From assembly GCA_022702545.1 (NCBI GenBank), contig JAHRBC010000002.1, positions 6,572,001 to 6,636,000 of the forward strand: a stretch of 64,000 nt of DNA, written 5' to 3'. Below are positions 1 to 64,000 of the stretch, piece by piece. The notes below the pieces were generated by a model that saw nothing but the letters and a program-made list of their open reading frames with translations, did no database searches and was not told where the DNA came from. The first letter of the stretch is position 1. Each line of letters begins with the position of its first letter. The position numbers were made by a program, and so were the translations under genes. The DNA comes from Phycomyces nitens (lineage: Eukaryota > Mucoromycota > Mucoromycetes > Mucorales > Phycomycetaceae).

Positions 1-909
1 TGACTGTATTTTTTTTTCAATTAGCAATGTGTCAAAGGTGGAGGCGTACATAGAGTTATCAGATCCAAACTAAAATAAAATAATAAAATAATAAAAAAAA
101 TAGATTACACACTTTTTTACAGCGGTACTACAACTCCCTTTTCTTCATTTATACAAAGCAGCCAATTGTATCTATTGCTATACCAAAAAAAAAGGCTATA
201 TTGATTTAGGAAATAAGCCAGAAGAAATGTAACTTGATTTGTTTCCATAATTTCCGTAGATGCGCGCCTCGAATACAAAAGACAAAAAAGACTGGCATAG
301 CAACCACCAAATACTCAAGATCTGATAAAATAAAAGGGGATTCTTTCCATAAATAGCCCTGCTCTTTTTTATATATCTATATATTTTTCACATTACAATA
401 CTTGCCTGTATATGAATTACCCGGGATACCTATGATGATTATGATTATGATGACTATGATAAAAATATAGAGTATAGTCCCCAATGCAGATTTTGGACTT
501 GCTTTTCATCTGTTATCTGATCGAATACATTAACCGTCCTGTTCGTTTTTCCGATCACATGGGCCTGCCCTATTATTCACGAGCCATGCTCAACTGGTTG
601 CTGTGGTAACTCCATGCCAAGACTGGATCGCCAATCAGCAAAGGCGGAGTCAAAGGATCTGATAACGAATTCCAAGAACAAGATGAAATACAATACAATA
701 GTGTACTGCTTGTAGCCAAGAAGTTTTCATTGGCAACAATAGAAAAAACTCTATTTTTATTACAAGATTACAACATTATTTTTTTATAAAAAAAATGTAT
801 ATAAATACCCATTTTTTATTTCGCTTCTAAAAAAATTCTACTTTACTCTTCTTTTTCATTACATCTTTAACAAAATATTATATTTTACATTTATACATAC
901 TTGCTCATC
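1..909. other. Intergenic region upstream of the PPR gene
   Basis: No coding region with recognisable similarity is visible here on either strand. The stretch is AT-rich with homopolymer runs. The more GC-balanced part at about 520-720 could be the tail or UTR of a gene lying left of the window, but nothing in it proves that. Confidence 0.5.
798..807 (+). promoter_or_regulatory. TATA-like element of the PPR gene
   Basis: TATATAAATA lies about 103 bp upstream of the chosen ATG at 910 and is followed by a pyrimidine-rich stretch, as is common in fungal promoters. Assigned by position and sequence only. Confidence 0.45.
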
Positions 910-3900
910 ATGACTGCTCACCTCACTTCATCTTCCTTGACTCCCAAACACACCAGCACTGTCCACACTCAAAAATCCAACTCTCACTCCCACAACTCTC
1001 GTACCAAAAAGGCACATTCCTCACCTTGCCTGCCAACCACCAGACCCGTCTCTCCAACAATTCAATCCTGGGACGATGAAAAATCAACACAGTCGAGTCC
1101 CCTGGCATCTCCTCTCACTCCTCCTTCATCACCAATCACTTCACCTGCCCGTCCATCCGGTCAAGCCTACGACCCCAATTCTCGTCTTTTGGGACCCAAG
1201 CGAGATGGAAATCTCAAGGCTCTCATGGCTGAATTCACCTCGATGAAGAAGCACGGCACCCCAATTAATCTCCAGACATATGGCATCGTACTCGAGGCAC
1301 AGGCTACACTACGTCGAGAAGGCTCTCCATTGACAATCCTTAAAGGTATATATATGAATAAAGCATCAATTGAAAAGCAAAGAAAACTAATAGTATTTGT
1401 TAGTCTATGATGAAATGTGTGCAGCCCATATTCGCCCTTCACCTCACATCCATACCCTTCTTATTCGCACACTCTGCAAGCGTGATGTCGAGGTCCAAAA
1501 GACAGTGGCAATGCTCAAGCGCCAGTCAGCCCGTACAGGTCCTCAGGGCAAAGACGACATTGCTTTCCTAGAGTCTGAAAACAACATTGGCAAGGCTATG
1601 GATATCTTCAAGTCCGCAATGTCCATACACCCTGCCCGTTCATTTGACATTGATCTTTTTAACCAGCTGCTCCGTGTCCTGTCTCATTACGGATCAACAG
1701 TGGATGCCATGTTTGTCTATGAAAGCATCGAAAAGATGTCTGTTTCCCCAACATCGGCCACATTCGCTGCCCTGATCAATCTGTTTGGCCGTGCTGGAGA
1801 CCTGACTTCTGCCCTGCGTTACTTTGAAACCTATATTAGCATCAAGTCTCGGCTCGGTGTCCATGATGCGTCCTATGTCTACAATGCTCTCGTTGACTCT
1901 CATCTAAAGTGCGGTCTCTTGGACGGTGCCCTCAAGGTGGTCGAGCAAGACATGGTCCGTGACAATATCAAGCTCACCATAATCCCATTCAACTCCATCA
2001 TTCGTCACTACTGCTCCCATGGTGAGATGGTCAAGGCCCAGGATCTCATTAGCCGCCTAAATGCAAACCCTGAAATGCCATGCCCAGACGCAAGTAGCTA
2101 TGGTCCCATCCTGTCAGCCTATTGCCAGAGCGTCCACAATTCTGCAAACGTGTTTGAGTCTGCCAGCCAAGTCTATAGTGACTTGATCCAAGTTGATATC
2201 TCAAAGTCCTATGGCAACCTGGCAAACTACTGTCTCTTGTGCATTTCACACCAGCAGCGCCACAAGGCACTCGAGGTGGTCGATGTGATGCGCGGGGCTG
2301 GACTGGAGCCCGATCCCATGCTGGCCGAACGCATCGTGGTGGCATTCTCGTCTAAACGCGAGACTGCTCAGGCTATTGGAGCACTCTTGACAATGATCCA
2401 GTCCATGTCCACCCGTATGATTCTCAAGGGCTCCACTCATCTCATCAATGCTGCTTCCGACATCATAAAGACTGCCAGCAGTTTGCGCCAATCTCTCGAT
2501 GTCCTCCACGTTATGGCTCCTGTATTGAATTCTGGTCTTCCAAACTCCTTGGCCTGTTTGCTCCTAGACACCTTTGGTCGTGTTGAATACCGAGGACTCC
2601 TGACTGCCTCTGACTGCACAGTCCTGTGCGAGGCTGCTCTTTTGATCTGCGACAATCAAGGTGTCACTTCTACCTTTGAAGATGTGGTCCGTCAGATTCT
2701 TGCCAGCCAACATGCAGCAGCCCTTCCACCAGCCTTTATTTCCCATGTCTCGGCCCAGCTCAGATTCTCTGGCCATACTGAGCTGGACAGAGAGTGGAAG
2801 GAAGCCCTGGAGTACTGCCCGTCCCAGCTTGTCCACCCAATGTCAATTGAATCTGAATCAATTTCTGAAGAGCTCATGAAGTTGGTTATGCGCAGCCAAG
2901 TTGGCGAGGCAATTGAACTCCTGAAACGTGAATTTGTCACAAAGGATCGTGTGCCGGTTGCCGAAGTTATGCGAGATGCAATTGCCCTGGCCGGCAAACA
3001 AGGTCACCTCGATGCTGCTCTTATGCTCTACCACCTCTCTCTGGACTGTTACAAGTCTCTTGGCAATGTCTGCCGCGACCGCGCTGTCTACATGGCTACT
3101 AACAGTGTCCTTATTGGATATGCTCAGCAGGGTGACATGGTCCAGGCCAAAAAGTACTATGACAAGCTCAAGCAGATGGGCCACTACCCCGATAGCAATG
3201 GTTATGCCAGTCTTTTGCTAGGAAGTGCACAGTGTGCCACCGATGAGGCAACCGATGCCTTGATTATCCATGATGAGGCCAGACGCCACGGAGTCAAGCC
3301 AACCACCTTCTTTTACAATGTCATCATCTCCAAGCTCGCAAAGGCCCGCAAGCTCGACAATGCTCTGGGATTGTTTGAGGAGATGCGCCAGTTAAAGGTC
3401 GCTCCCAATGCAATTACATATGGTACAGTCATCTCTGCCTGTGTCCGTGCCGGTTCCGAGGTCCATGCTCGTCGGTTCTTTGGTGAAATGCTATCTTCAT
3501 CTGTCTACCAGCCTCGTGTCGGTCCATTTAACAACATGATGCAGTTTTATGTTCGCCAGCAGCCCAACCGCGAGCGAGTCCTAGAGTACTTTGGCGAGAT
3601 GCGCCGTCGCCATATCAAGCCCTCAGTCCATACCTACAAGCTTCTTATGGAAGCCTATGCCTCTATGGCCCCCTATGATATGCCCATGGCCCACCGTATG
3701 CTACATGAAATGGAACGCAAGGACCGCCTTCGCCCCCAGGCCACCCACTATGCAACCCTGATCTATGCATACGGAACCCTCCAGTTGGACCTCAAGAGTG
3801 CCGAGAGAGTATTTGAAGAAATGCTAAAGGCAAAGGTCGAGCCTGATGAGGCGGTCTACCAAGCCATGTTGGACACACTGATCAGCAATGACTGTCTGGA

Positions 3901-4222
3901 GCGCGCAGAGGCCATGTATCAAGATATGCTGGAATCAATCACAAAGAGCAGCTCTCCTTACATTGAGAACCTTTTTATCCGAGGATATGGATTCAAGGGC
4001 CAGGTCGACAAGGCCAGAGAGGTCTTTGAGGCCATGACTGATGATCGCCAGAGTCCCTTGAACAAGGGTGTGATTCGCGAGCCTAGCACGTTTGAGGCAA
4101 TGGTGCGTGCTTACCTGGAGAACAATATGGTTCTAGAGGCCAAACAAGTGCTTGATCTGATGGTTGAGCGCGAGTTTCCTGAAAAGGTTGTTGCAGTTGT
4201 TGCTGACCTGGTACTTGACTAG
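910..4222 (+). CDS. Pentatricopeptide repeat (PPR) protein, probably organellar
   Basis: Two exons, 910-1345 and 1404-4222, joined across a 58-bp intron (GTATAT...TTAG). The splice keeps the frame and gives 1,084 residues. The first ATG of the open frame is at 910. Residues 1 to about 100 are rich in Ser, Thr and Pro and form a low-complexity leader that could hold a mitochondrial presequence. From about residue 225 on, repeated helix-turn-helix units of about 35 residues can be read, with typical PPR spacing, for example FNQLLRVLSHYG, TFAALINLFGRAGD, YVYNALVDSHLKCG, FYNVIISKLAKARK, TYGTVISACVRAGS and HYATLIYAYGTLQ. They are densest at about 228-370 and 700-1,050. PPR proteins of fungi usually bind organellar RNA and act in mitochondrial transcript stability or translation. 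The RNA target cannot be told from sequence. Confidence 0.9.
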
Positions 4223-4643
4223 AAAACCCAAGAGGCATTAGTTTCTGTATATATATATATATATTTATTTAGTGTACATATAATAATAATAATGATAATA
4301 ATAAAATAAACCAAACGTGTTGAACTCTCCAACAATTTATCCATAAATCTGTCAGTTTCTCGGTGTGTTTCATACCGAGACCAGATAATATATATATAAC
4401 AAAAAGGGGTGGGGGCGTTGCATTCTTTACTAGTCATCAGGATCTTACCTGACCTATGACTTGGTTTTTGTCGGGTACAAAAATCCGTCTCAGGAGAGAG
4501 TGGAGTTTTCTTATTTTTATATTTTATTAAAGCACTGGTGGTAATATATTTCCCATTTATTTTAATAATATTTCCGTCATCTTTCTTTTCTTTTCTTTTC
4601 TGTTTTATCCATCTCGCAAGACTATTTTTTAAAAAAAACAAGC
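4223..4643. other. Intergenic region, PPR to 5'-nucleotidase
   Basis: AT-rich spacer with a (TA)n run just after the PPR stop and a TAA/TGA-type triplet repeat at about 4282-4306. It presumably holds the 3' UTR of the PPR gene and the 5' UTR of the next. No ORF is convincing. Confidence 0.5.
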
Positions 4644-5031
4644 ATGCGTCAGACTGCCCTTACAGTAACAGAAAAGGCAAACAGGCTGGGTAAATACCAT
4701 TTAGTGTATCTAGCAGTATTTTTTTAGATTGGCATACCTCTTTAGATATACATATATAGATAGTCATACAGGAAACATAGATGTAGATGCAACATATTCT
4801 CTCTTTTTTTTAAAATAAAATAAAATAAATTAACCAATACAATCTATACACTGTTTTCTAGTTTCCCGTTTGTTGCAGAACCCAACTGTTCGAATTCAGA
4901 ATCAGATTGTCACAAAGAGCAAGTTGACAAAGATTCTAGATGATGGACATCCCAATCTTCATTTCATCTGTGGTGAGTAGACCAAACACATGAATAAAGA
5001 GTGGGCAAATATCTAGAACCAATACCTACCT

Positions 5032-5062
<31 letters not shown>

Positions 5063-6249
5063 TACACATGGTTATATCAATCATATATGCTTGGTTTACT
5101 ATCTTTGTTCAAACAGTCTTGTAATCTCTCTCTCTCTTTTTTTTTGGTAGATTTCGACATGACAATGTCTCGTCATTGGGTGAGGAATCATGAGACTGAT
5201 GCCCTAGAGCGGAATGCTTCTTCTCATGGTATTCCTGGAAAATACTCAAAGATAAGCCCAGAGGTAAATTTGTCAATTATATATACAGTTATTGAAAGCG
5301 CCTAGTGCTAGCTAGACATGAAATCTGTAATGTATTATGTATTAAACACATTTACAATTATAATGATGATAATGATAATGATAATGATAATGATATATAT
5401 ATATATATATAATAATCTTTTAAAAAAGAATCCTAATAATACAATTATAATAATCATCGTAATACACATAAACATAATGTATACGTATTTATATACACCA
5501 TCTATCCATACTCTTATATTTCATATGATTAGTTCAAGGTCGCCACCAAAAAGATCTACAACACCTACTACCCTATTGAAATCAATCGCGGAATGACCCA
5601 TGAAGAAAAGGTGCCATTCATGATTGAATGGTGGGAGACGGCGCACAAGTTGATCATTGAACAAAAGATCACAAAGAATGGTAATCTATTTAGACTACAC
5701 GACTCAAAAAAGTTGAGCCATTTTTGTTTTATATCAATAGATATCACGGACATGGTTCAGGAAGCTCGTCTCGAACTACGCCCGGTTCTCAAGCAAGTCC
5801 TGGACAGATGCATGTCCAACAAGATCCCGTTCCTGGTCTTCTCGGCCGGTATTGGCAATATCATTGAAGATGTCCTGGTCCATGCCGGATTGTTCCACAA
5901 GAACATGCACATTGTGTCAAACATGATGGAATTCAATAGTGAAGATGTCTGTGTTGGATTCAGGGAACCCTTGATCCATGTCTTTAACAAGAGTGAGTTC
6001 CAGCTCGAGACGACCGATTATTATACCCAGATTGAGAACCGTCAGAATGTGATCTTGGTTGGTGATTCTCTGGGGGATCTCCAGATGAGCAAGGGCGTCC
6101 GCCACGAGATGTGCCTAAACATCGGGTTCCTCAACCATGACATTGAAGCCCTGGAGCCAAAGTACACGGAGATGTTTGATATAGTGATTGTTGGAGACGC
6201 AAACATGCTTCCGATCCAGTCCATCATTGATTCCTTGGTCGAACAATAG
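4644..6249 (+). CDS. NT5C3: Cytosolic pyrimidine 5'-nucleotidase, NT5C3 (UMPH-1) family
   Basis: Five exons: 4644-4689, 4862-4972, 5151-5263, 5533-5680 and 5741-6249, giving 308 residues, within the usual length of the family (about 300). The HAD-fold nucleophile motif DFDMTMSR (Asp53 and Asp55) is formed across the exon 2/3 splice. Further family marks are YYPIEINRGMTHEEK and MIEWW in exon 4, FSAGIGNIIEDVL, and the motif III block GDSLGDLQM in exon 5. The enzyme removes phosphate from pyrimidine nucleoside 5'-monophosphates and is Mg-dependent. The first intron border is the weakest call: the acceptor at 4861 keeps frame with donor 4690; the acceptor at 4878 would need a different donor (4665). 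Intron 4 (60 bp) is open in frame. Confidence 0.9.
5031..5060. repeat. (CA)n microsatellite inside intron 2 of the 5'-nucleotidase gene
   Basis: About 13 uninterrupted CA units within the intron 4973-5150, followed by a pyrimidine run before the acceptor. A second cluster, GATAAT units then (AT)n at about 5364-5410, lies in intron 3. Confidence 0.85.
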
Positions 6250-6491
6250 ATTTTTCAAGAAAAAGGTTCCAAGAGGCTTGTTGCTGTTTTATTGTTTTTT
6301 GTTTTTGTTTTTTAAACATTTTATTGTACACATCTTTTTTATATATATGTGTGTGTATGTGTATGTGATGAATTGGATAGAGGAATCAATAAATCACTTA
6401 TCTTTTAATATATATATATATATAATGATAATAATAAGAAATAGCGTAAGAATAGTTTATATAATTATATAAAAAAAATTGAAGAGGTTAT

Positions 6492-7288
<797 letters not shown>

Positions 7289-7608
7289 TGGTCTGGACAA
7301 GAGATTATATATTCAAGGGTAGGTAGATATATATATATATATAAAAAAGGGAAAAAATGTTATTCTACAGAAAAGAAAAGAAAAAAGAAAAAAGAAAGAA
7401 AGAGAAAGAGAGAGCCAAAATCCGTCAAATAATAATAATCATAATAATAATCGTAATAGCACTAAAAATGAAGGCCAAGGTGCGCACAGTGGGCGTACGA
7501 CCAATATATTTTCATACGCACAGAATTTGATTCCATTTACTTTTTGTACATGTTCATCATCTTTTTTTGTTATTTTATTTACAATTATATATATTATCAT
7601 TATTATTT
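7289..7608. other. Spacer upstream of rac1
   Basis: Holds a (TA)n run at about 7328-7342 and a purine-only stretch at about 7370-7415. It is presumably the 5' region of rac1 and the 3' UTR of the next minus-strand gene. No ORF of note. Confidence 0.5.
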
Positions 7609-8142
7609 TTACAAGAGTGGTGGTGAGCCTCCTAGACCTGGCTGGATTGTTCCATTGTGTGTGCGCATCTCACGACGAAGACTCTCGGCATGCTCGCAGC
7701 CATGGCCATGCTCATCTATCCCTGGGAAAAGACTGGTGACAGCCTCGGCCAGAGGGGATCTTGCCTGGGTGTGGGACGATTGTTCTTGGTGGCTATGCGC
7801 AACAGGAAGGATAGGAACGCTTTTTGGGGAACTAGAGACTGAGGCTGGGCTCTCCAGAGTGCCCTTCTTGTCCTTGCCATGCTCGACATGTTCGAATACT
7901 TGGTATGCAGCATCCTTTACGAATCCAGCCACATCCTTGACATATCCAGCCACACCGAGTTTCTCTGGTGACAGGCTGTGCTGGGACAGGTCGTGAGAAG
8001 ACTGGTCAATATTTGGAGACTGGATCTTATGGGTTTGCTTGTAGGGATCCACCTGAGGGGCCATGGCCATGTCAATTGGGATATGTTCAGGGAGAACATC
8101 GTTTGTTTTGCGTGGATTAGCCATTGGTTCGCCTAATTGCAT
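7609..8142 (-). CDS. Hypothetical small hydrophilic protein with an amphipathic repeat
   Basis: A single open frame of 177 residues starts at an ATG at 8142; a second Met at residue 7 could also serve. I do not recognise a family. The middle (about 60-90) holds a tandem amphipathic motif, VAGYVKD followed by VAGFVKD, then a predicted helix ending in EHVEHGKDKK. The rest is rich in Ser, Pro, His and Gln and probably disordered. There is no signal peptide or membrane segment. Codon use looks like that of the neighbouring genes, and the frame stays open over a part that is far less AT-rich than its flanks, which supports a real gene. A GA-dinucleotide run (about 8151-8166) lies directly upstream. 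Confidence 0.6.
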   Translation of the reverse strand: MQLGEPMANPRKTNDVLPEHIPIDMAMAPQVDPYKQTHKIQSPNIDQSSHDLSQHSLSPEKLGVAGYVKDVAGFVKDAAYQVFEHVEHGKDKKGTLESPASVSSSPKSVPILPVAHSHQEQSSHTQARSPLAEAVTSLFPGIDEHGHGCEHAESLRREMRTHNGTIQPGLGGSPPLL

Positions 8143-9990
8143 TTGAATAAGAGAGAGAGAGAGAGAGAAGAGAAGAATTGGAGCTCTTTATTGTTCAATG
8201 CGGTTCTATTAAATATGATTTCTGTCGTCACAGGCTATTAATGCATATTGGTCTTTTTTTCTTTTTTTTTTTTTGGTCGATAGCGGGGATTTCCTTTTAT
8301 GTACATGTATATAAATACATGTATATAAGAATATAATAATCTGGCCAGGATAAAATGGCGCAAGAAGTTAGAGTGTCGCACTTTTAAATAAATAAATAGA
8401 GTCGTATGTTTTAAGAGTAGTGTGATTATTTTCAACAAGTAAAATGTGTCTATATATTCACCTAAATGTCACATTTGCAAAAAATAGAGTGTAATTCTTG
8501 TTTTGTGTGCTGCAAAATCCATGGACTATGACTGTTGGATTGGCATTTACTGGTGTGTGAAACAAGGGGCAAGTGTTTGAGAAGAAGAAGAAAAGATTGA
8601 CTTGTATTTTTGGATGTCAATCACCAATCATAAATACAAGTCACGGAATAGCGCATTGTCTTGACATTTGTTTCTATTTGACCATCATCTTTCTTTACTA
8701 GATGTTAGAGCAACTTCTTGGAGTCTACAAACAGAATCAATTCAATCGAATCTGGCTGCTGATACAGTAATATTGTACAAGAATTGTCAGCAAATAAAGA
8801 AGAAGAAGAAGAAGAAGAGTTTTATCCAATTGGAATAAATTGACAGCAATTATAACCGTTTTTTCTTTCTTTCTTTCTTTCTTTGCGTTACCAATACGTG
8901 AGAAACGTTTTTTTTATTAGAATCGAATAGCATATTACACAGGCCATACAAACGGTGTCAAATATAGATGTCTAGCCATAATATTCTTATTGTTGTGAGG
9001 GTGTTTTTGGACTACAAGGGAATCAAGTCTGTGTGTTGTTGATTGACATTCTCCATAGCTTAAATATAATGTTGTTTTTTGACAGGACATTTCAAAATAT
9101 ATTCTTTCTTGTTTCAATCTCAAGCGTTTATCATTTATTTGTGATTATAGGCCCAAAATAATAGCCATGACTCCAAGAAAGACTAGCAAGATGATATCTC
9201 CAATTCATCATCAATTACCTCTGAGCAAGGTTGGTAAAGATGGATTAGAGCCATTGGCTGGAATTGGCCAAAAAAAAACAATCTTTACACACGACTCTCA
9301 ACTGTGCAAAGTATTGTTATTTTTTATCACTCTAGAATAAGATATCAAATTAAACTCTTTATATATATAACAGACGCGTGGTTAAAGGCGAGTCTATTTT
9401 GTTCTTTATCTTTAAGTGATAAATACCAAGCCATAAAGTACATTCCATAACAATCTCTTTTTCAAAAAGAGTGTGTCCTATAGCCGAGATGACATGCCCT
9501 TTTATGCAAATAAAACTCGAATTAAATCATATTCTCTATATAATACACTGTGGCAGTTGGATAGTTGGAGAAATATATCATACTTGGCTCTTTAACCCTA
9601 TCATTCTGATATCTCGATAGAAAGCGTAAGGAATCATTTGATTCATCAAAGTCCAAGCTCAAATTCAAGTTAAATACAAAACCTTGATTAAACCAGTTGG
9701 TCTAAAACTACAAGACTTTGATTCTCATCACCAAGATGATCTTTTCTTAGAGACCGGTGCGATTTTACCTTTGCTCTTGAGAAACTAACCATAATTGTAA
9801 TAGATCGAGTTTAGGATAATATAAAACCCCACATAGCCACCAAATTATTCTTGAAAAAAAAGTATTTGATGAACCATTCTATTTGCTGTGGCCTTTATAA
9901 CAGTATGATAATAGTAATTTTCTTTCTCTCTTTCTTTCGTCTCACGGAGAACTTTTTGAAAATAAACTAGAGCAAAAAGAGCTCCATACA

Positions 9991-10024
<34 letters not shown>

Positions 10025-11219
10025 CAGTATGATTTCCTGTTCTTGTCAACTTTTCTCCTTTTATTTGTTGATTGGTTCTCACCAATACTGTTTGGGCCGA
10101 CTTTAATTGACTCACACATTTATGCCCAAGAACCCAAATGTTTATACCCAATAAAAATGGCCTTGTAACTATGGGTATCCTCACAAAGTAATCCTGGTGG
10201 GTCTGCATAGATACAAAAAGACGCGTGCGATACGTACCCTAGAAATGCGACATTTAGTTGAATATCCGTGACATGTTTAAAACTGCGCCACAATTAGTAT
10301 TATTTTTTCTTGCGACACCATAAAATTATATATATATATTATGGTGTGTGCGAAAGTTTTTCCCTTTTTCTACATGACGTCTATCCTAACTGCCAGTATA
10401 GTAAAAGGCGAGTGGTGTGAGGTTTTGCTAGTATAGTACGACTATATATAAATCTATATTTTTCTATATATATATTTTTAAATATTCTAAATCTCCTTTT
10501 TAATATTTTATCACATAAAATGAAATGGGCGAATAAAAAGGGTTTTTCCTTTTATTTATTTGGTGGATAAATAAAGACAAAATTCCAAGACTGTGATTTA
10601 TACCGTGATTTGTAATTCGTAATTTGTAATTTGTTTCAAAACGCGTATCCAAGGCTCCAGACCACACACACATATATATACACACACACATAATTGGCCT
10701 TACCAACCTCTTGAATCACTTTATGCTTGGTAACCAAAAATCCATGGCGTATTTGATTGCCTTTTGGAAATCTTGGTCTATAAATCATTGAAAATCCGAT
10801 GATAATGATGATGGTGAAAATAAAAAAAAGACCTGTCTGAAATTTAACCAGGATAATTGTAACAAGGTCTAACCATTAGGTTTCATTAATACTTTTAGGC
10901 TCCAATGTCAGACTAGACTTGCATGAGCTTGCGTCTGGACAATGTACAGCTATTGAGAGCTTCTTGGGCCAAATTGATTTCTTTATAATCTATCTATCTC
11001 AAAAAAAAAGGGGGGTGGAAGGGACGTTGAAAAAACAAGGGAACAATATAAAAAAATAACAGCATGAGAGATATTTGAGTATAACAAGAAAAAAATAAAA
11101 AAAACAATTCAACGACCGATCAACTGGAACCATTGTATTTATTTTATTTTTTTGTTAAACAAAATAATAACAATCATAATCATAATCTTTATATTCTTAC
11201 AGACTACATCATCGACATT
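8143..11219. other. Gene-poor AT-rich region
   Basis: No gene is supported over these 3.1 kb. It holds microsatellites: (GA)n at 8151, GAA units at about 8799-8817, CTTT units at about 8865-8884, and a long (AT)n at 9996-10022. A short ATG-led frame of about 57 codons at 9167 has no family marks and was not called. Confidence 0.5.
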
Positions 11220-11749
11220 ATGGGAAACGTACGTTGAATAACCTGCCCTGGACATTTTCAGAATCAAGTAGCAGAAAAAGGCCATGAGATGCTAATCCTC
11301 TCTCTTTTTGCGATCTCAGGGACAAAAAGCTCAGATGAAGCGTGAACGCAATGCAAAGTCGGCTGGCAAGGCTGCAAATTCCCAGCTCAAGGTGGTAAGT
11401 ACCCACATTAGATTACATGTCTGAGTGGCTGCTAATCAACTTGAAGAACGAGGCTGCAAAGAACATCATCTGTAAGCAGTGTTTCCAGACCTTCCTCTGC
11501 ACCAGTCGTGAAAAGGCGTAAGTAGATAGATTGATAGATAGATAGATGGCCAAAGGGGTCATGTATATTGATTGCTGAGCAACCTCTCTATAGTCTTACC
11601 GAACATGCCGAAAACAAGCACGGCAAGACAATGAAGGATTGCTTCCCTGGTAAGATTATTTTTTTATTAAAAAAACAACAACAACAAGGTGGCTGATAAA
11701 CGATTGCTGACATTTGTATCTCTATCTTGTAGACTACGTCCCTGCCTAG
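11220..11749 (+). CDS. C2H2 zinc-finger microprotein, ZNF706 / At2g23090-like
   Basis: Five very short exons: 11220-11228, 11320-11394, 11447-11517, 11594-11649 and 11733-11749. They give a 75-residue protein, in line with this family of about 75. The N-terminal part (MGNGQKAQMKRERNAK) is the basic 4F5/SERF-like segment. Cys37, Cys40, His56 and His61 form one zinc finger of C-x2-C-x15-H-x4-H type, and the chain ends in DCFPDYVPA. All donors fit GTACGT, GTAAGT or GTAAGA and all acceptors AG. The first exon codes for only three residues. The family is conserved across eukaryotes; its biochemical role is poorly known. Confidence 0.92.
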
Positions 11750-12066
11750 AGAAAGAAAGAGAGAAAGAAAGAATGAGAGAGACTTTACATATTTTTCTAT
11801 AAATCCCATCAGAAAAACTTATATACACAATAATAACCATACATCTTTACAACTACACACACACATAAATATACACATATATATGTATCACATTATAAAC
11901 AATTGATTCCTTTTTGTGTGTTTTATTAAGACCAATTACAAGTGTTTTTATAGAAGAATGGAGTGGAGGATGAGAAGAATTGGTCTAAGATTACATGACT
12001 TTATCTCGATTATACTTTATACAAAAAAAAACTAAGAAGATATATACTATAGATGTATATTTAGAA
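11750..12066. other. Convergent spacer, zinc-finger gene to chitin deacetylase
   Basis: AT-rich 3' UTR region between two converging genes, starting with a GA-rich run right after the zinc-finger stop and holding a CA repeat at about 11851. No other signal seen. Confidence 0.5.
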
Positions 12067-13466
12067 TTAGGCAAGGTAGCTTGCGGCAACGGCAACCATG
12101 GCAAGTGTAGCAAACACGGGCTTAGCAATGCTTGCACCCGAATCAACATTGGAAGAGCTGCTAGAGCTGCCGAGAGAGGCAGAGCCTGATGAGGCAGCCG
12201 AGACAGAGTTGGGACCAGCGGAAGAGGGACCAGCAATGGCCGAGGAGAGGGCAGCGGAAGAAGCGGCAGAGGGGACGGCTGAGGATGTAGCGTTTTGGAC
12301 AGAGCCTTCCTTGTACGAGGCCTGACCAGAGCAGCCACCGACGGTTGTTACAGTGTAAGCCTTTTGGAGGATAGGCAAGATACGGATGGCAGCATCAACA
12401 GACTTTTGGTAGAGATCGTGTTCAAGAGACACACCACCGACATCGGAAGTGGCGGCCTTGCTGGCCCACTCGGTGGCATTTCCATCAACCCAGCTTTCCT
12501 TGAAGGAGGCGCTCTCTCCGAGCATCCAGTCATCGGTGTCGTGGTTCCAGATGACGGCTACAAGAAGAGTATTTAGTTTTTTGTTGGGCTCTTGGAGCTA
12601 AAAGAAAGAGATGACTTACGAGTGAAGCCCAAGTTCTTTGCAATGTCGCGAACACGGTCATCGATATCACCATAAGGCTAATGCAAAAATAAATAATAAA
12701 GTTAGTGATTGCTGGATATCTATCTAGATCTAAAATCTAGTACTTACAGGTCTGAAGAAGCGTGGGGATACACCAGTGACTTCCTTGATGGCCAATTCGG
12801 TCCACTTGAGCTCAGCAGCGATCTGCTCGTTGCTGAGGGTGGTGAGGTAAGAATGGGACCTATAAATAAAAGCAGATAAGCACAGGCACACCATTTGATT
12901 GAATAGGTGTAATTTGGCGTACCAGGTGTGGATAGCCATTTCATGACCACTATCAAAAGCACGCTTGACGAGCTCAGGGTACTGGACGACCTGGCCACCA
13001 ATCATAAAGAGAGTGGCCTTTTGCTTGGTGGTGTCGAGGAAATCGTAGAGCTTGGAACTGAACTGGGTAGGTCCATCGTCGTAGGTGATACCCCATTGGC
13101 CCTTGGGGCATGCAACGATATCTGTTGCGCGAGTGCAACCAGTAAAGGTCCAATCGCAGTAAGTATCACTGCTTCCGCTCTGCTGGGGACCTGCAGATAA
13201 ATTAATAGGAATTATTAGTACACACTGCCAGAGCTTTTTCAGAGCCAATAATTTTTTTAATTATTTTCTTTACCATTGCTACCGCTCTCCTTGAGAACTG
13301 GTGCGGCAGCGATGCTACCCTTGTTCATCTCTGTAACCCATTCTGGCTTGGGAGTAGGCTTGGATCCAGAAGTAGGATATGTCTCAGTAAAAGCAAATGT
13401 TGAGGCAGTCTGGGCATGGACGGCAGTCAATGCAATGGCAGCAATGGTGAACAGCTTGGACAACAT
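12067..13466 (-). CDS. Chitin deacetylase, secreted and GPI-anchored (CE4)
   Basis: Five exons on the minus strand: 13466-13274, 13190-12923, 12859-12748, 12678-12621 and 12557-12067 (introns 83, 63, 69 and 63 bp), giving 373 residues. A signal peptide covers about 1-19. The NodB domain shows TYDDGPT (Asp102, Asp103), the metal-binding HTWSH (His152, His156; spans an intron), RFFRPPYGD, VIWNHDTDDW and the block GVSLEHDLY. The tail is Ser/Ala-rich and ends in a hydrophobic segment, VFATLAMVAVAASYLA, fitting a GPI signal. The enzyme turns chitin into chitosan in the cell wall, with release of acetate. All catalytic motifs are present, so it should be active. Confidence 0.95.
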
Positions 13467-13520
13467 ATTGTTTTTTTTAAAGAGAAGATGAGTTGAGAAA
13501 AGAAAGAAGTACTGGGAATC

Positions 13521-13530
13521 TCTTTATATA
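13521..13530 (-). promoter_or_regulatory. TATA box of the chitin deacetylase gene
   Basis: On the minus strand TATATAAAGA lies about 55 bp upstream of the ATG at 13466. It is the best TATA match near this gene; the spacing suits a short 5' UTR. Confidence 0.5.
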
Positions 13531-15040
13531 CATTTTTCTAAAAAAAAATTATTCACATTAATCTATTTTTCCCGTCAGGTTGAATGCTTGAAAGATTAGA
13601 ATAAAGTATATGTATATTTCACAAGAAGAAATCTAAACACTATATAAATAAAAAGCATATCTATTTTTGATGAACTGTAGGACGAAATGAATTCCAGGAA
13701 CAACCGAGAGTGTGTGTGTGTATGTGTATATATATAAAGATATAAATATAGTAATAAATATATAAATGTCTAAATATGATCTATTATACTCAACAAAGGT
13801 AGGACGGATAGTCCATCGATTGGCTGTGGTGCCAAAACTCAAGTATTATAAGCGATAGTTTAGGTAATTCTAATTCTGTCAATGCCTCTTGGGTTTTCTG
13901 TCTTTTTCCTTTTTCCCTTTACACATAACAGCTTGTTTAATACATGGCAATCGTGGAATTGGTATATAAAGAGATGAATGATGATCCGAACCCATTAGAG
14001 AGTTCTCATCTTCATTGATACGCAGCAACCGGGGCAATTGAAAGGATAATGGCAAGATGGCTGAATAACCTAGACATGGCTCAACGGGCTAAATGACATG
14101 GCTGGCTTCAATTAATTGCTGCTATTATTATTACTATTATTACTGATAGAGATATGTATAATAAGTGAGGCTTATGACGTTCATACAGTTGCAAATCTAT
14201 ATTTACGATTTATAATCCAAAGAAATGTTTATGACAAAGAAAAATATACAGAGGTGTTGCTGAGCAAGAAGCGCAGTGAAATCCATCATCACACCGCTAG
14301 AATTACAGCCATATTTTCGATTGACTGGATTCAATGGCCTGCGCTTGCCAGTCTAGTTGAAGAGCATAATAGAGTAAATGGCGTGGGAATAGATTGGTGT
14401 TGATCACAGCCTTGTTTTGGGTGAGCGAGATGTGTGGCAAATGAAGATCATGGAGTGCGTAGCAAGTAATTCTTGCTTTTTGGTCTCATGAATAAATCTT
14501 TCTCTCTTTGCCAATGTCTCTATATCTGTCTATATTATTATTATTATTATTATTATTATTTTATTTGGCTGGTTGAGAATGAGATTGGGTTTCTTATTAC
14601 TAGGGCGTATGCACTCTACAAATATTCCATTATAAAATACAAAAAGGCATGCAAGAAATCCTCTTTTGGACGCGTCTATATTCCACACAATCATCTATGT
14701 GGAATTATTCAAAAATCCGATTCTTATTTATCGGCAGTCAGCTGGAAAGAAAAAAATACTAATAATAATAATATTATATACAACCATTGTATTCAAACAG
14801 CGTGAACTATTTACTTTGCTGATGAAGAAAAAAGACAAGAAAAAAAGCCCCCACCCCCAATGGCTCAACTAATGTCTATTAGATCCAAGCAGGACGAGGC
14901 TGACGCAACAAAAGGGCAATGAAAATTCAAAAGGAATAAAGAAACACGATAATCTGATTTTGATTTCTGCTAAAAGGGTTCCCACAACATCTGTACTCTA
15001 TTCTTGTAACCCTTTTAATTATTCAAAGCCTGGTATATCA

Positions 15041-15076
<36 letters not shown>

Positions 15077-15463
15077 TGATCCTGAGCAACCAAAGCCCCA
15101 CCAAAATACATTTTATAACGTATTTGGTCGAATTACAAGAAGCAGAAATGAAAGAGGCTTGTTTGGTATCCTATTAAACGCAGCTGTTGTGCAACATCGC
15201 TCAGCTCACACTTTTTACCAGGGTTACTCTGTAGGTTAATACGTTTAACCATCAGAGTAGCACAAGACATATGTCAACATACGATTATAAATAAATGTGT
15301 AGCCAAATAAATAAAATAAAATATAAAGGCACACAGGGCAGACTTTGGTACAAAAAAGTTATTAAAATATAAAAAAATGCTTATTTTATTTTATTATGAT
15401 ATTGATATAAATACAATAATAATAATAATAATAATAATAGTAACATATACATGTCTAGAAAGT
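13531..15463. other. Gene-poor AT-rich region
   Basis: No supported gene. It contains (TTA)n runs at about 14129-14142 and 14536-14562, (AT)n at about 15042-15071 and (AAT)n at about 15415-15440. The short open frames here are of low complexity or lack any family mark. Confidence 0.5.
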
Positions 15464-16128
15464 TTATTCATCATCCACAACCGTTGTCTCCAGCCCTACA
15501 ATACACAACACACAACACACACAAATACACAAATACACACAAATATTGTATATAAAATGTGAAAATAATGAGTTCATCTTGATCGCTTCATAGATAGGAA
15601 GATCAGGGACTGGACTATATATATATATATATGTGTAATATATATTGATAGCCAATCCCTGTCCTTCCAACCTCTTGCGCATTCATACTGCCGGAAGTCG
15701 GCTTTGGTTATTGGAATATCATGGTGGATATTGCCCAAAATCCATTTGCCTTCTACCGGACAGCGTATTCAATTTTTGTTCAACTTACCCTTGAAACTAG
15801 GAACAGCCACAAAGCTTATTTGAGAATAGAGCTTAAACTTTGCATCCTCTTCATCATTGCGCTTGCGGGCAATACGAATGCGAACACGGTGAGGTACACT
15901 GCGGATACCACGAGACCAGAGTGACTTGTTGAGGGAAGGATCAATGCGAACATCCTCGGTTCCCATTTGCTTCTTTGCGAATTCCTTTAATGCCTTGATT
16001 GCACAGGGGGTGCGGCGCTTGAAGGATTTGCTGTGAACATGCTTGTGCAAATGAACAGTGTATTCGCGAGTGACGACGTCTGAGAGGGTTGAGCGCTTGG
16101 CTGTCTTTGTAGAGTTGTTTGCAGACAT
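15464..16128 (-). CDS. RPL31: 60S ribosomal protein L31 (eL31)
   Basis: Two exons on the minus strand: 16128-15789 and 15495-15464, with a 293-bp intron near the 3' end, giving 123 residues (the family is about 113-125). Family marks are [52 protein letters not shown] and [14 protein letters not shown]. The last exon adds [10 protein letters not shown], which matches the acidic end usual for this protein. eL31 sits near the polypeptide exit tunnel of the large subunit. The intron carries an (AT)n run. The reading from the donor into the intron (KLNKN) is not coding. Confidence 0.96.
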
Positions 16129-16149
16129 GATGATAATGTGTTGCCGAAT

Positions 16150-16216
16150 AAATGGATGGATGGGAAGGATGGGAAGGATGAATAGATGGATGGATGAATG
16201 AATAGGCAGATGGATG
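16150..16216. repeat. Imperfect GGAT/ATGG tandem repeat upstream of RPL31
   Basis: Runs of ATGGATGG, GGAAGGAT and GATGAATG units within 90 bp upstream of the RPL31 start. It may lie in the 5' UTR or promoter. Confidence 0.7.
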
Positions 16217-19200
16217 GTTGTTGAAATATTATAATAATAATAATTTACGGCTTTCCTGGCTTTTTTCCAAAAATAGAAATAATGTATTTTTTTTTGGCAC
16301 TAAATATGATATTGAATCTCCGGTTTCCCATTTTCTGGTTTGAAAAATGGTTGCCAGGGGGTGATGAGGGATGGAGGAGTGGATTCTACGGCTAGCCAAT
16401 ACCAGAACGACGATTAAAACGTGAGGTTCCTTTATTGTACTAGCTGTATTGATAAAGGATTTTCCAATGATTGACAGCATTACATATGAGATGCAATCTG
16501 TCGATTTTACTGATCATTTAGTATGGAGGATACGTTGTAGCCAAACCAATCATAGCTGAATTGAATTGAGCTGTTGTAATTGGAATAAATACCAAAAAAC
16601 CATGTCCTAAAGATTCCAAGAGACAGTATCGTATAGTGTGGTTGGAATTCTATTGTCCTACAAAAGAGAATACCATACTGATCTAACTTTATTTATTTAT
16701 TTTCTGAATTGTGTAGGTTTCCATGTCATTCACATGTACCCAAGGTCGTTTTCATAATAGATCTATACCATTGAAGCGCAGTAAGACTACAAGTCATTCA
16801 TGATATTTTATTATTACTTAAAAAAAAGTATGCTTGTATACATTTTTTTTTACGTTTTTAAACGCGTATATATTTATACATTACTTGTATTGATTTCGGA
16901 TAACTACATTTTGAGGCAACCATGTCCATAAATAACTCGAAATCTTGCACCTTATTTATATAATAGAAAGTATATTTATTTTTATGTGAGAAAAAAAAAG
17001 TCTAGCAGAAAACATCTTTTATATTCTTTAAAAAGATACAATGCCGTTTGACAATATATTTATGTATGTATGTATGTATATATATAACATGGTTTTGTCC
17101 CATGTAGCAAGCTTATTCTCACTATATTTACATTTGTTTGGATTGCTGAATTATTATTATTATTATTTTGTAGATGGTTGGGAATCTAAATGAATACTGT
17201 CCATCAATGCAAACACAGGGATGAACAAAATGCTCAAAGTATTTTGCCCCACCCCCTTGTTTTCTGTATGAAATATTTGGATTTAATCCGAGAAGATAAA
17301 TAAAAAAATACATCTCGACTGTGATATTGTATTTTGGATTCAAAAAATAAAATAGAGAAAAGGGCGGCCAGAGAAGAACAGCGATTGATTTTGACAGTTG
17401 AGCCTTTTTTTTTTTTGGATTACAGATCTATATTTCAGAGTTCTGTGATGGCTACAAAGGCTTGATCTTTTGGGGTATGTTGGCTGGATTGTCATGGTTG
17501 AGCATTTATTTGAAGCTTGGATATGCACGCAATTATGTGCTCACAAGAACTTACAACGATGAATAGGTTTTGATTGATCAGCCCTGTACATCAATCTCTC
17601 TTATATATATATATATATATAAATATATATATATCCTCCCAGATCACAACAGCAAGATATAGTATGTATTAATTTGTTTTATTTTTAGGTGGCAGCCACA
17701 AATAGAAAGAGAGAGATAGAGAGAGATAGAGATAGAGATAACGTACCTTTTGGATCAAATATCCATTGATACTGTTACAATATATTTGAAGTCAAAGATA
17801 CCGTGAGTGGTGTAGAATAATATTACTTCTTTAGTGCAATACCGCTTCAGCCATTTAGATCAAGATGAATTATTATTATTATTATTATTTTGAAATAGAA
17901 TATAATACACCACCAGTTGTGGCTGTACAAGGTTTAGACGGCACTCCAATGAATTTTTTTTTTATCTTTGGCAAGATATGTGTGCTTTGTAAGACCTTGT
18001 GGGAAAAAAAATACTAAAAAAAGGTCTATCAAACCAAAAAGTCTGAAAGTACGCGAGAGTCTTGATTTATAAAGAATGGTGTGTAGATGTACAATTTCAG
18101 TAAATGGCCATGTTGAATTTCTTTATCAAATACCAGCCACCATTTTGGTTGTCATGGTATCTTGTGGATCGGGTCAAGGATGCTGCGGTTCGCACTTGTA
18201 TATTTTGCGGCTCGGACTAATGCATCTTGAAAAATGTTTGACGCCACAAATGCCATGGAATCTTATTTGGCTTATATCAAACACTCGAGGTCTGCAAAAG
18301 TGGTTGGCTATTTGTTCATTATTATGGATCCATACGGACAAATAGCAATTCAAGGTAGTATACTGATGATTCATATCATCCCAACAAGTGCGCCAGATCC
18401 AACGTGAGAACAGTCAATCTGCAGCAAGCCACGCCAAAAAAAAAGACAAAAAAAAAAACTAAATATACATTCTAGTTACAATATCATCTCAATGGGTATA
18501 CAACTTTTTTTTTGCATTTCAAGATACACAAATATTTATTGCAGAGAGACATTGAGGAAAAAAAAAACCCCTGTATTATCCTTTTATCGGCTCAAGAGAC
18601 ATAAAGGGGTTTCTTGAAAGGTGGGTTCAGATTAGATTTTTAAAAAATATTGTGCGGTATTTTAGTTAAATGCTACATTTAGTATTATTATTATTATTCA
18701 ATTTCAATATCTGGTCGTTCTTTTACCATTATCGACAGAGAAATGGAATCTGTAATTGAAAGGCACTGCTCTTCTTTTCCAAAGACGCATTTATATATAT
18801 TGGTGCTATAAATACTAAAGGCACTTTTCAAATCAAATAGAGCCAATCAATTGCCCATTTGGTTATTGCAAAATCAAAACCAAAAAAAAAAAGTTCAATC
18901 ATTTACAGAGTAATCATGCACCCATTATGGCTCACAAAGTACCGTGAAACCAAGAATGATTGATGAACATTTATGAAATATATAAAAAAAAGGGAACCCC
19001 AACGAGCATGCATCTTCTCATCTCATCATATTACTTGCCAATGCAGCCCAATCCCAGACTTGATAATAAATTACCATGGCTAGATTTATATTGATAATTA
19101 ACCTTTATATATATATCCAATTCCCTGTTTTGTTTTGTACAATATTACTAGACATAAAATGCTGAAAGAGATGGATCTCTCTCTCTCTTTTTTATATATT

Positions 19201-20751
19201 AATTGCCTAAAATGATGCTGGTAGATATAACTTTATCGGATTGTTGAGATCACAGGCATGATCTACCAAATACAGGTACAGTGACAATCATTTTGGAACC
19301 AAAGAACAGGTACAGCTCTCTTGGTTAAAGTCCCTTTAATCAAAGCCCCCCTGTTTAATAATAATAATAATAATAATAATAAGACATCTTTAATTGATGA
19401 AGTTGTTTTGCATGAGAAAACATTCTTGTTATAATTTGGAAAGAGTCTGAGAATATTTTTCAATAACAATCGTTTGGTCTAGTGTGAATGGTCCATCACA
19501 GGCTAGAAATATGATACCTGTTAATTAATGAAAGATCTTTTGACTGTGCTCTTGAATAACAAGAAATAATAATAATATTATTATTATAGAGCCAATCTAT
19601 AGAAATCCATTGGATACAAAGCCAAAAAAAAAACAGATTTGGAAATATATAAATCTTGTATATTTATTTATACTACTTGACGACTATTTGTAGTGCCTAT
19701 TTATTGCTAACATTGATTAAGCTGGTTGAAATAATAAACAGGTTGAAGAATTGATTGAAAAAAATCCAAGTCATAAAGCCATAATTATCTTTATTCAAAA
19801 GCACATTCATTTCAAAAAAAAATAAGATTTCGATAGCATTGTTTTTTTTATGAGCAGTAAAAAAGCGGTATATAGCCACCCAGAGTTTGCTTTATGAGAT
19901 GGCTTGTTCTCTATCTCAATGTACCCTTGTAACTATCTTACATATCATCTCCAAGTAAATGTAGTATAATATTTTAAAAGTTTCTATCCCAGCAAAAAAA
20001 CCATCTTTTTGTTTTTGTTTGGTTTGTCCAAGCATACATCGTATCAGGCTGATTTTCTGATTTTTTTTGCCGGCTATCATAGAATCAATTGACACCATTA
20101 TAATCATCTTACTTGATAACACAAGGATAAATATTCTCTATCTGTTTATATAAAGAAAGTACATGTCAATAAAACCTTTATTATATCTCAAAACTAGAAT
20201 CAGCCAATCTAACATGTTCCAACGGCATACATTTAATTTGATCATCGATGAAGGATAATCAACTAGATATATGAATGCTCATATCAATATCTTTGCTCTC
20301 CGGATTTTACTAAATATACAGCTAGTGGCCTTGATGCCTATAGTCCAAAATACCAATTGGCAAACTGCTTGAATATAAATATCACAATACTGAGAATTGA
20401 TTCAAAATCTCATCTATTTCAATCAAAAAAAAACATGTCTCGGTATGTAATTTGACCAACCCTAAATGAAAGCTAAACTTTATAGTGCCTTGCTAAATAT
20501 ATGGAGAATAAAACATTAACATTTGTCTGGTTCTTACTAAATTATAAAGCATGTTTTTTTGGACAGCTAGGTTAGTCCTTGCATTATAATAGAACCGGCT
20601 TTATTACACAAACATTTAATAGGTTCGAGACTTGCGCCAAAATATTTAAGGGTGGCGCAAGATACTTGAGAGTAACCATTTGTTTCTAGATTTTGTGGAT
20701 AGATCTAGTTACTTTACATAAGAGATCGATCGAGAATTGGCAGTATTGCGA
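16217..20751. other. Long gene-poor AT-rich region
   Basis: About 4.5 kb with no gene I can support. Microsatellites include (ATGT)n near 17060, (AT)n near 17602-17633, GAGATA units near 17708-17740 and several TTA runs. The ORF at 18076-18345 lacks any recognisable motif and was not called. Confidence 0.5.
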
Positions 20752-20800
20752 TTGGTTTTGATATTGGTTTTGATATTGGTTTTGATATTGGTTTTGATTT
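20752..20800. repeat. 12-bp tandem repeat
   Basis: The unit GATATTGGTTTT (with GATTGGTTTT at the start) is repeated about four times. It directly borders the left end of the inverted LTR-like repeat. Confidence 0.85.
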
Positions 20801-20835
20801 TATGCATTGTTAAACTTTGAATGGTTTTTGTTGTT

Positions 20836-21182
20836 GGTTTTAGGGTGATAAAAACAATAAAAAAAAGTAGTAATGGAGATATAGACAGTAAGTGAGTACT
20901 TTGAGACTGTATGTAAGCTTGTCTTTATCAAGATACAAAATGCGCCGTTCTTTACATACTCTTTCAATCTGCTAATATACAAGATCTTGGACTTCCTGAT
21001 ACGTGGGGTCTTTTATCACATTAAGATATTAGATGGAGTAAGCTGCTGAGCTCAACATCCATGTTATTATTATTCTGATGCATTGCTATATCTTGTCTAT
21101 CGTATCTTATTAACTCTTAGCTATTGTGTACTCATAGCTTATGGATATGTATATTTTACATTAATAAGGCTGGATCACCACA
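20836..21182 (-). repeat. LTR-like repeat, family 1, copy 1
   Basis: On the minus strand it begins TGTGGTGATCCAGCC and ends near CACCCTAAAAC. It shares most of its length with the copies at 21491-21841 and 26634-26967. Each holds a TATATAAAG-like box or its remains and, except for this copy, a clear AATAAAG, so the layout is that of a solo LTR (TG start, promoter, poly-A signal). I found no clear target-site duplication, so an LTR origin is inferred. Confidence 0.65.
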
Positions 21183-21490
21183 CATCTGGAAATTTATAGG
21201 CATAAAGTGTATCTTATGTAGTCTGTATAATAAAAGCAAAACATCTATTCAGTATGAGATTGACCTATCTTTATACTTTTGTAAATCTAGCGATATATTA
21301 TCCATGAAAAACAATACTTTTCTGATATTCTCTTATACTTATCCACTCTTTGGTCAGATCTTCTCTTAACCGCTTTACTGTCTTGGGTTTGGTTTACCTT
21401 GATGCATATTATCCTCCAACCTACTTCAGTTGGTTTGTGTGGTATACATACCACAGCAGAGTGGAATACAAAATCCAAGGCTGATTCCCG
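21183..21490. repeat. Dispersed repeat also found upstream of F-box gene A
   Basis: This block matches 24281-24545 in the same orientation, through motifs such as GGCATAAAGTGTATCTT, CTAGCGATATATTATCC and GCTTTACTGTCTTGGG. The two copies bracket F-box gene A as direct repeats about 3.1 kb apart. From 21438 on it reads as a palindromic start (TGTGGTATACATACCACA) of a second LTR-like family, also seen at about 24488 and 26438, and is cut at 21491 by family 1. Confidence 0.7.
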
Positions 21491-21841
21491 TGTGGTGATC
21501 CAGCCTTATTAATGTAAAATATACATATACATAAGCTATAAGTACAGATTAACTGAGAGTTAATAAGGTAAGATAAACGAATTATAGTAATACATCGAAA
21601 TAATAGTAACATGGATGTTGAGCTCAGAAGCTTACTCCATCTAATATCTTAATGTGATAAAAGACCCCTACATATCAGGAAGTCAAAGATATTTTGTAAC
21701 AGCAGATTGAAAGAGTATATAAAGAACGGCACATTTTGTATCTTGATAAAGACAAGCTTACATACAGTCTCAAAGTACTTACTTACTGTCTATATCTCCA
21801 TTACTACTATTTTTTTTTATTGTTTTTATCACCCTAGAACA
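21491..21841 (+). repeat. LTR-like repeat, family 1, copy 2, abutting gene A
   Basis: Begins TGTGGTGATCCAGCC and ends about CCCTAGAACA. It is in inverted orientation to copy 1. It holds TATATAAAGAACGG and a following GATAAAGACAAG. Its right end runs into the 3' end of F-box gene A and overlaps that gene's stop codon (21834-21836). Confidence 0.7.
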
Positions 21842-23642
21842 CAGCTTCAACTACATAGCCAAGATTTATCTTTGTATATCCAAAAACACAACTATTGTCC
21901 CAACTCTTATACGGCTTTTTTCTCTTTTGATCACGAGCTCTCTTGAAAGTGATTATTTTGTTTTCCTCATAGTTTGAGACGAATTTCTGGATACGGGATG
22001 TTTGCTTTTTTGAGAGCGTCCACATACAAAGAGACCCATAGTCGTAAAACCCTTTATAATAAGCTTTGACAGATGGGCCACCAACGACAACCGGCAAGAA
22101 ATTTGGATCGTAATCTTGGTTTGGAGTAATATCTTCAACTGGTCGAGTAATAACAGTTATATTTTTATAGTCTGGGCACTTGTTGTTGTCTCGTATAATA
22201 AATGATACCCATTCCAGAGACAATTTCTCAAGGCGGGCGTAGGTCATATCAATAAACTGGCACCCAGGTGTCGTAAAATTGCCGTATACTGATGAATATT
22301 TGAAATGCAACACACTCAAACTTCTGCAGTGGAAGGACAGAAACCGGAGAACATCTGATGTAATTTTTGAATCGTCCACTATAAATGACTGGAGCTCAAA
22401 TCTCTGTGAATTGTAGAGTTCGTCTTTAACTTTGACATCAGTGTTTTTGAGTTCAAGTGATTTCAAGCGAGGCGCTGCACACAGGAGAGTATCAATTTCA
22501 AAAAGCGTGACAGTTTCGATAGTCAGTTTAACTAGATTGCAAAGGCTGTACTTTATATCTGCAAGGTCGATTGGGGTTGAATATGTATTTAGACATTTCA
22601 GACTAAATGATTCGATGGTGTTTGAGAATCCTCCAAGATAAACTTCTGTGACATGTTTAGGAATTTCACGAGTATTATCAGAAGAAGTGATGTGATATGG
22701 CATGTTGATGTCAATCGATACGTACTTTAATGGCATATTGTGAAAATGGATTATATCCCAAAAAAGTATGTGAGTTTTCTCAATAAAATTGCGATTTTCA
22801 AGGTTTAACTTTGTTAGGTGTTGAAATGGCAGAGGCACTTGTTGGAATAATGCTATCGTATCGCTCCTTTCTTCATCGCTTTCAGGTAGAATGCTTGATG
22901 TACACAATTCAATTGTGTGTAGATTCGGATATTTGCGAGCAAAATAACATAGCCATCGATGGTCTGTGTTTCCAGAAGTAATGTTCAGGCTTCCTATATT
23001 TGTGGCTGGCGATACTTTTTTCATACGTTCAATGTCTGTTTCGGATAGAGTCAATAGATTCAAACTTAATTTCAAATATCCAAGGTGGTTTAAATATGAG
23101 TGAATGGCTTCAAAGTCGTCTAATGAAAATGATACTGGTGTTGTGTTCTTGTATTCATTAAGGATCTCCAGTCGTCTTAAGAGGGGTAAACACAGAAGCA
23201 TTTTAACAAGCTTATTCTTGAAGTCAGGCACACGTATCTGGTCAAATTCAATACGAATTTCTGACAATGACCGCCAATCATTCCAGTTGGTAGTAACTCC
23301 AAAGTTGTCTGGAATTATGGAATTTTGGTGAAAGTAAATATACCTTAAATTCGGAAAGGTGTGTTGCAGTATGTAGAGTTCTTCGTCTTTTGCTAGGGTA
23401 TAACAGTTTAATTCCAAATATCGTACGAGTAATCGAGTTTTTAGGCAAGGTGGTTGATTATCTTGGGGAGGATTAACAAGGTCGTCTAATAAGTGTCGGT
23501 TTATCACTAGATCAGAGTATAGGGAATCCTGAAAGACACCTTTCCATGATTTGCAAACTAGAGAGCAAGCTTTTTTGTCCTTGAAAGAAAGAAATTCCGT
23601 GAATTGTTCTATAACTTCTTGGGGAAAGTCTGATAATAGCAT
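21834..23642 (-). CDS. F-box/leucine-rich-repeat protein, paralogue A
   Basis: Intronless, 602 residues, ATG at 23642. The F-box lies at about residues 1-45 (LPxEVIEQ-like start, then ACSLVCKSWKGVF). Degenerate leucine-rich repeats follow, with signature blocks DHRWLCYFARKYPNLHT, VLRFLSFHC and GNFTTPGCQFIDMTY shared by all six paralogues. F-box proteins bind Skp1 and bring substrates to an SCF ubiquitin ligase; the LRR part selects the substrate. The front half is closest to paralogue C, the back half (from about residue 365, LFEIDTLLCAAPRLKSLEL) to D and F, so it looks chimeric. The C-terminus (GYVVEAVF) is about 20 residues shorter than in D or F because the frame ends in the LTR-like repeat. 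Confidence 0.85.
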   Translation of the reverse strand: MLLSDFPQEVIEQFTEFLSFKDKKACSLVCKSWKGVFQDSLYSDLVINRHLLDDLVNPPQDNQPPCLKTRLLVRYLELNCYTLAKDEELYILQHTFPNLRYIYFHQNSIIPDNFGVTTNWNDWRSLSEIRIEFDQIRVPDFKNKLVKMLLCLPLLRRLEILNEYKNTTPVSFSLDDFEAIHSYLNHLGYLKLSLNLLTLSETDIERMKKVSPATNIGSLNITSGNTDHRWLCYFARKYPNLHTIELCTSSILPESDEERSDTIALFQQVPLPFQHLTKLNLENRNFIEKTHILFWDIIHFHNMPLKYVSIDINMPYHITSSDNTREIPKHVTEVYLGGFSNTIESFSLKCLNTYSTPIDLADIKYSLCNLVKLTIETVTLFEIDTLLCAAPRLKSLELKNTDVKVKDELYNSQRFELQSFIVDDSKITSDVLRFLSFHCRSLSVLHFKYSSVYGNFTTPGCQFIDMTYARLEKLSLEWVSFIIRDNNKCPDYKNITVITRPVEDITPNQDYDPNFLPVVVGGPSVKAYYKGFYDYGSLCMWTLSKKQTSRIQKFVSNYEENKIITFKRARDQKRKKPYKSWDNSCVFGYTKINLGYVVEAVF

Positions 23643-23870
23643 GAAAAAATAGATATTTGGAATATAGAGATACTGGAAAGAAAAGATTTAAGACTTTTAT
23701 GAATTCGAATGTGAGTAAAAACAAAGGAGGCTTAGTGTATTGTAGGACAGAGGTACAACCCGCAGTAAGTGGAACTTGAGAATATACAAGCTCGCTGTTC
23801 TTGTACTTCTTACTTTGGATGACTTTTAGTTTCTGTGTTCAAGATATAAAGTATTGGTTTTATTACTAAA
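23643..23870 (-). promoter_or_regulatory. Shared proximal promoter module of the F-box family, gene A copy
   Basis: On the minus strand this block matches the sequence just upstream of genes C, D and F, including a CTGTCCTACAATA box (here with TCC/GCC variants nearby), CTAAGCCTCC, a CACATTCGAATTCAT block and TATTCCAAATAT right before the ATG. Conservation outside the coding region suggests promoter or 5' UTR, or simply joint duplication. Confidence 0.6.
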
Positions 23871-24487
23871 GCATAGCTACTATCTTTGTAAACCATCAGT
23901 ACCATAAAGATATTTGTCAATTGTCTCGAATGGCTAACACAGCTAGAGGGTTAGTGGTTTGGCTCACTCTGGGACTTTATTGATATTTGTCCTGGGTATT
24001 GACCTTATGTTTTGGTTGGACTATTGACAGATGGAGATAATGCGGCAAGTGGTTAAGCTTACATGTCAAAGTATGGATAAATGTATGGTCAAGTTATATT
24101 CTTTCTAAAATGGGGTTGTCTGTAGACTATTAGGTTTTTAGACTTGGATATAAGTATTGTTAATGAAGGGTTACTAGAAAATATTGTATGATTGTAAGCC
24201 CGGGCATAAGGTGTAAATAAAAGACATTTCTTTACATTGCTCTTATTCTTAATATATACAAGCAATGGATCTAGCAATTTATAGGCATAAAGTGTATCTT
24301 TTGTAGTCTTTATAACGAGAGCAAAACATATATTCAATATGAGATTGACCTACCTTTATATTTTTATAAATCTAGCGATATATTATCCATGAAAAACAAT
24401 ACGTTTCAGATCTTCTCTTAACCGCTTTACTGTCTTGGGTTTGGTTTATCTCGACGCATATTCTCATCCAACTTATTTCTGTCAATT
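23871..24487. repeat. Far-upstream flank shared by F-box genes A and D
   Basis: Read on the minus strand, this matches about 39410-39900 upstream of gene D, in the same order and orientation relative to the gene. Shared parts include GCCATTCGAGACAAT, the ACATTTATCCATACTTTGACATGTAAGC block and ACAATATTTTCTAGTAACCC. So at least 1 kb of upstream sequence was copied along with the gene. The part from 24281 on is the direct repeat of 21183-21437. Confidence 0.65.
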
Positions 24488-24735
24488 TGTATGATACACA
24501 TACCACAGCAGAATGGAATACAAAATCCAAGGATGATTCCCGGTTACTTCTTGCTTATGATTCTGGGAATTCACCATTTCAATAGTTACACACCAGGCAC
24601 ACACACACTTTATACTGCTACAGTGATGACTATCCATTACAAAACAGAGACTCTGACTACAAGAGAATTTGATTAATAGTATACACACAATTATAATAAT
24701 CTTTTCTTTAATAAATAACACTTGCAGTATTCATA
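24488..24735. repeat. LTR-like repeat, family 2
   Basis: Starts near ACACATACCACAGCAGAATGG and ends near TTTAATAAATAACACTTGCAG. Related partial copies are at 21438-21490, 26438-26633 and about 33320-33480; the last ends TTTAATAAAGAACACTAGTAG. The poly-A-like signal near the end suggests a solo LTR, but borders are uncertain. Confidence 0.5.
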
Positions 24736-26437
24736 TTTCCCTTTAATATACTATCAAATCAATATACCTCATTATGCATATTTTGCGGGACTTTTATCAT
24801 TTCATAGTTATATAATGGGATATTAGTCTTCCGTTGATTCTGTAATTGACCAGCTATTTCCCCGTTTAAAGCCCTATAAATACTTCTTTTGAGTATTTCG
24901 TTTTTCCAATCTATTAATTGTTTGCGATTCAATGTAAAGGCAATATTCAACGATTTTATCCTTTGAATTATAATTGAGAATCTATCAGTAAATGCTTTTC
25001 ATATATTTTAGAGAGCAAAACTATTCAATGATTACAAAACTATATTGTTAAAAATTGTGATAAACTGTGTATAGATGAGCAAGGATTAAAGGTTCGGGGA
25101 GTATGTGGTACTTGAGAAATCTCTTTTTTTAAATAGGCGATACTGAATAATAAATTCTTTAGATACGCTTTCACTTGGATTCTCTAGTTAAAGAGCTTCT
25201 TTATCTGTTAAAAGTGTGATGCTTTATATTTAAAGAGATTAATAGTAAATACAACATAATATGTATTTTTATTAGGTGTTTGCCAAGAGAATGTTATGGA
25301 ACTCACGTGAAAAGTAAAAAGCCACGACCAAAAATATATTCCGACTCCGTGACTTGCCTTTAAAAAATATTTTATTCAAACACAGATGGATTTGTCTATA
25401 AATAAGAGGTCGAAACCTGCCAATTTTTGGTTCTTAGAGTACGAGCCAACAACGTGCGGGCTACGTCTACGTGACAACGGCCATGTATGTGGGGAATTTA
25501 AATTCCACGTACTAGATTGAAAAGTTCGTTTGACTTTGTAGTATCAGTCTTCCTGGCCATTAGCTAGGTCATTAGGGGGACCGTACTGCCGAGGAACGAT
25601 ATTTTATATATATTACATGTTCAAAAAGGAACGCGTAAATCACTTAATCAAATAAATGAAAATAAATCAAAGGTGTTATTGCTATACCTTTTGCCATGCT
25701 TTTACGTGTCAAACACTCAAGATGTATTGTTCATCTCCATCTTCATTCTACTCCGTCTAAAAAAAAACTATGCATCACTGACCCTTTTCATCTTTACAAT
25801 AATCTAATTGCACCATCTACATCTCTCAATTCAATCTCCAATCTTCTCTTTGCCTTTTCAACATTCAACTAATTGCGCCATCTACATTTCTCACGTCAAT
25901 CCCCAATCTTCTTTTCATCTTTTGAATGTTCAACTACTTGCACCATTTACATTCCTCAACAATACATCCTAATATTCACTCTAATTTGTATTGCATGGCC
26001 TACAACTATGCATCATCAACTCTTTCCAACTGACCATTCACTCCATCTCTACCGTCAATCACCTTATTAGCACCCACTTATTTTCATATAATCCGTCATT
26101 CTACCCAAAGAACATGCACTATGGAGAAATCCAAACCCAAAACCAGAAACCATTAACAGCACTCATTCAAGGTACTTGTTGCATCTGCAACTAGAAATTT
26201 TATAGACATGAGTGTCAACATTCAGTCTGTACTCTTTACGGGCTCCACCTGCTCTCCAAGGTGTTATAACCTTACTATATGTTCAAAAATCTATATTTGG
26301 TTTTATTGCTGTATAAGGTGTATGGTCATAGATCATCAATATTAATCCCAAGGTTTGTTTATAGATTGTTTTCAGTACTTATTACAGTTAGAGGTTTAGT
26401 GGTTTATTTTAGTGATAGACTTTGGAGATGATGTGGC
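24736..26437. other. Region without a recognised gene
   Basis: AT-rich, no supported gene. It holds a 65-bp tandem repeat (listed separately). Short open frames at 25873-26194 simply reflect this CT-rich repeat. Confidence 0.5.
25806..25965. repeat. Imperfect 65-bp tandem repeat
   Basis: Units begin at 25806, 25871 and 25936 with AATTGCACCATCTACAT, AATTGCGCCATCTACAT and ACTTGCACCATTTACAT, each ending in a CAACATTCAACT-like block. The third unit is partial. Pyrimidine-rich on the plus strand. Confidence 0.8.
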
Positions 26438-26633
26438 TGTGGTATACACACCACAACAGAGTGAAAAACAAACTCTATAATTGATCTTTGACTACTCTTT
26501 GCTGCCAACTTCAAGTTCACATCTCAATATTTATCGCCCAGACACTCTAAACTTTATACCAGGGCATAACTGACCATTATATAACAGGGATTTCAATTAC
26601 AAGGGAATCTGAATAATACTATATGTGGTGATC
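26438..26633. repeat. LTR-like repeat, family 2, partial
   Basis: Begins TGTGGTATACACACCACA and runs to AATACTATA, where family 1 starts. It matches 24488 onward, up to TTTGATTAATAGTATA at about 24669-24684. Confidence 0.5.
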
Positions 26634-26967
26634 CAGCCTTATCAATGTATATTTTACATATCCATAAGCTATACGTACAGATTATCCAAGAGCTAATAAG
26701 GTACGATAGACGAAGTATAGCAATGAATCAGAATAATAGCAACATGGACGCTGGGCTCAGAAGCTCAATCCATCTAATATCTTAGTGTGGTGAAAGACCC
26801 CTACGTATCAGGAAGTCAAATATATTTTGTAACAGCAGATTGAAAGAGTATATAAAGAACGGCACATTTTGTACCTTAATAAAGACAAGCTTATATACAG
26901 TCTCAAAGTACTCACTTACTGTTTATATCTCCATTACTATTTTTATTGTTTTTATCGCCCTAAAACA
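26634..26967 (+). repeat. LTR-like repeat, family 1, copy 3
   Basis: TGTGGTGATCCAGCC at the left, CGCCCTAAAACA at the right. A TATA box lies at 26849-26857 and AATAAAG at 26878-26884. It directly precedes the promoter region of F-box gene B, so it might supply promoter activity. No clear target-site duplication. Confidence 0.7.
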
Positions 26968-27363
26968 AAACAACAGGAATTAGAGGTCCTCCAAAGAAGT
27001 ACAATGGTTTCAGGCTAGTATATTTCCAAGTTCAACTTGCTGCGGATTGTACCTCTGTCCTACAATAAGCTACCCTTCCGTTGCTTCCTATTAAGACAGA
27101 ATGACCTTTCAGGCTATGTGATATACCCACTAGCTAACTCATCACGTGTTACAATATCTTATATATATATATAAACCTTTAACATGCCAAGTCTACGACT
27201 GAGCCAAACCAGTAAAACTATAAATTGCTCAGTCAACGACTGAGCCCACCAGTCGACCTAGTTTCTTTGATATTAAAGTGTAAAAAAAGTTATTTAAACA
27301 CTTGAAAGCCATTAAAGTCTCTCTTTTCAGTATCTCTCTATTCCAAATATCTCTCTTTCTATT
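26968..27363 (+). promoter_or_regulatory. Shared promoter module of the F-box family, gene B copy (interrupted)
   Basis: The family block AGGAATTAGAGGTC...CAAGTTC...TGCGGATTG...CTGTCCTACAATA is at 26973-27066. It is separated from the ATG-proximal part (TATTCCAAATATCTCTCT, 27350) by about 200 bp not seen in C, D or F, including a (TA)n run. B is thus the most diverged of the promoters. Confidence 0.55.
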
Positions 27364-29169
27364 ATGATATTATCCGATCTTCCTAAAGAAATCATAGAAC
27401 AATTCGCAAAATTTCTTTCTCTCGAGGCCAAAATATCTTGCTCTCTAGTGTGCAAATCATGGAAAAAACTCTTCCAGGATTCAATTAACTCTGATATATT
27501 GGTACATCGATCTTTTTTAAACAATCTTGTTAATCATCATCAAGATAATCAACCACCTTGCCTAAAAACTCGGCTGCTTGTACGATATTTGGAAATAGGC
27601 TATCATACGCTAACAACAGACGAAGAACTCTACGTACTGCAACAAACCTTTCCGAATATAAAGTATCTTCATCTTGGCACATATTCCATAATCCCAGATA
27701 ACTTTGGAGTCACTGCTGACTGGAATATATGGAGATCATTGACAGAACTCCACATCTCTATTGACCAGAAACATGTACCTGACATTGAGAATACGCTTGT
27801 TAAATTGCTTTTGTGTCTACCCCTCTTGAGACGACTTCAAATCCTTTCTGACCAAAAGATGTATATACAACTATCGTTCTCACTAGACAACTTTGAAACA
27901 ATCCACTCGCAATTAAATCACCTTGAATATATGGAATTAAAATCAAATCTATTGATGCTATCCGAAACAGACATTGAACGCATTACAGATGTATCACCAG
28001 CCACAAACATGAGAAGCATGAACATTTTTTCTGAAAATACAGACCATCGATGGCTATGCTATTTTGCGCGCAAATACCCCAATCTACACACTCTCAAATT
28101 CACGGCATCAAACATTCAACCTGAAACCTATGAAAAAAGGAAAGATACAATAGCATTGTTCCAAAAAGTGCCTCTGCCATTCCAACACCTTACAAAATTG
28201 AATTTTGTATATGCGGAACTCTATGGAAACGAAAATATACTTTTCTGGGATATAATGAATTTTCCCAATATGCCTTTAAAGCACTTTTCGGTGAAAATTT
28301 ATTTACAAAGTAATGTCGTCCCTTCTATTGCGCTTTGTGATATTTCCAAGCATGTCACAGAAGTTTGTCTCCCTGAATTCGCAAAGACCATCGAATCATT
28401 TTGTCTGATGTATCCAGTTAGATATTTAACCCGAAGCAGCCCTGCGGATATAAAATGCACCCTTGACAATCTAGTTGAGCTGTATATGGACACTTTTATG
28501 CCTTGTGAAATGGATGTCCTTTTATATACAGCGCCTCGATTAAGAGCAATTGAAATGCGCCATAGCAACATCAAACTTAAAGGCGAACTCTACAATTCAA
28601 GCAGATCTGGACTCCAAAAGTTCAAAGTATGGAAATCAGATATTACATCAGATGTTCTCCGGTTTCTGTCATTCCATTGCAGAAGTTTGAATGAGTTGGA
28701 TTTACAAGATATATCAGTATATGGCAACTTTACGACACCTGGGTGCCAGTTTATTGATATGACCTACACCCGCTTAGATAAATTTTATCTGGAAAGGACA
28801 GACTTTATTTTACAAGAGGGCGAGAGATCTGAAGGACATGCAGTTCTTATTACTCGACCAATTGACGATATTCCTCCTAAACAAGACTGCAATCATAATG
28901 TATTACCAGCCGTTCATGATCCACCTGTCCAATTTTATTATCAATTGTTTTACACATGTGATGAAGTGTGGAATATTTCATCAGACGAATATTCCTACTC
29001 GAAAAATTTTCCATACCGTGAGGAAAACAAAATAACCACTAAATGCATTACCGAATATGTGGATACAAAAGAAGAGGAGGACGAGAGCTCGAAATATAAC
29101 CGTTTTTCAAACTATACAAAGATAGAACTTGGCTATGTATCTGAATTTACAATCTGTTATACTCAATGA
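27364..29169 (+). CDS. F-box/leucine-rich-repeat protein, paralogue B
   Basis: Intronless, 601 residues, ATG at 27364. F-box at about 1-45 (LSDLPKEIIEQFAKFLSLE, then SCSLVCKSWKKLF). The LRR region carries the family blocks DHRWLCYFARKYPNLHT, ITSDVLRFLSFHCRSL and GNFTTPGCQFIDMTYTRL. The acidic tail (KEEEDESSKYNR) differs from all other copies. Predicted role as in the family: substrate receptor of an SCF ubiquitin ligase. It is preceded by an LTR-like repeat and followed by a dead Tc1-like transposase. Confidence 0.87.
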   Translation: MILSDLPKEIIEQFAKFLSLEAKISCSLVCKSWKKLFQDSINSDILVHRSFLNNLVNHHQDNQPPCLKTRLLVRYLEIGYHTLTTDEELYVLQQTFPNIKYLHLGTYSIIPDNFGVTADWNIWRSLTELHISIDQKHVPDIENTLVKLLLCLPLLRRLQILSDQKMYIQLSFSLDNFETIHSQLNHLEYMELKSNLLMLSETDIERITDVSPATNMRSMNIFSENTDHRWLCYFARKYPNLHTLKFTASNIQPETYEKRKDTIALFQKVPLPFQHLTKLNFVYAELYGNENILFWDIMNFPNMPLKHFSVKIYLQSNVVPSIALCDISKHVTEVCLPEFAKTIESFCLMYPVRYLTRSSPADIKCTLDNLVELYMDTFMPCEMDVLLYTAPRLRAIEMRHSNIKLKGELYNSSRSGLQKFKVWKSDITSDVLRFLSFHCRSLNELDLQDISVYGNFTTPGCQFIDMTYTRLDKFYLERTDFILQEGERSEGHAVLITRPIDDIPPKQDCNHNVLPAVHDPPVQFYYQLFYTCDEVWNISSDEYSYSKNFPYREENKITTKCITEYVDTKEEEDESSKYNRFSNYTKIELGYVSEFTICYTQ

Positions 29170-29389
29170 TTTTAAGACCCCTTTATTTAGTAACAATGTC
29201 ATTCAAACCCTTTCAACTAGCTCATCAATACTATATTCCTATTATTCTCTTTCTGAATCTTCTTTTCTCATTCAAATCACACCCTGTCTCACCAGATTAA
29301 CAATAAACCTCTTTATAAACCAAAACAGCTTTTATATTAACAGAAAGGCCTGATAATTAAAAGGTGCTCTTCATGACATTAGGCAATAT

Positions 29390-30145
29390 TGTATTTTAAT
29401 AAAATCTGGTATATCCGAAACAACTGTCCCAAGAACCATGGAAATATACAAGACAGACATTGAATTTGCCAAAAATCGAAAAGAACGTTCAAAGATCCTT
29501 AAGGAGCACAATTTCTGTCATCTTAGGAAATGAGTGAAAAAGAATTGTAAGGCTACACTTGGAGAGTTGACCAACACCATGAGAGATACAATGGGCAATT
29601 ACGTCTCAAAGACTACAATCTGCCGTGCCTATTGTAGAATTAGAATGTCTTGTTGCATTGTGTTTAAGCCACAGCTATCCAAAGGGCACAAAAAGAAACG
29701 ATTAGCTTTTACTTATCACTCAAAAAAAAACCAACGGTGGGGTCATATCTGGAGTGATGAATCTAGATTCATGGTTTTTCCCAAGGATGGAAAAATGTGA
29801 GTGGGAATATTTACAGTAGAAATTTTTTTTTTAAAAAAAAGACTTTATTGTGCCAAGAATGCAGCTTGGCAGTGGTTCGGTAATGGTGTGAGGCTGTATG
29901 TATGGAGGAGGAGTTGGCCCTCTGAAAACCAAAATCAACACTCTTGACCAGTATGCCTATATTAACTTGGCGGGCAAAAAACTTGTCCCTTTCTTGGACA
30001 ATTTGAATACACATTATAACTGAAAGTTCATTTATCAAAACAATGGTCCTTATCATAAGTTAAAACTGTCGGAATACTGGAAGAAGTGGCAGGGTATCCC
30101 AATAATAGTATGGCCGCCAAATACCCCATTTTTCAGCCCTATTCT
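29390..30145 (+). pseudogene. Decayed Tc1/mariner transposase
   Basis: Fragments of a Tc1-like transposase in several frames, in the right order. There is an HTH-like SGISETTVPRTM, then TTICRAYCR, the first DDE motif in IWSDESRFMVFPKDGK (about 29750-29795), GSGSVMVWG-like sequence after a frameshift (about 29870), the second motif as QNNGPYH (Asp replaced by Asn) and WPPNTPFFSPI, where the usual SPDLNPIE is lost. Stops and frameshifts are many, so it is not functional. Confidence 0.75.
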
Positions 30146-30159
30146 TTTATGTAAAATTT

Positions 30160-30900
30160 TGAACTTGTAGGGTACTTGCGTTATATTTATCCAGCTATTT
30201 CAATGTATGAAGTAGTGGATGTTTACTTTAGTCGTACAGTCTACAAAATATTTTATTCCTGGCATTCAGTGTATGTCACCCGTACTCAAAAGTTCTATCT
30301 TGGAGTGAATCAATTCGTTTGTAGACAAGTATTCAATCGAAATATCTATTAACAATAGTTGATCAACAATGTAAATGCATTGAAAAGGATGCTTTCTTAT
30401 AAAAGCATGCTATTCAATATTGCACACTCACCTGTCAAAGTAGTTTAACATTTCAGTAAAGTAAATCATCAAAGCTTTACGAGAGCATCTATATATTTTA
30501 CATAGTTTAGAGTCCTACGATTAATATCTATTGTGTATCAAATAAGTTGCAAGCACACCTTTCTTAATTTGTACCTCTTCTCAAACCATCTCCTTTAAAC
30601 TATTTAGCAAAGTGATCCTTTATCTCTTGTTTCAAAAACTCGCTCCAATTATAATATCGACAATGATTAAATCCAAGCCTGATAATCTACAAATAGACAC
30701 ATTTTGTAAAGAATATAACTTGGTCATACATTTATCCGTACTTTGACATGTAAGCTTAACCACTCGCCGCATTATCTCCATCTGTCAATAGTCCAACCAA
30801 AACATAAAGTAAATATTCAGAACAAATATCAATAAAGTCCCAGAGTGAGCCAAACCACTAAACCTCTAGCTGTGATAGCCATTCGAGACAATTTACAAAT
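30160..30900. repeat. Segment repeated at 55690-56440
   Basis: Nearly identical over about 740 bp to 55690-56440, starting at GAACTTGTAGGGTACTTGCG and including TGTATGAAGTAGTGGAT and CTCGCTCCAATTATAATATC. It lies upstream of gene C here and upstream of gene F there, so gene C and gene F share more distal upstream sequence than C and D do. No gene seen in it. Confidence 0.8.
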
Positions 30901-30939
30901 ATATTTATGGGGCTAATAGTTTACAAAGATAGTAACTTT

Positions 30940-31190
30940 GTTTCAGTAATAAAACCAATACCTTATATCTTGAACACAGGAACTAAAAGTCATCCAAAGG
31001 AAGAAGTAAAAGAGGAGGGAGCTTGTATATTCCCAAGTTCCACTTACTGCGGATTGCACATCTGTCCTACAATATACTAAGCCTCCTTTGCTTTTTCTCA
31101 CATTCGAATTCATGAAAATGTATTTAAACACTCGAAAAGCATTAAAACTTTTATTTCCAATATATCTGTATTCCAAATATCTCTTTTTTA
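30940..31190 (+). promoter_or_regulatory. Shared proximal promoter module, gene C copy
   Basis: Matches 40381-40639 (D) and 56932-57190 (F) almost base for base: TTGAACACAGGAA, GAGCTTGTATATTCCCAAG, TACTGCGGATTGCAC, CTGTCCTACAATA and TATTCCAAATATC just before the ATG. At about 30915-30930 it shows the uninterrupted site (AAAGATAGTAAC) into which a 466-bp element has inserted upstream of D and F. Confidence 0.65.
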
Positions 31191-33017
31191 ATGTTATTAT
31201 CAGACTTTCCTCAAGAAGTTATAGAACAATTTGCGGACCGTCTTTCTTTCGAGGACAAAAAAGCTTGCTCTCTAGTTTGCAAGTCATGGAAAGGCGTCTT
31301 CCAGGATTTCCTATACTCTGATCTAGTTATAAGCCGACACTTATTAAACAATCTTGTAAATCCTCCCCAAGATTATCAGCCACCTAGCCTAAGAACTCGA
31401 TTACTCGTACGATATTTGTCACTAAGCTATTCTACGCTAGCAACAGACGACGAACTCTACTTACTGCAACAAACCTTTCCGAAGTTAAAGCATCTTTACT
31501 TGCTCTATAATTCCATAATTCTAGACAACTTTGGAGTTACTACCGACTGGAATATCTGGCGGTCATTGTCAGAACTTCGTATTGAATTTAACCAGAGACA
31601 TGGGCATGACGTTATAAATAAGCTTGTTAAAATGCTTCTGTGTTTACCCCTCTTAAGACGACTGTGTATCGTTAATAGATACAGGTACGAAATGCTCGTA
31701 TCATTTTCATTAGACGACTTTGAAACAATCCACTCGCACCTAAAACACCTTGGATATTGGGAATTCAGTTCGAATCTATTGACTCTATCCGAAACAGACA
31801 TTGAACGTATGACAAAAGTATCGCCAGCCACAAACATGAGAAGCCTGGACATTACTTCTAGAAACACAGACCATCGATGGCTATGTTATTTTGCTCGCAA
31901 ATATCCGAATCTACACACAATTAGATTGGATACATACAACATTATACCTGAAAGCGATAAAAAAAGGAGCGATACGATCAAATTGTTCCAACAAGTGCCT
32001 CTGCCATTTCAACGCCTAACAAAATTGAATATTGAATATCGCAATTGGATTGGAAAAACTTATATACTTCTCTGGGATATAATCCATTTTCACAATGTGC
32101 CGTTAAAGCATGTATCGGTTAAAATTTTCTTACCATATGGTCACACTTCTCGTGATAACTCTTGTGACATTCCCAAATATGCCACAGATGTTTGTCTTGC
32201 ACGATTCTCAAACACCATCGAATCATTTCAACTGCAATGTGGAAGTACATATTCAATCCCAATCGACCTTTTAAAGATAAAAAGCAGCCTTTACAATCTG
32301 GTTGAGCTGAGTATTGGTCCTTCCACGTCTGTTGAAATTGATACCCTTCTAAGTGCAGCACCTCGCTTAAGAACAATTGAACTGTGCCGTAGTGATATCA
32401 AACTTAAAGACGAACTCTACAATTCAAACAGATTTGGGCTCCAGGCGTTCAGATTATGGAAAACAAAGATTACATCAGATGTTCTCCGGTTTCTGTCATT
32501 CCACTGCAAAAGTTTGAATGAGTTGATACTAAGAAGATCATCAGTATATGGAACTTTTACGACACCTGGGTGCCAGTTTATTGATATGACCCACACCCGC
32601 TTAGAGAAATTCAATCTGCAAGATACAAGCTTTATTATACAAGATAACGAAAAGTGCCCGGAAAACGTGAATATTACTCTTATTACTCAGCCAATTAACG
32701 ATGTTCCTCTAAACAAAGACCACGATCCCAATGTATTGCCGGCTGTTGCTGATAGCTCATCTGTCAAAGTTCATGATAGCTGGTTTTACACCATTACTGA
32801 TAATGAAATATGGTATATCCCACCAGACCAAGCCTTAAATGTCCTGAACTTTGCCTCAAACTATGAGGAAAACAAAAGAATCATTGACATGAGCGACTTT
32901 GATGAATATGACAGATATTCATTCGAGATTGTACCCAGCAATTGTGCTTTTGGATATACAAAGATAAAACTTGGTTATGTAGACCGTTTTCGGATCGATT
33001 ATAAGGATGGCATTTAG
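31191..33017 (+). CDS. F-box/leucine-rich-repeat protein, paralogue C
   Basis: Intronless, 608 residues, ATG at 31191. F-box at about 1-45 (LSDFPQEVIEQFADRLSFED, then KACSLVCKSWKGVF), LRR region with DHRWLCYFARKYPNLHT, ITSDVLRFLSFHCKSL and TFTTPGCQFIDMTHTRLEKF. Its first half is very close to paralogue A, its second half differs from A. Its 3' flank (AAAAATAAAAGAAACGTTT) is shared with paralogue E. The LINE copy 1 lies 463 bp downstream in the same orientation. Confidence 0.88.
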   Translation: MLLSDFPQEVIEQFADRLSFEDKKACSLVCKSWKGVFQDFLYSDLVISRHLLNNLVNPPQDYQPPSLRTRLLVRYLSLSYSTLATDDELYLLQQTFPKLKHLYLLYNSIILDNFGVTTDWNIWRSLSELRIEFNQRHGHDVINKLVKMLLCLPLLRRLCIVNRYRYEMLVSFSLDDFETIHSHLKHLGYWEFSSNLLTLSETDIERMTKVSPATNMRSLDITSRNTDHRWLCYFARKYPNLHTIRLDTYNIIPESDKKRSDTIKLFQQVPLPFQRLTKLNIEYRNWIGKTYILLWDIIHFHNVPLKHVSVKIFLPYGHTSRDNSCDIPKYATDVCLARFSNTIESFQLQCGSTYSIPIDLLKIKSSLYNLVELSIGPSTSVEIDTLLSAAPRLRTIELCRSDIKLKDELYNSNRFGLQAFRLWKTKITSDVLRFLSFHCKSLNELILRRSSVYGTFTTPGCQFIDMTHTRLEKFNLQDTSFIIQDNEKCPENVNITLITQPINDVPLNKDHDPNVLPAVADSSSVKVHDSWFYTITDNEIWYIPPDQALNVLNFASNYEENKRIIDMSDFDEYDRYSFEIVPSNCAFGYTKIKLGYVDRFRIDYKDGI

Positions 33018-33480
33018 TTCTACCATTGTCCCTAAAAATAAAAGAAACGTTTCAGAACTCATCAAATCTTTTAAATCAACAAAACAAAATAAAAAAAAAC
33101 ACTGTATTGCTTCCCAAGTTCTCTTTTTTTTTTCTAAAAAAAAGACTTGACATGTTACTCGCGCCATAATTGTGTAGGGAAAATTTTAAATGCCATCAAG
33201 TAATAATACATTATCAAAAGTGTCAAAGTTTGCAAGTGTAAAATCCACGCCAAATCCGAGTAGACAAAAAAAAATCCACGATCGATCTCCTGTTATTACT
33301 TGCTAATGACCCTGGCAAGTTAAAATCTCAATAGTTCCACACCAAACACACTTACACTTCACATTATAGCAATGATAATCGATCATTACACAATAGACGT
33401 TACATTACAAAGGAATTATAAAAGTATATAAACCACTAAAATATTATTTCTTTAATAAAGAACACTAGTAGTATCTACAA
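33018..33480. other. Spacer between gene C and the LINE, with LTR-like remnant
   Basis: The first 150 bp resemble the 3' flank of gene E. From about 33320 the sequence matches the 3' part of LTR-like family 2. The last 14 bp (33467-33480) are the left target duplication of the LINE. Confidence 0.55.
33467..33480. repeat. Left target-site duplication of LINE copy 1
   Basis: AGTAGTATCTACAA here is repeated exactly at 38775-38788 after the poly-A end of the element. Confidence 0.9.
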
Positions 33481-33615
33481 CACCAAACGGTTTCACAGCT
33501 AAATAATTGTTTTGTGCGGATAAATATTCTACCGACACAAATCCCCATAATAAGAACTAGTATGAGTACCCCTGAGGGATGGAACTCACAGGGCAGTACT
33601 GTCAACCCATGGTAG

Positions 33616-34899
33616 GTACAACGACCAGCAATCCGTGCACAGAGCACACCGTCCCGTCCGAAGAACAAGTCTCTTCATATCTTTACTGCACCTGGTTTTG
33701 ACCAGAGCCTCTCCGTGAATCCAGCATCTGCTGCTTGGGCCAGCACCATCCATCCGTCGAGCGTTTTGTTCAATCTCGGTAAATCCGTTCCTGCCAACGC
33801 AGTAGATGATGTCCTCTCTGACCACATTGGCCAGATGACCTCGTTGACCTTGCGTTACACTCGCTCAAAGGACCTTTTGGCAGAGGCCCTTTTCATCGAA
33901 CCTGCCACCCGGGTGAAAGCCATCTCCGACGGCCTGGTGTATCAGAGCACCCGAATCGTCGCTTCTCCACGTTTGCCTTCCAATAGTCATATTGTGAAGG
34001 TTAACATATATCGCATCAGCACCTGCGATCCCAAAACCGACCTTCTTGCACCGATCGAAGAGGCTTTCCAATCGTATGGAAAGGTTGTCCAATTGCGTGC
34101 CTACGTCTCCCACCGTGGAACTTTCCGTGGTGAAGCTACCGTCCTTCTGGACACATCTGGGTTAGACACACCCAAATCCCTTCCCAGCCGCCTTCATTTG
34201 GAAGGATCCATTTCCTGCGCAGTGGAGCTGCGTTCCAAGGATATTCCACCCGTGTGTGGGTATTGCCGTGAGGAAGGTCACTTCCTGCGTGCATGTACGA
34301 AGCGTCCCTCTCGTACACCCCGTTGTAAGCGTTGTGGTGTCTTGGGCCATGAAATGACCAGTCTAGACTGCCCCGCCCACCCTGACATTGTTGAGACCGA
34401 GCGTCTTCACCAAGAGCAACTGCAGCTGGAGATTGTTGAGGCAGAAGCTCTCCGTGCTCTCCAGGCTGCTGCCAGCACTCCCCCATCTCCTCCCAATGTT
34501 GTTGTCAGATCGACGACGAACACTACACCTCCTGTTCCCATTTCTCCGGCTCCCAAGCCCATTCGTCGCCGATCCATGTCGGTGATGACCACTCGGTCCA
34601 AGGCTGGATCCAATCGACCCCCTGCCCCCATTGGTGATGACATTGACATCCTAATGTATGATCCCAGTGGTCGAGGTACTTCTGCCAGCAAGTACTCGTT
34701 TGCCGCTCGAGGCATTGCTCTTCCTGAGGACGGTGTCTCCCGGCCCGTCATTACAGATGACGAATTCCGCCAGTCCTTGCTTGACCTCTCCGTCCAGGCA
34801 CATGCCCAGGGTAATCAGCCCTTCACTGATCTTGACGGCAATACGCCTATGGAAGAGCTTGACTCTCCCTCTGGTCAGTCTGGCCAACCATCTTCATAA
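33616..34899 (+). CDS. LINE ORF1 protein with two CCHC zinc knuckles (copy 1)
   Basis: The frame is open from 33616 to the TAA at 34897. No ATG is found before 33833 (LSDHIGQ-Met), and the protein as conserved in both copies clearly starts earlier, so either a non-ATG start (GTG at 33715, 394 residues) or a spliced or recoded start is used. The same is true of copy 2. The middle holds an RNA-binding-like region. Two zinc knuckles follow: CGYCREEGHFLRAC (C-x2-C-x4-H-x4-C) and CKRCGVLGHEMTSLDC (C-x2-C-x4-H-x5-C). The C-terminal third is Pro/Ser-rich. ORF1 proteins coat the element's RNA. ORF2's ATG follows the TAA directly. Confidence 0.8.
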   Translation, partial: VQRPAIRAQSTPSRPKNKSLHIFTAPGFDQSLSVNPASAAWASTIHPSSVLFNLGKSVPANAVDDVLSDHIGQMTSLTLRYTRSKDLLAEALFIEPATRVKAISDGLVYQSTRIVASPRLPSNSHIVKVNIYRISTCDPKTDLLAPIEEAFQSYGKVVQLRAYVSHRGTFRGEATVLLDTSGLDTPKSLPSRLHLEGSISCAVELRSKDIPPVCGYCREEGHFLRACTKRPSRTPRCKRCGVLGHEMTSLDCPAHPDIVETERLHQEQLQLEIVEAEALRALQAAASTPPSPPNVVVRSTTNTTPPVPISPAPKPIRRRSMSVMTTRSKAGSNRPPAPIGDDIDILMYDPSGRGTSASKYSFAARGIALPEDGVSRPVITDDEFRQSLLDLSVQAHAQGNQPFTDLDGNTPMEELDSPSGQSGQPSS

Positions 34900-37800
34900 A
34901 TGACTGTACAGTCTATCCGCTTAGGAACCTTGAATGCTCGAGGTCTCCTATCTACCATCACTAATCCGCAATCCTCAAAACGTCTCTTTATCCGTCACCT
35001 CCGTTCCTTCTCTCCCTTACTTTCCTTACTTGCTCTACAAGAGACCCATCTCCTTCCTTCCCATCATTCCACTATGCACCTTCTATTCCAAGCCCAGGCA
35101 AGTCTTTGGACTTCGCACTGTGGCCTTATATCTTTCGATCCCCTTCTCCACCTTGAACAATTGTACGTGTCACCAGATGACCGTGTACTAGTTGTAAAGG
35201 TTACACATACTGATCAACGCATTGATCCTTTTGCTGTTGTTGTTCTTTATGCTCCCAATATCCCTGCCCAGCGGCGCACTTTCTTCTCTTCTCTTGCCAC
35301 CCTTCTTCCTTCCCTCATCCCTTCACTTCCTGCCTTTGTCTTGGGCGACTTTAACTGCAATATCCATCAACGTCGAAGTTATCCTGCAGACTGGCAAGGC
35401 TACCTCCAAGGTAATTGTATCGATGCTATCACTAATTCCGCCTCTTCCCCTATCCCTACCTTCCATAGTTCCCGAACCCGCACATGTATCGACTACCTCT
35501 TCCGCCCTTCCTCCATCTCCACCGAATCACCCAAAGTCAGTTTCATCAATCCTTCTTGGACCGACCACTGTCTTCTCGCTGTCTCCATTCCTCTCTCTCG
35601 CCCGTCTGGACCTGGGATCTGGCGTTTCAACACCCAGTACCTTTTCCACGACGAATTTGACACTATCTTGACTGATCTTTTAGATAAGGCAAGCCAATCT
35701 TTTCCCAAAGATGCTTCCCCTGGGATCCGTTGGGATTGTCTCAAGCAGGCTGTCAAGCAATTATCGCTCACTTATGGCAAAAAAAGTCCAACGTCGCCTC
35801 CGTTCCCAAGAGCGTCGCCTCCACCGCCTCCGCAATGAGCTCTCAGGATCTTCATCCTCACCTCAACTCTCCTCCGTCAAATCTGAGCTGGCCTCAATTC
35901 AACTATCTCGTGCCTCCACCCTAGCAGCCCGATCTGGTGCCAAGTGGTGTGAAGAAGGCGAGACATCGTCCAAGTATTTCTTTCGAGTACTTAAACAACG
36001 CTCTGCTGCCAAGTCCATCACCACACTCGTTGACCCCGACACCTCCACCACCTTCACCTCACCATCAGACCTGCTTGGCCACACACGCTCATTCTACAAG
36101 TCCCTATACTCTCAAGAAGCCATTGACCTCTCGGCCGCTCACTCCCTCATCGACCACATCCCTCCTTCTACAAGCCTTTCCTCTGATGACTCCGCTCCTT
36201 TGACCTTTAAAGTGACGCTGGACGAACTCAAGTCTGTGCTTAAGAATACCCCGAACAACTCCAGCCCTGGCATGGATGGCCTGCCGTATCCTTTGTGGTC
36301 GCGCTTACTTGCCCACCCCACCATCCAGTCCCTTGCTGCTGAGGTATATCAGGATGCCCTCTTTGGTGTTTTTCCCCCTTCGTGGCTGGAAACAGTTTTG
36401 GTCTTGCTTCCCAAGGCTGGTGACCTGACCTCCCTTCGGAATTGGCGCCCTATCTCCCTCATCAACTGCGACGCCAAACTCTTCACCAAGATGCTCACAT
36501 CCCGTCTAAGATGTTGCATAGGCCCTCTGATCACCCCATTCCAAACGGGCTTCATGGCTGACCGCTTCATTGCAGACAATGGACTTTTGACTCGGCTGGC
36601 GATGTCCCATGCCCAACTCACCAAGGATCCTGGAGTCGGTCTCCTTCTGGATCAAGAGAAAGCCTACGATCGGGTTCATCCCACTTACATTCGTCTGGTC
36701 ATGGCACGGTTAGGTTTACCTACCATGTTCATTGACTCTGTCTGCGCCCTTTTCTTCTCGACCCAGATCCACATCAATGTCAATGGTCATATCTCTTCCT
36801 CGTTCGAGCAAGGTCGTGGGCTTCGACAGGGTAATCCTCTCTCGCCTCTGTTGTTCAACATTGCCTTTGAGCCTCTCCTTCGCTCCCTCCTTGCCTCTCC
36901 GTCTCTTAGTGGATTTCGCTTCTTGGTTCCTTCCCACCTCGCCTCCTTTACACCCTCTCTCTCTCCACCACCTCTGAAGCTTCTAGCCTACGCTGATGAT
37001 CTTCTGTTGTTCTTGTCCTCTCCATCTGAGATGAGCACCGTCTTGTCGATTCTGCGCACTTTCGGGCTGGCCTCGAATGCAAAGGTCAATCTGAACAAGA
37101 CAGTTGCCGTTGCTCTCTCTGGGCATTTCCATCCCGATTGGGGTCCCGTTCTGGATGCTGCCAATATTACCACCCGCCATGATTGCCATGAGGCTAATGC
37201 CATCCGTTATCTGGGTTTCCCACTTAGCTCTCACCCTGCCCAACTAGAATCTTTCCGTGCTGCCCTCCTTGCCAAACTCGAACGCCACTGCACTATGCTC
37301 TCTGCAAGAGGCTTGTCAGTGCGCGGTAAGAGTATTGTTGCCAACTCTTTTCTCTTGAGCTCTATATGGCATGTCCTCTATGTGACCCCTGCCCCTCTCT
37401 CTTTCTTCGCTGCTATACGCAAGCATGTTCGTTCTTTTCTCCACCCTGGTTTTGGCAGCCCTGGTTGGCCTCTTCTTTGCCTACCACGCAAGTCTGGGGG
37501 TTTGGGTCTTTTGGATCCTGATCACCAACAGCGTGCTCTCCAACTGCGATGGATTCTTCCCATTTTGCGTTCTCGATCATTTTCTCGATCTTCTTCCTTT
37601 TTATTACCTTATTTAGAATTTTTACTTCCTCTTCACTTTCGTTCTCCTTCTGCTAGTATAGCTCTACTGTTTCCTTGTAGTACTGTGAGTTGCCCCAGTT
37701 CCCTACTGCCAATTCACCGTGCCTGCTCTCGTCTGCTTCCCAATGCTCTTCCTCCCACACTCAGTGTAGCACCTTTGGTGGTTCTTGAGTTCCCTCTGGC

Positions 37801-38617
37801 TTCTGTTTGGACTTTTGTCCCGCCATTCGTTTCTCCGGAAATGAATCTGAAGTCACTTCTTGTCTCGGATGCCTTTCTGGTAGATGATGATGGACGTCTT
37901 TGTCCAAGACTTCGTGGCGATCGCCCAAGAGCACGGAACCGTATTGGCCAATTCTTCAGCAAGATCGATGCTGGTAGAATGGTCTATTGTCCTTGGTTTC
38001 TCCCGTGTCTTCAACTCCCGTCTCCCACCTCACCTCCTCCGCCTGGTCTCTCTTCTCTTCTCTCCGTGGTCCTTCTGGACAAACGCCCTTTGGGCAAAGC
38101 ATCCACAGGATCATTGCGCCGGCATCTTCGTCCGTCCCCTCCTCCGCCTCTTCTCCCTCCTGCCCGTTGGCGTCGTTTTTGGTCCCTGGTTATTCCACAC
38201 CATTGTCGCACTTTGTGGTGGAAAGTGATATGGCAACAAATCCCCACCCGACTTGCCATTAACACCATCATGCCTCGTACCGTACCTGACCCCATGTGCT
38301 TGGTGTGCTCCACCGACACCGAAGACCATGACCATTTCCTCTTCTTCTGTCCTAAGAAACGCCAGGTGTGGAACGTAGTCCTCTCTCGTTTCTACCGGGG
38401 CTGGACTCTGAATGACGTTCGGCAGATGCTGACATCTTGTCAACTCCCCTGTGTTTCTCCCACTCGGGATACTCAGATTTTGCTGGTGATTATAACAGCT
38501 AAGGCAATTTTGAATGCCCATTGGAAGTTTATCTTTGATAATCAGCCTTTTCTTCCTGGAGTAGTGGCTACGAAGGCCTCCAGTACTATAGAGAGACAGC
38601 GAGCTATACTAGCTTAA
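34900..38617 (+). pseudogene. LINE ORF2: endonuclease/reverse transcriptase, one frameshift (copy 1)
   Basis: ATG at 34900 follows the ORF1 stop with no gap. The first frame (to about 35775) is the APE-type endonuclease: RLGTLNARGLL, LALQETHLLP, LGDFNCN, TCIDYLF and SWTDHCLL. After a run of seven A at about 35779-35785 the frame moves by +1. The rest, to the stop at 38617, is the reverse transcriptase: NWRPISLINCDAKLF, DQEKAYDRVHPTYI, RQGNPLSPLLFNIAFEPLL, LLAYADDLLLFL (catalytic YADD) and NLNKTVAVAL. At the end is a zf-RVT motif, CLVCSTDTEDHDHFLFFC. If one A is removed, a single chain of about 1,238 residues results. Otherwise the copy looks whole. Confidence 0.88.
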
Positions 38618-38774
38618 GGAGTCTTCTTTTTTCTTTTCTTTTACTTATTTTCCCTACTTTTTTATCGCCTATATTGTCCTTTTATCTTATTCCTTTCCTC
38701 CAAGTCCAATTAATGGCAATCTAGAAGCCGCACGCCTTGCGTGATGGCAGATCAATATAATACTAAAAAAAAAA

Positions 38775-38788
38775 AGTAGTATCTACAA
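38775..38788. repeat. Right target-site duplication of LINE copy 1
   Basis: Exact copy of AGTAGTATCTACAA at 33467-33480. Confidence 0.9.
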
Positions 38789-39912
38789 GCTCCGTACGCC
38801 TATTTATCGAAAATGTCATGAAATAAAATGTTAATTCCAAGAAGTAAATTAGCACCTTAGAAAAAGCCTACATTCTATTCTTGAAAGCCTTCAAAAAAAA
38901 AAAACAAAGACAGAGCCAGTTTAAGCTAAAATAAGAGGATAAAAAATGCCATAAAAGTGCTTTGACAATGACTTGAACGAAAACAAATCGCCTTTAGCTA
39001 ATGGGTAACTGGCCAGTCTTATATCCAGAATTGAACTTCATAAAGCATGTTTAGGCTTACCTCAAGCGTTAGGTGTGCTTAAACAAGTACAAGTTGGTAA
39101 GTGCCTATTATTTGAAGCATGGATTTGAAGGAGAGTGGAAGAAAATACCAATGAATATTTGGAGAGTTTAATCTCAAGCATGTCTAGAAAATGTCAAGCT
39201 GTTATTGATGTCAATGGTAATACTACCAAGTATTAAAACTGAATTTTTTGTAATGAATTATAAAAGTAGAATATTCAACAAGTATTTTGTAGTAATCTGA
39301 ACTTTTTAAATAGTCTCTTTAATATACTTTTTTACCAAATATTCAAACTATACATCTTTTCAAAAACATGTAAAACTGAAAATCGAGACGCTACTTTCTT
39401 TCGCTCAATGTGTATCACTAGGTTTATAAAAGTATTAAGATGAGAATATCTCATATTGAATGAATATCTTTCTTTGTTATACAGACTAAACAAGATATAC
39501 TTTATGATGTTAGATAGCTGGATTGATTGCCTATATACATTAAGAATAAGATCAACGTAAACAAATGTATTTTTTCATTTACACCTTATACTTGAGCTTA
39601 CAATCATACAATATTTTCTAGTAACCCTGCATTAACAATGCTTATATACAAGTCTAAAAACCTAATAATCTACAGATAACCCCATTTTAGAAAGAATATA
39701 CCTTGACCATACATTTATCCGTACTTTGACGTGTGAGCTTAACCACTCGCCGCATTATGTACATCTGTCAATAGTCCAACCAAAACATAATCAATATCTA
39801 GTACATATATCAATAAAGTCCCAGAGTGATCCAAACCACTAAACCTCTAGCTGTGGTAGCCATTCGAGACAATCTACAAATATATTTATGGTGCTAATAG
39901 TTTACAAAGACA
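38789..39912. other. Upstream region of gene D
   Basis: No gene. The part from about 39410 to 39912 matches, in the same direction relative to the gene, the upstream flank of gene A (minus strand of about 23900-24400), and partly that of C and F (CGCATTATGTACATCTGTCAATAG, CCTCTAGCTGTGGTAGCC). The remainder is unassigned AT-rich DNA. Confidence 0.6.
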
Positions 39913-40378
39913 CACTTTTTTCACAAATTATTTGTTCACAAAAAAATTAAAATATCACTCATTTTTTAAAAAATGATTTGTTCGTTTTTTGAAAAATAAC
40001 CAATCATTTAAAAGTTTAAAAATCGTTCAACAGCAGAAGAAGAATTCGTTCATTTTTACTCCCCTAATAAAAATGGATTACATTCTGTTTGAAGATGGCA
40101 AAGGAAATCTTATGAATAAAAAAAGAGAAGAAGTCTCTGGTCTTTAGATAGAACTTGATAGTGTTGAATTCCCTCTTGAGAAGATCATAAATTATGGAAG
40201 TTACAAGGATATTAAACTGCTTGCTGCTTTAACATTTCACTCATTCCATTCACTGACAAATAATCGAAAATTTAATTTTTAAATGATTGGTTATTTTTTC
40301 AAAGAGCGAGCGAATCATTTTTTTAAAAATGAGTGATATTTTAATTTTTTTGTGAGCGAATAATTTGTGAAAAAAGTG
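39913..40378. mobile_element. 466-bp foldback/MITE element, copy 1
   Basis: Ends CACTTTTTTCAC and GTGAAAAAAGTG, with imperfect terminal inverted repeats of about 105 bp. Flanked on the right by TA (40379-40380) and on the left by CA (39911-39912), an altered TA. Gene C's upstream region shows the empty site with a single TA. A TA target and long inverted ends suggest mobilisation by a Tc1/mariner-type enzyme. A short frame from 40073 (MDYILFEDGKGN, then a stop after REEVSGL) lies in the middle. Confidence 0.85.
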
Positions 40379-40380
40379 TA

Positions 40381-40639
40381 GTAACTTTGTTTTAGTAATA
40401 AACCCAATGTTTTTTATATCTTGAACACAGGAATTAGAAGTCACCCAAAGGAAGAAGTACAAGAGCAGGGAGCTTGTATATTCCCAAGTTCCACTTACTG
40501 CGGATTGCACATCTGTCCTACAATACACTAAGCCTCCGTTGCTTTTTCTCACGTTCGAATTCATAAAAGTATTAAAACACTCGAAAAGCATTAAAACTTT
40601 TCTTTCCAATATTTCTATATTCCAAATATCCCTTTTTTC
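40381..40639 (+). promoter_or_regulatory. Shared proximal promoter module, gene D copy
   Basis: Matches the C, F and A copies: TTGAACACAGGAATTAG, GAGCTTGTATATTCCCAAG, TACTGCGGATTGCAC, CTGTCCTACAATA and TATTCCAAATATC. The foldback element sits immediately upstream of it. Confidence 0.65.
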
Positions 40640-42490
40640 ATGCTATTATCAGACTTTCCTCGAGAAATTATAGAGCATCTTGCGGACAGTCTTTCTCTCG
40701 AGGACAAACAATCTTGTTATCTGGTTTGCAAGTCATGGAAAGAAGTCTTCCAGGATTCTATACACTCTGACCTAGTGGTATGCGAACGATTATTAGAGGA
40801 CCTTGTAAATCCTTCCCAAGATTATCGACCACTCTACCTAGAAACTCGGTTACTTGTACGACATATGACAATAAATCACAGAGATTCAATAAAAGACAAA
40901 GAGATCTACCTACTGCAGAGAACCTTTCCAAATATAAAGTACCTTCATTTTAGCGCAACCAAAACAGTCCCGGACAGCTTTGGAGTTGATGCCGACTGGA
41001 ATATCTGGAGATCGCTGACAGAACTCTACTTTTCATTCGGCCATAGAACTGTACCCGACCTCGAGAATAAGCTTGTTAAAATTATTGTGTCTTTACCTGT
41101 CTTGAGACGACTGGAGATTTCTAGTAATTGTCCGAACCATACACTATCGCTCTCGTTACACGACTTTGAAACAATCCACTCGCACCTAAAACGCCTTGGA
41201 TATTTGAGATTACGTTCGACTCTATTGACTCTATCCAAAACAGACATTGAACGTATGACAAAAGTATTGCCAGCCACAAATATGGGAAGTGTGGACGTGA
41301 GCGCTGAATATGCAGACCATCGATGGCTATGTTATTTTGCTCACAAATATCCCAATCTACACACACTGAAGCTCCAAATAACAAATAACCTACCCGAAGC
41401 CGATGAAAAAAGGAACGATACGATTAAATTGTTCCAACAAGTGCCTCTGCCATTTCAACACCTTACAAAACTAGAAATTGGATATTTCCAATGGAAAGGA
41501 AGCGATCCTCTACTTTTCTGGGATATAATACATTTCCACAATATGCCGTTAAAGCACGTATCTGTCAATATTTACGCATCATTTGATATTTATAATTCTC
41601 ATAATCCTTGTGATGCTGCCAACAATATCGCAAAGCATTGTTTTCCACGTTTTTTTAAAAACATTGAATCGTTTTATATGAGATGTCTTGGAAATATAGT
41701 CCCAATCGACTTTACGGAGATAAATAGCAACCTTTGCAATCTAGTTAAACTGACTATCGAAACTCCCACGCTTTTTGACATTGATACTCTTCTGTGTGCA
41801 GCGCCTCGCTTGAAATCACTTGAACTCCGAGACGCTGATATCAAAGTTAAAGACGAACTCTACAATTCACAGAGATTTGAGCTCCAGTCATTCATAGTGG
41901 ACTTCACAAAAATTACATCAGATGTTCTCCGGTTTCTGTCCTTCCACTGCAGAAGTTTGAGTGTGTTGGAGCTCAAATTATCACCAGTATACGGCAATTT
42001 TACGACACCTGGGTGCCAGCTTATTGATATGACCTACACCCGCTTTGAGAAATTTTATCTGGAAAGGGTATCATTTATTATACAAGACAACAACAAGTGT
42101 CCAGACAATAGAAATATAACCATTATTGCTCGACCAGTTGAAGATATTACTCCAAAGCAAGACTACGATCCTAATGTCTTGCCGGTTGTCGTTGGTGGCC
42201 CACATGTCAAAGCTTATTATGAAGGGTTTTACACCAATGAGTGTCATTGGACGCAGAAGCTCTCAACAGAACAAAGATCCCGTATCCAGAAATTCGTCTC
42301 AAACTATGAGGAAAACAAAAAAATCACTTTGAAGAAAATCCATGATGCAAAGAAGGGAAAGCCATACGTTGATTGGAACAACAGTTGTGTTTTTGGATAT
42401 ACAAATATAAAGCTTGGTTATTTAGTTGATCTTAATATTAATTACCGTGAAGATCCTAGCACGACGTACCTGGATATTGATTTACTTTAG
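40640..42490 (+). CDS. F-box/leucine-rich-repeat protein, paralogue D
   Basis: Intronless, 616 residues, ATG at 40640. F-box at about 1-45 (LSDFPREIIEHLADSLSLED, SCYLVCKSWKEVF). LRR region with DHRWLCYFAHKYPNLHT, ITSDVLRFLSFHCRSL and GNFTTPGCQLIDMTYTRFEKF, then a tail ending in DPSTTYLDIDLL. It is the partner of F (57191-59041) in a recent duplication. The two proteins differ at 17 positions. Six of these lie in the short stretch LELKLSPVY of D (LHIRWSSVH in F) between the two constant blocks. Predicted SCF substrate receptor; the substrate is unknown. Confidence 0.9.
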   Translation: MLLSDFPREIIEHLADSLSLEDKQSCYLVCKSWKEVFQDSIHSDLVVCERLLEDLVNPSQDYRPLYLETRLLVRHMTINHRDSIKDKEIYLLQRTFPNIKYLHFSATKTVPDSFGVDADWNIWRSLTELYFSFGHRTVPDLENKLVKIIVSLPVLRRLEISSNCPNHTLSLSLHDFETIHSHLKRLGYLRLRSTLLTLSKTDIERMTKVLPATNMGSVDVSAEYADHRWLCYFAHKYPNLHTLKLQITNNLPEADEKRNDTIKLFQQVPLPFQHLTKLEIGYFQWKGSDPLLFWDIIHFHNMPLKHVSVNIYASFDIYNSHNPCDAANNIAKHCFPRFFKNIESFYMRCLGNIVPIDFTEINSNLCNLVKLTIETPTLFDIDTLLCAAPRLKSLELRDADIKVKDELYNSQRFELQSFIVDFTKITSDVLRFLSFHCRSLSVLELKLSPVYGNFTTPGCQLIDMTYTRFEKFYLERVSFIIQDNNKCPDNRNITIIARPVEDITPKQDYDPNVLPVVVGGPHVKAYYEGFYTNECHWTQKLSTEQRSRIQKFVSNYEENKKITLKKIHDAKKGKPYVDWNNSCVFGYTNIKLGYLVDLNINYREDPSTTYLDIDLL

Positions 42491-42849
42491 ATCAGTTGTG
42501 ACTTTACAGGTTTCATTTATCTTTAATGTTCTGTTATTGTTAAATTGAATCTTAGTCGCTATTGTTCTTTTCCTCCCCTTTCCTTGATTATATTATTGTA
42601 TTATCTTAACCAATGAACTATATTCGGTATGTCCTAGAGTCATTCTGTCATTCTTATCCAACTGTTTTCACAGTTGGTTCTTTTAATAAATCAATAAACT
42701 CAATTCAACCCGGAACAATTCCAATAAAGATTAATGTAAAATCCCCTTTGCCTGCTAATTTTTTTACGGAAATTTGTATAACCGATATCAATACGTACGT
42801 TGACTTTTACTCAGACTCCAATGTGGTGGGTTCTCCTGATTTCGAAAAA
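42491..42849. other. 3' flank of gene D
   Basis: Shared with gene F (near identical) and, more diverged, with 55330-55570 downstream of gene E (GAGCTATATTCGGTATG block), so it belongs to the duplicated F-box unit. A 90-codon frame at 42613 is not conserved near E and in F is cut by one extra A. Confidence 0.55.
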
Positions 42850-43900
42850 ATTGAGTTGGCTATTTGTGTGCTATCATTTTGTTGAGCAGAAGGTTTGAGA
42901 TAATATGTTTCAAAAGTTTTGGACCTGAGACTCCAGTTCGCGTGTATATTAACTCTGGGTATTACTACTCCCTCTTATACTGCCTTTGTGCTCGAAGCTG
43001 ACCGAACGGAATGTGATTTGTACTTGGTCGTGTCTACGCCCGCTCTCGCCATTGTTTTCTGAGCCCAAGATGCTACTGTAGAACTGTTTACGGAGTTGGT
43101 TTTGTCAGGGTTATTAATATATGCCAAAAAAAGGGTGTGATCGTCTGGTAGCTGTTGTCGTAATTTTGCGGTTTTCTTCATGAATGTATAGAGTGTGGAG
43201 ACGAGACATAGATCGGTATCCTCCATAAGACCAAGAGTCGTGGATTTTACCTGTGTGTTCTTTGCTTCCATGAAATGTTTGAATCCCGAGATTGGTTTGT
43301 CGTTGTGTAGTTCAAGTTGCACATCTTTGAATAGTAGTTGGCCCACATCAAACCTCGGTCTAGCCATAGTAACAAGACACATCAGGATGATTGTTTTCTG
43401 CTGTAGATCATATAGATTGATGGCTTTATTGGAAGGCAGTTCTTGCTTGATAAACATCATGAGTAGCTTGGTATCCCATGTTTGTAGTGAGTTTTTTTCC
43501 GGAATCAGAATTTCTGTATGTTTCTTGGCCTTAAAAAACTCAACGATTCAGTCCTGATTTGCGATGGCCATTTGATCTGGGTGAAGTATCTTGAATACGG
43601 AAGCAATTGAGGAACGTAAACCATTCAAATGTTGGTATGAGAAATGACTGTTGGACTTGAGAAACATCAATACGTTTTTGACATTGTAATCCTCAGGGGA
43701 TACGGTAGGTTTCTGAGTTGCGCACCGAGTGATCCATTTCTTCCAACCCAAGTTATACACCCTTCGTGTATATTTCCTATGGGCATGAGATAGGAATTCA
43801 ATCGTATCCTCATCTAACTGATCAACTGTCTTCCTCTTGTTGCGGATAAGTTCCATGCGATCATTTTCTACCTGTCTAGTTTGAATATCATCGGTTGACT
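42850..43900 (-). pseudogene. DIRS tyrosine recombinase, with in-frame stops (copy 1)
   Basis: Reads from about 43900 (RKTVDQLDEDTIEFL) through a SAM-like core-binding part (FLKSNSHFSYQHLNGLRSSI) to a catalytic domain. Arg is present in MARPRFDVGQLLF, the H-x-x-R pair in KSHSVRSASSTKA, and the catalytic Tyr region as NWSLRSKTFETYYLKP. In-frame stops are TGA at 43548-43550 and TAA at 42975-42977; the frame continues sensibly across both. Each is one C-to-T or G-to-A change away from Arg or Gln. Confidence 0.82.
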
Positions 43901-44614
43901 CTTGTGTTTCATTTTGAGTATGGTGGGGAACCAGTATTGAGTGGGCCAAAACGGCGTGACAAGTACTGCTTGTTGTAATTTCTGGTATTTGATGTATTGG
44001 ATTGTTTTTAGTATGAATTTCTAGGGTGGGAACAGGTACATCCCTTTTGCAAGCCACGTCTGTTGGAAGGCATCCAACGCTAGTGCCTCGGGGTCCGGTC
44101 AAAGACTCCAGAATTGTGGCAGTTGAGAATTGAGTCTGTCCGCAAATGCGTCTATCATCAGAGGTCCCCATCGTTTGTTGATCTGTTGGAATATTCGTTT
44201 GGGAATTGTGGCTTCGTAAATCACCCGATTTTTCTGGTGTGTCTGTCGGCTTAACCAATCAGCCTTGGTGTTGTCCACGCCTGGTATATGATCGTATTCG
44301 ACGTCCAAGTTGAAGTCGTTGTAAATGTTTTGAATGTTCACGGCTAGGTTTTGTAACAATATCGAGGCAGTTCCTCCCGATTTCGAACTGTACTTCAGGG
44401 CTGTGATATTTTCGGTGAAGATCTTTATTCGGGATCCCTTGCGGTGTCTTGTATGTAGCTTTAGAGCAAAGTATATAGCCATAAGTTCTCGCACATTTAT
44501 CGAGTATTCTCTTTCTGTTGATGACCATGGAACTGTTGCTTGAACCGACATTGAGCTCACCCCCAACCTAGATCTGGGGCGTCTATGTGAATTACTACTT
44601 GAAGAGTCTTGCAT
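43900..44614 (-). pseudogene. DIRS RNase H and downstream linker domain (copy 1)
   Basis: RNase H marks: VIHIDAPDLGWG just upstream in the RT frame, then after a frame change STEREYSINVRELMAI, a FTENITALKY stretch and HIPGVDNTKADWLSR. The following linker (FADRLNSQLPQFWSL, stop, PDPEALALDAFQQTW, then FPP, stop, KFILKTI) is typical for DIRS-like elements. TGA at 44099-44101 and a TAG about 75 bases downstream in the gene sense break it. Confidence 0.8.
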
Positions 44615-45699
44615 GATAATATCTTCTGAATGGGTAGGCTATTCTTCTTGTGCATCTACTCTTTCCACCATTCCAATTCCTTCTTGCTTTCGTGTGATAA
44701 TCTCATAGGTGCATCCCAATTCTGGTGGGGATGTTGTAAACTCGTTGCTAGATCCCTCTGCATATGACGAATATGAAGTAAATCTTCCCCTATCGCCGGG
44801 ATCATAGATGTCATCTTTCCCATCAAACTGGCGTACCATCTGCAGTTGTATTGACGGGGTGTGCTGTTCATGGCTTGTCTCAATCGTCCCATTAATTTGG
44901 TTAGTTTCTTGAGTGGTACAGATATTGTCATGGTCTTTGTATTGAAAACAAACCCCAAAAACTCCTGTTGCTGCAAAGGAGTCATTACACTTTTCTGGTA
45001 GTTTATCAAAAATCCCAGGCGTTCCAAGTGTGATACTACTGTTTGAGTGTGTGTCATGGCTTCTGTCTTTGTTGAGCCCAGAATGCAAATATCGTCGAGG
45101 TAGTATACTAGACGAATGTCCAATTGCCTCATGGGTTCTATGGCAAATCGCATCAACTTGCTGAGCACTCTCGGGCTGACACTCATGCCAAATGCTAGCG
45201 TCTTGTATTGGTATACTTTTCCCTGGTTCTGAAAGGTCAGATACTTTCTGGAGTTTTGGTGTATCGGTGTCACAACATATGCATCCTTGAGGTCCAGTTT
45301 GCAAATGAAATCCTTTGCCTCGATAATGTCTCGCAAGGCTGGGACGCCCTCCATTTTGAAGTGTTGGCATTGAATGAAATTGTTGATCTTTTGGCAATCC
45401 AATATTGGTCTGCGCTTGTTGGTTTCTTGAATTGTGAAAAAGTTTGAAAGAAAATCTGTGCTTTGAGTGGGAGACAGTTCGATTATATCGGCCTGCAAAA
45501 ATTTGTCCACTGCTTCGTTGACAGCTAATTGTTCTGTAGAGTTTAAATGAATTTGACGCAATCGCCATGGTGTTGGTTTCTTTACTAGTGGTATCTGATA
45601 CCCATATTGTATTACGGATAGGGGCCACGGATGATTTGTTGTTAGGTGCCATTGGGAAGCAAACTGTTGAAGTCTCCCCCCCTGGAGCGATCCCATCAA
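44615..45699 (-). pseudogene. DIRS reverse transcriptase (copy 1)
   Basis: 347 residues open from 45699 to a TAG at 44656-44658. Motifs are QADIIELSPTQSTDFLSNFF, RPILDCQKINNFI, FICKLDLKDAYVVTPIHQ, YKTLAFGMSVSPRVLSKLM and VYYLDDICILGSTKTEA (catalytic YLDD), then SVPLKKLTKLMGRL. After the TAG, which probably replaces a Trp codon (WWKE-stop-MHKK), the same frame goes on to the first RNase H motif. A 492-codon frame overlapping on the same strand is a shadow. Confidence 0.88.
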
Positions 45700-46586
45700 T
45701 TGGGATGCTGTAATGTGCGTTGTTTATTGGTTGGTTGAGGAGTTGTGGTTTGGTGGGCTTGTCTGCTGCGGATTGTTTTGATTGTTTGAAGGGCCTGGTC
45801 CAAAAAAAAAGAACCGCGTGATCCACTGTTTCCTCTTCTGTGCCCTCCGAAACCACCTCTGGATCCTCTAAAGCCTCCTCTGGACTGATAATGTCCATTG
45901 CCTCTATAGTTTCCTCTAGACCCACTGGCTTGTTGGACCAATTTTTGGTCAAAGGTTGCTTTGTGGAAAGTACTGAGAAATGCATCGCTGTATGCGTTCT
46001 TGGTTTTTGGATCCTCATCAGAGGTCTCCAAATGTTTGATACTGATTGGGATGTGAAGGGCTTTGTCTGCGTATTCTTTGGCTTCTCGTTCTTGTGCTCT
46101 TGCTGTTTCAAGACCAAAGACTACCAGTCGTTTACTTTGTTCAATGCATCGCCCAACGATTGATTCGGCTTCATCTGGGCTTGTCGTGAAAACGAGTTGT
46201 AACTGTTCAAAGATTTCCATTGCCATTCTGGCTTGGAAACGTGTGTCTTCCGTGATCTTATAGATGGAAGCGACAACCTGAGTTGTTTCTATGGAGTGTC
46301 ATTTGATATAGGGTAGTACGCTCTTGTTGATTTTTTCTGGTGTGGTCCATTCATCCAGGTTGTATCTTTTGGTGTCTCGTTTGAATTTTCTAAAGTTTTC
46401 TTGTTTCTGTTGGCTAGGTGTATTGGCCAAAGTCTCAGAGATCTCCACCGATACGGGTGATCCTGATATTCTTTCTTCTTTTTCATCGTCGATTTGTCCA
46501 ACGACATTTCTGATAATAGTTTCCGTTCCATCTTGCGTGTAGAGTCGTTCATTAGGTGTAGGTGTTTCCATCAATAATTCTTCCAC
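45696..46586 (-). pseudogene. DIRS Gag-like protein with an in-frame TGA (copy 1)
   Basis: ATG at 46586 (MEELLMETPTPNERLY), one TGA at 46299-46301 (LPYIK, stop, HSIETTQ) and then the same frame to 45696. The C-terminal part is an RGG-rich region (RGGFRGSRGGFGGHRRG), as in the nucleic-acid-binding end of many Gag proteins. The last codons overlap the start of the RT frame by 4 bases. Confidence 0.75.
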
Positions 46587-46590
46587 AAAT

Positions 46591-47495
46591 GCGCGGCTTT
46601 TGAAGGTATAAAGGGAAATGAGGGTTTAGGATACAATTTTATATTTTATTACTATTTTTTTTTATCTATAAAAGAAAAATAAAGCGCGGCTCCTGGAGCA
46701 TGTTACCACATTGGAGTCTAAGTCAACAAGGATTGTTGAAGGTACGACCAACAATTGCTACCAAATAAACTTAGCGTCTAAGAGTATCCATAATAAATTC
46801 AGTCCTCAGGACAACACACACATGGTATGGCAAGGCTAAATAAAAAAAATCGTACATTTTTATTGTACCTGGTTTTGACAAAAAAAAATACCTCTTGACT
46901 ATGGATCCACCACCTGGGCTATCACTGCCAATCTTTTAATTCATTTCTTCAATATTGCCAAGCTAATACTAGCTCAAGAGATTGATTATTCTCTTTCTAA
47001 AAAGTTCAGTCTAATTACAGTGGCCTGGATTATTTGAGTATCCATTCCTGATTAAGAAATTTTGATTACAATCATCTGTAATATTGGGGTTGTTGGCGGA
47101 TCTTTGGTTACGGTGCGGTATAAACTAGAGGCTCTTTGAATGACAAAGGGAGTTTCACGAACGGTTGTGGGAGGGGAGTGGGAATGAGGCAACCAGGGGT
47201 AGGCGAAGCGAGAATACAGACTATTACAACTACAGAGGTACTTGAATCGACACAGACAATTCCAAATGACTAGAGCAACCTATGTTCTCTACGACAGACA
47301 CAGACTTAACGGAAAAGAACTCTTTTATTCAAAGTTGTGATAACAAGATACAAATGCAATTTCTTCAATAGTGGTACTGAATTGTGGGATGTGGTCATCC
47401 GCAAATCCCGAGCATGCCTTTCAGCCCAGACCGAACTGTATGGGTGGCCGACCCGGACACCATCACACATCTATTTTTGCTTTTCTTTTTCCTCA
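46591..47495. other. Region between the DIRS element and LINE copy 2
   Basis: About 0.9 kb with no gene I can support. From about 47080 the base composition is more balanced (GTTGGCGGATC to CACCATCACACATC), which hints at another repeat, possibly an LTR, but no second copy is in the window to test this. Confidence 0.4.
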
Positions 47496-47670
47496 TTTTT
47501 TTTTTTTGTATTGTATTGATCTGCCGTCACGCAAAGCGTGCGGCTTTTAGATTGCCATAGACATGGACTTGAGTTAAAAGGCGATGGAAGAAGAGTGAGT
47601 ACAGTGAGTAGAAAAGCTCGAACAAAGAAATGGGTGGGAAGCTAGAGAATTCCAATATGAGAAAAAGGAT

Positions 47671-50600
47671 TCAAACTATAGCAATTATGTGCTTTTCTAT
47701 AGCCCAAGACGCCTTAGCTACTACTCCGGGTAGGAAAGTCTTATCCTCAAAGACAAAGAGCCATTGTGCACTCCAGATTGCTTTAGCAGTGACAACTGCG
47801 AGCAAAACTTGAGAGTTGTCGGATGGTAGGCTGCGAGGGGTGGATCCAAAGACGAGAAGTTTGCGGACACCTTCCAAGGTCCATGATGGCCAGAAACGAG
47901 AGAGGACTACGTTCCACACTTGGTGTTTGACAGGGCACAGGAACAAGAAGTGGTCTCTATCTTCTGTGGCTTCCAAGCAAAGAGGGTGCATGGGGCTGGT
48001 GATTTTCTGGGGCATTATTCGGTGAAGATAATTGCGAGTTGGAACTCTATCCCACAGTATTTTCCACCATACTGTTCGACAGTAGTGTGGAATGACTAGT
48101 TTCCAGAACCGGTGCCAACGGACAGGAGGAAGGGCAGGTGTGGTTGGCCGAAGGTGTCGTCGTAAGGACCCTGTAGTGGCTTTTCCCAGACATTTGTTGT
48201 CAATGCGGACTAGGGAAAGAAGTGAGGAGAGGTTAGGTGGAGGAGGGTTGTCAAGAGGTGGAGGTTGAAGACATTGAAGGAACCAAGAACAGTACACCAT
48301 TCTAGCACTGTCAATGTGTTGGAAGAAGTGCCCAATCCGATTACGAGCACGAGGACGGTCATTCCGAGCCCTGCGTCTGAGACATCCGTCTTCACCCAAC
48401 TCAAAAGCATCAGGGATTAGGATTGACTTGAGGCTCACTGCCACGGCATCAAAAGGAGGAAGGAAAGTCCAAGAGGAGGCCAAAGGAAACTCCGATGCTA
48501 TAGAGGGTTCCACTCGGAAGTCTGGAGGGATGATAGTTGGAAGAATCTGCGAGCATGCACGATGTATAAGCAGTAAGGAGCTAGGACAGCTCGCTGCGCT
48601 ACCTGGATACAGCAGTGCTACTTGAGCAGAATTAGCGCGAAAATGCAAAGGAAGAAGAAATTCGATATAAGGGAGTAAGAAGGAAGAAGATCGAGAAAAA
48701 GAACGAGAGTGTAGAATGGGAAGTATTCATCTTAGCTGGAGAGCACGCTGTTGATGATCAGGATCTAAAAGCCCCAAACCACCAGACTTGCGTGGGAGAC
48801 AAAGCAAAGGCCAGCCAGGACTACCAAACCCTAGTCTGAGGAAGGGCCGGATGTGTGTCCTATAGCAGCAAAGAAGTACAGGGGAGCTGGAGTCACATAC
48901 AGTACATACCATATAGTGCTAAGAAGAATTGAATTTGCTACAATACTTTTCCCTCGCACAGACAAACATCTCTGAGAGAGTATGGCACAGTGCCGTTCTA
49001 ATTTTACAGTAAGAGCCGCACGGAAGGATTCTAACTGAGCCGGATGGGAACTGAGCGGAAAGCCAAGGTAGCGCACGGCAGTGGCAGTGTGGCGATTATG
49101 GCGGGTTGATATATTAGCAGAATCCAAAACAGGACCCCAGTCTGGATGGAATTGTCCTGAGAGAGCAACAGCAATGGTTTTGTTTAGATTAACCTTGGCA
49201 TTTGAAGCAACCCCAAATATATTGAGGATGGACAAAACTGTGGTCATTTCAGAAGGCAAGGAGAGAAATACCAGAAGATCATCAGAATATGCTAGAAGCT
49301 TCAAAGGCGGAGGGGAGAGCGATGGGATGGAGGTGGAGAGACTAGGAGGGACAGTAAATCGAAAACATTGTATAGATGGTAAGGCAATGATTGAGCGCAA
49401 TAGAGGTTCGAATGCAATGTTGAATAAGAGAGGAGAGAGAGGATCATCCTGACGCAAACCACGGCCTTGTTCGAATGAGGAAGATATGTGACCATTGACG
49501 TTTACATGAATCTTGGTTGAAAACAAGAGTACACAGACAGAGTCGATGAATATGACGGGAAGTCCCATTCTAGCCATGACAAGCCGAAGATAGATTGGAT
49601 GAACACGATCATAGGCCTTTTCTTGGTCTAAAAGGAGCCCAACACAGGGATCCTTGGTGATTTGTGCATGAGACATGGCCAGACGTGTCAACAATCCATT
49701 GTCAGCAATAAAACGGTTTGCCATGAAACCTGTTTGAAAAGGTGTGATCAGAGGGCTAATGCAGCGTCGAAGGCGGGACGTTAGCATCTTGGTGAATATC
49801 TTGGCATCACAGTTGATCAGTGAGATCGGACGCCAGTTCGGGAGGGAAGTTAGGTCGCCTGCCTTGGGGAGCAAAACCAGAACAGTTTCCAACCACGAAG
49901 GAGGAAAAACACTGAGAAGAGCATCTTGATACACTTGAATAGCCAGGGTCTGGATGGTAGGGTGAACTAGGACGCGTGCCCACACGGGATACGGAAGGTC
50001 ATCCATACCTGGGCTGGAGTTGCTGGGTGTGCCATTAAGTACGTCCAGAAGTTCATCGAGTGTTACATGTGAGGTCAAGGGAGCGCAGTGCTCAGCAGAG
50101 AGGCTGGCTGAAGGTGGGAGGTTGTCCAAGAGGGAGTGCGCTGCGGGTAGATCTATAGGTTCTTCCGAGTACAAAGTCTGATAAAAAGACTGGGTATGTC
50201 CAAGCAGGTCTGCTGGTGAAGTGTATGTCACACCACTGTATGGATCGACTAAAGTTGATATTGATTTGGCTGCAGATCTTTGTTTGAGAACACGGAAAAA
50301 GTATTTGGTGGGTGTCTCGCCTTCTTCACACCATTTGATGCCAGATCTAGTAGCGAGAGTGGAAGCACGAGAGGTTTGGATAGAGGCTAACTGGGATTCA
50401 ATATCGGCAAGAGAAGGTGATGGTGGGTGGCTCGAGAGCATGTTGCGTTGGCGGTGGAGATATCTTTCCTGAGAACGAAGACGACAATCGAATTTTTCCC
50501 ATATAACAGAGCTAGTTGTTTGAGGGCTTGCTTAAAGCAATCCCAACGAGTTCCAGGGGAAGCATCAGCAGGGAGAAAATCAGCAGCTTTATCCAAAAAA

Positions 50601-51376
50601 TCGGTAAGGGAGCTGTCAAATTCATCATGGGAGAGGTACTGTGTGTTGAACCGCCAAATTCCAGAGCCTGAAGGTCGAGATAGAGGGATAGAGACAGCCA
50701 AAGGACAGTGGTCTGTCCAGGAAGGATTGATGAAGGTAACCTCGGGCGACTCAGTGTTTAAAGAAATTGGGCGGAAAATATAGTCAATGCAAGTACGTGT
50801 GCGGGTGCTATGAAAGGTAGGAATTTGAGCCGAGGTAGGAGAAGTAATAGAATCAATACAATTGCCTTGAAGATATCCTTTCCAGGTAGGTGGAAGAGTT
50901 CGACGCTGGCGGAGATTACAGTTGAAGTCTCCTAGGATAAAAGTAGGTAAAAATGGTATAAGCGAAGGAAGAAGGGTGGCGAGTGAAGAAAAAAATATGC
51001 GTCGATGGGCAGGGACATTTGGAGCATAAAGAACAACGACACCAAAAGGGTCAATGCGTTGATCAGTATGTGTAACCTTTACAACTAGTGCACGATCATC
51101 TGGTGGCACGTACAGTTGTTCAAGGTGGAGAAGGGGATCGAAGGAGATAAGGCCACAGTGCGACGTCCAAAGACTTGCCTGGGCTTGGAAGAGAAGGTGC
51201 ATAGTTGAGTGGTGGGAAGGAAGGAGATGGGTCTCTTGTAGAGCAAGTAAGGAAAATGAAGGGGAAAAGGAACGGAGGTGACGGATAAAGAGACGTTTTG
51301 GGGATTGCGGACTAGTAATGATGGAGAGGAGACCTCGAGCATTCAAGGTTCCTAAGCGGATATATTGTACAGTCAT
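47671..51376 (-). pseudogene. LINE ORF2, copy 2, with at least two frameshifts
   Basis: ATG at 51376, one base after the ORF1 stop. The endonuclease part (LGTLNARGLL, LALQETHLLP, LGDFNCN, TCIDYIF, SWTDHC) runs to about 50480. There an A-run of five, where six would keep frame, shifts the reading. The RT frame (50441-48831) has NWRPISLINCDAKIF, DQEKAYDRVHPIYL, RQDDPLSPLLFNIAF and LLAYSDDLLVFL. A further shift near 48850-48900 leads to the zf-RVT end (PLCLEATEDRDHFLFLC) and the stop at 47671. Confidence 0.87.
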
Positions 51377-51377
51377 C

Positions 51378-52664
51378 TTATAAAGATGACTGACCAGAAT
51401 GGCCAGAAGCAGTATCAGGTTCATGCATAGGTGTGTTGCCATCAAGATCAACAAAAGGTTGATTGCCCTGAGCATGGGCCTGGACTGAGAAATCGAGCAG
51501 GGACTGGCGGAATTCTACATCCGTCATTGTAGGCCGGAATACACCATCCTCAGGAAGGGCAATGCCTCGAGCGGCTAACGAGTACTTGCTGGCAACAGTG
51601 CCGCGACCACTGGGATCATACATTGGTATGTCTACGTTATCACCAGTGGGGACAGGGGGTCGAGTGGATCCAGCCTTGGATCGAGTAGTCATTACCGAAA
51701 CTGATCGGCGGCGAATGGGCTTGGGAGCCAAAGATATAGGTGTAAGAGTTGTGGTGTCCGATGTCGAACACACGGCTGTACTGGAATGTGGGGAAGAGGG
51801 AGCATTGGCTTCTGTTTGAAGAGCACGGAGAGCTTCTGCTTCAGCAATCTCCAACTGGATTTGCTCTTGCTGAAGACGCTCGGCCTCAATGGTGTCGGGA
51901 TGGGCAGGACAGTCTCTGCTGACCATCTCGTGGCCCAAGACACCACAACGCTTACAGCGAGGTGTACGAGAGGGACGCTTCGTACATGCACGCAGGAAGT
52001 GACCTTCCTCACAGCAATACCCACACACAGGTAGAATATCCTTAGAACGCAGCTCCACTGCGCAGGAAATCGATCCTTCCAAATGAAGGCGGCTGGGAAG
52101 GGATTTGGGTGTGTCTAACCCAGATGTGTCCAGAAGGACGGTAGCTTCACCACGGAAAGTTCCACGGTGGGAGACGTAGGCACGCAATTGGACAACCTTT
52201 CCATACGACTGGAAAGCCTCTTCGATCGGTGCAAGAAGGTCAGTTTTGGGATCGCAGGTGCTGATGCGATACATGTGAACCTTCACAATATGACTATTGG
52301 AAGGCAAACTTGGAGAGGCGACGATTCTGGTGCTCTGAAACACCAGGCCGTCGGAGATGGCTTTCACCCGAGTGGCAGGTTCGATGAAAAGGGCCTCTGC
52401 CAAAAGGTCCTTTGAGCGAGTGTAACGCAAGGTCAACGAGGTCATCTGGCCAATATGGTCAGAGAGGACATTATCTACTGCGTTGGCAGGAACGAGTTTG
52501 CCGAGATTGAACAAAACGCTCGATGGATGGATGGTGCTGGCCCAAGCAGCAGATGCTGGATTCACGGAGAGGCTCTGGTCAAAACCAGGTGCAGTAAAGA
52601 TATGAAGAGACTTGTTCTTCGGACGGGACGGTGTGCTCTGTGCACGGATTGCTGGTCGTTGTAC
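51378..52664 (-). CDS. LINE ORF1 protein with CCHC knuckles (copy 2)
   Basis: Still open to the TAA at 51378-51380 and close to copy 1. With the GTG at 52565 it has 395 residues. Zinc knuckles CGYCCEEGHFLRAC and CKRCGVLGHEMVSRDC are kept. As in copy 1, the open frame extends upstream with no ATG in the homologous region, so the true start is unclear and the start given here is the approximate limit of the open frame. Confidence 0.72.
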   Translation of the reverse strand, partial: VQRPAIRAQSTPSRPKNKSLHIFTAPGFDQSLSVNPASAAWASTIHPSSVLFNLGKLVPANAVDNVLSDHIGQMTSLTLRYTRSKDLLAEALFIEPATRVKAISDGLVFQSTRIVASPSLPSNSHIVKVHMYRISTCDPKTDLLAPIEEAFQSYGKVVQLRAYVSHRGTFRGEATVLLDTSGLDTPKSLPSRLHLEGSISCAVELRSKDILPVCGYCCEEGHFLRACTKRPSRTPRCKRCGVLGHEMVSRDCPAHPDTIEAERLQQEQIQLEIAEAEALRALQTEANAPSSPHSSTAVCSTSDTTTLTPISLAPKPIRRRSVSVMTTRSKAGSTRPPVPTGDNVDIPMYDPSGRGTVASKYSLAARGIALPEDGVFRPTMTDVEFRQSLLDFSVQAHAQGNQPFVDLDGNTPMHEPDTASGHSGQSSL

Positions 52665-52789
52665 CTACCATGGGTTGACAGTACTGCCCTGTGAGTTCCA
52701 TCCCTCAGGGGTACTCATACTAGTTCTTATTATGGGGATTTGTGTCGGTAGAATATTTATCCGCACAAAACAATTATTTGACCTTTAAA

Positions 52790-52965
52790 TACTATTGCCC
52801 AAGGTCAGGATACCGTTCCCGTGCGGATTTTATCTGTCCTACAATACTCTAAGCCTCCCCTGCTTTCTCACATTCGAAATTCATAAAACTGTACTCAAAT
52901 ATTTGGAAAGTATTAAAACTTTTCTTTCCAGTATACATATATATATTCCAATTATCCATTTTACT
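52790..52965 (+). promoter_or_regulatory. Proximal promoter module of gene E, trimmed by the LINE
   Basis: Keeps TGCGGATTTTATCTGTCCTACAATA, CTAAGCCTCC, a CACATTCGAAATTCAT block and TATTCCAATTATCC before the ATG, all matched in C, D and F. Homology fades at about 52790, just inside the LINE border. So the distal half of the module present in C, D and F is missing here. Confidence 0.6.
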
Positions 52966-54801
52966 ATGCCATTATCCAAACTTCCTCGAGAGATTATAGA
53001 GCAGTTGATAGGACTTCTTTCTTCCGAGGACAGAATATCTTGCTATTTAGCTTGCAAGCCATGGAGAGAAATCTTCACGGATTCCGTACACTCTAAACAA
53101 GTGGTGTACCATAACTTATTATTGGACCTTATTAATCCTCCCAAAGATAATAAACCGCCTTGCCTAAGAACTCGATTACTCGTACGAAATTTGGAATTGT
53201 GTCATTATACGCGAGCAACAGACGAAGGCCTCTACGTACTACAGAAAACCTTTCCGAATATAAATCATCTTCACTTTGGCCCATATTCCCTAAACTCAGA
53301 CAACTTTGGAGTTACTGCTGACTGGAATATATGGAGATCATTGAGAGAACTCCACATTGAATTTGACCAGAGACCTCTACCTGACGTCGAAAATAAGCTT
53401 GTTAAAACGATCCTGTGTTTACCACACTTGAGACGACTGGAGATCTTTAATACAGATTGGAGAGACGTAAAAGTGTCATTCTCATTAGAAGACTTTGAAA
53501 CCATTCACTCGCATTCAAAGCACATTGAGCATTTTGGATTAGACTCAAATCTATTGAGGCTATCCGAAACAGACCTTGAGCGCATGACAAATGTATCGCC
53601 AGCCACAAACATGAAAAGCATGCATATAACTTCTGGAAATACAGACCATCGATGGCTATGCTATTTTGCACGCAAGTACCCGAATCTAGACGCACTGAAT
53701 TTATCTACATCAAACATTCTACCAAACGTCAATGGAAGACGGAGCGATACTATATCATTGTTCCAACAAGTGCCTCTACCGTTTCAACACCTAACAAAAT
53801 TAAATCTTCGATACTGGGATTTGGTTGGAGAGGATCATCTACTTTTCTGGGATATACTCCATTTTCACAATGTCCCGTTGAAGCATTTCCTTGTTCACAT
53901 TAATGTACCAGACAACGACACCTCTGCTATTGATTCTCGTGATATTCCCAATCATATCGCAGAAGTTTGTCTCCCAGAATTCTCAAAGACCATTGAGACA
54001 TTTAGCCTGAAATGTCCAAATGAATATGAAATCCCAATCGAATTTTCAGAGCTAGATGACAGCCTATGCAATATAGTTGATATATATGTGGATGCTTGGG
54101 CGTGTCTTGACATAGATGTCCTTTTATGCGCAGCGCCTCGCTTAAGAAAAATTGAACTCATCAATAGTTATATCACAGTTAGAGAAGACCTCTACAATTC
54201 AAACCGATTTGGGCTCGAGACGTTTAAATTAGGGAAATCAGATATTACATCAAATGTTCTCCGGTTTCTGTCCTTCCACTGCAGAGATTTGGATGAGCTT
54301 GGTTTCGAAGATTCAACAGTAACCGGCAACCTTACGACACCTGGATGCCAGTTTATTGATATGTCCTACACCCGCTTAAGTAAACTGTGTATAGAATATG
54401 GAAGCTTTGTTATCGAAGACAAAAAGGCGCAGGATGAACGTACAGATACAGTTCTTATTATTCGACCAATTGACGATATTTCTCCAAAACAAGACTTTGA
54501 TCCTAATGCTCTGCCAGCTGTTGTTAGTGGTCAACCTATCAAAGTTCATCATGAATGGTTTCAAACTACTCCTCATAATCATATGCTGAATATATCATCA
54601 GAAGAACGTTTATGCGACCAAGGATTAGGCTCATACAATGACGAAACCGAAATAATCACGGCAAATACTCTCCTTGATCCAAATACAAGAAAAGAAAAGA
54701 TCGGTATTATGAACAGCAGCTGTTTGAACGAGTACACAATGATTAAACTTGGCCATGTATCTAATTTTGAGATTTTTTATAGTGAAGAAGATGTATTTTA
54801 A
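52966..54801 (+). CDS. F-box/leucine-rich-repeat protein, paralogue E
   Basis: Intronless, 611 residues from the ATG at 52966. The frame is open for 57 more codons upstream, but that part is promoter sequence shared with the other copies and has no ATG, so it is not used. F-box at about 1-45 (LSKLPREIIEQLIGLLSSED, SCYLACKPWREIF; note LACKPW for LVCKSW). LRR blocks DHRWLCYFARKYPNLDA, ITSNVLRFLSFHCRDL and GNLTTPGCQFIDMSYTRL are present. It shares its 3' flank with C. Confidence 0.88.
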   Translation: MPLSKLPREIIEQLIGLLSSEDRISCYLACKPWREIFTDSVHSKQVVYHNLLLDLINPPKDNKPPCLRTRLLVRNLELCHYTRATDEGLYVLQKTFPNINHLHFGPYSLNSDNFGVTADWNIWRSLRELHIEFDQRPLPDVENKLVKTILCLPHLRRLEIFNTDWRDVKVSFSLEDFETIHSHSKHIEHFGLDSNLLRLSETDLERMTNVSPATNMKSMHITSGNTDHRWLCYFARKYPNLDALNLSTSNILPNVNGRRSDTISLFQQVPLPFQHLTKLNLRYWDLVGEDHLLFWDILHFHNVPLKHFLVHINVPDNDTSAIDSRDIPNHIAEVCLPEFSKTIETFSLKCPNEYEIPIEFSELDDSLCNIVDIYVDAWACLDIDVLLCAAPRLRKIELINSYITVREDLYNSNRFGLETFKLGKSDITSNVLRFLSFHCRDLDELGFEDSTVTGNLTTPGCQFIDMSYTRLSKLCIEYGSFVIEDKKAQDERTDTVLIIRPIDDISPKQDFDPNALPAVVSGQPIKVHHEWFQTTPHNHMLNISSEERLCDQGLGSYNDETEIITANTLLDPNTRKEKIGIMNSSCLNEYTMIKLGHVSNFEIFYSEEDVF

Positions 54802-55689
54802 GCTAAAAACCAAAAATAAAAGAAACGTTTTAAAACCCTTGAATCTTTCTGAAGCAATGTCATTTTAATGAATTAATAAAACAAAAAACACTGTATTGTT
54901 GCCTAAACTCTTTTTATTTTTAAAAAGAAAGAAAGAAAGAAAAACTTGTCGCCACTTTTACATTGCCTCATAAATTCAGTGTCTTTATTTGTAAATGACA
55001 TATATGCTCTGGAAGATTGATAAGAAAAAAAGTCCAAAATCTCCAAATAAAAGCAGATAAACCGATTGAAATTGTCAAGGTCCATCTTTATTATAGCATT
55101 CTAATTTGAATGGTTATTCAACTAGCCTCCTCAAATCTCCTATCTCAATTCAGTTGAACATTTTTTTTAATTATCTTTGCAAATGAATCCAGCAAATTAG
55201 GTACATATTATATAGTTATTCAATGTTGGATATATTCTGTAAAGAGAACAGATATGTGTCTCTATGGAACATTTGAAAAGTGTAATACATGGTGAAATGG
55301 AGTACCTTATTATCAAGTTAATTCATATCGACTGTTATTTGATAGGTTTCATTTTACTATAATTTTCTGTTGCTGTTAAATTGCTCCCGAGTCACTATCA
55401 CTGTTTTCCTTCCCTTTCTTTGACTATATTATTGTTCAACTTTATTGTATTCATATAACCAACGAGCTATATTCGGTATGTTTTTTAGAGTCACTTTATC
55501 ATTCTTGTCCAACTGCTTCCACAATTGGCTTTTCTTTTTATAACGATAAACTCAATTCAATCCGGAACAATATCATGTACCAAGAATACCAAGCAGCTAT
55601 AAATGTCAAGTAGACCAACAAATTGTTATTATTATTATTACTCGATATCATTATATGCTCTAAAAGAACATAATCTTTTATATAAAAGC
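54802..55689. other. Downstream flank of gene E
   Basis: The first 120 bp match the 3' flank of gene C (AAAAATAAAAGAAACGTTT). The stretch 55330-55570 matches the 3' flank of D and F. A short (TTA)n run is at about 55626. No gene seen. Confidence 0.55.
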
Positions 55690-56440
55690 TTGAACTTGTA
55701 GGGTACTTGCGTTATATTTATCAATTTATTTCAATGTATGAAGTAGTGGATATTTATTTTAGTTGTACAGTCTACAAAATACTTTATTCCTAACATTCAG
55801 TGTATGCTACCCGTACCCAAAGGTTTCTATCTTGGAGCGAATCAATCCGTTTTTAGACAAGTATTCAATCGAAATATCTATTAACAAAAGTTAATTAACA
55901 ATGTAAATGCATTGAAAAGGATGCTTTCTTATAAAAGCATACTATTCAATATTGCACACTTACCTGTCAAAGTAGTTTAACATTTCAGTAAAGTAAATCA
56001 TCAAAACTTTACGAGAACATCTATATATTTTACATGGTTTAGAGTCCTACGATTAATATCTATTGTGTATCAAATAATTTGCAAGCACACCTTTCTTAAC
56101 TTGTACCTCTTCTCAACTCATCTCCTTTAAACTATTTAGCAAAATAATCCTTTATCTCTTGTTTCAAAAACTCGCTCCAATTATAATATCGACAATGATT
56201 AAATCCAAGCCTGATAATCTACAAATAAACACATTTTGTAAAGAATATAACTTGGTCATACATTTATCCGTACTTTGACATGTAAGCTTAACCACTCTCC
56301 GCATTATTTCCGTCAATCAACAGTCGGATTAACACCTAAAGTCAATATCCAAGACTAATATCAATAAAGTCCCAGAGTGATCCAAGCCACTAAACCTCTA
56401 GCTGTGGTAGCCATTCGAGACAATTGACAAATATATTTAT
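55690..56440. repeat. Segment repeated at 30160-30900
   Basis: Near-identical partner of the block upstream of gene C. Here it leads into the upstream region of gene F, just before the foldback element. Confidence 0.8.
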
Positions 56441-56463
56441 GGTGCTAATAGTTTACAAAGATA

Positions 56464-56929
56464 CACTTTTTTCACAAATTATTTGCTCACAAAAAAATTA
56501 AAATATCACTCATTTTTTAAAAAATGATTTGTTCGTTTTTTGAAAAATAACCAATCATTTAAAAGTTTAAAAATCGTTCAACAGCAGAAGAAAAATTCGT
56601 TCATTTTTACTCCCCTAATAAAAATGGATTACATTCTGTTTGAAGATGGCAAAGGAAATCTTATGAATAAAAAAAGAGAAGAAGTCTCTGGTCTCTAGAT
56701 AGAACTTGATAGTGTTGAATTCCCTCTTGAGAAGATCATAAATTATGGAAGTTACAAGGATATTAAACTGCTTGCTGCTTTAACATTTCACTCATTCCAT
56801 TCACTGACAAATAATCGAAAATTTAATTTTTAAATGATTGGTTATTTTTTCAAAGAGCGAGCGAATCATTTTTTTAAAAATGAGTGATATTTTAATTTTT
56901 TTGTGAGCGAATAATTTGTGAAAAAAGTG
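56464..56929. mobile_element. 466-bp foldback/MITE element, copy 2
   Basis: Same length and ends as copy 1 at 39913. Both flanking TA dinucleotides are intact here (56462-56463 and 56930-56931), showing the TA target duplication. It differs from copy 1 at about three positions, so both come from one insertion followed by segmental duplication. Confidence 0.87.
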
Positions 56930-56931
56930 TA

Positions 56932-57190
56932 GTAACTTTGTTTTAGTAATAAACCCAATGTTTTTTATATCTTGAACACAGGAATTAGAAGTCACCCAAA
57001 GGAAGAAGTACAAGAGCAGGGAGCTTGTATATTCCCAAGTTCCACTTACTGCGGATTGTACATCTGTCTTACAATACACTAAGCCTCCGTTGCTTTTTCT
57101 CACGTTCGAATTCATAAAAGTATTAAAACACTCGAAAAGCATTAAAACTTTTCTTTCCAATATTTCTATATTCCAAATATCCCTTTTTTC
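56932..57190 (+). promoter_or_regulatory. Shared proximal promoter module, gene F copy
   Basis: Differs from the D copy at only two bases (GATTGTAC for GATTGCAC, GTCTTAC for GTCCTAC), the second inside the otherwise constant CTGTCCTACAATA box. Confidence 0.65.
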
Positions 57191-59041
57191 ATGCTATTAT
57201 CAGACTTTCCTCGAGAAATTATAGAACATCTTGCGGACAGTCTTTCTCTCGAGGACAAAAGATCTTGTTATCTGGTTTCCAAGTCATGGAAAGAAGTCTT
57301 CCAGGATTATATACACTCTGACCTAGTGGTATGCGAACGATTATTAGCGGACCTTGTAAATCCTTCCCAAGATTATCGACCACTCTACCTAGAAACTCGG
57401 TTACTTGTACGACATATGACAATAAATCACAGAGATTCAATAAAAGACAAAGAGATCTACCTACTGCAGAGAACCTTTCCAAATATAAAGTACCTTCATT
57501 TTAGCGCAACCAAAACAGTCCCGGACAGCTTTGGAGTTGATGCCGACTGGAATATCTGGAGATCGCTGACAGAACTCTACTTTTCATTCGGCCATAGAAC
57601 TGTACCCGACCTCGAGAATAAGCTTGTTAAAATTATTGTGTCTTTACCTGTCTTGAGACGACTGGAGATTTCTAGTAATTGTCTGAACCATACACTATCG
57701 CTCTCGTTACACGACTTTGAAACAATCCACTCGCACCTAAAACGCCTTGGATATTTGAGATTACGTTCGAATCTATTGACTCTATCCAAAACAGACATTG
57801 AACGTATGACAAAAGTATTGCCAGCCACAAATATGGGAAGTGTGGACGTGAGCGCTGAATATGCAGACCATCGATGGCTATGTTATTTTGCTCACAAATA
57901 TCCCAATCTACACACACTGAAGCTCCAAATAACAAATAACCTACCCGAAGCCGATGAAAAAAGGAACGATACGATTAAATTGTTCCAACAAGTGCCTCTG
58001 CCATTTCAACACCTTACAAAACTAGAAATTGGATATTTCCAATGGGAAGGAAGCGATCCTCTACTTTTCTGGGATATAATACATTTCCACAATATGCCGT
58101 TAAAGCACGTATCTGTCAATATTTCCGCATCATTTGTTATTTATAATTCTCATAATCCTTGTGATGCTGCCAACAATATCGCAAAGCATTGTTTTCCACA
58201 TTTTTTTAAAAACATTGAATCGTTTTATATGAGATGTCTTGTAAATATAGTCCCAATCGACTTTACGGAGATAAATAGCAACCTTTGCAATCTAGTTAAA
58301 CTGACTATCGAAACTCCCACGCTTTTTGACATTGATACTCTTCTGTGTGCAGCGCCTCGCTTGAAATCACTTGAACTCCGAGACGCTGATATCAAAGTTA
58401 AAGACGAACTCTACAATTCACAGAGATTTGAGCTCCAGTCATTCATAGTGGACTTCACAAAAATTACATCAGATGTTCTCCGGTTTCTGTCCTTCCACTG
58501 CAGAAGTTTGAGTGTGTTGCATATCAGATGGTCATCAGTACACGGCAATTTTACGACACCTGGGTGCCAGCTTATTGATATGACCTACACCCGCTTTGAG
58601 AAATTTTATCTGGAAAGGGTATCATTTATTATACAAGACAACAACAAGTGTCCAGACAATAGAAATATAACCATTATTGCTCGACCAGTTGAAGATATTA
58701 CTCCAAAGCAAGACTACGATCCTAATGTCTTGCCGGTTGTCGTTGGTGGCCCACATGTCAAAGCTTATTATGAAGGGTTTTACACCAATGAGTGTCATTG
58801 GACGCAGAAGCTCTCAACAGAACAAAGATCCCGTATCCAGAAATTCGTCTCAAACTATGAGGAAAACAAAAAAATCACTTTGAAGAAAATCCATGATGCA
58901 AAGAAGGGAAAGCCATACGTTGATTGGAACAACAGTTGTGTTTTTGGATATACAAATATAAAGCTTGGTTATTTAGTTGATCTTAATATTAATTACCGTG
59001 AAGATCCTAGCACGACGTACCTGGATATTGATTTACTTTAG
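57191..59041 (+). CDS. F-box/leucine-rich-repeat protein, paralogue F
   Basis: Intronless, 616 residues, ATG at 57191. Same length as D and 17 residues different: in the F-box part Q to R, C to S (LVSKSW for LVCKSW), S to Y and E to A; further on P to L, T to N, K to E, Y to S, D to V, R to H and G to V; and six changes in LHIRWSSVH. From the GNFTTPGCQ block to the C-terminus the two are identical. The Cys-to-Ser change is in the family-conserved SCxLVCKSW segment of the F-box and might touch Skp1 binding. Predicted SCF substrate receptor. Confidence 0.9.
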   Translation: MLLSDFPREIIEHLADSLSLEDKRSCYLVSKSWKEVFQDYIHSDLVVCERLLADLVNPSQDYRPLYLETRLLVRHMTINHRDSIKDKEIYLLQRTFPNIKYLHFSATKTVPDSFGVDADWNIWRSLTELYFSFGHRTVPDLENKLVKIIVSLPVLRRLEISSNCLNHTLSLSLHDFETIHSHLKRLGYLRLRSNLLTLSKTDIERMTKVLPATNMGSVDVSAEYADHRWLCYFAHKYPNLHTLKLQITNNLPEADEKRNDTIKLFQQVPLPFQHLTKLEIGYFQWEGSDPLLFWDIIHFHNMPLKHVSVNISASFVIYNSHNPCDAANNIAKHCFPHFFKNIESFYMRCLVNIVPIDFTEINSNLCNLVKLTIETPTLFDIDTLLCAAPRLKSLELRDADIKVKDELYNSQRFELQSFIVDFTKITSDVLRFLSFHCRSLSVLHIRWSSVHGNFTTPGCQLIDMTYTRFEKFYLERVSFIIQDNNKCPDNRNITIIARPVEDITPKQDYDPNVLPVVVGGPHVKAYYEGFYTNECHWTQKLSTEQRSRIQKFVSNYEENKKITLKKIHDAKKGKPYVDWNNSCVFGYTNIKLGYLVDLNINYREDPSTTYLDIDLL

Positions 59042-59401
59042 ATCAGTTGTGACTTTACAGGTTTCATTTATCTTTAATGTTCTGTTATTGTTAAATTGAA
59101 TCTTAGTCGCTATTGTTCTTTTCCTCCCCTTTCCTTGATTATATTATTGTATTATCTTAACCAATGAACTATATTCGGTATGTCCTAGAGTCATTCTGTC
59201 ATTCTTATCCAACTGTTTTCACAGTTGGTTCTTTTAATAAATCAATAAACTCAATTCAACCCGGAACAATTCCAATAAAGATTAATGTAAAATCCCCTTT
59301 GCCTGCTAATTTTTTTACGGAAATTTGTATAACCGATATCAATACGTACGTTGACTTTTACTCAGACTCCAATGTGGTGGGTTCTCCTGATTTCGAAAAA
59401 A
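59042..59401. other. 3' flank of gene F
   Basis: Same as the 3' flank of D, with one extra A at about 59400. Confidence 0.6.
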
Positions 59402-62171
59402 ATTGAGTTGGCTATTTGTGTGCTATCATTTTGTTGAGCAGAAGGTTTGAGATAATATGTTTCAAAAGTTTTGGACCTGAGACTCCAGTTCGCGTGTATA
59501 TTAACTCTGGGTATTACTACTCCCTCTTATACTGCCTTTGTGCTCGAAGCTGACCGAACGGAATGTGATTTGTACTTGGTCGTGTCTACGCCCGCTCTCG
59601 CCATTGTTTTCTGAGCCCAAGATGCTACTGTAGAACTGTTTACGGAGTTGGTTTTGTCAGGGTTATTAATATATGCCAAAAAAAGGGTGTGATCGTCTGG
59701 TAGCTGTTGTCGTAATTTTGCGGTTTTCTTCATGAATGTATAGAGTGTGGAGACGAGACATAGATCGGTATCCTCCATAAGACCAAGAGTCGTGGATTTT
59801 ACCTGTGAGTTCTTTGCTTCCATGAAATGTTTGGATCCCGAGATTGGTTTGTCGTTGTGTAGTTCAAGTTGCACATCTTTGAATAGTAGTTGGCCCACAT
59901 CAAACCTCGGTCTAGCCATAGTAACAAGACACATCAGGATGATTGTTTTCTGCTGTAGATCATATAGATTGATGGCTTTATTGGAAGGCAGTTCTTGCTT
60001 GATAAACATCATGAGTAGCTTGGTATCCCATGTTTGTAGTGAGTTTTTTTCCGGAATCAGAATTTCTGTATGTTTCTTGGCCTTAAAAAACTCAACGATT
60101 CAGTCCTGATTTGCGATGGCCATTTGATCTGGGTGAAGTATCTTGAATACGGAAGCAATTGAGGAACGTAAACCATTCAAATGTTGGTATGAGAAATGAC
60201 TGTTGGACTTGAGAAACATCAATACGTTTTTGACATTGTAATCCTCAGGGGATACGGTAGGTTTCTGAGTTGCGCACCGAGTGATCCATTTCTTCCAACC
60301 CAAGTTATACACCCTTCGTGTATATTTCCTATGGGCATGAGATAGGAATTCAATCGTATCCTCATCTAACTGATCAACTGTCTTCCTCTTGTTGCGGATA
60401 AGTTCCATGCGATCATTTTCTACCTGTCTAGTTTGAATATCATCGGTTGACTCTTGTGTTTCATTTTGAGTATGGTGGGGAACCAGTATTGAGTGGGCCA
60501 AAACGGCGTGACAAGTACTGCTTGTTGTAATTTCTGGTATTTGATGTATTGGATTGTTTTTAGTATGAATTTCTAGGGTGGGAACAGGTACATCCCTTTT
60601 GCAAGCCACGTCTGTTGGAAGGCATCCAACGCTAGTGCCTCGGGGTCCGGTCAAAGACTCCAGAATTGTGGCAGTTGAGAATTGAGTCTGTCCGCAAATG
60701 CGTCTATCATCAGAGGTCCCCATCGTTTGTTGATCTGTTGGAATATTCGTTTGGGAATTGTGGCTTCGTAAATCACCCGATTTTTCTGGTGTGTCTGTCG
60801 GCTTAACCAATCAGCCTTGGTGTTGTCCACGCCTGGTATATGATCGTATTCGACGTCCAAGTTGAAGTCGTTGTAAATGTTTTGAATGTTCACGGCTAGG
60901 TTTTGTAACAATATCGAGGCAGTTCCTCCCGATTTCGAACTGTACTTCAGGGCGGTGATATTTTCGGTGAAGATCTTTATTCGGGATCCCTTGCGGTGTC
61001 TTGTATGTAGCTTTAGAGCAAAGTATATAGCCATAAGTTCTCGCACATTTATCGAGTATTCTCTTTCTGTTGATGACCATGGAACTGTTGCTTGAACCGA
61101 CATTGAGCTCACCCCCAACCTAGATCTGGGGCGTCTATGTGAATTACTACTTGAAGAGTCTTGCATGATAATATCTTCTGAATGGGTAGGCTATTCTTCT
61201 TGTGCATCTACTCTTTCCACCATTCCAATTCCTTCTTGCTTTCGTGTGATAATCTCATAGGTGCATCCCAATTCTGGTGGGGATGTTGTAAACTCGTTGC
61301 TAGATCCCTCTGCATATGACGAATATGAAGTAAATCTTCCCCTATCGCCGGGATCATAGATGTCATCTTTCCCATCAAACTGGCGTACCATCTGCAGTTG
61401 TATTGACGGGGTGTGCTGTTCATGGCTTGTCTCAATCGTCCCATTAATTTGGTTAGTTTCTTGAGTGGTACAGATATTGTCATGGTCTTTGTATTGAAAA
61501 CAAACCCCAAAAACTCCTGTTGCTGCAAAGGAGTCATTACACTTTTCTGGTAGTTTATCAAAAATCCCAGGCGTTCCAAGTGTGATACTACTGTTTGAGT
61601 GTGTGTCATGGCTTCTGTCTTTGTTGAGCCCAGAATGCAAATATCGTCGAGGTAGTATACTAGACGAATGTCCAATTGCCTCATGGGTTCTATGGCAAAT
61701 CGCATCAACTTGCTGAACACTCTCGGGCTGACACTCATGCCAAATGCTAGCGTCTTGTATTGGTATGCTTTTCCCTGGTTCTGAAAGGTCAGATACTTCC
61801 TGGAGTTTTGGTGTATCGGTGTCACAACATATGCATCCTTGAGGTCCAGTTTGCAAATGAAATCCTTTGCCTCGATAATGTCTCGCAAGGCTGGGACGCC
61901 CTCCATTTTGAAGTGTTGGCATTAAACGAAATTGTTGATCTTTTGGCAATCCAAAATTGGTCTGCGCTTGTGGGTTTCTTGAATGGTGAAAAAGTTGGAA
62001 AGAAAATATGTGCTTTGAGTGGGAGATAGCTCGATTATATCGGCCTGCAAAAATTTGTCCACTGCTTCGTTGGCAGCTAATTGTTCTGTAGAGTTTAAAT
62101 GAATTTGACGCAATCGCCATGGTGTTGGTTTCTTTACTAGTGGTATCTGATACCCATATTGTATTACGGAT
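59402..62171 (-). mobile_element. DIRS-type retroelement, copy 2, truncated
   Basis: Duplicate of 42850-45619. The Gag part and the front of the RT are missing: the match stops abruptly at 62171, inside the RT coding region. Recombinase (59402-60450), RNase H (60651-61166) and RT (61208 to 62171) fragments carry the same stops as copy 1. A further stop, TAA at 61922-61924, replaces a Gln codon of copy 1. Divergence from copy 1 rises clearly over the last 250 bp. Confidence 0.88.
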
Positions 62172-62189
62172 GAGATTCAGACATCATCC

Positions 62190-62914
62190 GATGTTGCAAT
62201 CAAGAGAGGTGCATTTGCAAATATCTCAAAAAAAAACTTGGAATACGGTCCTGCGTAGCTGCCACGAAGCCTTTGCTGATGAAAAGGTATATCTGAAACC
62301 ACTTGAAGTTTGAAAATGAAGCTCGTCATCACAATCAGCAATAGAATCGAGTGATCTAAAGTGATGAGTCCAGACATATGTTATTCCCAAGGGCTGAAAA
62401 TGTTCGTGTGTGGTGCACGAAACAACAAAAGTGCAAAAAAGGATATATTATGCCAAGAGTCCAAGGTTGAGGGGGTTCAGTGATGTTACGAGGGTCTATT
62501 TAGACCAGAGGTGTAGGAAGGCTTATAATTATTGATGGTACGCTAAGTCAGCACAAATACAAAAGACTCTTAAAGTGTGATTTCATGCCCTGGTTTCAAA
62601 GTCTTGGGCAAAGGAAACATGAAGAATTTATTTTCCAAGAAGATGATACATCCTGTCATAAGAGTTTGTTGGCTGAAGAGTACAAAAAGAAGGTGAATCT
62701 TCCTGTTATGACATGGCCAACAAACAGCCCTGACCTGGGTCCCATAAAGAATATATTGTCCTACTTGGAACATAAGCTGAGAGCCAGAAAGGCGAAGTCC
62801 ACAAACAAACACTTTGGTTTGTGCGCTACAAGAAGAATGGAAAAGAGTATTGAAGAAAGTTGTAGAGCCATATTGTATACCAATGCCAAATCGGATTCAA
62901 GAATATTTTTTTAA
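62190..62914 (+). pseudogene. Decayed Tc1/mariner transposase, second copy
   Basis: Fragments in order: AATKPLL at about 62260, SDESRHMLFPRAENVRVW with the first catalytic Asp at about 62360-62410, and an open frame 62585-62914 with FQEDDTSCHKS (second Asp) and TWPTNSPDLGPIKNILSYLE, where the usual NPIEN is GPIKN, so the final acidic residue is replaced by Lys. Several stops and shifts lie in between. It directly adjoins the broken end of DIRS copy 2. Confidence 0.78.
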
Positions 62915-63410
62915 AAATCATGGATCTCATACTAATTATTAATCTTTGAAACAAATTATATTTTAATATTGGTATGTATTATGTCTATCGCTCGTGTTTT
63001 TTTATCCTTATATCTATAGTTTATTCTGATAAAAAGATGTAAAGAAGTTGTGTATTTTCATTGAAAGGTTGTGAGATTCTAATAAAGTTGGCTGCACACT
63101 TTATTAATTAATTAATCGTAGTTTTTACTCTAAATAAGCTGCTTTTGAGTCTTTTTTTAAATAAAGAAAAATCGAGGTTTTAGAGAGCTTTATCCATCAA
63201 AAATAACTGATTTATATTGTGGTAAAGGCTTATAGCACATAATTACATTTTGAATAGATATTTAGGTAATTGGTAATGATATACTTGATTGAGCACTTTG
63301 CAGATACTGAATAGACTCGGACTAGTTTATTATTTATTCTCAGTATATAAAAATATATTTCTGCCTAGGACTTGGTAGGTTATAGAAGGATAGATATTTT
63401 ATTTGTTTCT
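62915..63410. other. Spacer before the NAPRT gene
   Basis: AT-rich, no gene seen. Probably the 3' UTR of the following minus-strand gene from about 63300. Confidence 0.5.
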
Positions 63411-64000
63411 CTAGTGTACAATTCCAAGTTCTTTTTCAAGGCTATCTACAAGAGACTGATTGCCACTATGCTTTGATACATCATCGCTTAGTTTTATAAC
63501 ACGGATCCCGTTGCATTCTTTAAGTTTGATGACGATGCTCATGGATTTGCTCTTGTCTGCAGGATTACTTGCTTTCTCAAAATCGTTACTAAAGTGTGTT
63601 CCGATTCCAAAACTCGATTGAATATCCATATCATCACAGCATTTGTGTAGACTGATGGCACGGTCTACGTCAAGTCCATCTGAAAATATTATTTTCTTGG
63701 AGCAAGGTTCGATATTCAAGGACTTGTAATGGTTGACAATGTTTTTTGCAAACTCTTCTGGATCTCCAGAGTCATGTCTAACACCTGTGAATTCTGATGC
63801 AAGTTTATGCTGAAAGTCTTGGAGAAATACGGGCGTTGTATAGGTGTCGGTAAGAGCCACGGCCAATGCACCTTTGTATGTCTGCTGCCAAATATCCAAT
63901 GCTTTCTTATTGACATTCTGGATACCTTCTAGAGCAGATATCCCCATAAAGAACTCGTGTGCTAAAAGTGTACTTAGCCCACTTTTCCTATTAATAAGAC
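63411..64000 (-). CDS. NPT1: Nicotinate phosphoribosyltransferase, C-terminal part (runs off the window)
   Basis: The minus-strand frame is open from the window edge (LSTLLAHEFFMGISALEG) to the TAG at 63411-63413, about 196 residues. The 5' part lies beyond base 64000. Family marks: AHEFFMG, ALTDTYTT, GVRHDSGDPEEF, KIIFSDGLDVDRAISL and FGIGTHFSND. The enzyme couples nicotinate to PRPP, giving nicotinate mononucleotide in the Preiss-Handler route to NAD. No intron is visible in this part. It marks the return to ordinary gene space after the repeat-rich F-box array. Confidence 0.93.
   Translation of the reverse strand, partial: LINRKSGLSTLLAHEFFMGISALEGIQNVNKKALDIWQQTYKGALAVALTDTYTTPVFLQDFQHKLASEFTGVRHDSGDPEEFAKNIVNHYKSLNIEPCSKKIIFSDGLDVDRAISLHKCCDDMDIQSSFGIGTHFSNDFEKASNPADKSKSMSIVIKLKECNGIRVIKLSDDVSKHSGNQSLVDSLEKELGIVH

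Follow-up and report, generated by a model that had tools for sequence, protein, structure and literature searches.

Rapidly evolving F-box adapters are known from nematodes and plants, and Thomas 2006 reportedly found the F-box (and MATH-BTB) ubiquitin-ligase adapters of both to be under adaptive evolution. To our knowledge, the targets of most of these adapters are not known. According to the relevant parts of a Caenorhabditis F-box survey (PMC8665587) and of a second paper, which counts 688 F-box genes in 42 clusters in C. remanei (PMC5041008), such adapters form large, species-specific, clustered families. The F-box is under purifying selection in these families, the C-terminal substrate domain is fast, and a role against foreign proteins has been suggested. 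The Phycomyces nitens family described here is alike in the first two respects, and for the third a similar role is tentatively proposed below. In contrast to the nematode and plant adapters, it consists of single-exon F-box/LRR genes with fast sites at predicted strand ends and with a short interlocus conversion tract; the term "gene conversion" is absent from the main text of the Caenorhabditis survey.

Two fungal systems invite comparison. In Podospora, the het-d/het-e WD-repeat family combines interlocus repeat exchange with positive selection at a protein-interaction surface, as described in the relevant parts of Paoletti et al. 2007 (PMC1805685). Exchange between loci was found here too, in the form of a single clear tract in F and the mosaic gene A, while selection at a surface rests here on a moderate structural model with ranges set post hoc. 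The het-d/het-e genes are WD-repeat genes of non-self recognition with an established role in allorecognition, whereas the present family is F-box/LRR-like and its role is putative. WD-repeat families are absent from the Pfam matches of genes D and B, and since this architecture is lacking the comparison concerns only how the two systems may work. Choanephora cucurbitarum has a 31-member F-box (PF12937) family among its orphan genes (PMC5238444), which by its description is likewise a case of one fungal genome with many F-box genes; the passages of that paper on the family mention neither selection nor conversion. Among the matches listed from the open-licence literature, none of the titles and abstract openings describes a selected F-box/LRR family of this kind in fungi, although such a family may still have been described elsewhere.

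Domain architecture of the paralogues

The window, i.e. the whole stretch of 64,000 nucleotides that was analysed, contains six paralogues, here called A to F:

21834..23642, minus strand: paralogue A, 602 aa, a mosaic gene
27364..29169, plus strand: paralogue B, 601 aa
31191..33017, plus strand: paralogue C, 608 aa, in the second clade tested
40640..42490, plus strand: gene D, intact single-exon F-box/LRR ORF, 616 aa
40646..40756, plus strand: F-box of D, residues 3-39, Pfam F-box E 8e-4
40862..42082, plus strand: LRR-like strand-helix repeats of D, about residues 75-481, from AlphaFold2 secondary structure
52966..54801, plus strand: paralogue E, 611 aa
57191..59041, plus strand: gene F, intact ORF, 616 aa, duplicate of D with 21 differences

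At E<=0.01 all six match Pfam F-box-like and five of the six match F-box, which makes them F-box proteins by domain content. The F-box of D scores 19.7 bits, slightly below the cut-off of 20.5, and that of B exceeds the cut-off. Skp1-family matches were found in two places in the genome. The Pfam LRR matches of D are below cut-off, and its AlphaFold2 model is of moderate quality (mean pLDDT 62). The 50 Foldseek matches listed for this model include F-box/LRR and other LRR proteins, with low TM-scores (about 0.2-0.4 by query length). TIR1, COI1, MAX2/D3, FBXL17 and PDB entry 4i6j, which we take to be FBXL3, are among them; they resemble D in predicted architecture but have low TM-scores to it. 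TIR1, COI1, MAX2/D3, FBXL17 and FBXL3 are conserved receptors with known substrates.

A search of the genome with D gave 48 distinct matching ORFs, 34 of which have 560 aa or more and were retained. The 14 shorter ORFs, some of which are fragments of broken genes, were dropped. No relatives of the family in viral contigs were confirmed from 65 pattern matches.

The D and F duplicates and their flanks

A base-by-base comparison of the D and F coding sequences gave 21 differences in 1,851 bases, one silent (GAG/GAA in codon 12) and 20 replacing, which change 17 residues and include a two-base change in codon 24. These are exactly the counts of an earlier sequence-only reading. Residues 24, 30, 40 and 53, which are among these 17, lie inside or adjoin the F-box, a point against the explanation favoured below. 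Nine differences are transitions and 12 are transversions, which does not suggest a signature of C-to-T hypermutation. The sequence-only reading had taken the shortage of silent differences as a sign of selection. Treating the 21 differences as they stand, the probability of at most one silent change is 0.009-0.033, depending on transition bias. The differences are however not independent, as eight of them fall within 22 bp (CDS nt 1330-1351), and when the pair is counted as 12-14 events the probability rises to 0.06-0.21, according to how many events and what transition bias are assumed. With the tract as one event the deficit is not significant, and it was rejected as a stand-alone proof of selection.

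It had also been claimed that the genes diverged faster than the dead DNA beside them. Both lie in a duplicated block that extends into a retroelement:

39912..45619: duplicated block, D copy
56463..62171: duplicated block, F copy
42799..45619, minus strand: retroelement portion of the D block, with the reverse transcriptase ORF at 44656-45696 (minus)

The sequence-only reading took the adjoining DNA for a dead DIRS element, and both labels are best read as putative: the ORF at 44656-45696 carries a Pfam RVT_1 domain on the minus strand, and a cursory scan of five further open pieces found no DIRS-type domain. Two more long copies of the retroelement, about 5% diverged, are present in the genome. 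The contrast claimed holds on the near 3' side, where positions 42491-44639 (2,149 bp) differ between the copies by 3 substitutions and one indel, just as first counted. It breaks down against the 5' flank (39912-40639; 5 of 728 bases, 0.69%), which equals the rate of the coding sequence without the 22-bp cluster (13/1829, 0.71%), and against the outer 3' end (45201-45619; 12 of 419, 2.9%). In the left fringe (39658-39911) 33 of 254 bases differ. Compared with the whole flank (39912-45619; 21/3857), the excess in the coding sequence (21/1851) has p=0.02, and p=0.46 once the cluster is removed. Excluding the outer 3' patch gives p=0.00014, or p=0.023 with the cluster removed too, an exclusion chosen after the patch had been seen. 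As a general claim, faster change than in the neighbouring DNA was thus rejected. The D/F pair cannot carry the argument for selection, because more than one third of its differences belong to one conversion tract and the remaining silent deficit is non-significant, and because neither the 5' flank nor the outer 3' flank shows the rate contrast. By itself, the pair is a weak basis for diversifying selection.

Gene conversion between paralogues

The clustered differences lie within a stretch of F that is identical to another paralogue, L006, located about 94 kb from F:

58459..58584, plus strand: longest stretch of F identical to L006 (CDS nt 1269-1394, 126 bp), outer bound of the tract
58520..58541, plus strand: tract core in F (CDS nt 1330-1351), with eight D/F differences and the L006 base at all eight
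41969..41990, plus strand: counterpart of the tract core in D, 22 bp, mostly ancestral

At the eight core sites, paralogues L003 and L004 each agree with D at six. In the 49-Mb genome a 32-mer from the tract occurs in F and L006 and nowhere else, even when up to three mismatches are allowed, and only 2 of 20000 permutations of the polymorphic sites reach the length of the identical run. On the grounds of the 126-bp identity, the clustering of the eight differences and the restricted 32-mer, the sequence comparison identifies the tract as a single interlocus gene-conversion event with F as recipient and an L006-like donor. The recombination that had been offered as an alternative to selection is thus borne out, and nothing supports the qualifier "directed". 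That the eight clustered differences fit one particular paralogue at another place on the contig also speaks against errors of assembly or sequencing in the two genes, as do the intact ORFs and the differing outer flanks. Repeated blocks are difficult to assemble and we worked from the assembled sequence, yet we give an artefact hardly any credence.

Exchange is not confined to this tract. The 5' part of gene A is C-clade-like and its 3' part is nearer to the D clade, with a switch between CDS nt 1050 and 1350. Weaker candidate tracts exist, such as that of L004 with L006/L007 (p=0.003, uncorrected for 19 pairs), and several single D/F sites carry states present in other paralogues. Gene conversion alone might therefore be proposed, the D/F differences and the excess of replacements being old paralogous variation that was reshuffled with no current positive selection. 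However, replacements cannot outrun silent changes in this way unless the donors already differ so. The codon models below, in which simulated recombination falls far short of the observed signal and columns chosen in one clade are also fast in the other, make this explanation improbable.

Positive selection across the family

Site models fitted over the paralogues, as the sequence-only reading had suggested, favour a positively selected class in two clades. The seven D-clade sequences, with 601 codons, have an M0 omega of 1.18; their 2dlnL was 138 both for M2a against M1a and for M8 against M8a, and M2a placed 10% of sites in a class with omega2 8.0. The C clade (7 sequences, 605 codons; M0 omega 1.13) gave 2dlnL of 132 and 133.5, and across the two clades the selected class has an omega of 4-8. 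A third set of 6 sequences gave M0 omega 0.80 and 2dlnL 89, and leaving out D and F gave omega 1.06 and 2dlnL 85. The models are our own implementation rather than PAML, and their calibration by simulation covers M1a/M2a in the D clade. Null simulations without conversion (12) reached 2dlnL of at most 5.7. With eight tip conversions (16 simulations) the maximum was 15.4, against the observed 138, and 6/16 exceeded 5.99; gene conversion inflates false positives in site models.

The fast sites coincide across clades. Selecting columns by P>0.9 in the C clade gave 36, and at these pN/pS among L003-L006 of the D clade is 2.04, vs 0.71 elsewhere. Five of the 11 D/F changes outside the tract fall on fast sites defined without D and F (54 of 593 sites; p=0.0016). 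Scored by C-clade sites, two of the 11 residues (165 and 312) have P>0.5, with no clear enrichment. Regional omega in the D and C clades is 1.80 and 1.28 at the predicted rim of the repeats and 0.37 and 0.59 in residues 1-43 (the F-box), i.e. positive selection in the putative substrate domain and purifying selection on the F-box. In the D clade 15 of 105 predicted strand-end sites are fast vs 8 of 301 elsewhere (p=5e-5), and in the C clade 17 of 105 vs 8 of 301 (p=6e-6). These p-values are optimistic, because the site lists had been seen before the strand-end ranges (first -2 to +4, later -1 to +3) were set and 15 strands selected, both by hand. Strand ends were taken from the listing of predicted secondary structure, not from coordinates, and the location of the fast sites on the rim is accordingly a model-based prediction.

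Redundant duplicates might also drift neutrally with an omega of about 1. In line with such relaxed constraint, whole-gene omega is near or below 1 (NG86 median 0.62 over 561 pairs, 1.8% of them >1; 0.64-1.16 for D-clade pairs except D/F), and the 14 short ORFs include pieces of broken genes. Against it, 65 of the 72 matched places have no internal stop, frameshifts aside, the F-box is conserved, and both the omega of 4-8 and the cross-clade pN/pS of 2 exceed neutrality. Furthermore, silent divergence in the D clade is comparable to that of the closest 250 bp of 5' flank, and dS is therefore not depressed there. In the C clade the divergence of some 5' flanks exceeds that of silent sites (0.21-0.31 vs pS 0.10 for C/L023). 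We consider relaxed constraint very improbable. Diversifying selection and/or recombination on this substrate-receptor family is thus well supported by the family-wide tests, though not as first argued from D and F.

A putative recognition repertoire

We consider it likely that these genes encode SCF-type F-box/LRR receptors that diversify through positive selection together with interlocus gene conversion. D and F are recent duplicates within a very large clustered single-exon family. We infer membership in SCF complexes, ligand binding and a selective agent. Skp1 of an SCF ubiquitin ligase is the probable docking partner of the conserved N-terminal F-box. Targets are probably bound by the LRR solenoid, at residues where its strands end C-terminally, and these residues would be under recurrent positive selection family-wide. 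Point replacements may supply new rim sequences, and so may short interlocus conversions such as the tract that F received from an L006-like paralogue. Change is unusually rapid at the family's predicted binding surfaces and stems in part from short pieces copied from sister genes, which suggests, short of proof, a continuing adaptation to moving targets.

By analogy, the family could possibly be a germline-diversified intracellular recognition repertoire that sends foreign or selfish proteins to degradation, a reading we hold only tentatively. If so, viral, transposon, bacterial or non-self proteins would be candidate targets, and a shared pool of paralogues would donate short rim segments to new genes, following a logic like that of het-d/het-e but tied to ubiquitin ligases. 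The clustered single-exon family, the mapped fast sites and the delimited tract offer concrete receptors and residues for finding what drives such families.

The D/F gene pair and its surroundings

The duplicated F-box genes D and F, with predicted LRR-like repeats, lie within a larger duplicated block:

40640-42490: gene D, intact ORF, 616 aa
57191-59041: gene F, intact ORF, 616 aa
39912-45619 and 56463-62171: the two copies of the block, ~5.7 kb, containing D and F

Beyond the block the match continues as a more diverged fringe down to 39658 (33/254 differences). D and F differ by 21 substitutions in the 1851-bp CDS, one silent and 20 replacing, spread over 17 residues. The sequence-only reading had given these counts and those for the near 3' flank, and both were exact on recount. 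It had also claimed that the gene changed faster than its neighbours, which holds for the near 3' side only (3/2149 substitutions and one indel at 42491-44639, vs 21/1851 in the CDS) and not for the other flanks. The 5' flank has 5/728 substitutions, and an outer 3' patch (45201-45619; F side 61753-62171) has 12/419. The rest of the 3' flank is nearly identical, with 1/561 at 44640-45200. In the outer patch the locus L044 carries the base of D rather than F at 11 of the 12 sites; for L043 the figure is 9 of 12. This agreement places most of the change there on the F side.

Gene conversion

Eight of the 21 differences fall within CDS nt 1330-1351, and F has the base of another paralogue, L006, at all eight. 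F and L006 agree without mismatch over nt 1269-1394, although L006 and D are only 86% identical overall.

C4:6725494-6727287: paralogue L006, ~94 kb from the end of F (C4:6631041)

A run of this kind was matched in 2 of 20,000 permutations of the polymorphic sites, and it was the most extreme among 19 pairs (2,000 permutations). A 32-mer from the tract occurs only in F and L006 in the 49-Mb genome, also when up to three mismatches are allowed. Since L003 and L004 each share D's base at 6/8 of the sites, F is likely the recipient; nt 1341 and 1345 are probably D's own changes.

Another window paralogue is a mosaic of two family clades, and inverted retroelement copies flank gene D on both sides:

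21834-23642, minus strand: gene A, switching clade between CDS nt 1050 and 1350
33501-38775 and 47496-52779: retroelement inverted pair, 5.3 kb, 77% identical

The first two thirds of gene A are close to L011 and window gene C, the last third closer to L003 and D. Pfam identifies reverse transcriptase in both copies of the retroelement pair, and in 33501-38775 also a zinc knuckle and zf-RVT.

With conversion at work and an outer 3' patch that changed mostly in F, substitution rates vary along the block from causes other than selection on the gene. The D/F pair is an unclean test of selection. At most one silent change has P 0.009-0.033 among the raw 21 differences and P 0.06-0.21 among 12-14 events. 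With the tract removed, replacing sites (12/1450) exceed silent and flank sites (10/3837) at p=0.007, a comparison from which the outer 3' patch was dropped post hoc; with the patch included (22/4256), p=0.23.

The family and its codon evolution

The window corresponds to C4:6572001-6636000 in the genome assembly (49 Mb, 11 contigs). There the D protein matches at least 72 places (71 of 385 candidates scored), and 65 of these 72 are free of internal stops, a count which frameshifts would escape. At least 150 places carry an F-box-like match of some kind: of 391 candidates 150 were scored, and every one exceeded the cut-off. At the DNA level D has 41 matches, 37 of which sit in a single 1.5-Mb region, C4 5.8-7.3 Mb; remoter members are found also on C1, C5, C7 and C10. 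The nearest relatives of D and F are L003-L007 (DNA identity 92-86%, protein identity much lower at 84-70%), including L003 (C4:6808114-6809928; 92% and 84% to D) and L004 (C4:7174207-7176009; 89% and 78%).

Codon analyses took in 34 of 48 matching ORFs. For the D clade (D, F, L003-L007; 601 codons), M0 omega was 1.18, and 2dlnL was 138 both for M2a vs M1a (omega2 8.0 at 10% of sites) and for M8 vs M8a. A separate C clade (C, L023, L021, L011, L015, L016, L018; 605 codons) gave omega 1.13 and 2dlnL of 132 and 133.5, respectively, and a third set (L009, L010, L019, L025, L022, L014) 0.80 and 89. The D-clade 2dlnL was 125 without F, 85 without D and F, and 138.5 on an altered tree. Site models can be misled by recombination: null simulations on the D-clade tree reached at most 5.7 without recombination (n=12) and 15.4 with eight conversions each (n=16), 6/16 exceeding 5.99.

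For this reason, we regard as the strongest check a cross-clade column test, which needs no fit to the tested clade. The 36 columns chosen in the C clade (P>0.9) had pN/pS 2.04 in L003-L006, against 0.71 for other columns; looser cut-offs gave 1.71 (0.8) and 1.56 (0.5). Silent divergence in the D clade (pS 0.11-0.14) is comparable to what the adjoining 250 bp of 5' flank show (0.03-0.135); dS is therefore not depressed in this clade. C-clade flank divergence varies (0.05-0.33), with 0.21-0.31 for C/L023 vs pS 0.10, and the first 200 bp past the stop gave no meaningful alignment for most pairs. Against a selection reading, whole-gene NG86 omega is mostly below 1 (median 0.62 over 561 pairs; 0.64-1.16 for D-clade pairs other than the pair D/F).

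Location of the fast sites

An AlphaFold2 model built from the six window proteins predicts a regular series of strand-helix repeats at a mean pLDDT of 62; its F-box and C-tail are poorly predicted. Foldseek ranked MAX2, TIR1 (three entries), COI1 and 4i6j, which we take to be FBXL3, at 1-6, followed by TLR8 entries and, at rank 11, FBXL17, all with low TM-scores. Among residues 75-480, fast sites (P>0.9) fall at predicted strand ends (-2 to +4 around 15 ends) in 15/105 vs 8/301 elsewhere for the D clade, and in 17/105 vs 8/301 for the C clade; the p-values are optimistic, since strands and range were hand-picked after the fact. Omega at predicted strand ends was 1.80 in the D clade and 1.28 in the C clade (-1 to +3, 75 residues, a range fixed only after the site lists had been viewed). 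Residues 1-43 gave 0.37 and 0.59.

Using sites from L003-L007 only, 6 of the 17 residues changed between D and F are among the 55/601 fast sites (p=0.0025). Outside the tract it is 5/11 among 54/593 (p=0.0016; residues 40, 165, 286, 337, 351). With C-clade sites, just 165 and 312 of the 11 non-tract residues were recovered at P>0.5, with no clear enrichment. Changed residues 24, 30, 40 and 53 are within or near the F-box. The overlap supports the family-wide process; it leaves point selection and conversion unseparated, because conversion between paralogues would also favour variable sites.

Relation to known systems and proposed mechanism

The sequence evolution of the family, demonstrated here, can be compared with two other systems. 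Caenorhabditis F-box families have a purified F-box, fast C-terminal domains and a suggested immune role (PMC8665587, which cites Thomas 2006), and in Podospora het-d/het-e inter-locus exchange goes together with positive selection on the surface of interaction (PMC1805685). The orphan genes of Choanephora cucurbitarum include a 31-member F-box family (PMC5238444).

Skp1-family sequences are present at two places in the genome. We infer SCF assembly, ligand binding and an agent of selection: the family would most likely be SCF substrate receptors, in which residues at predicted LRR strand ends may bind targets and be driven to change, new variants arising by replacement and short interlocus conversion.
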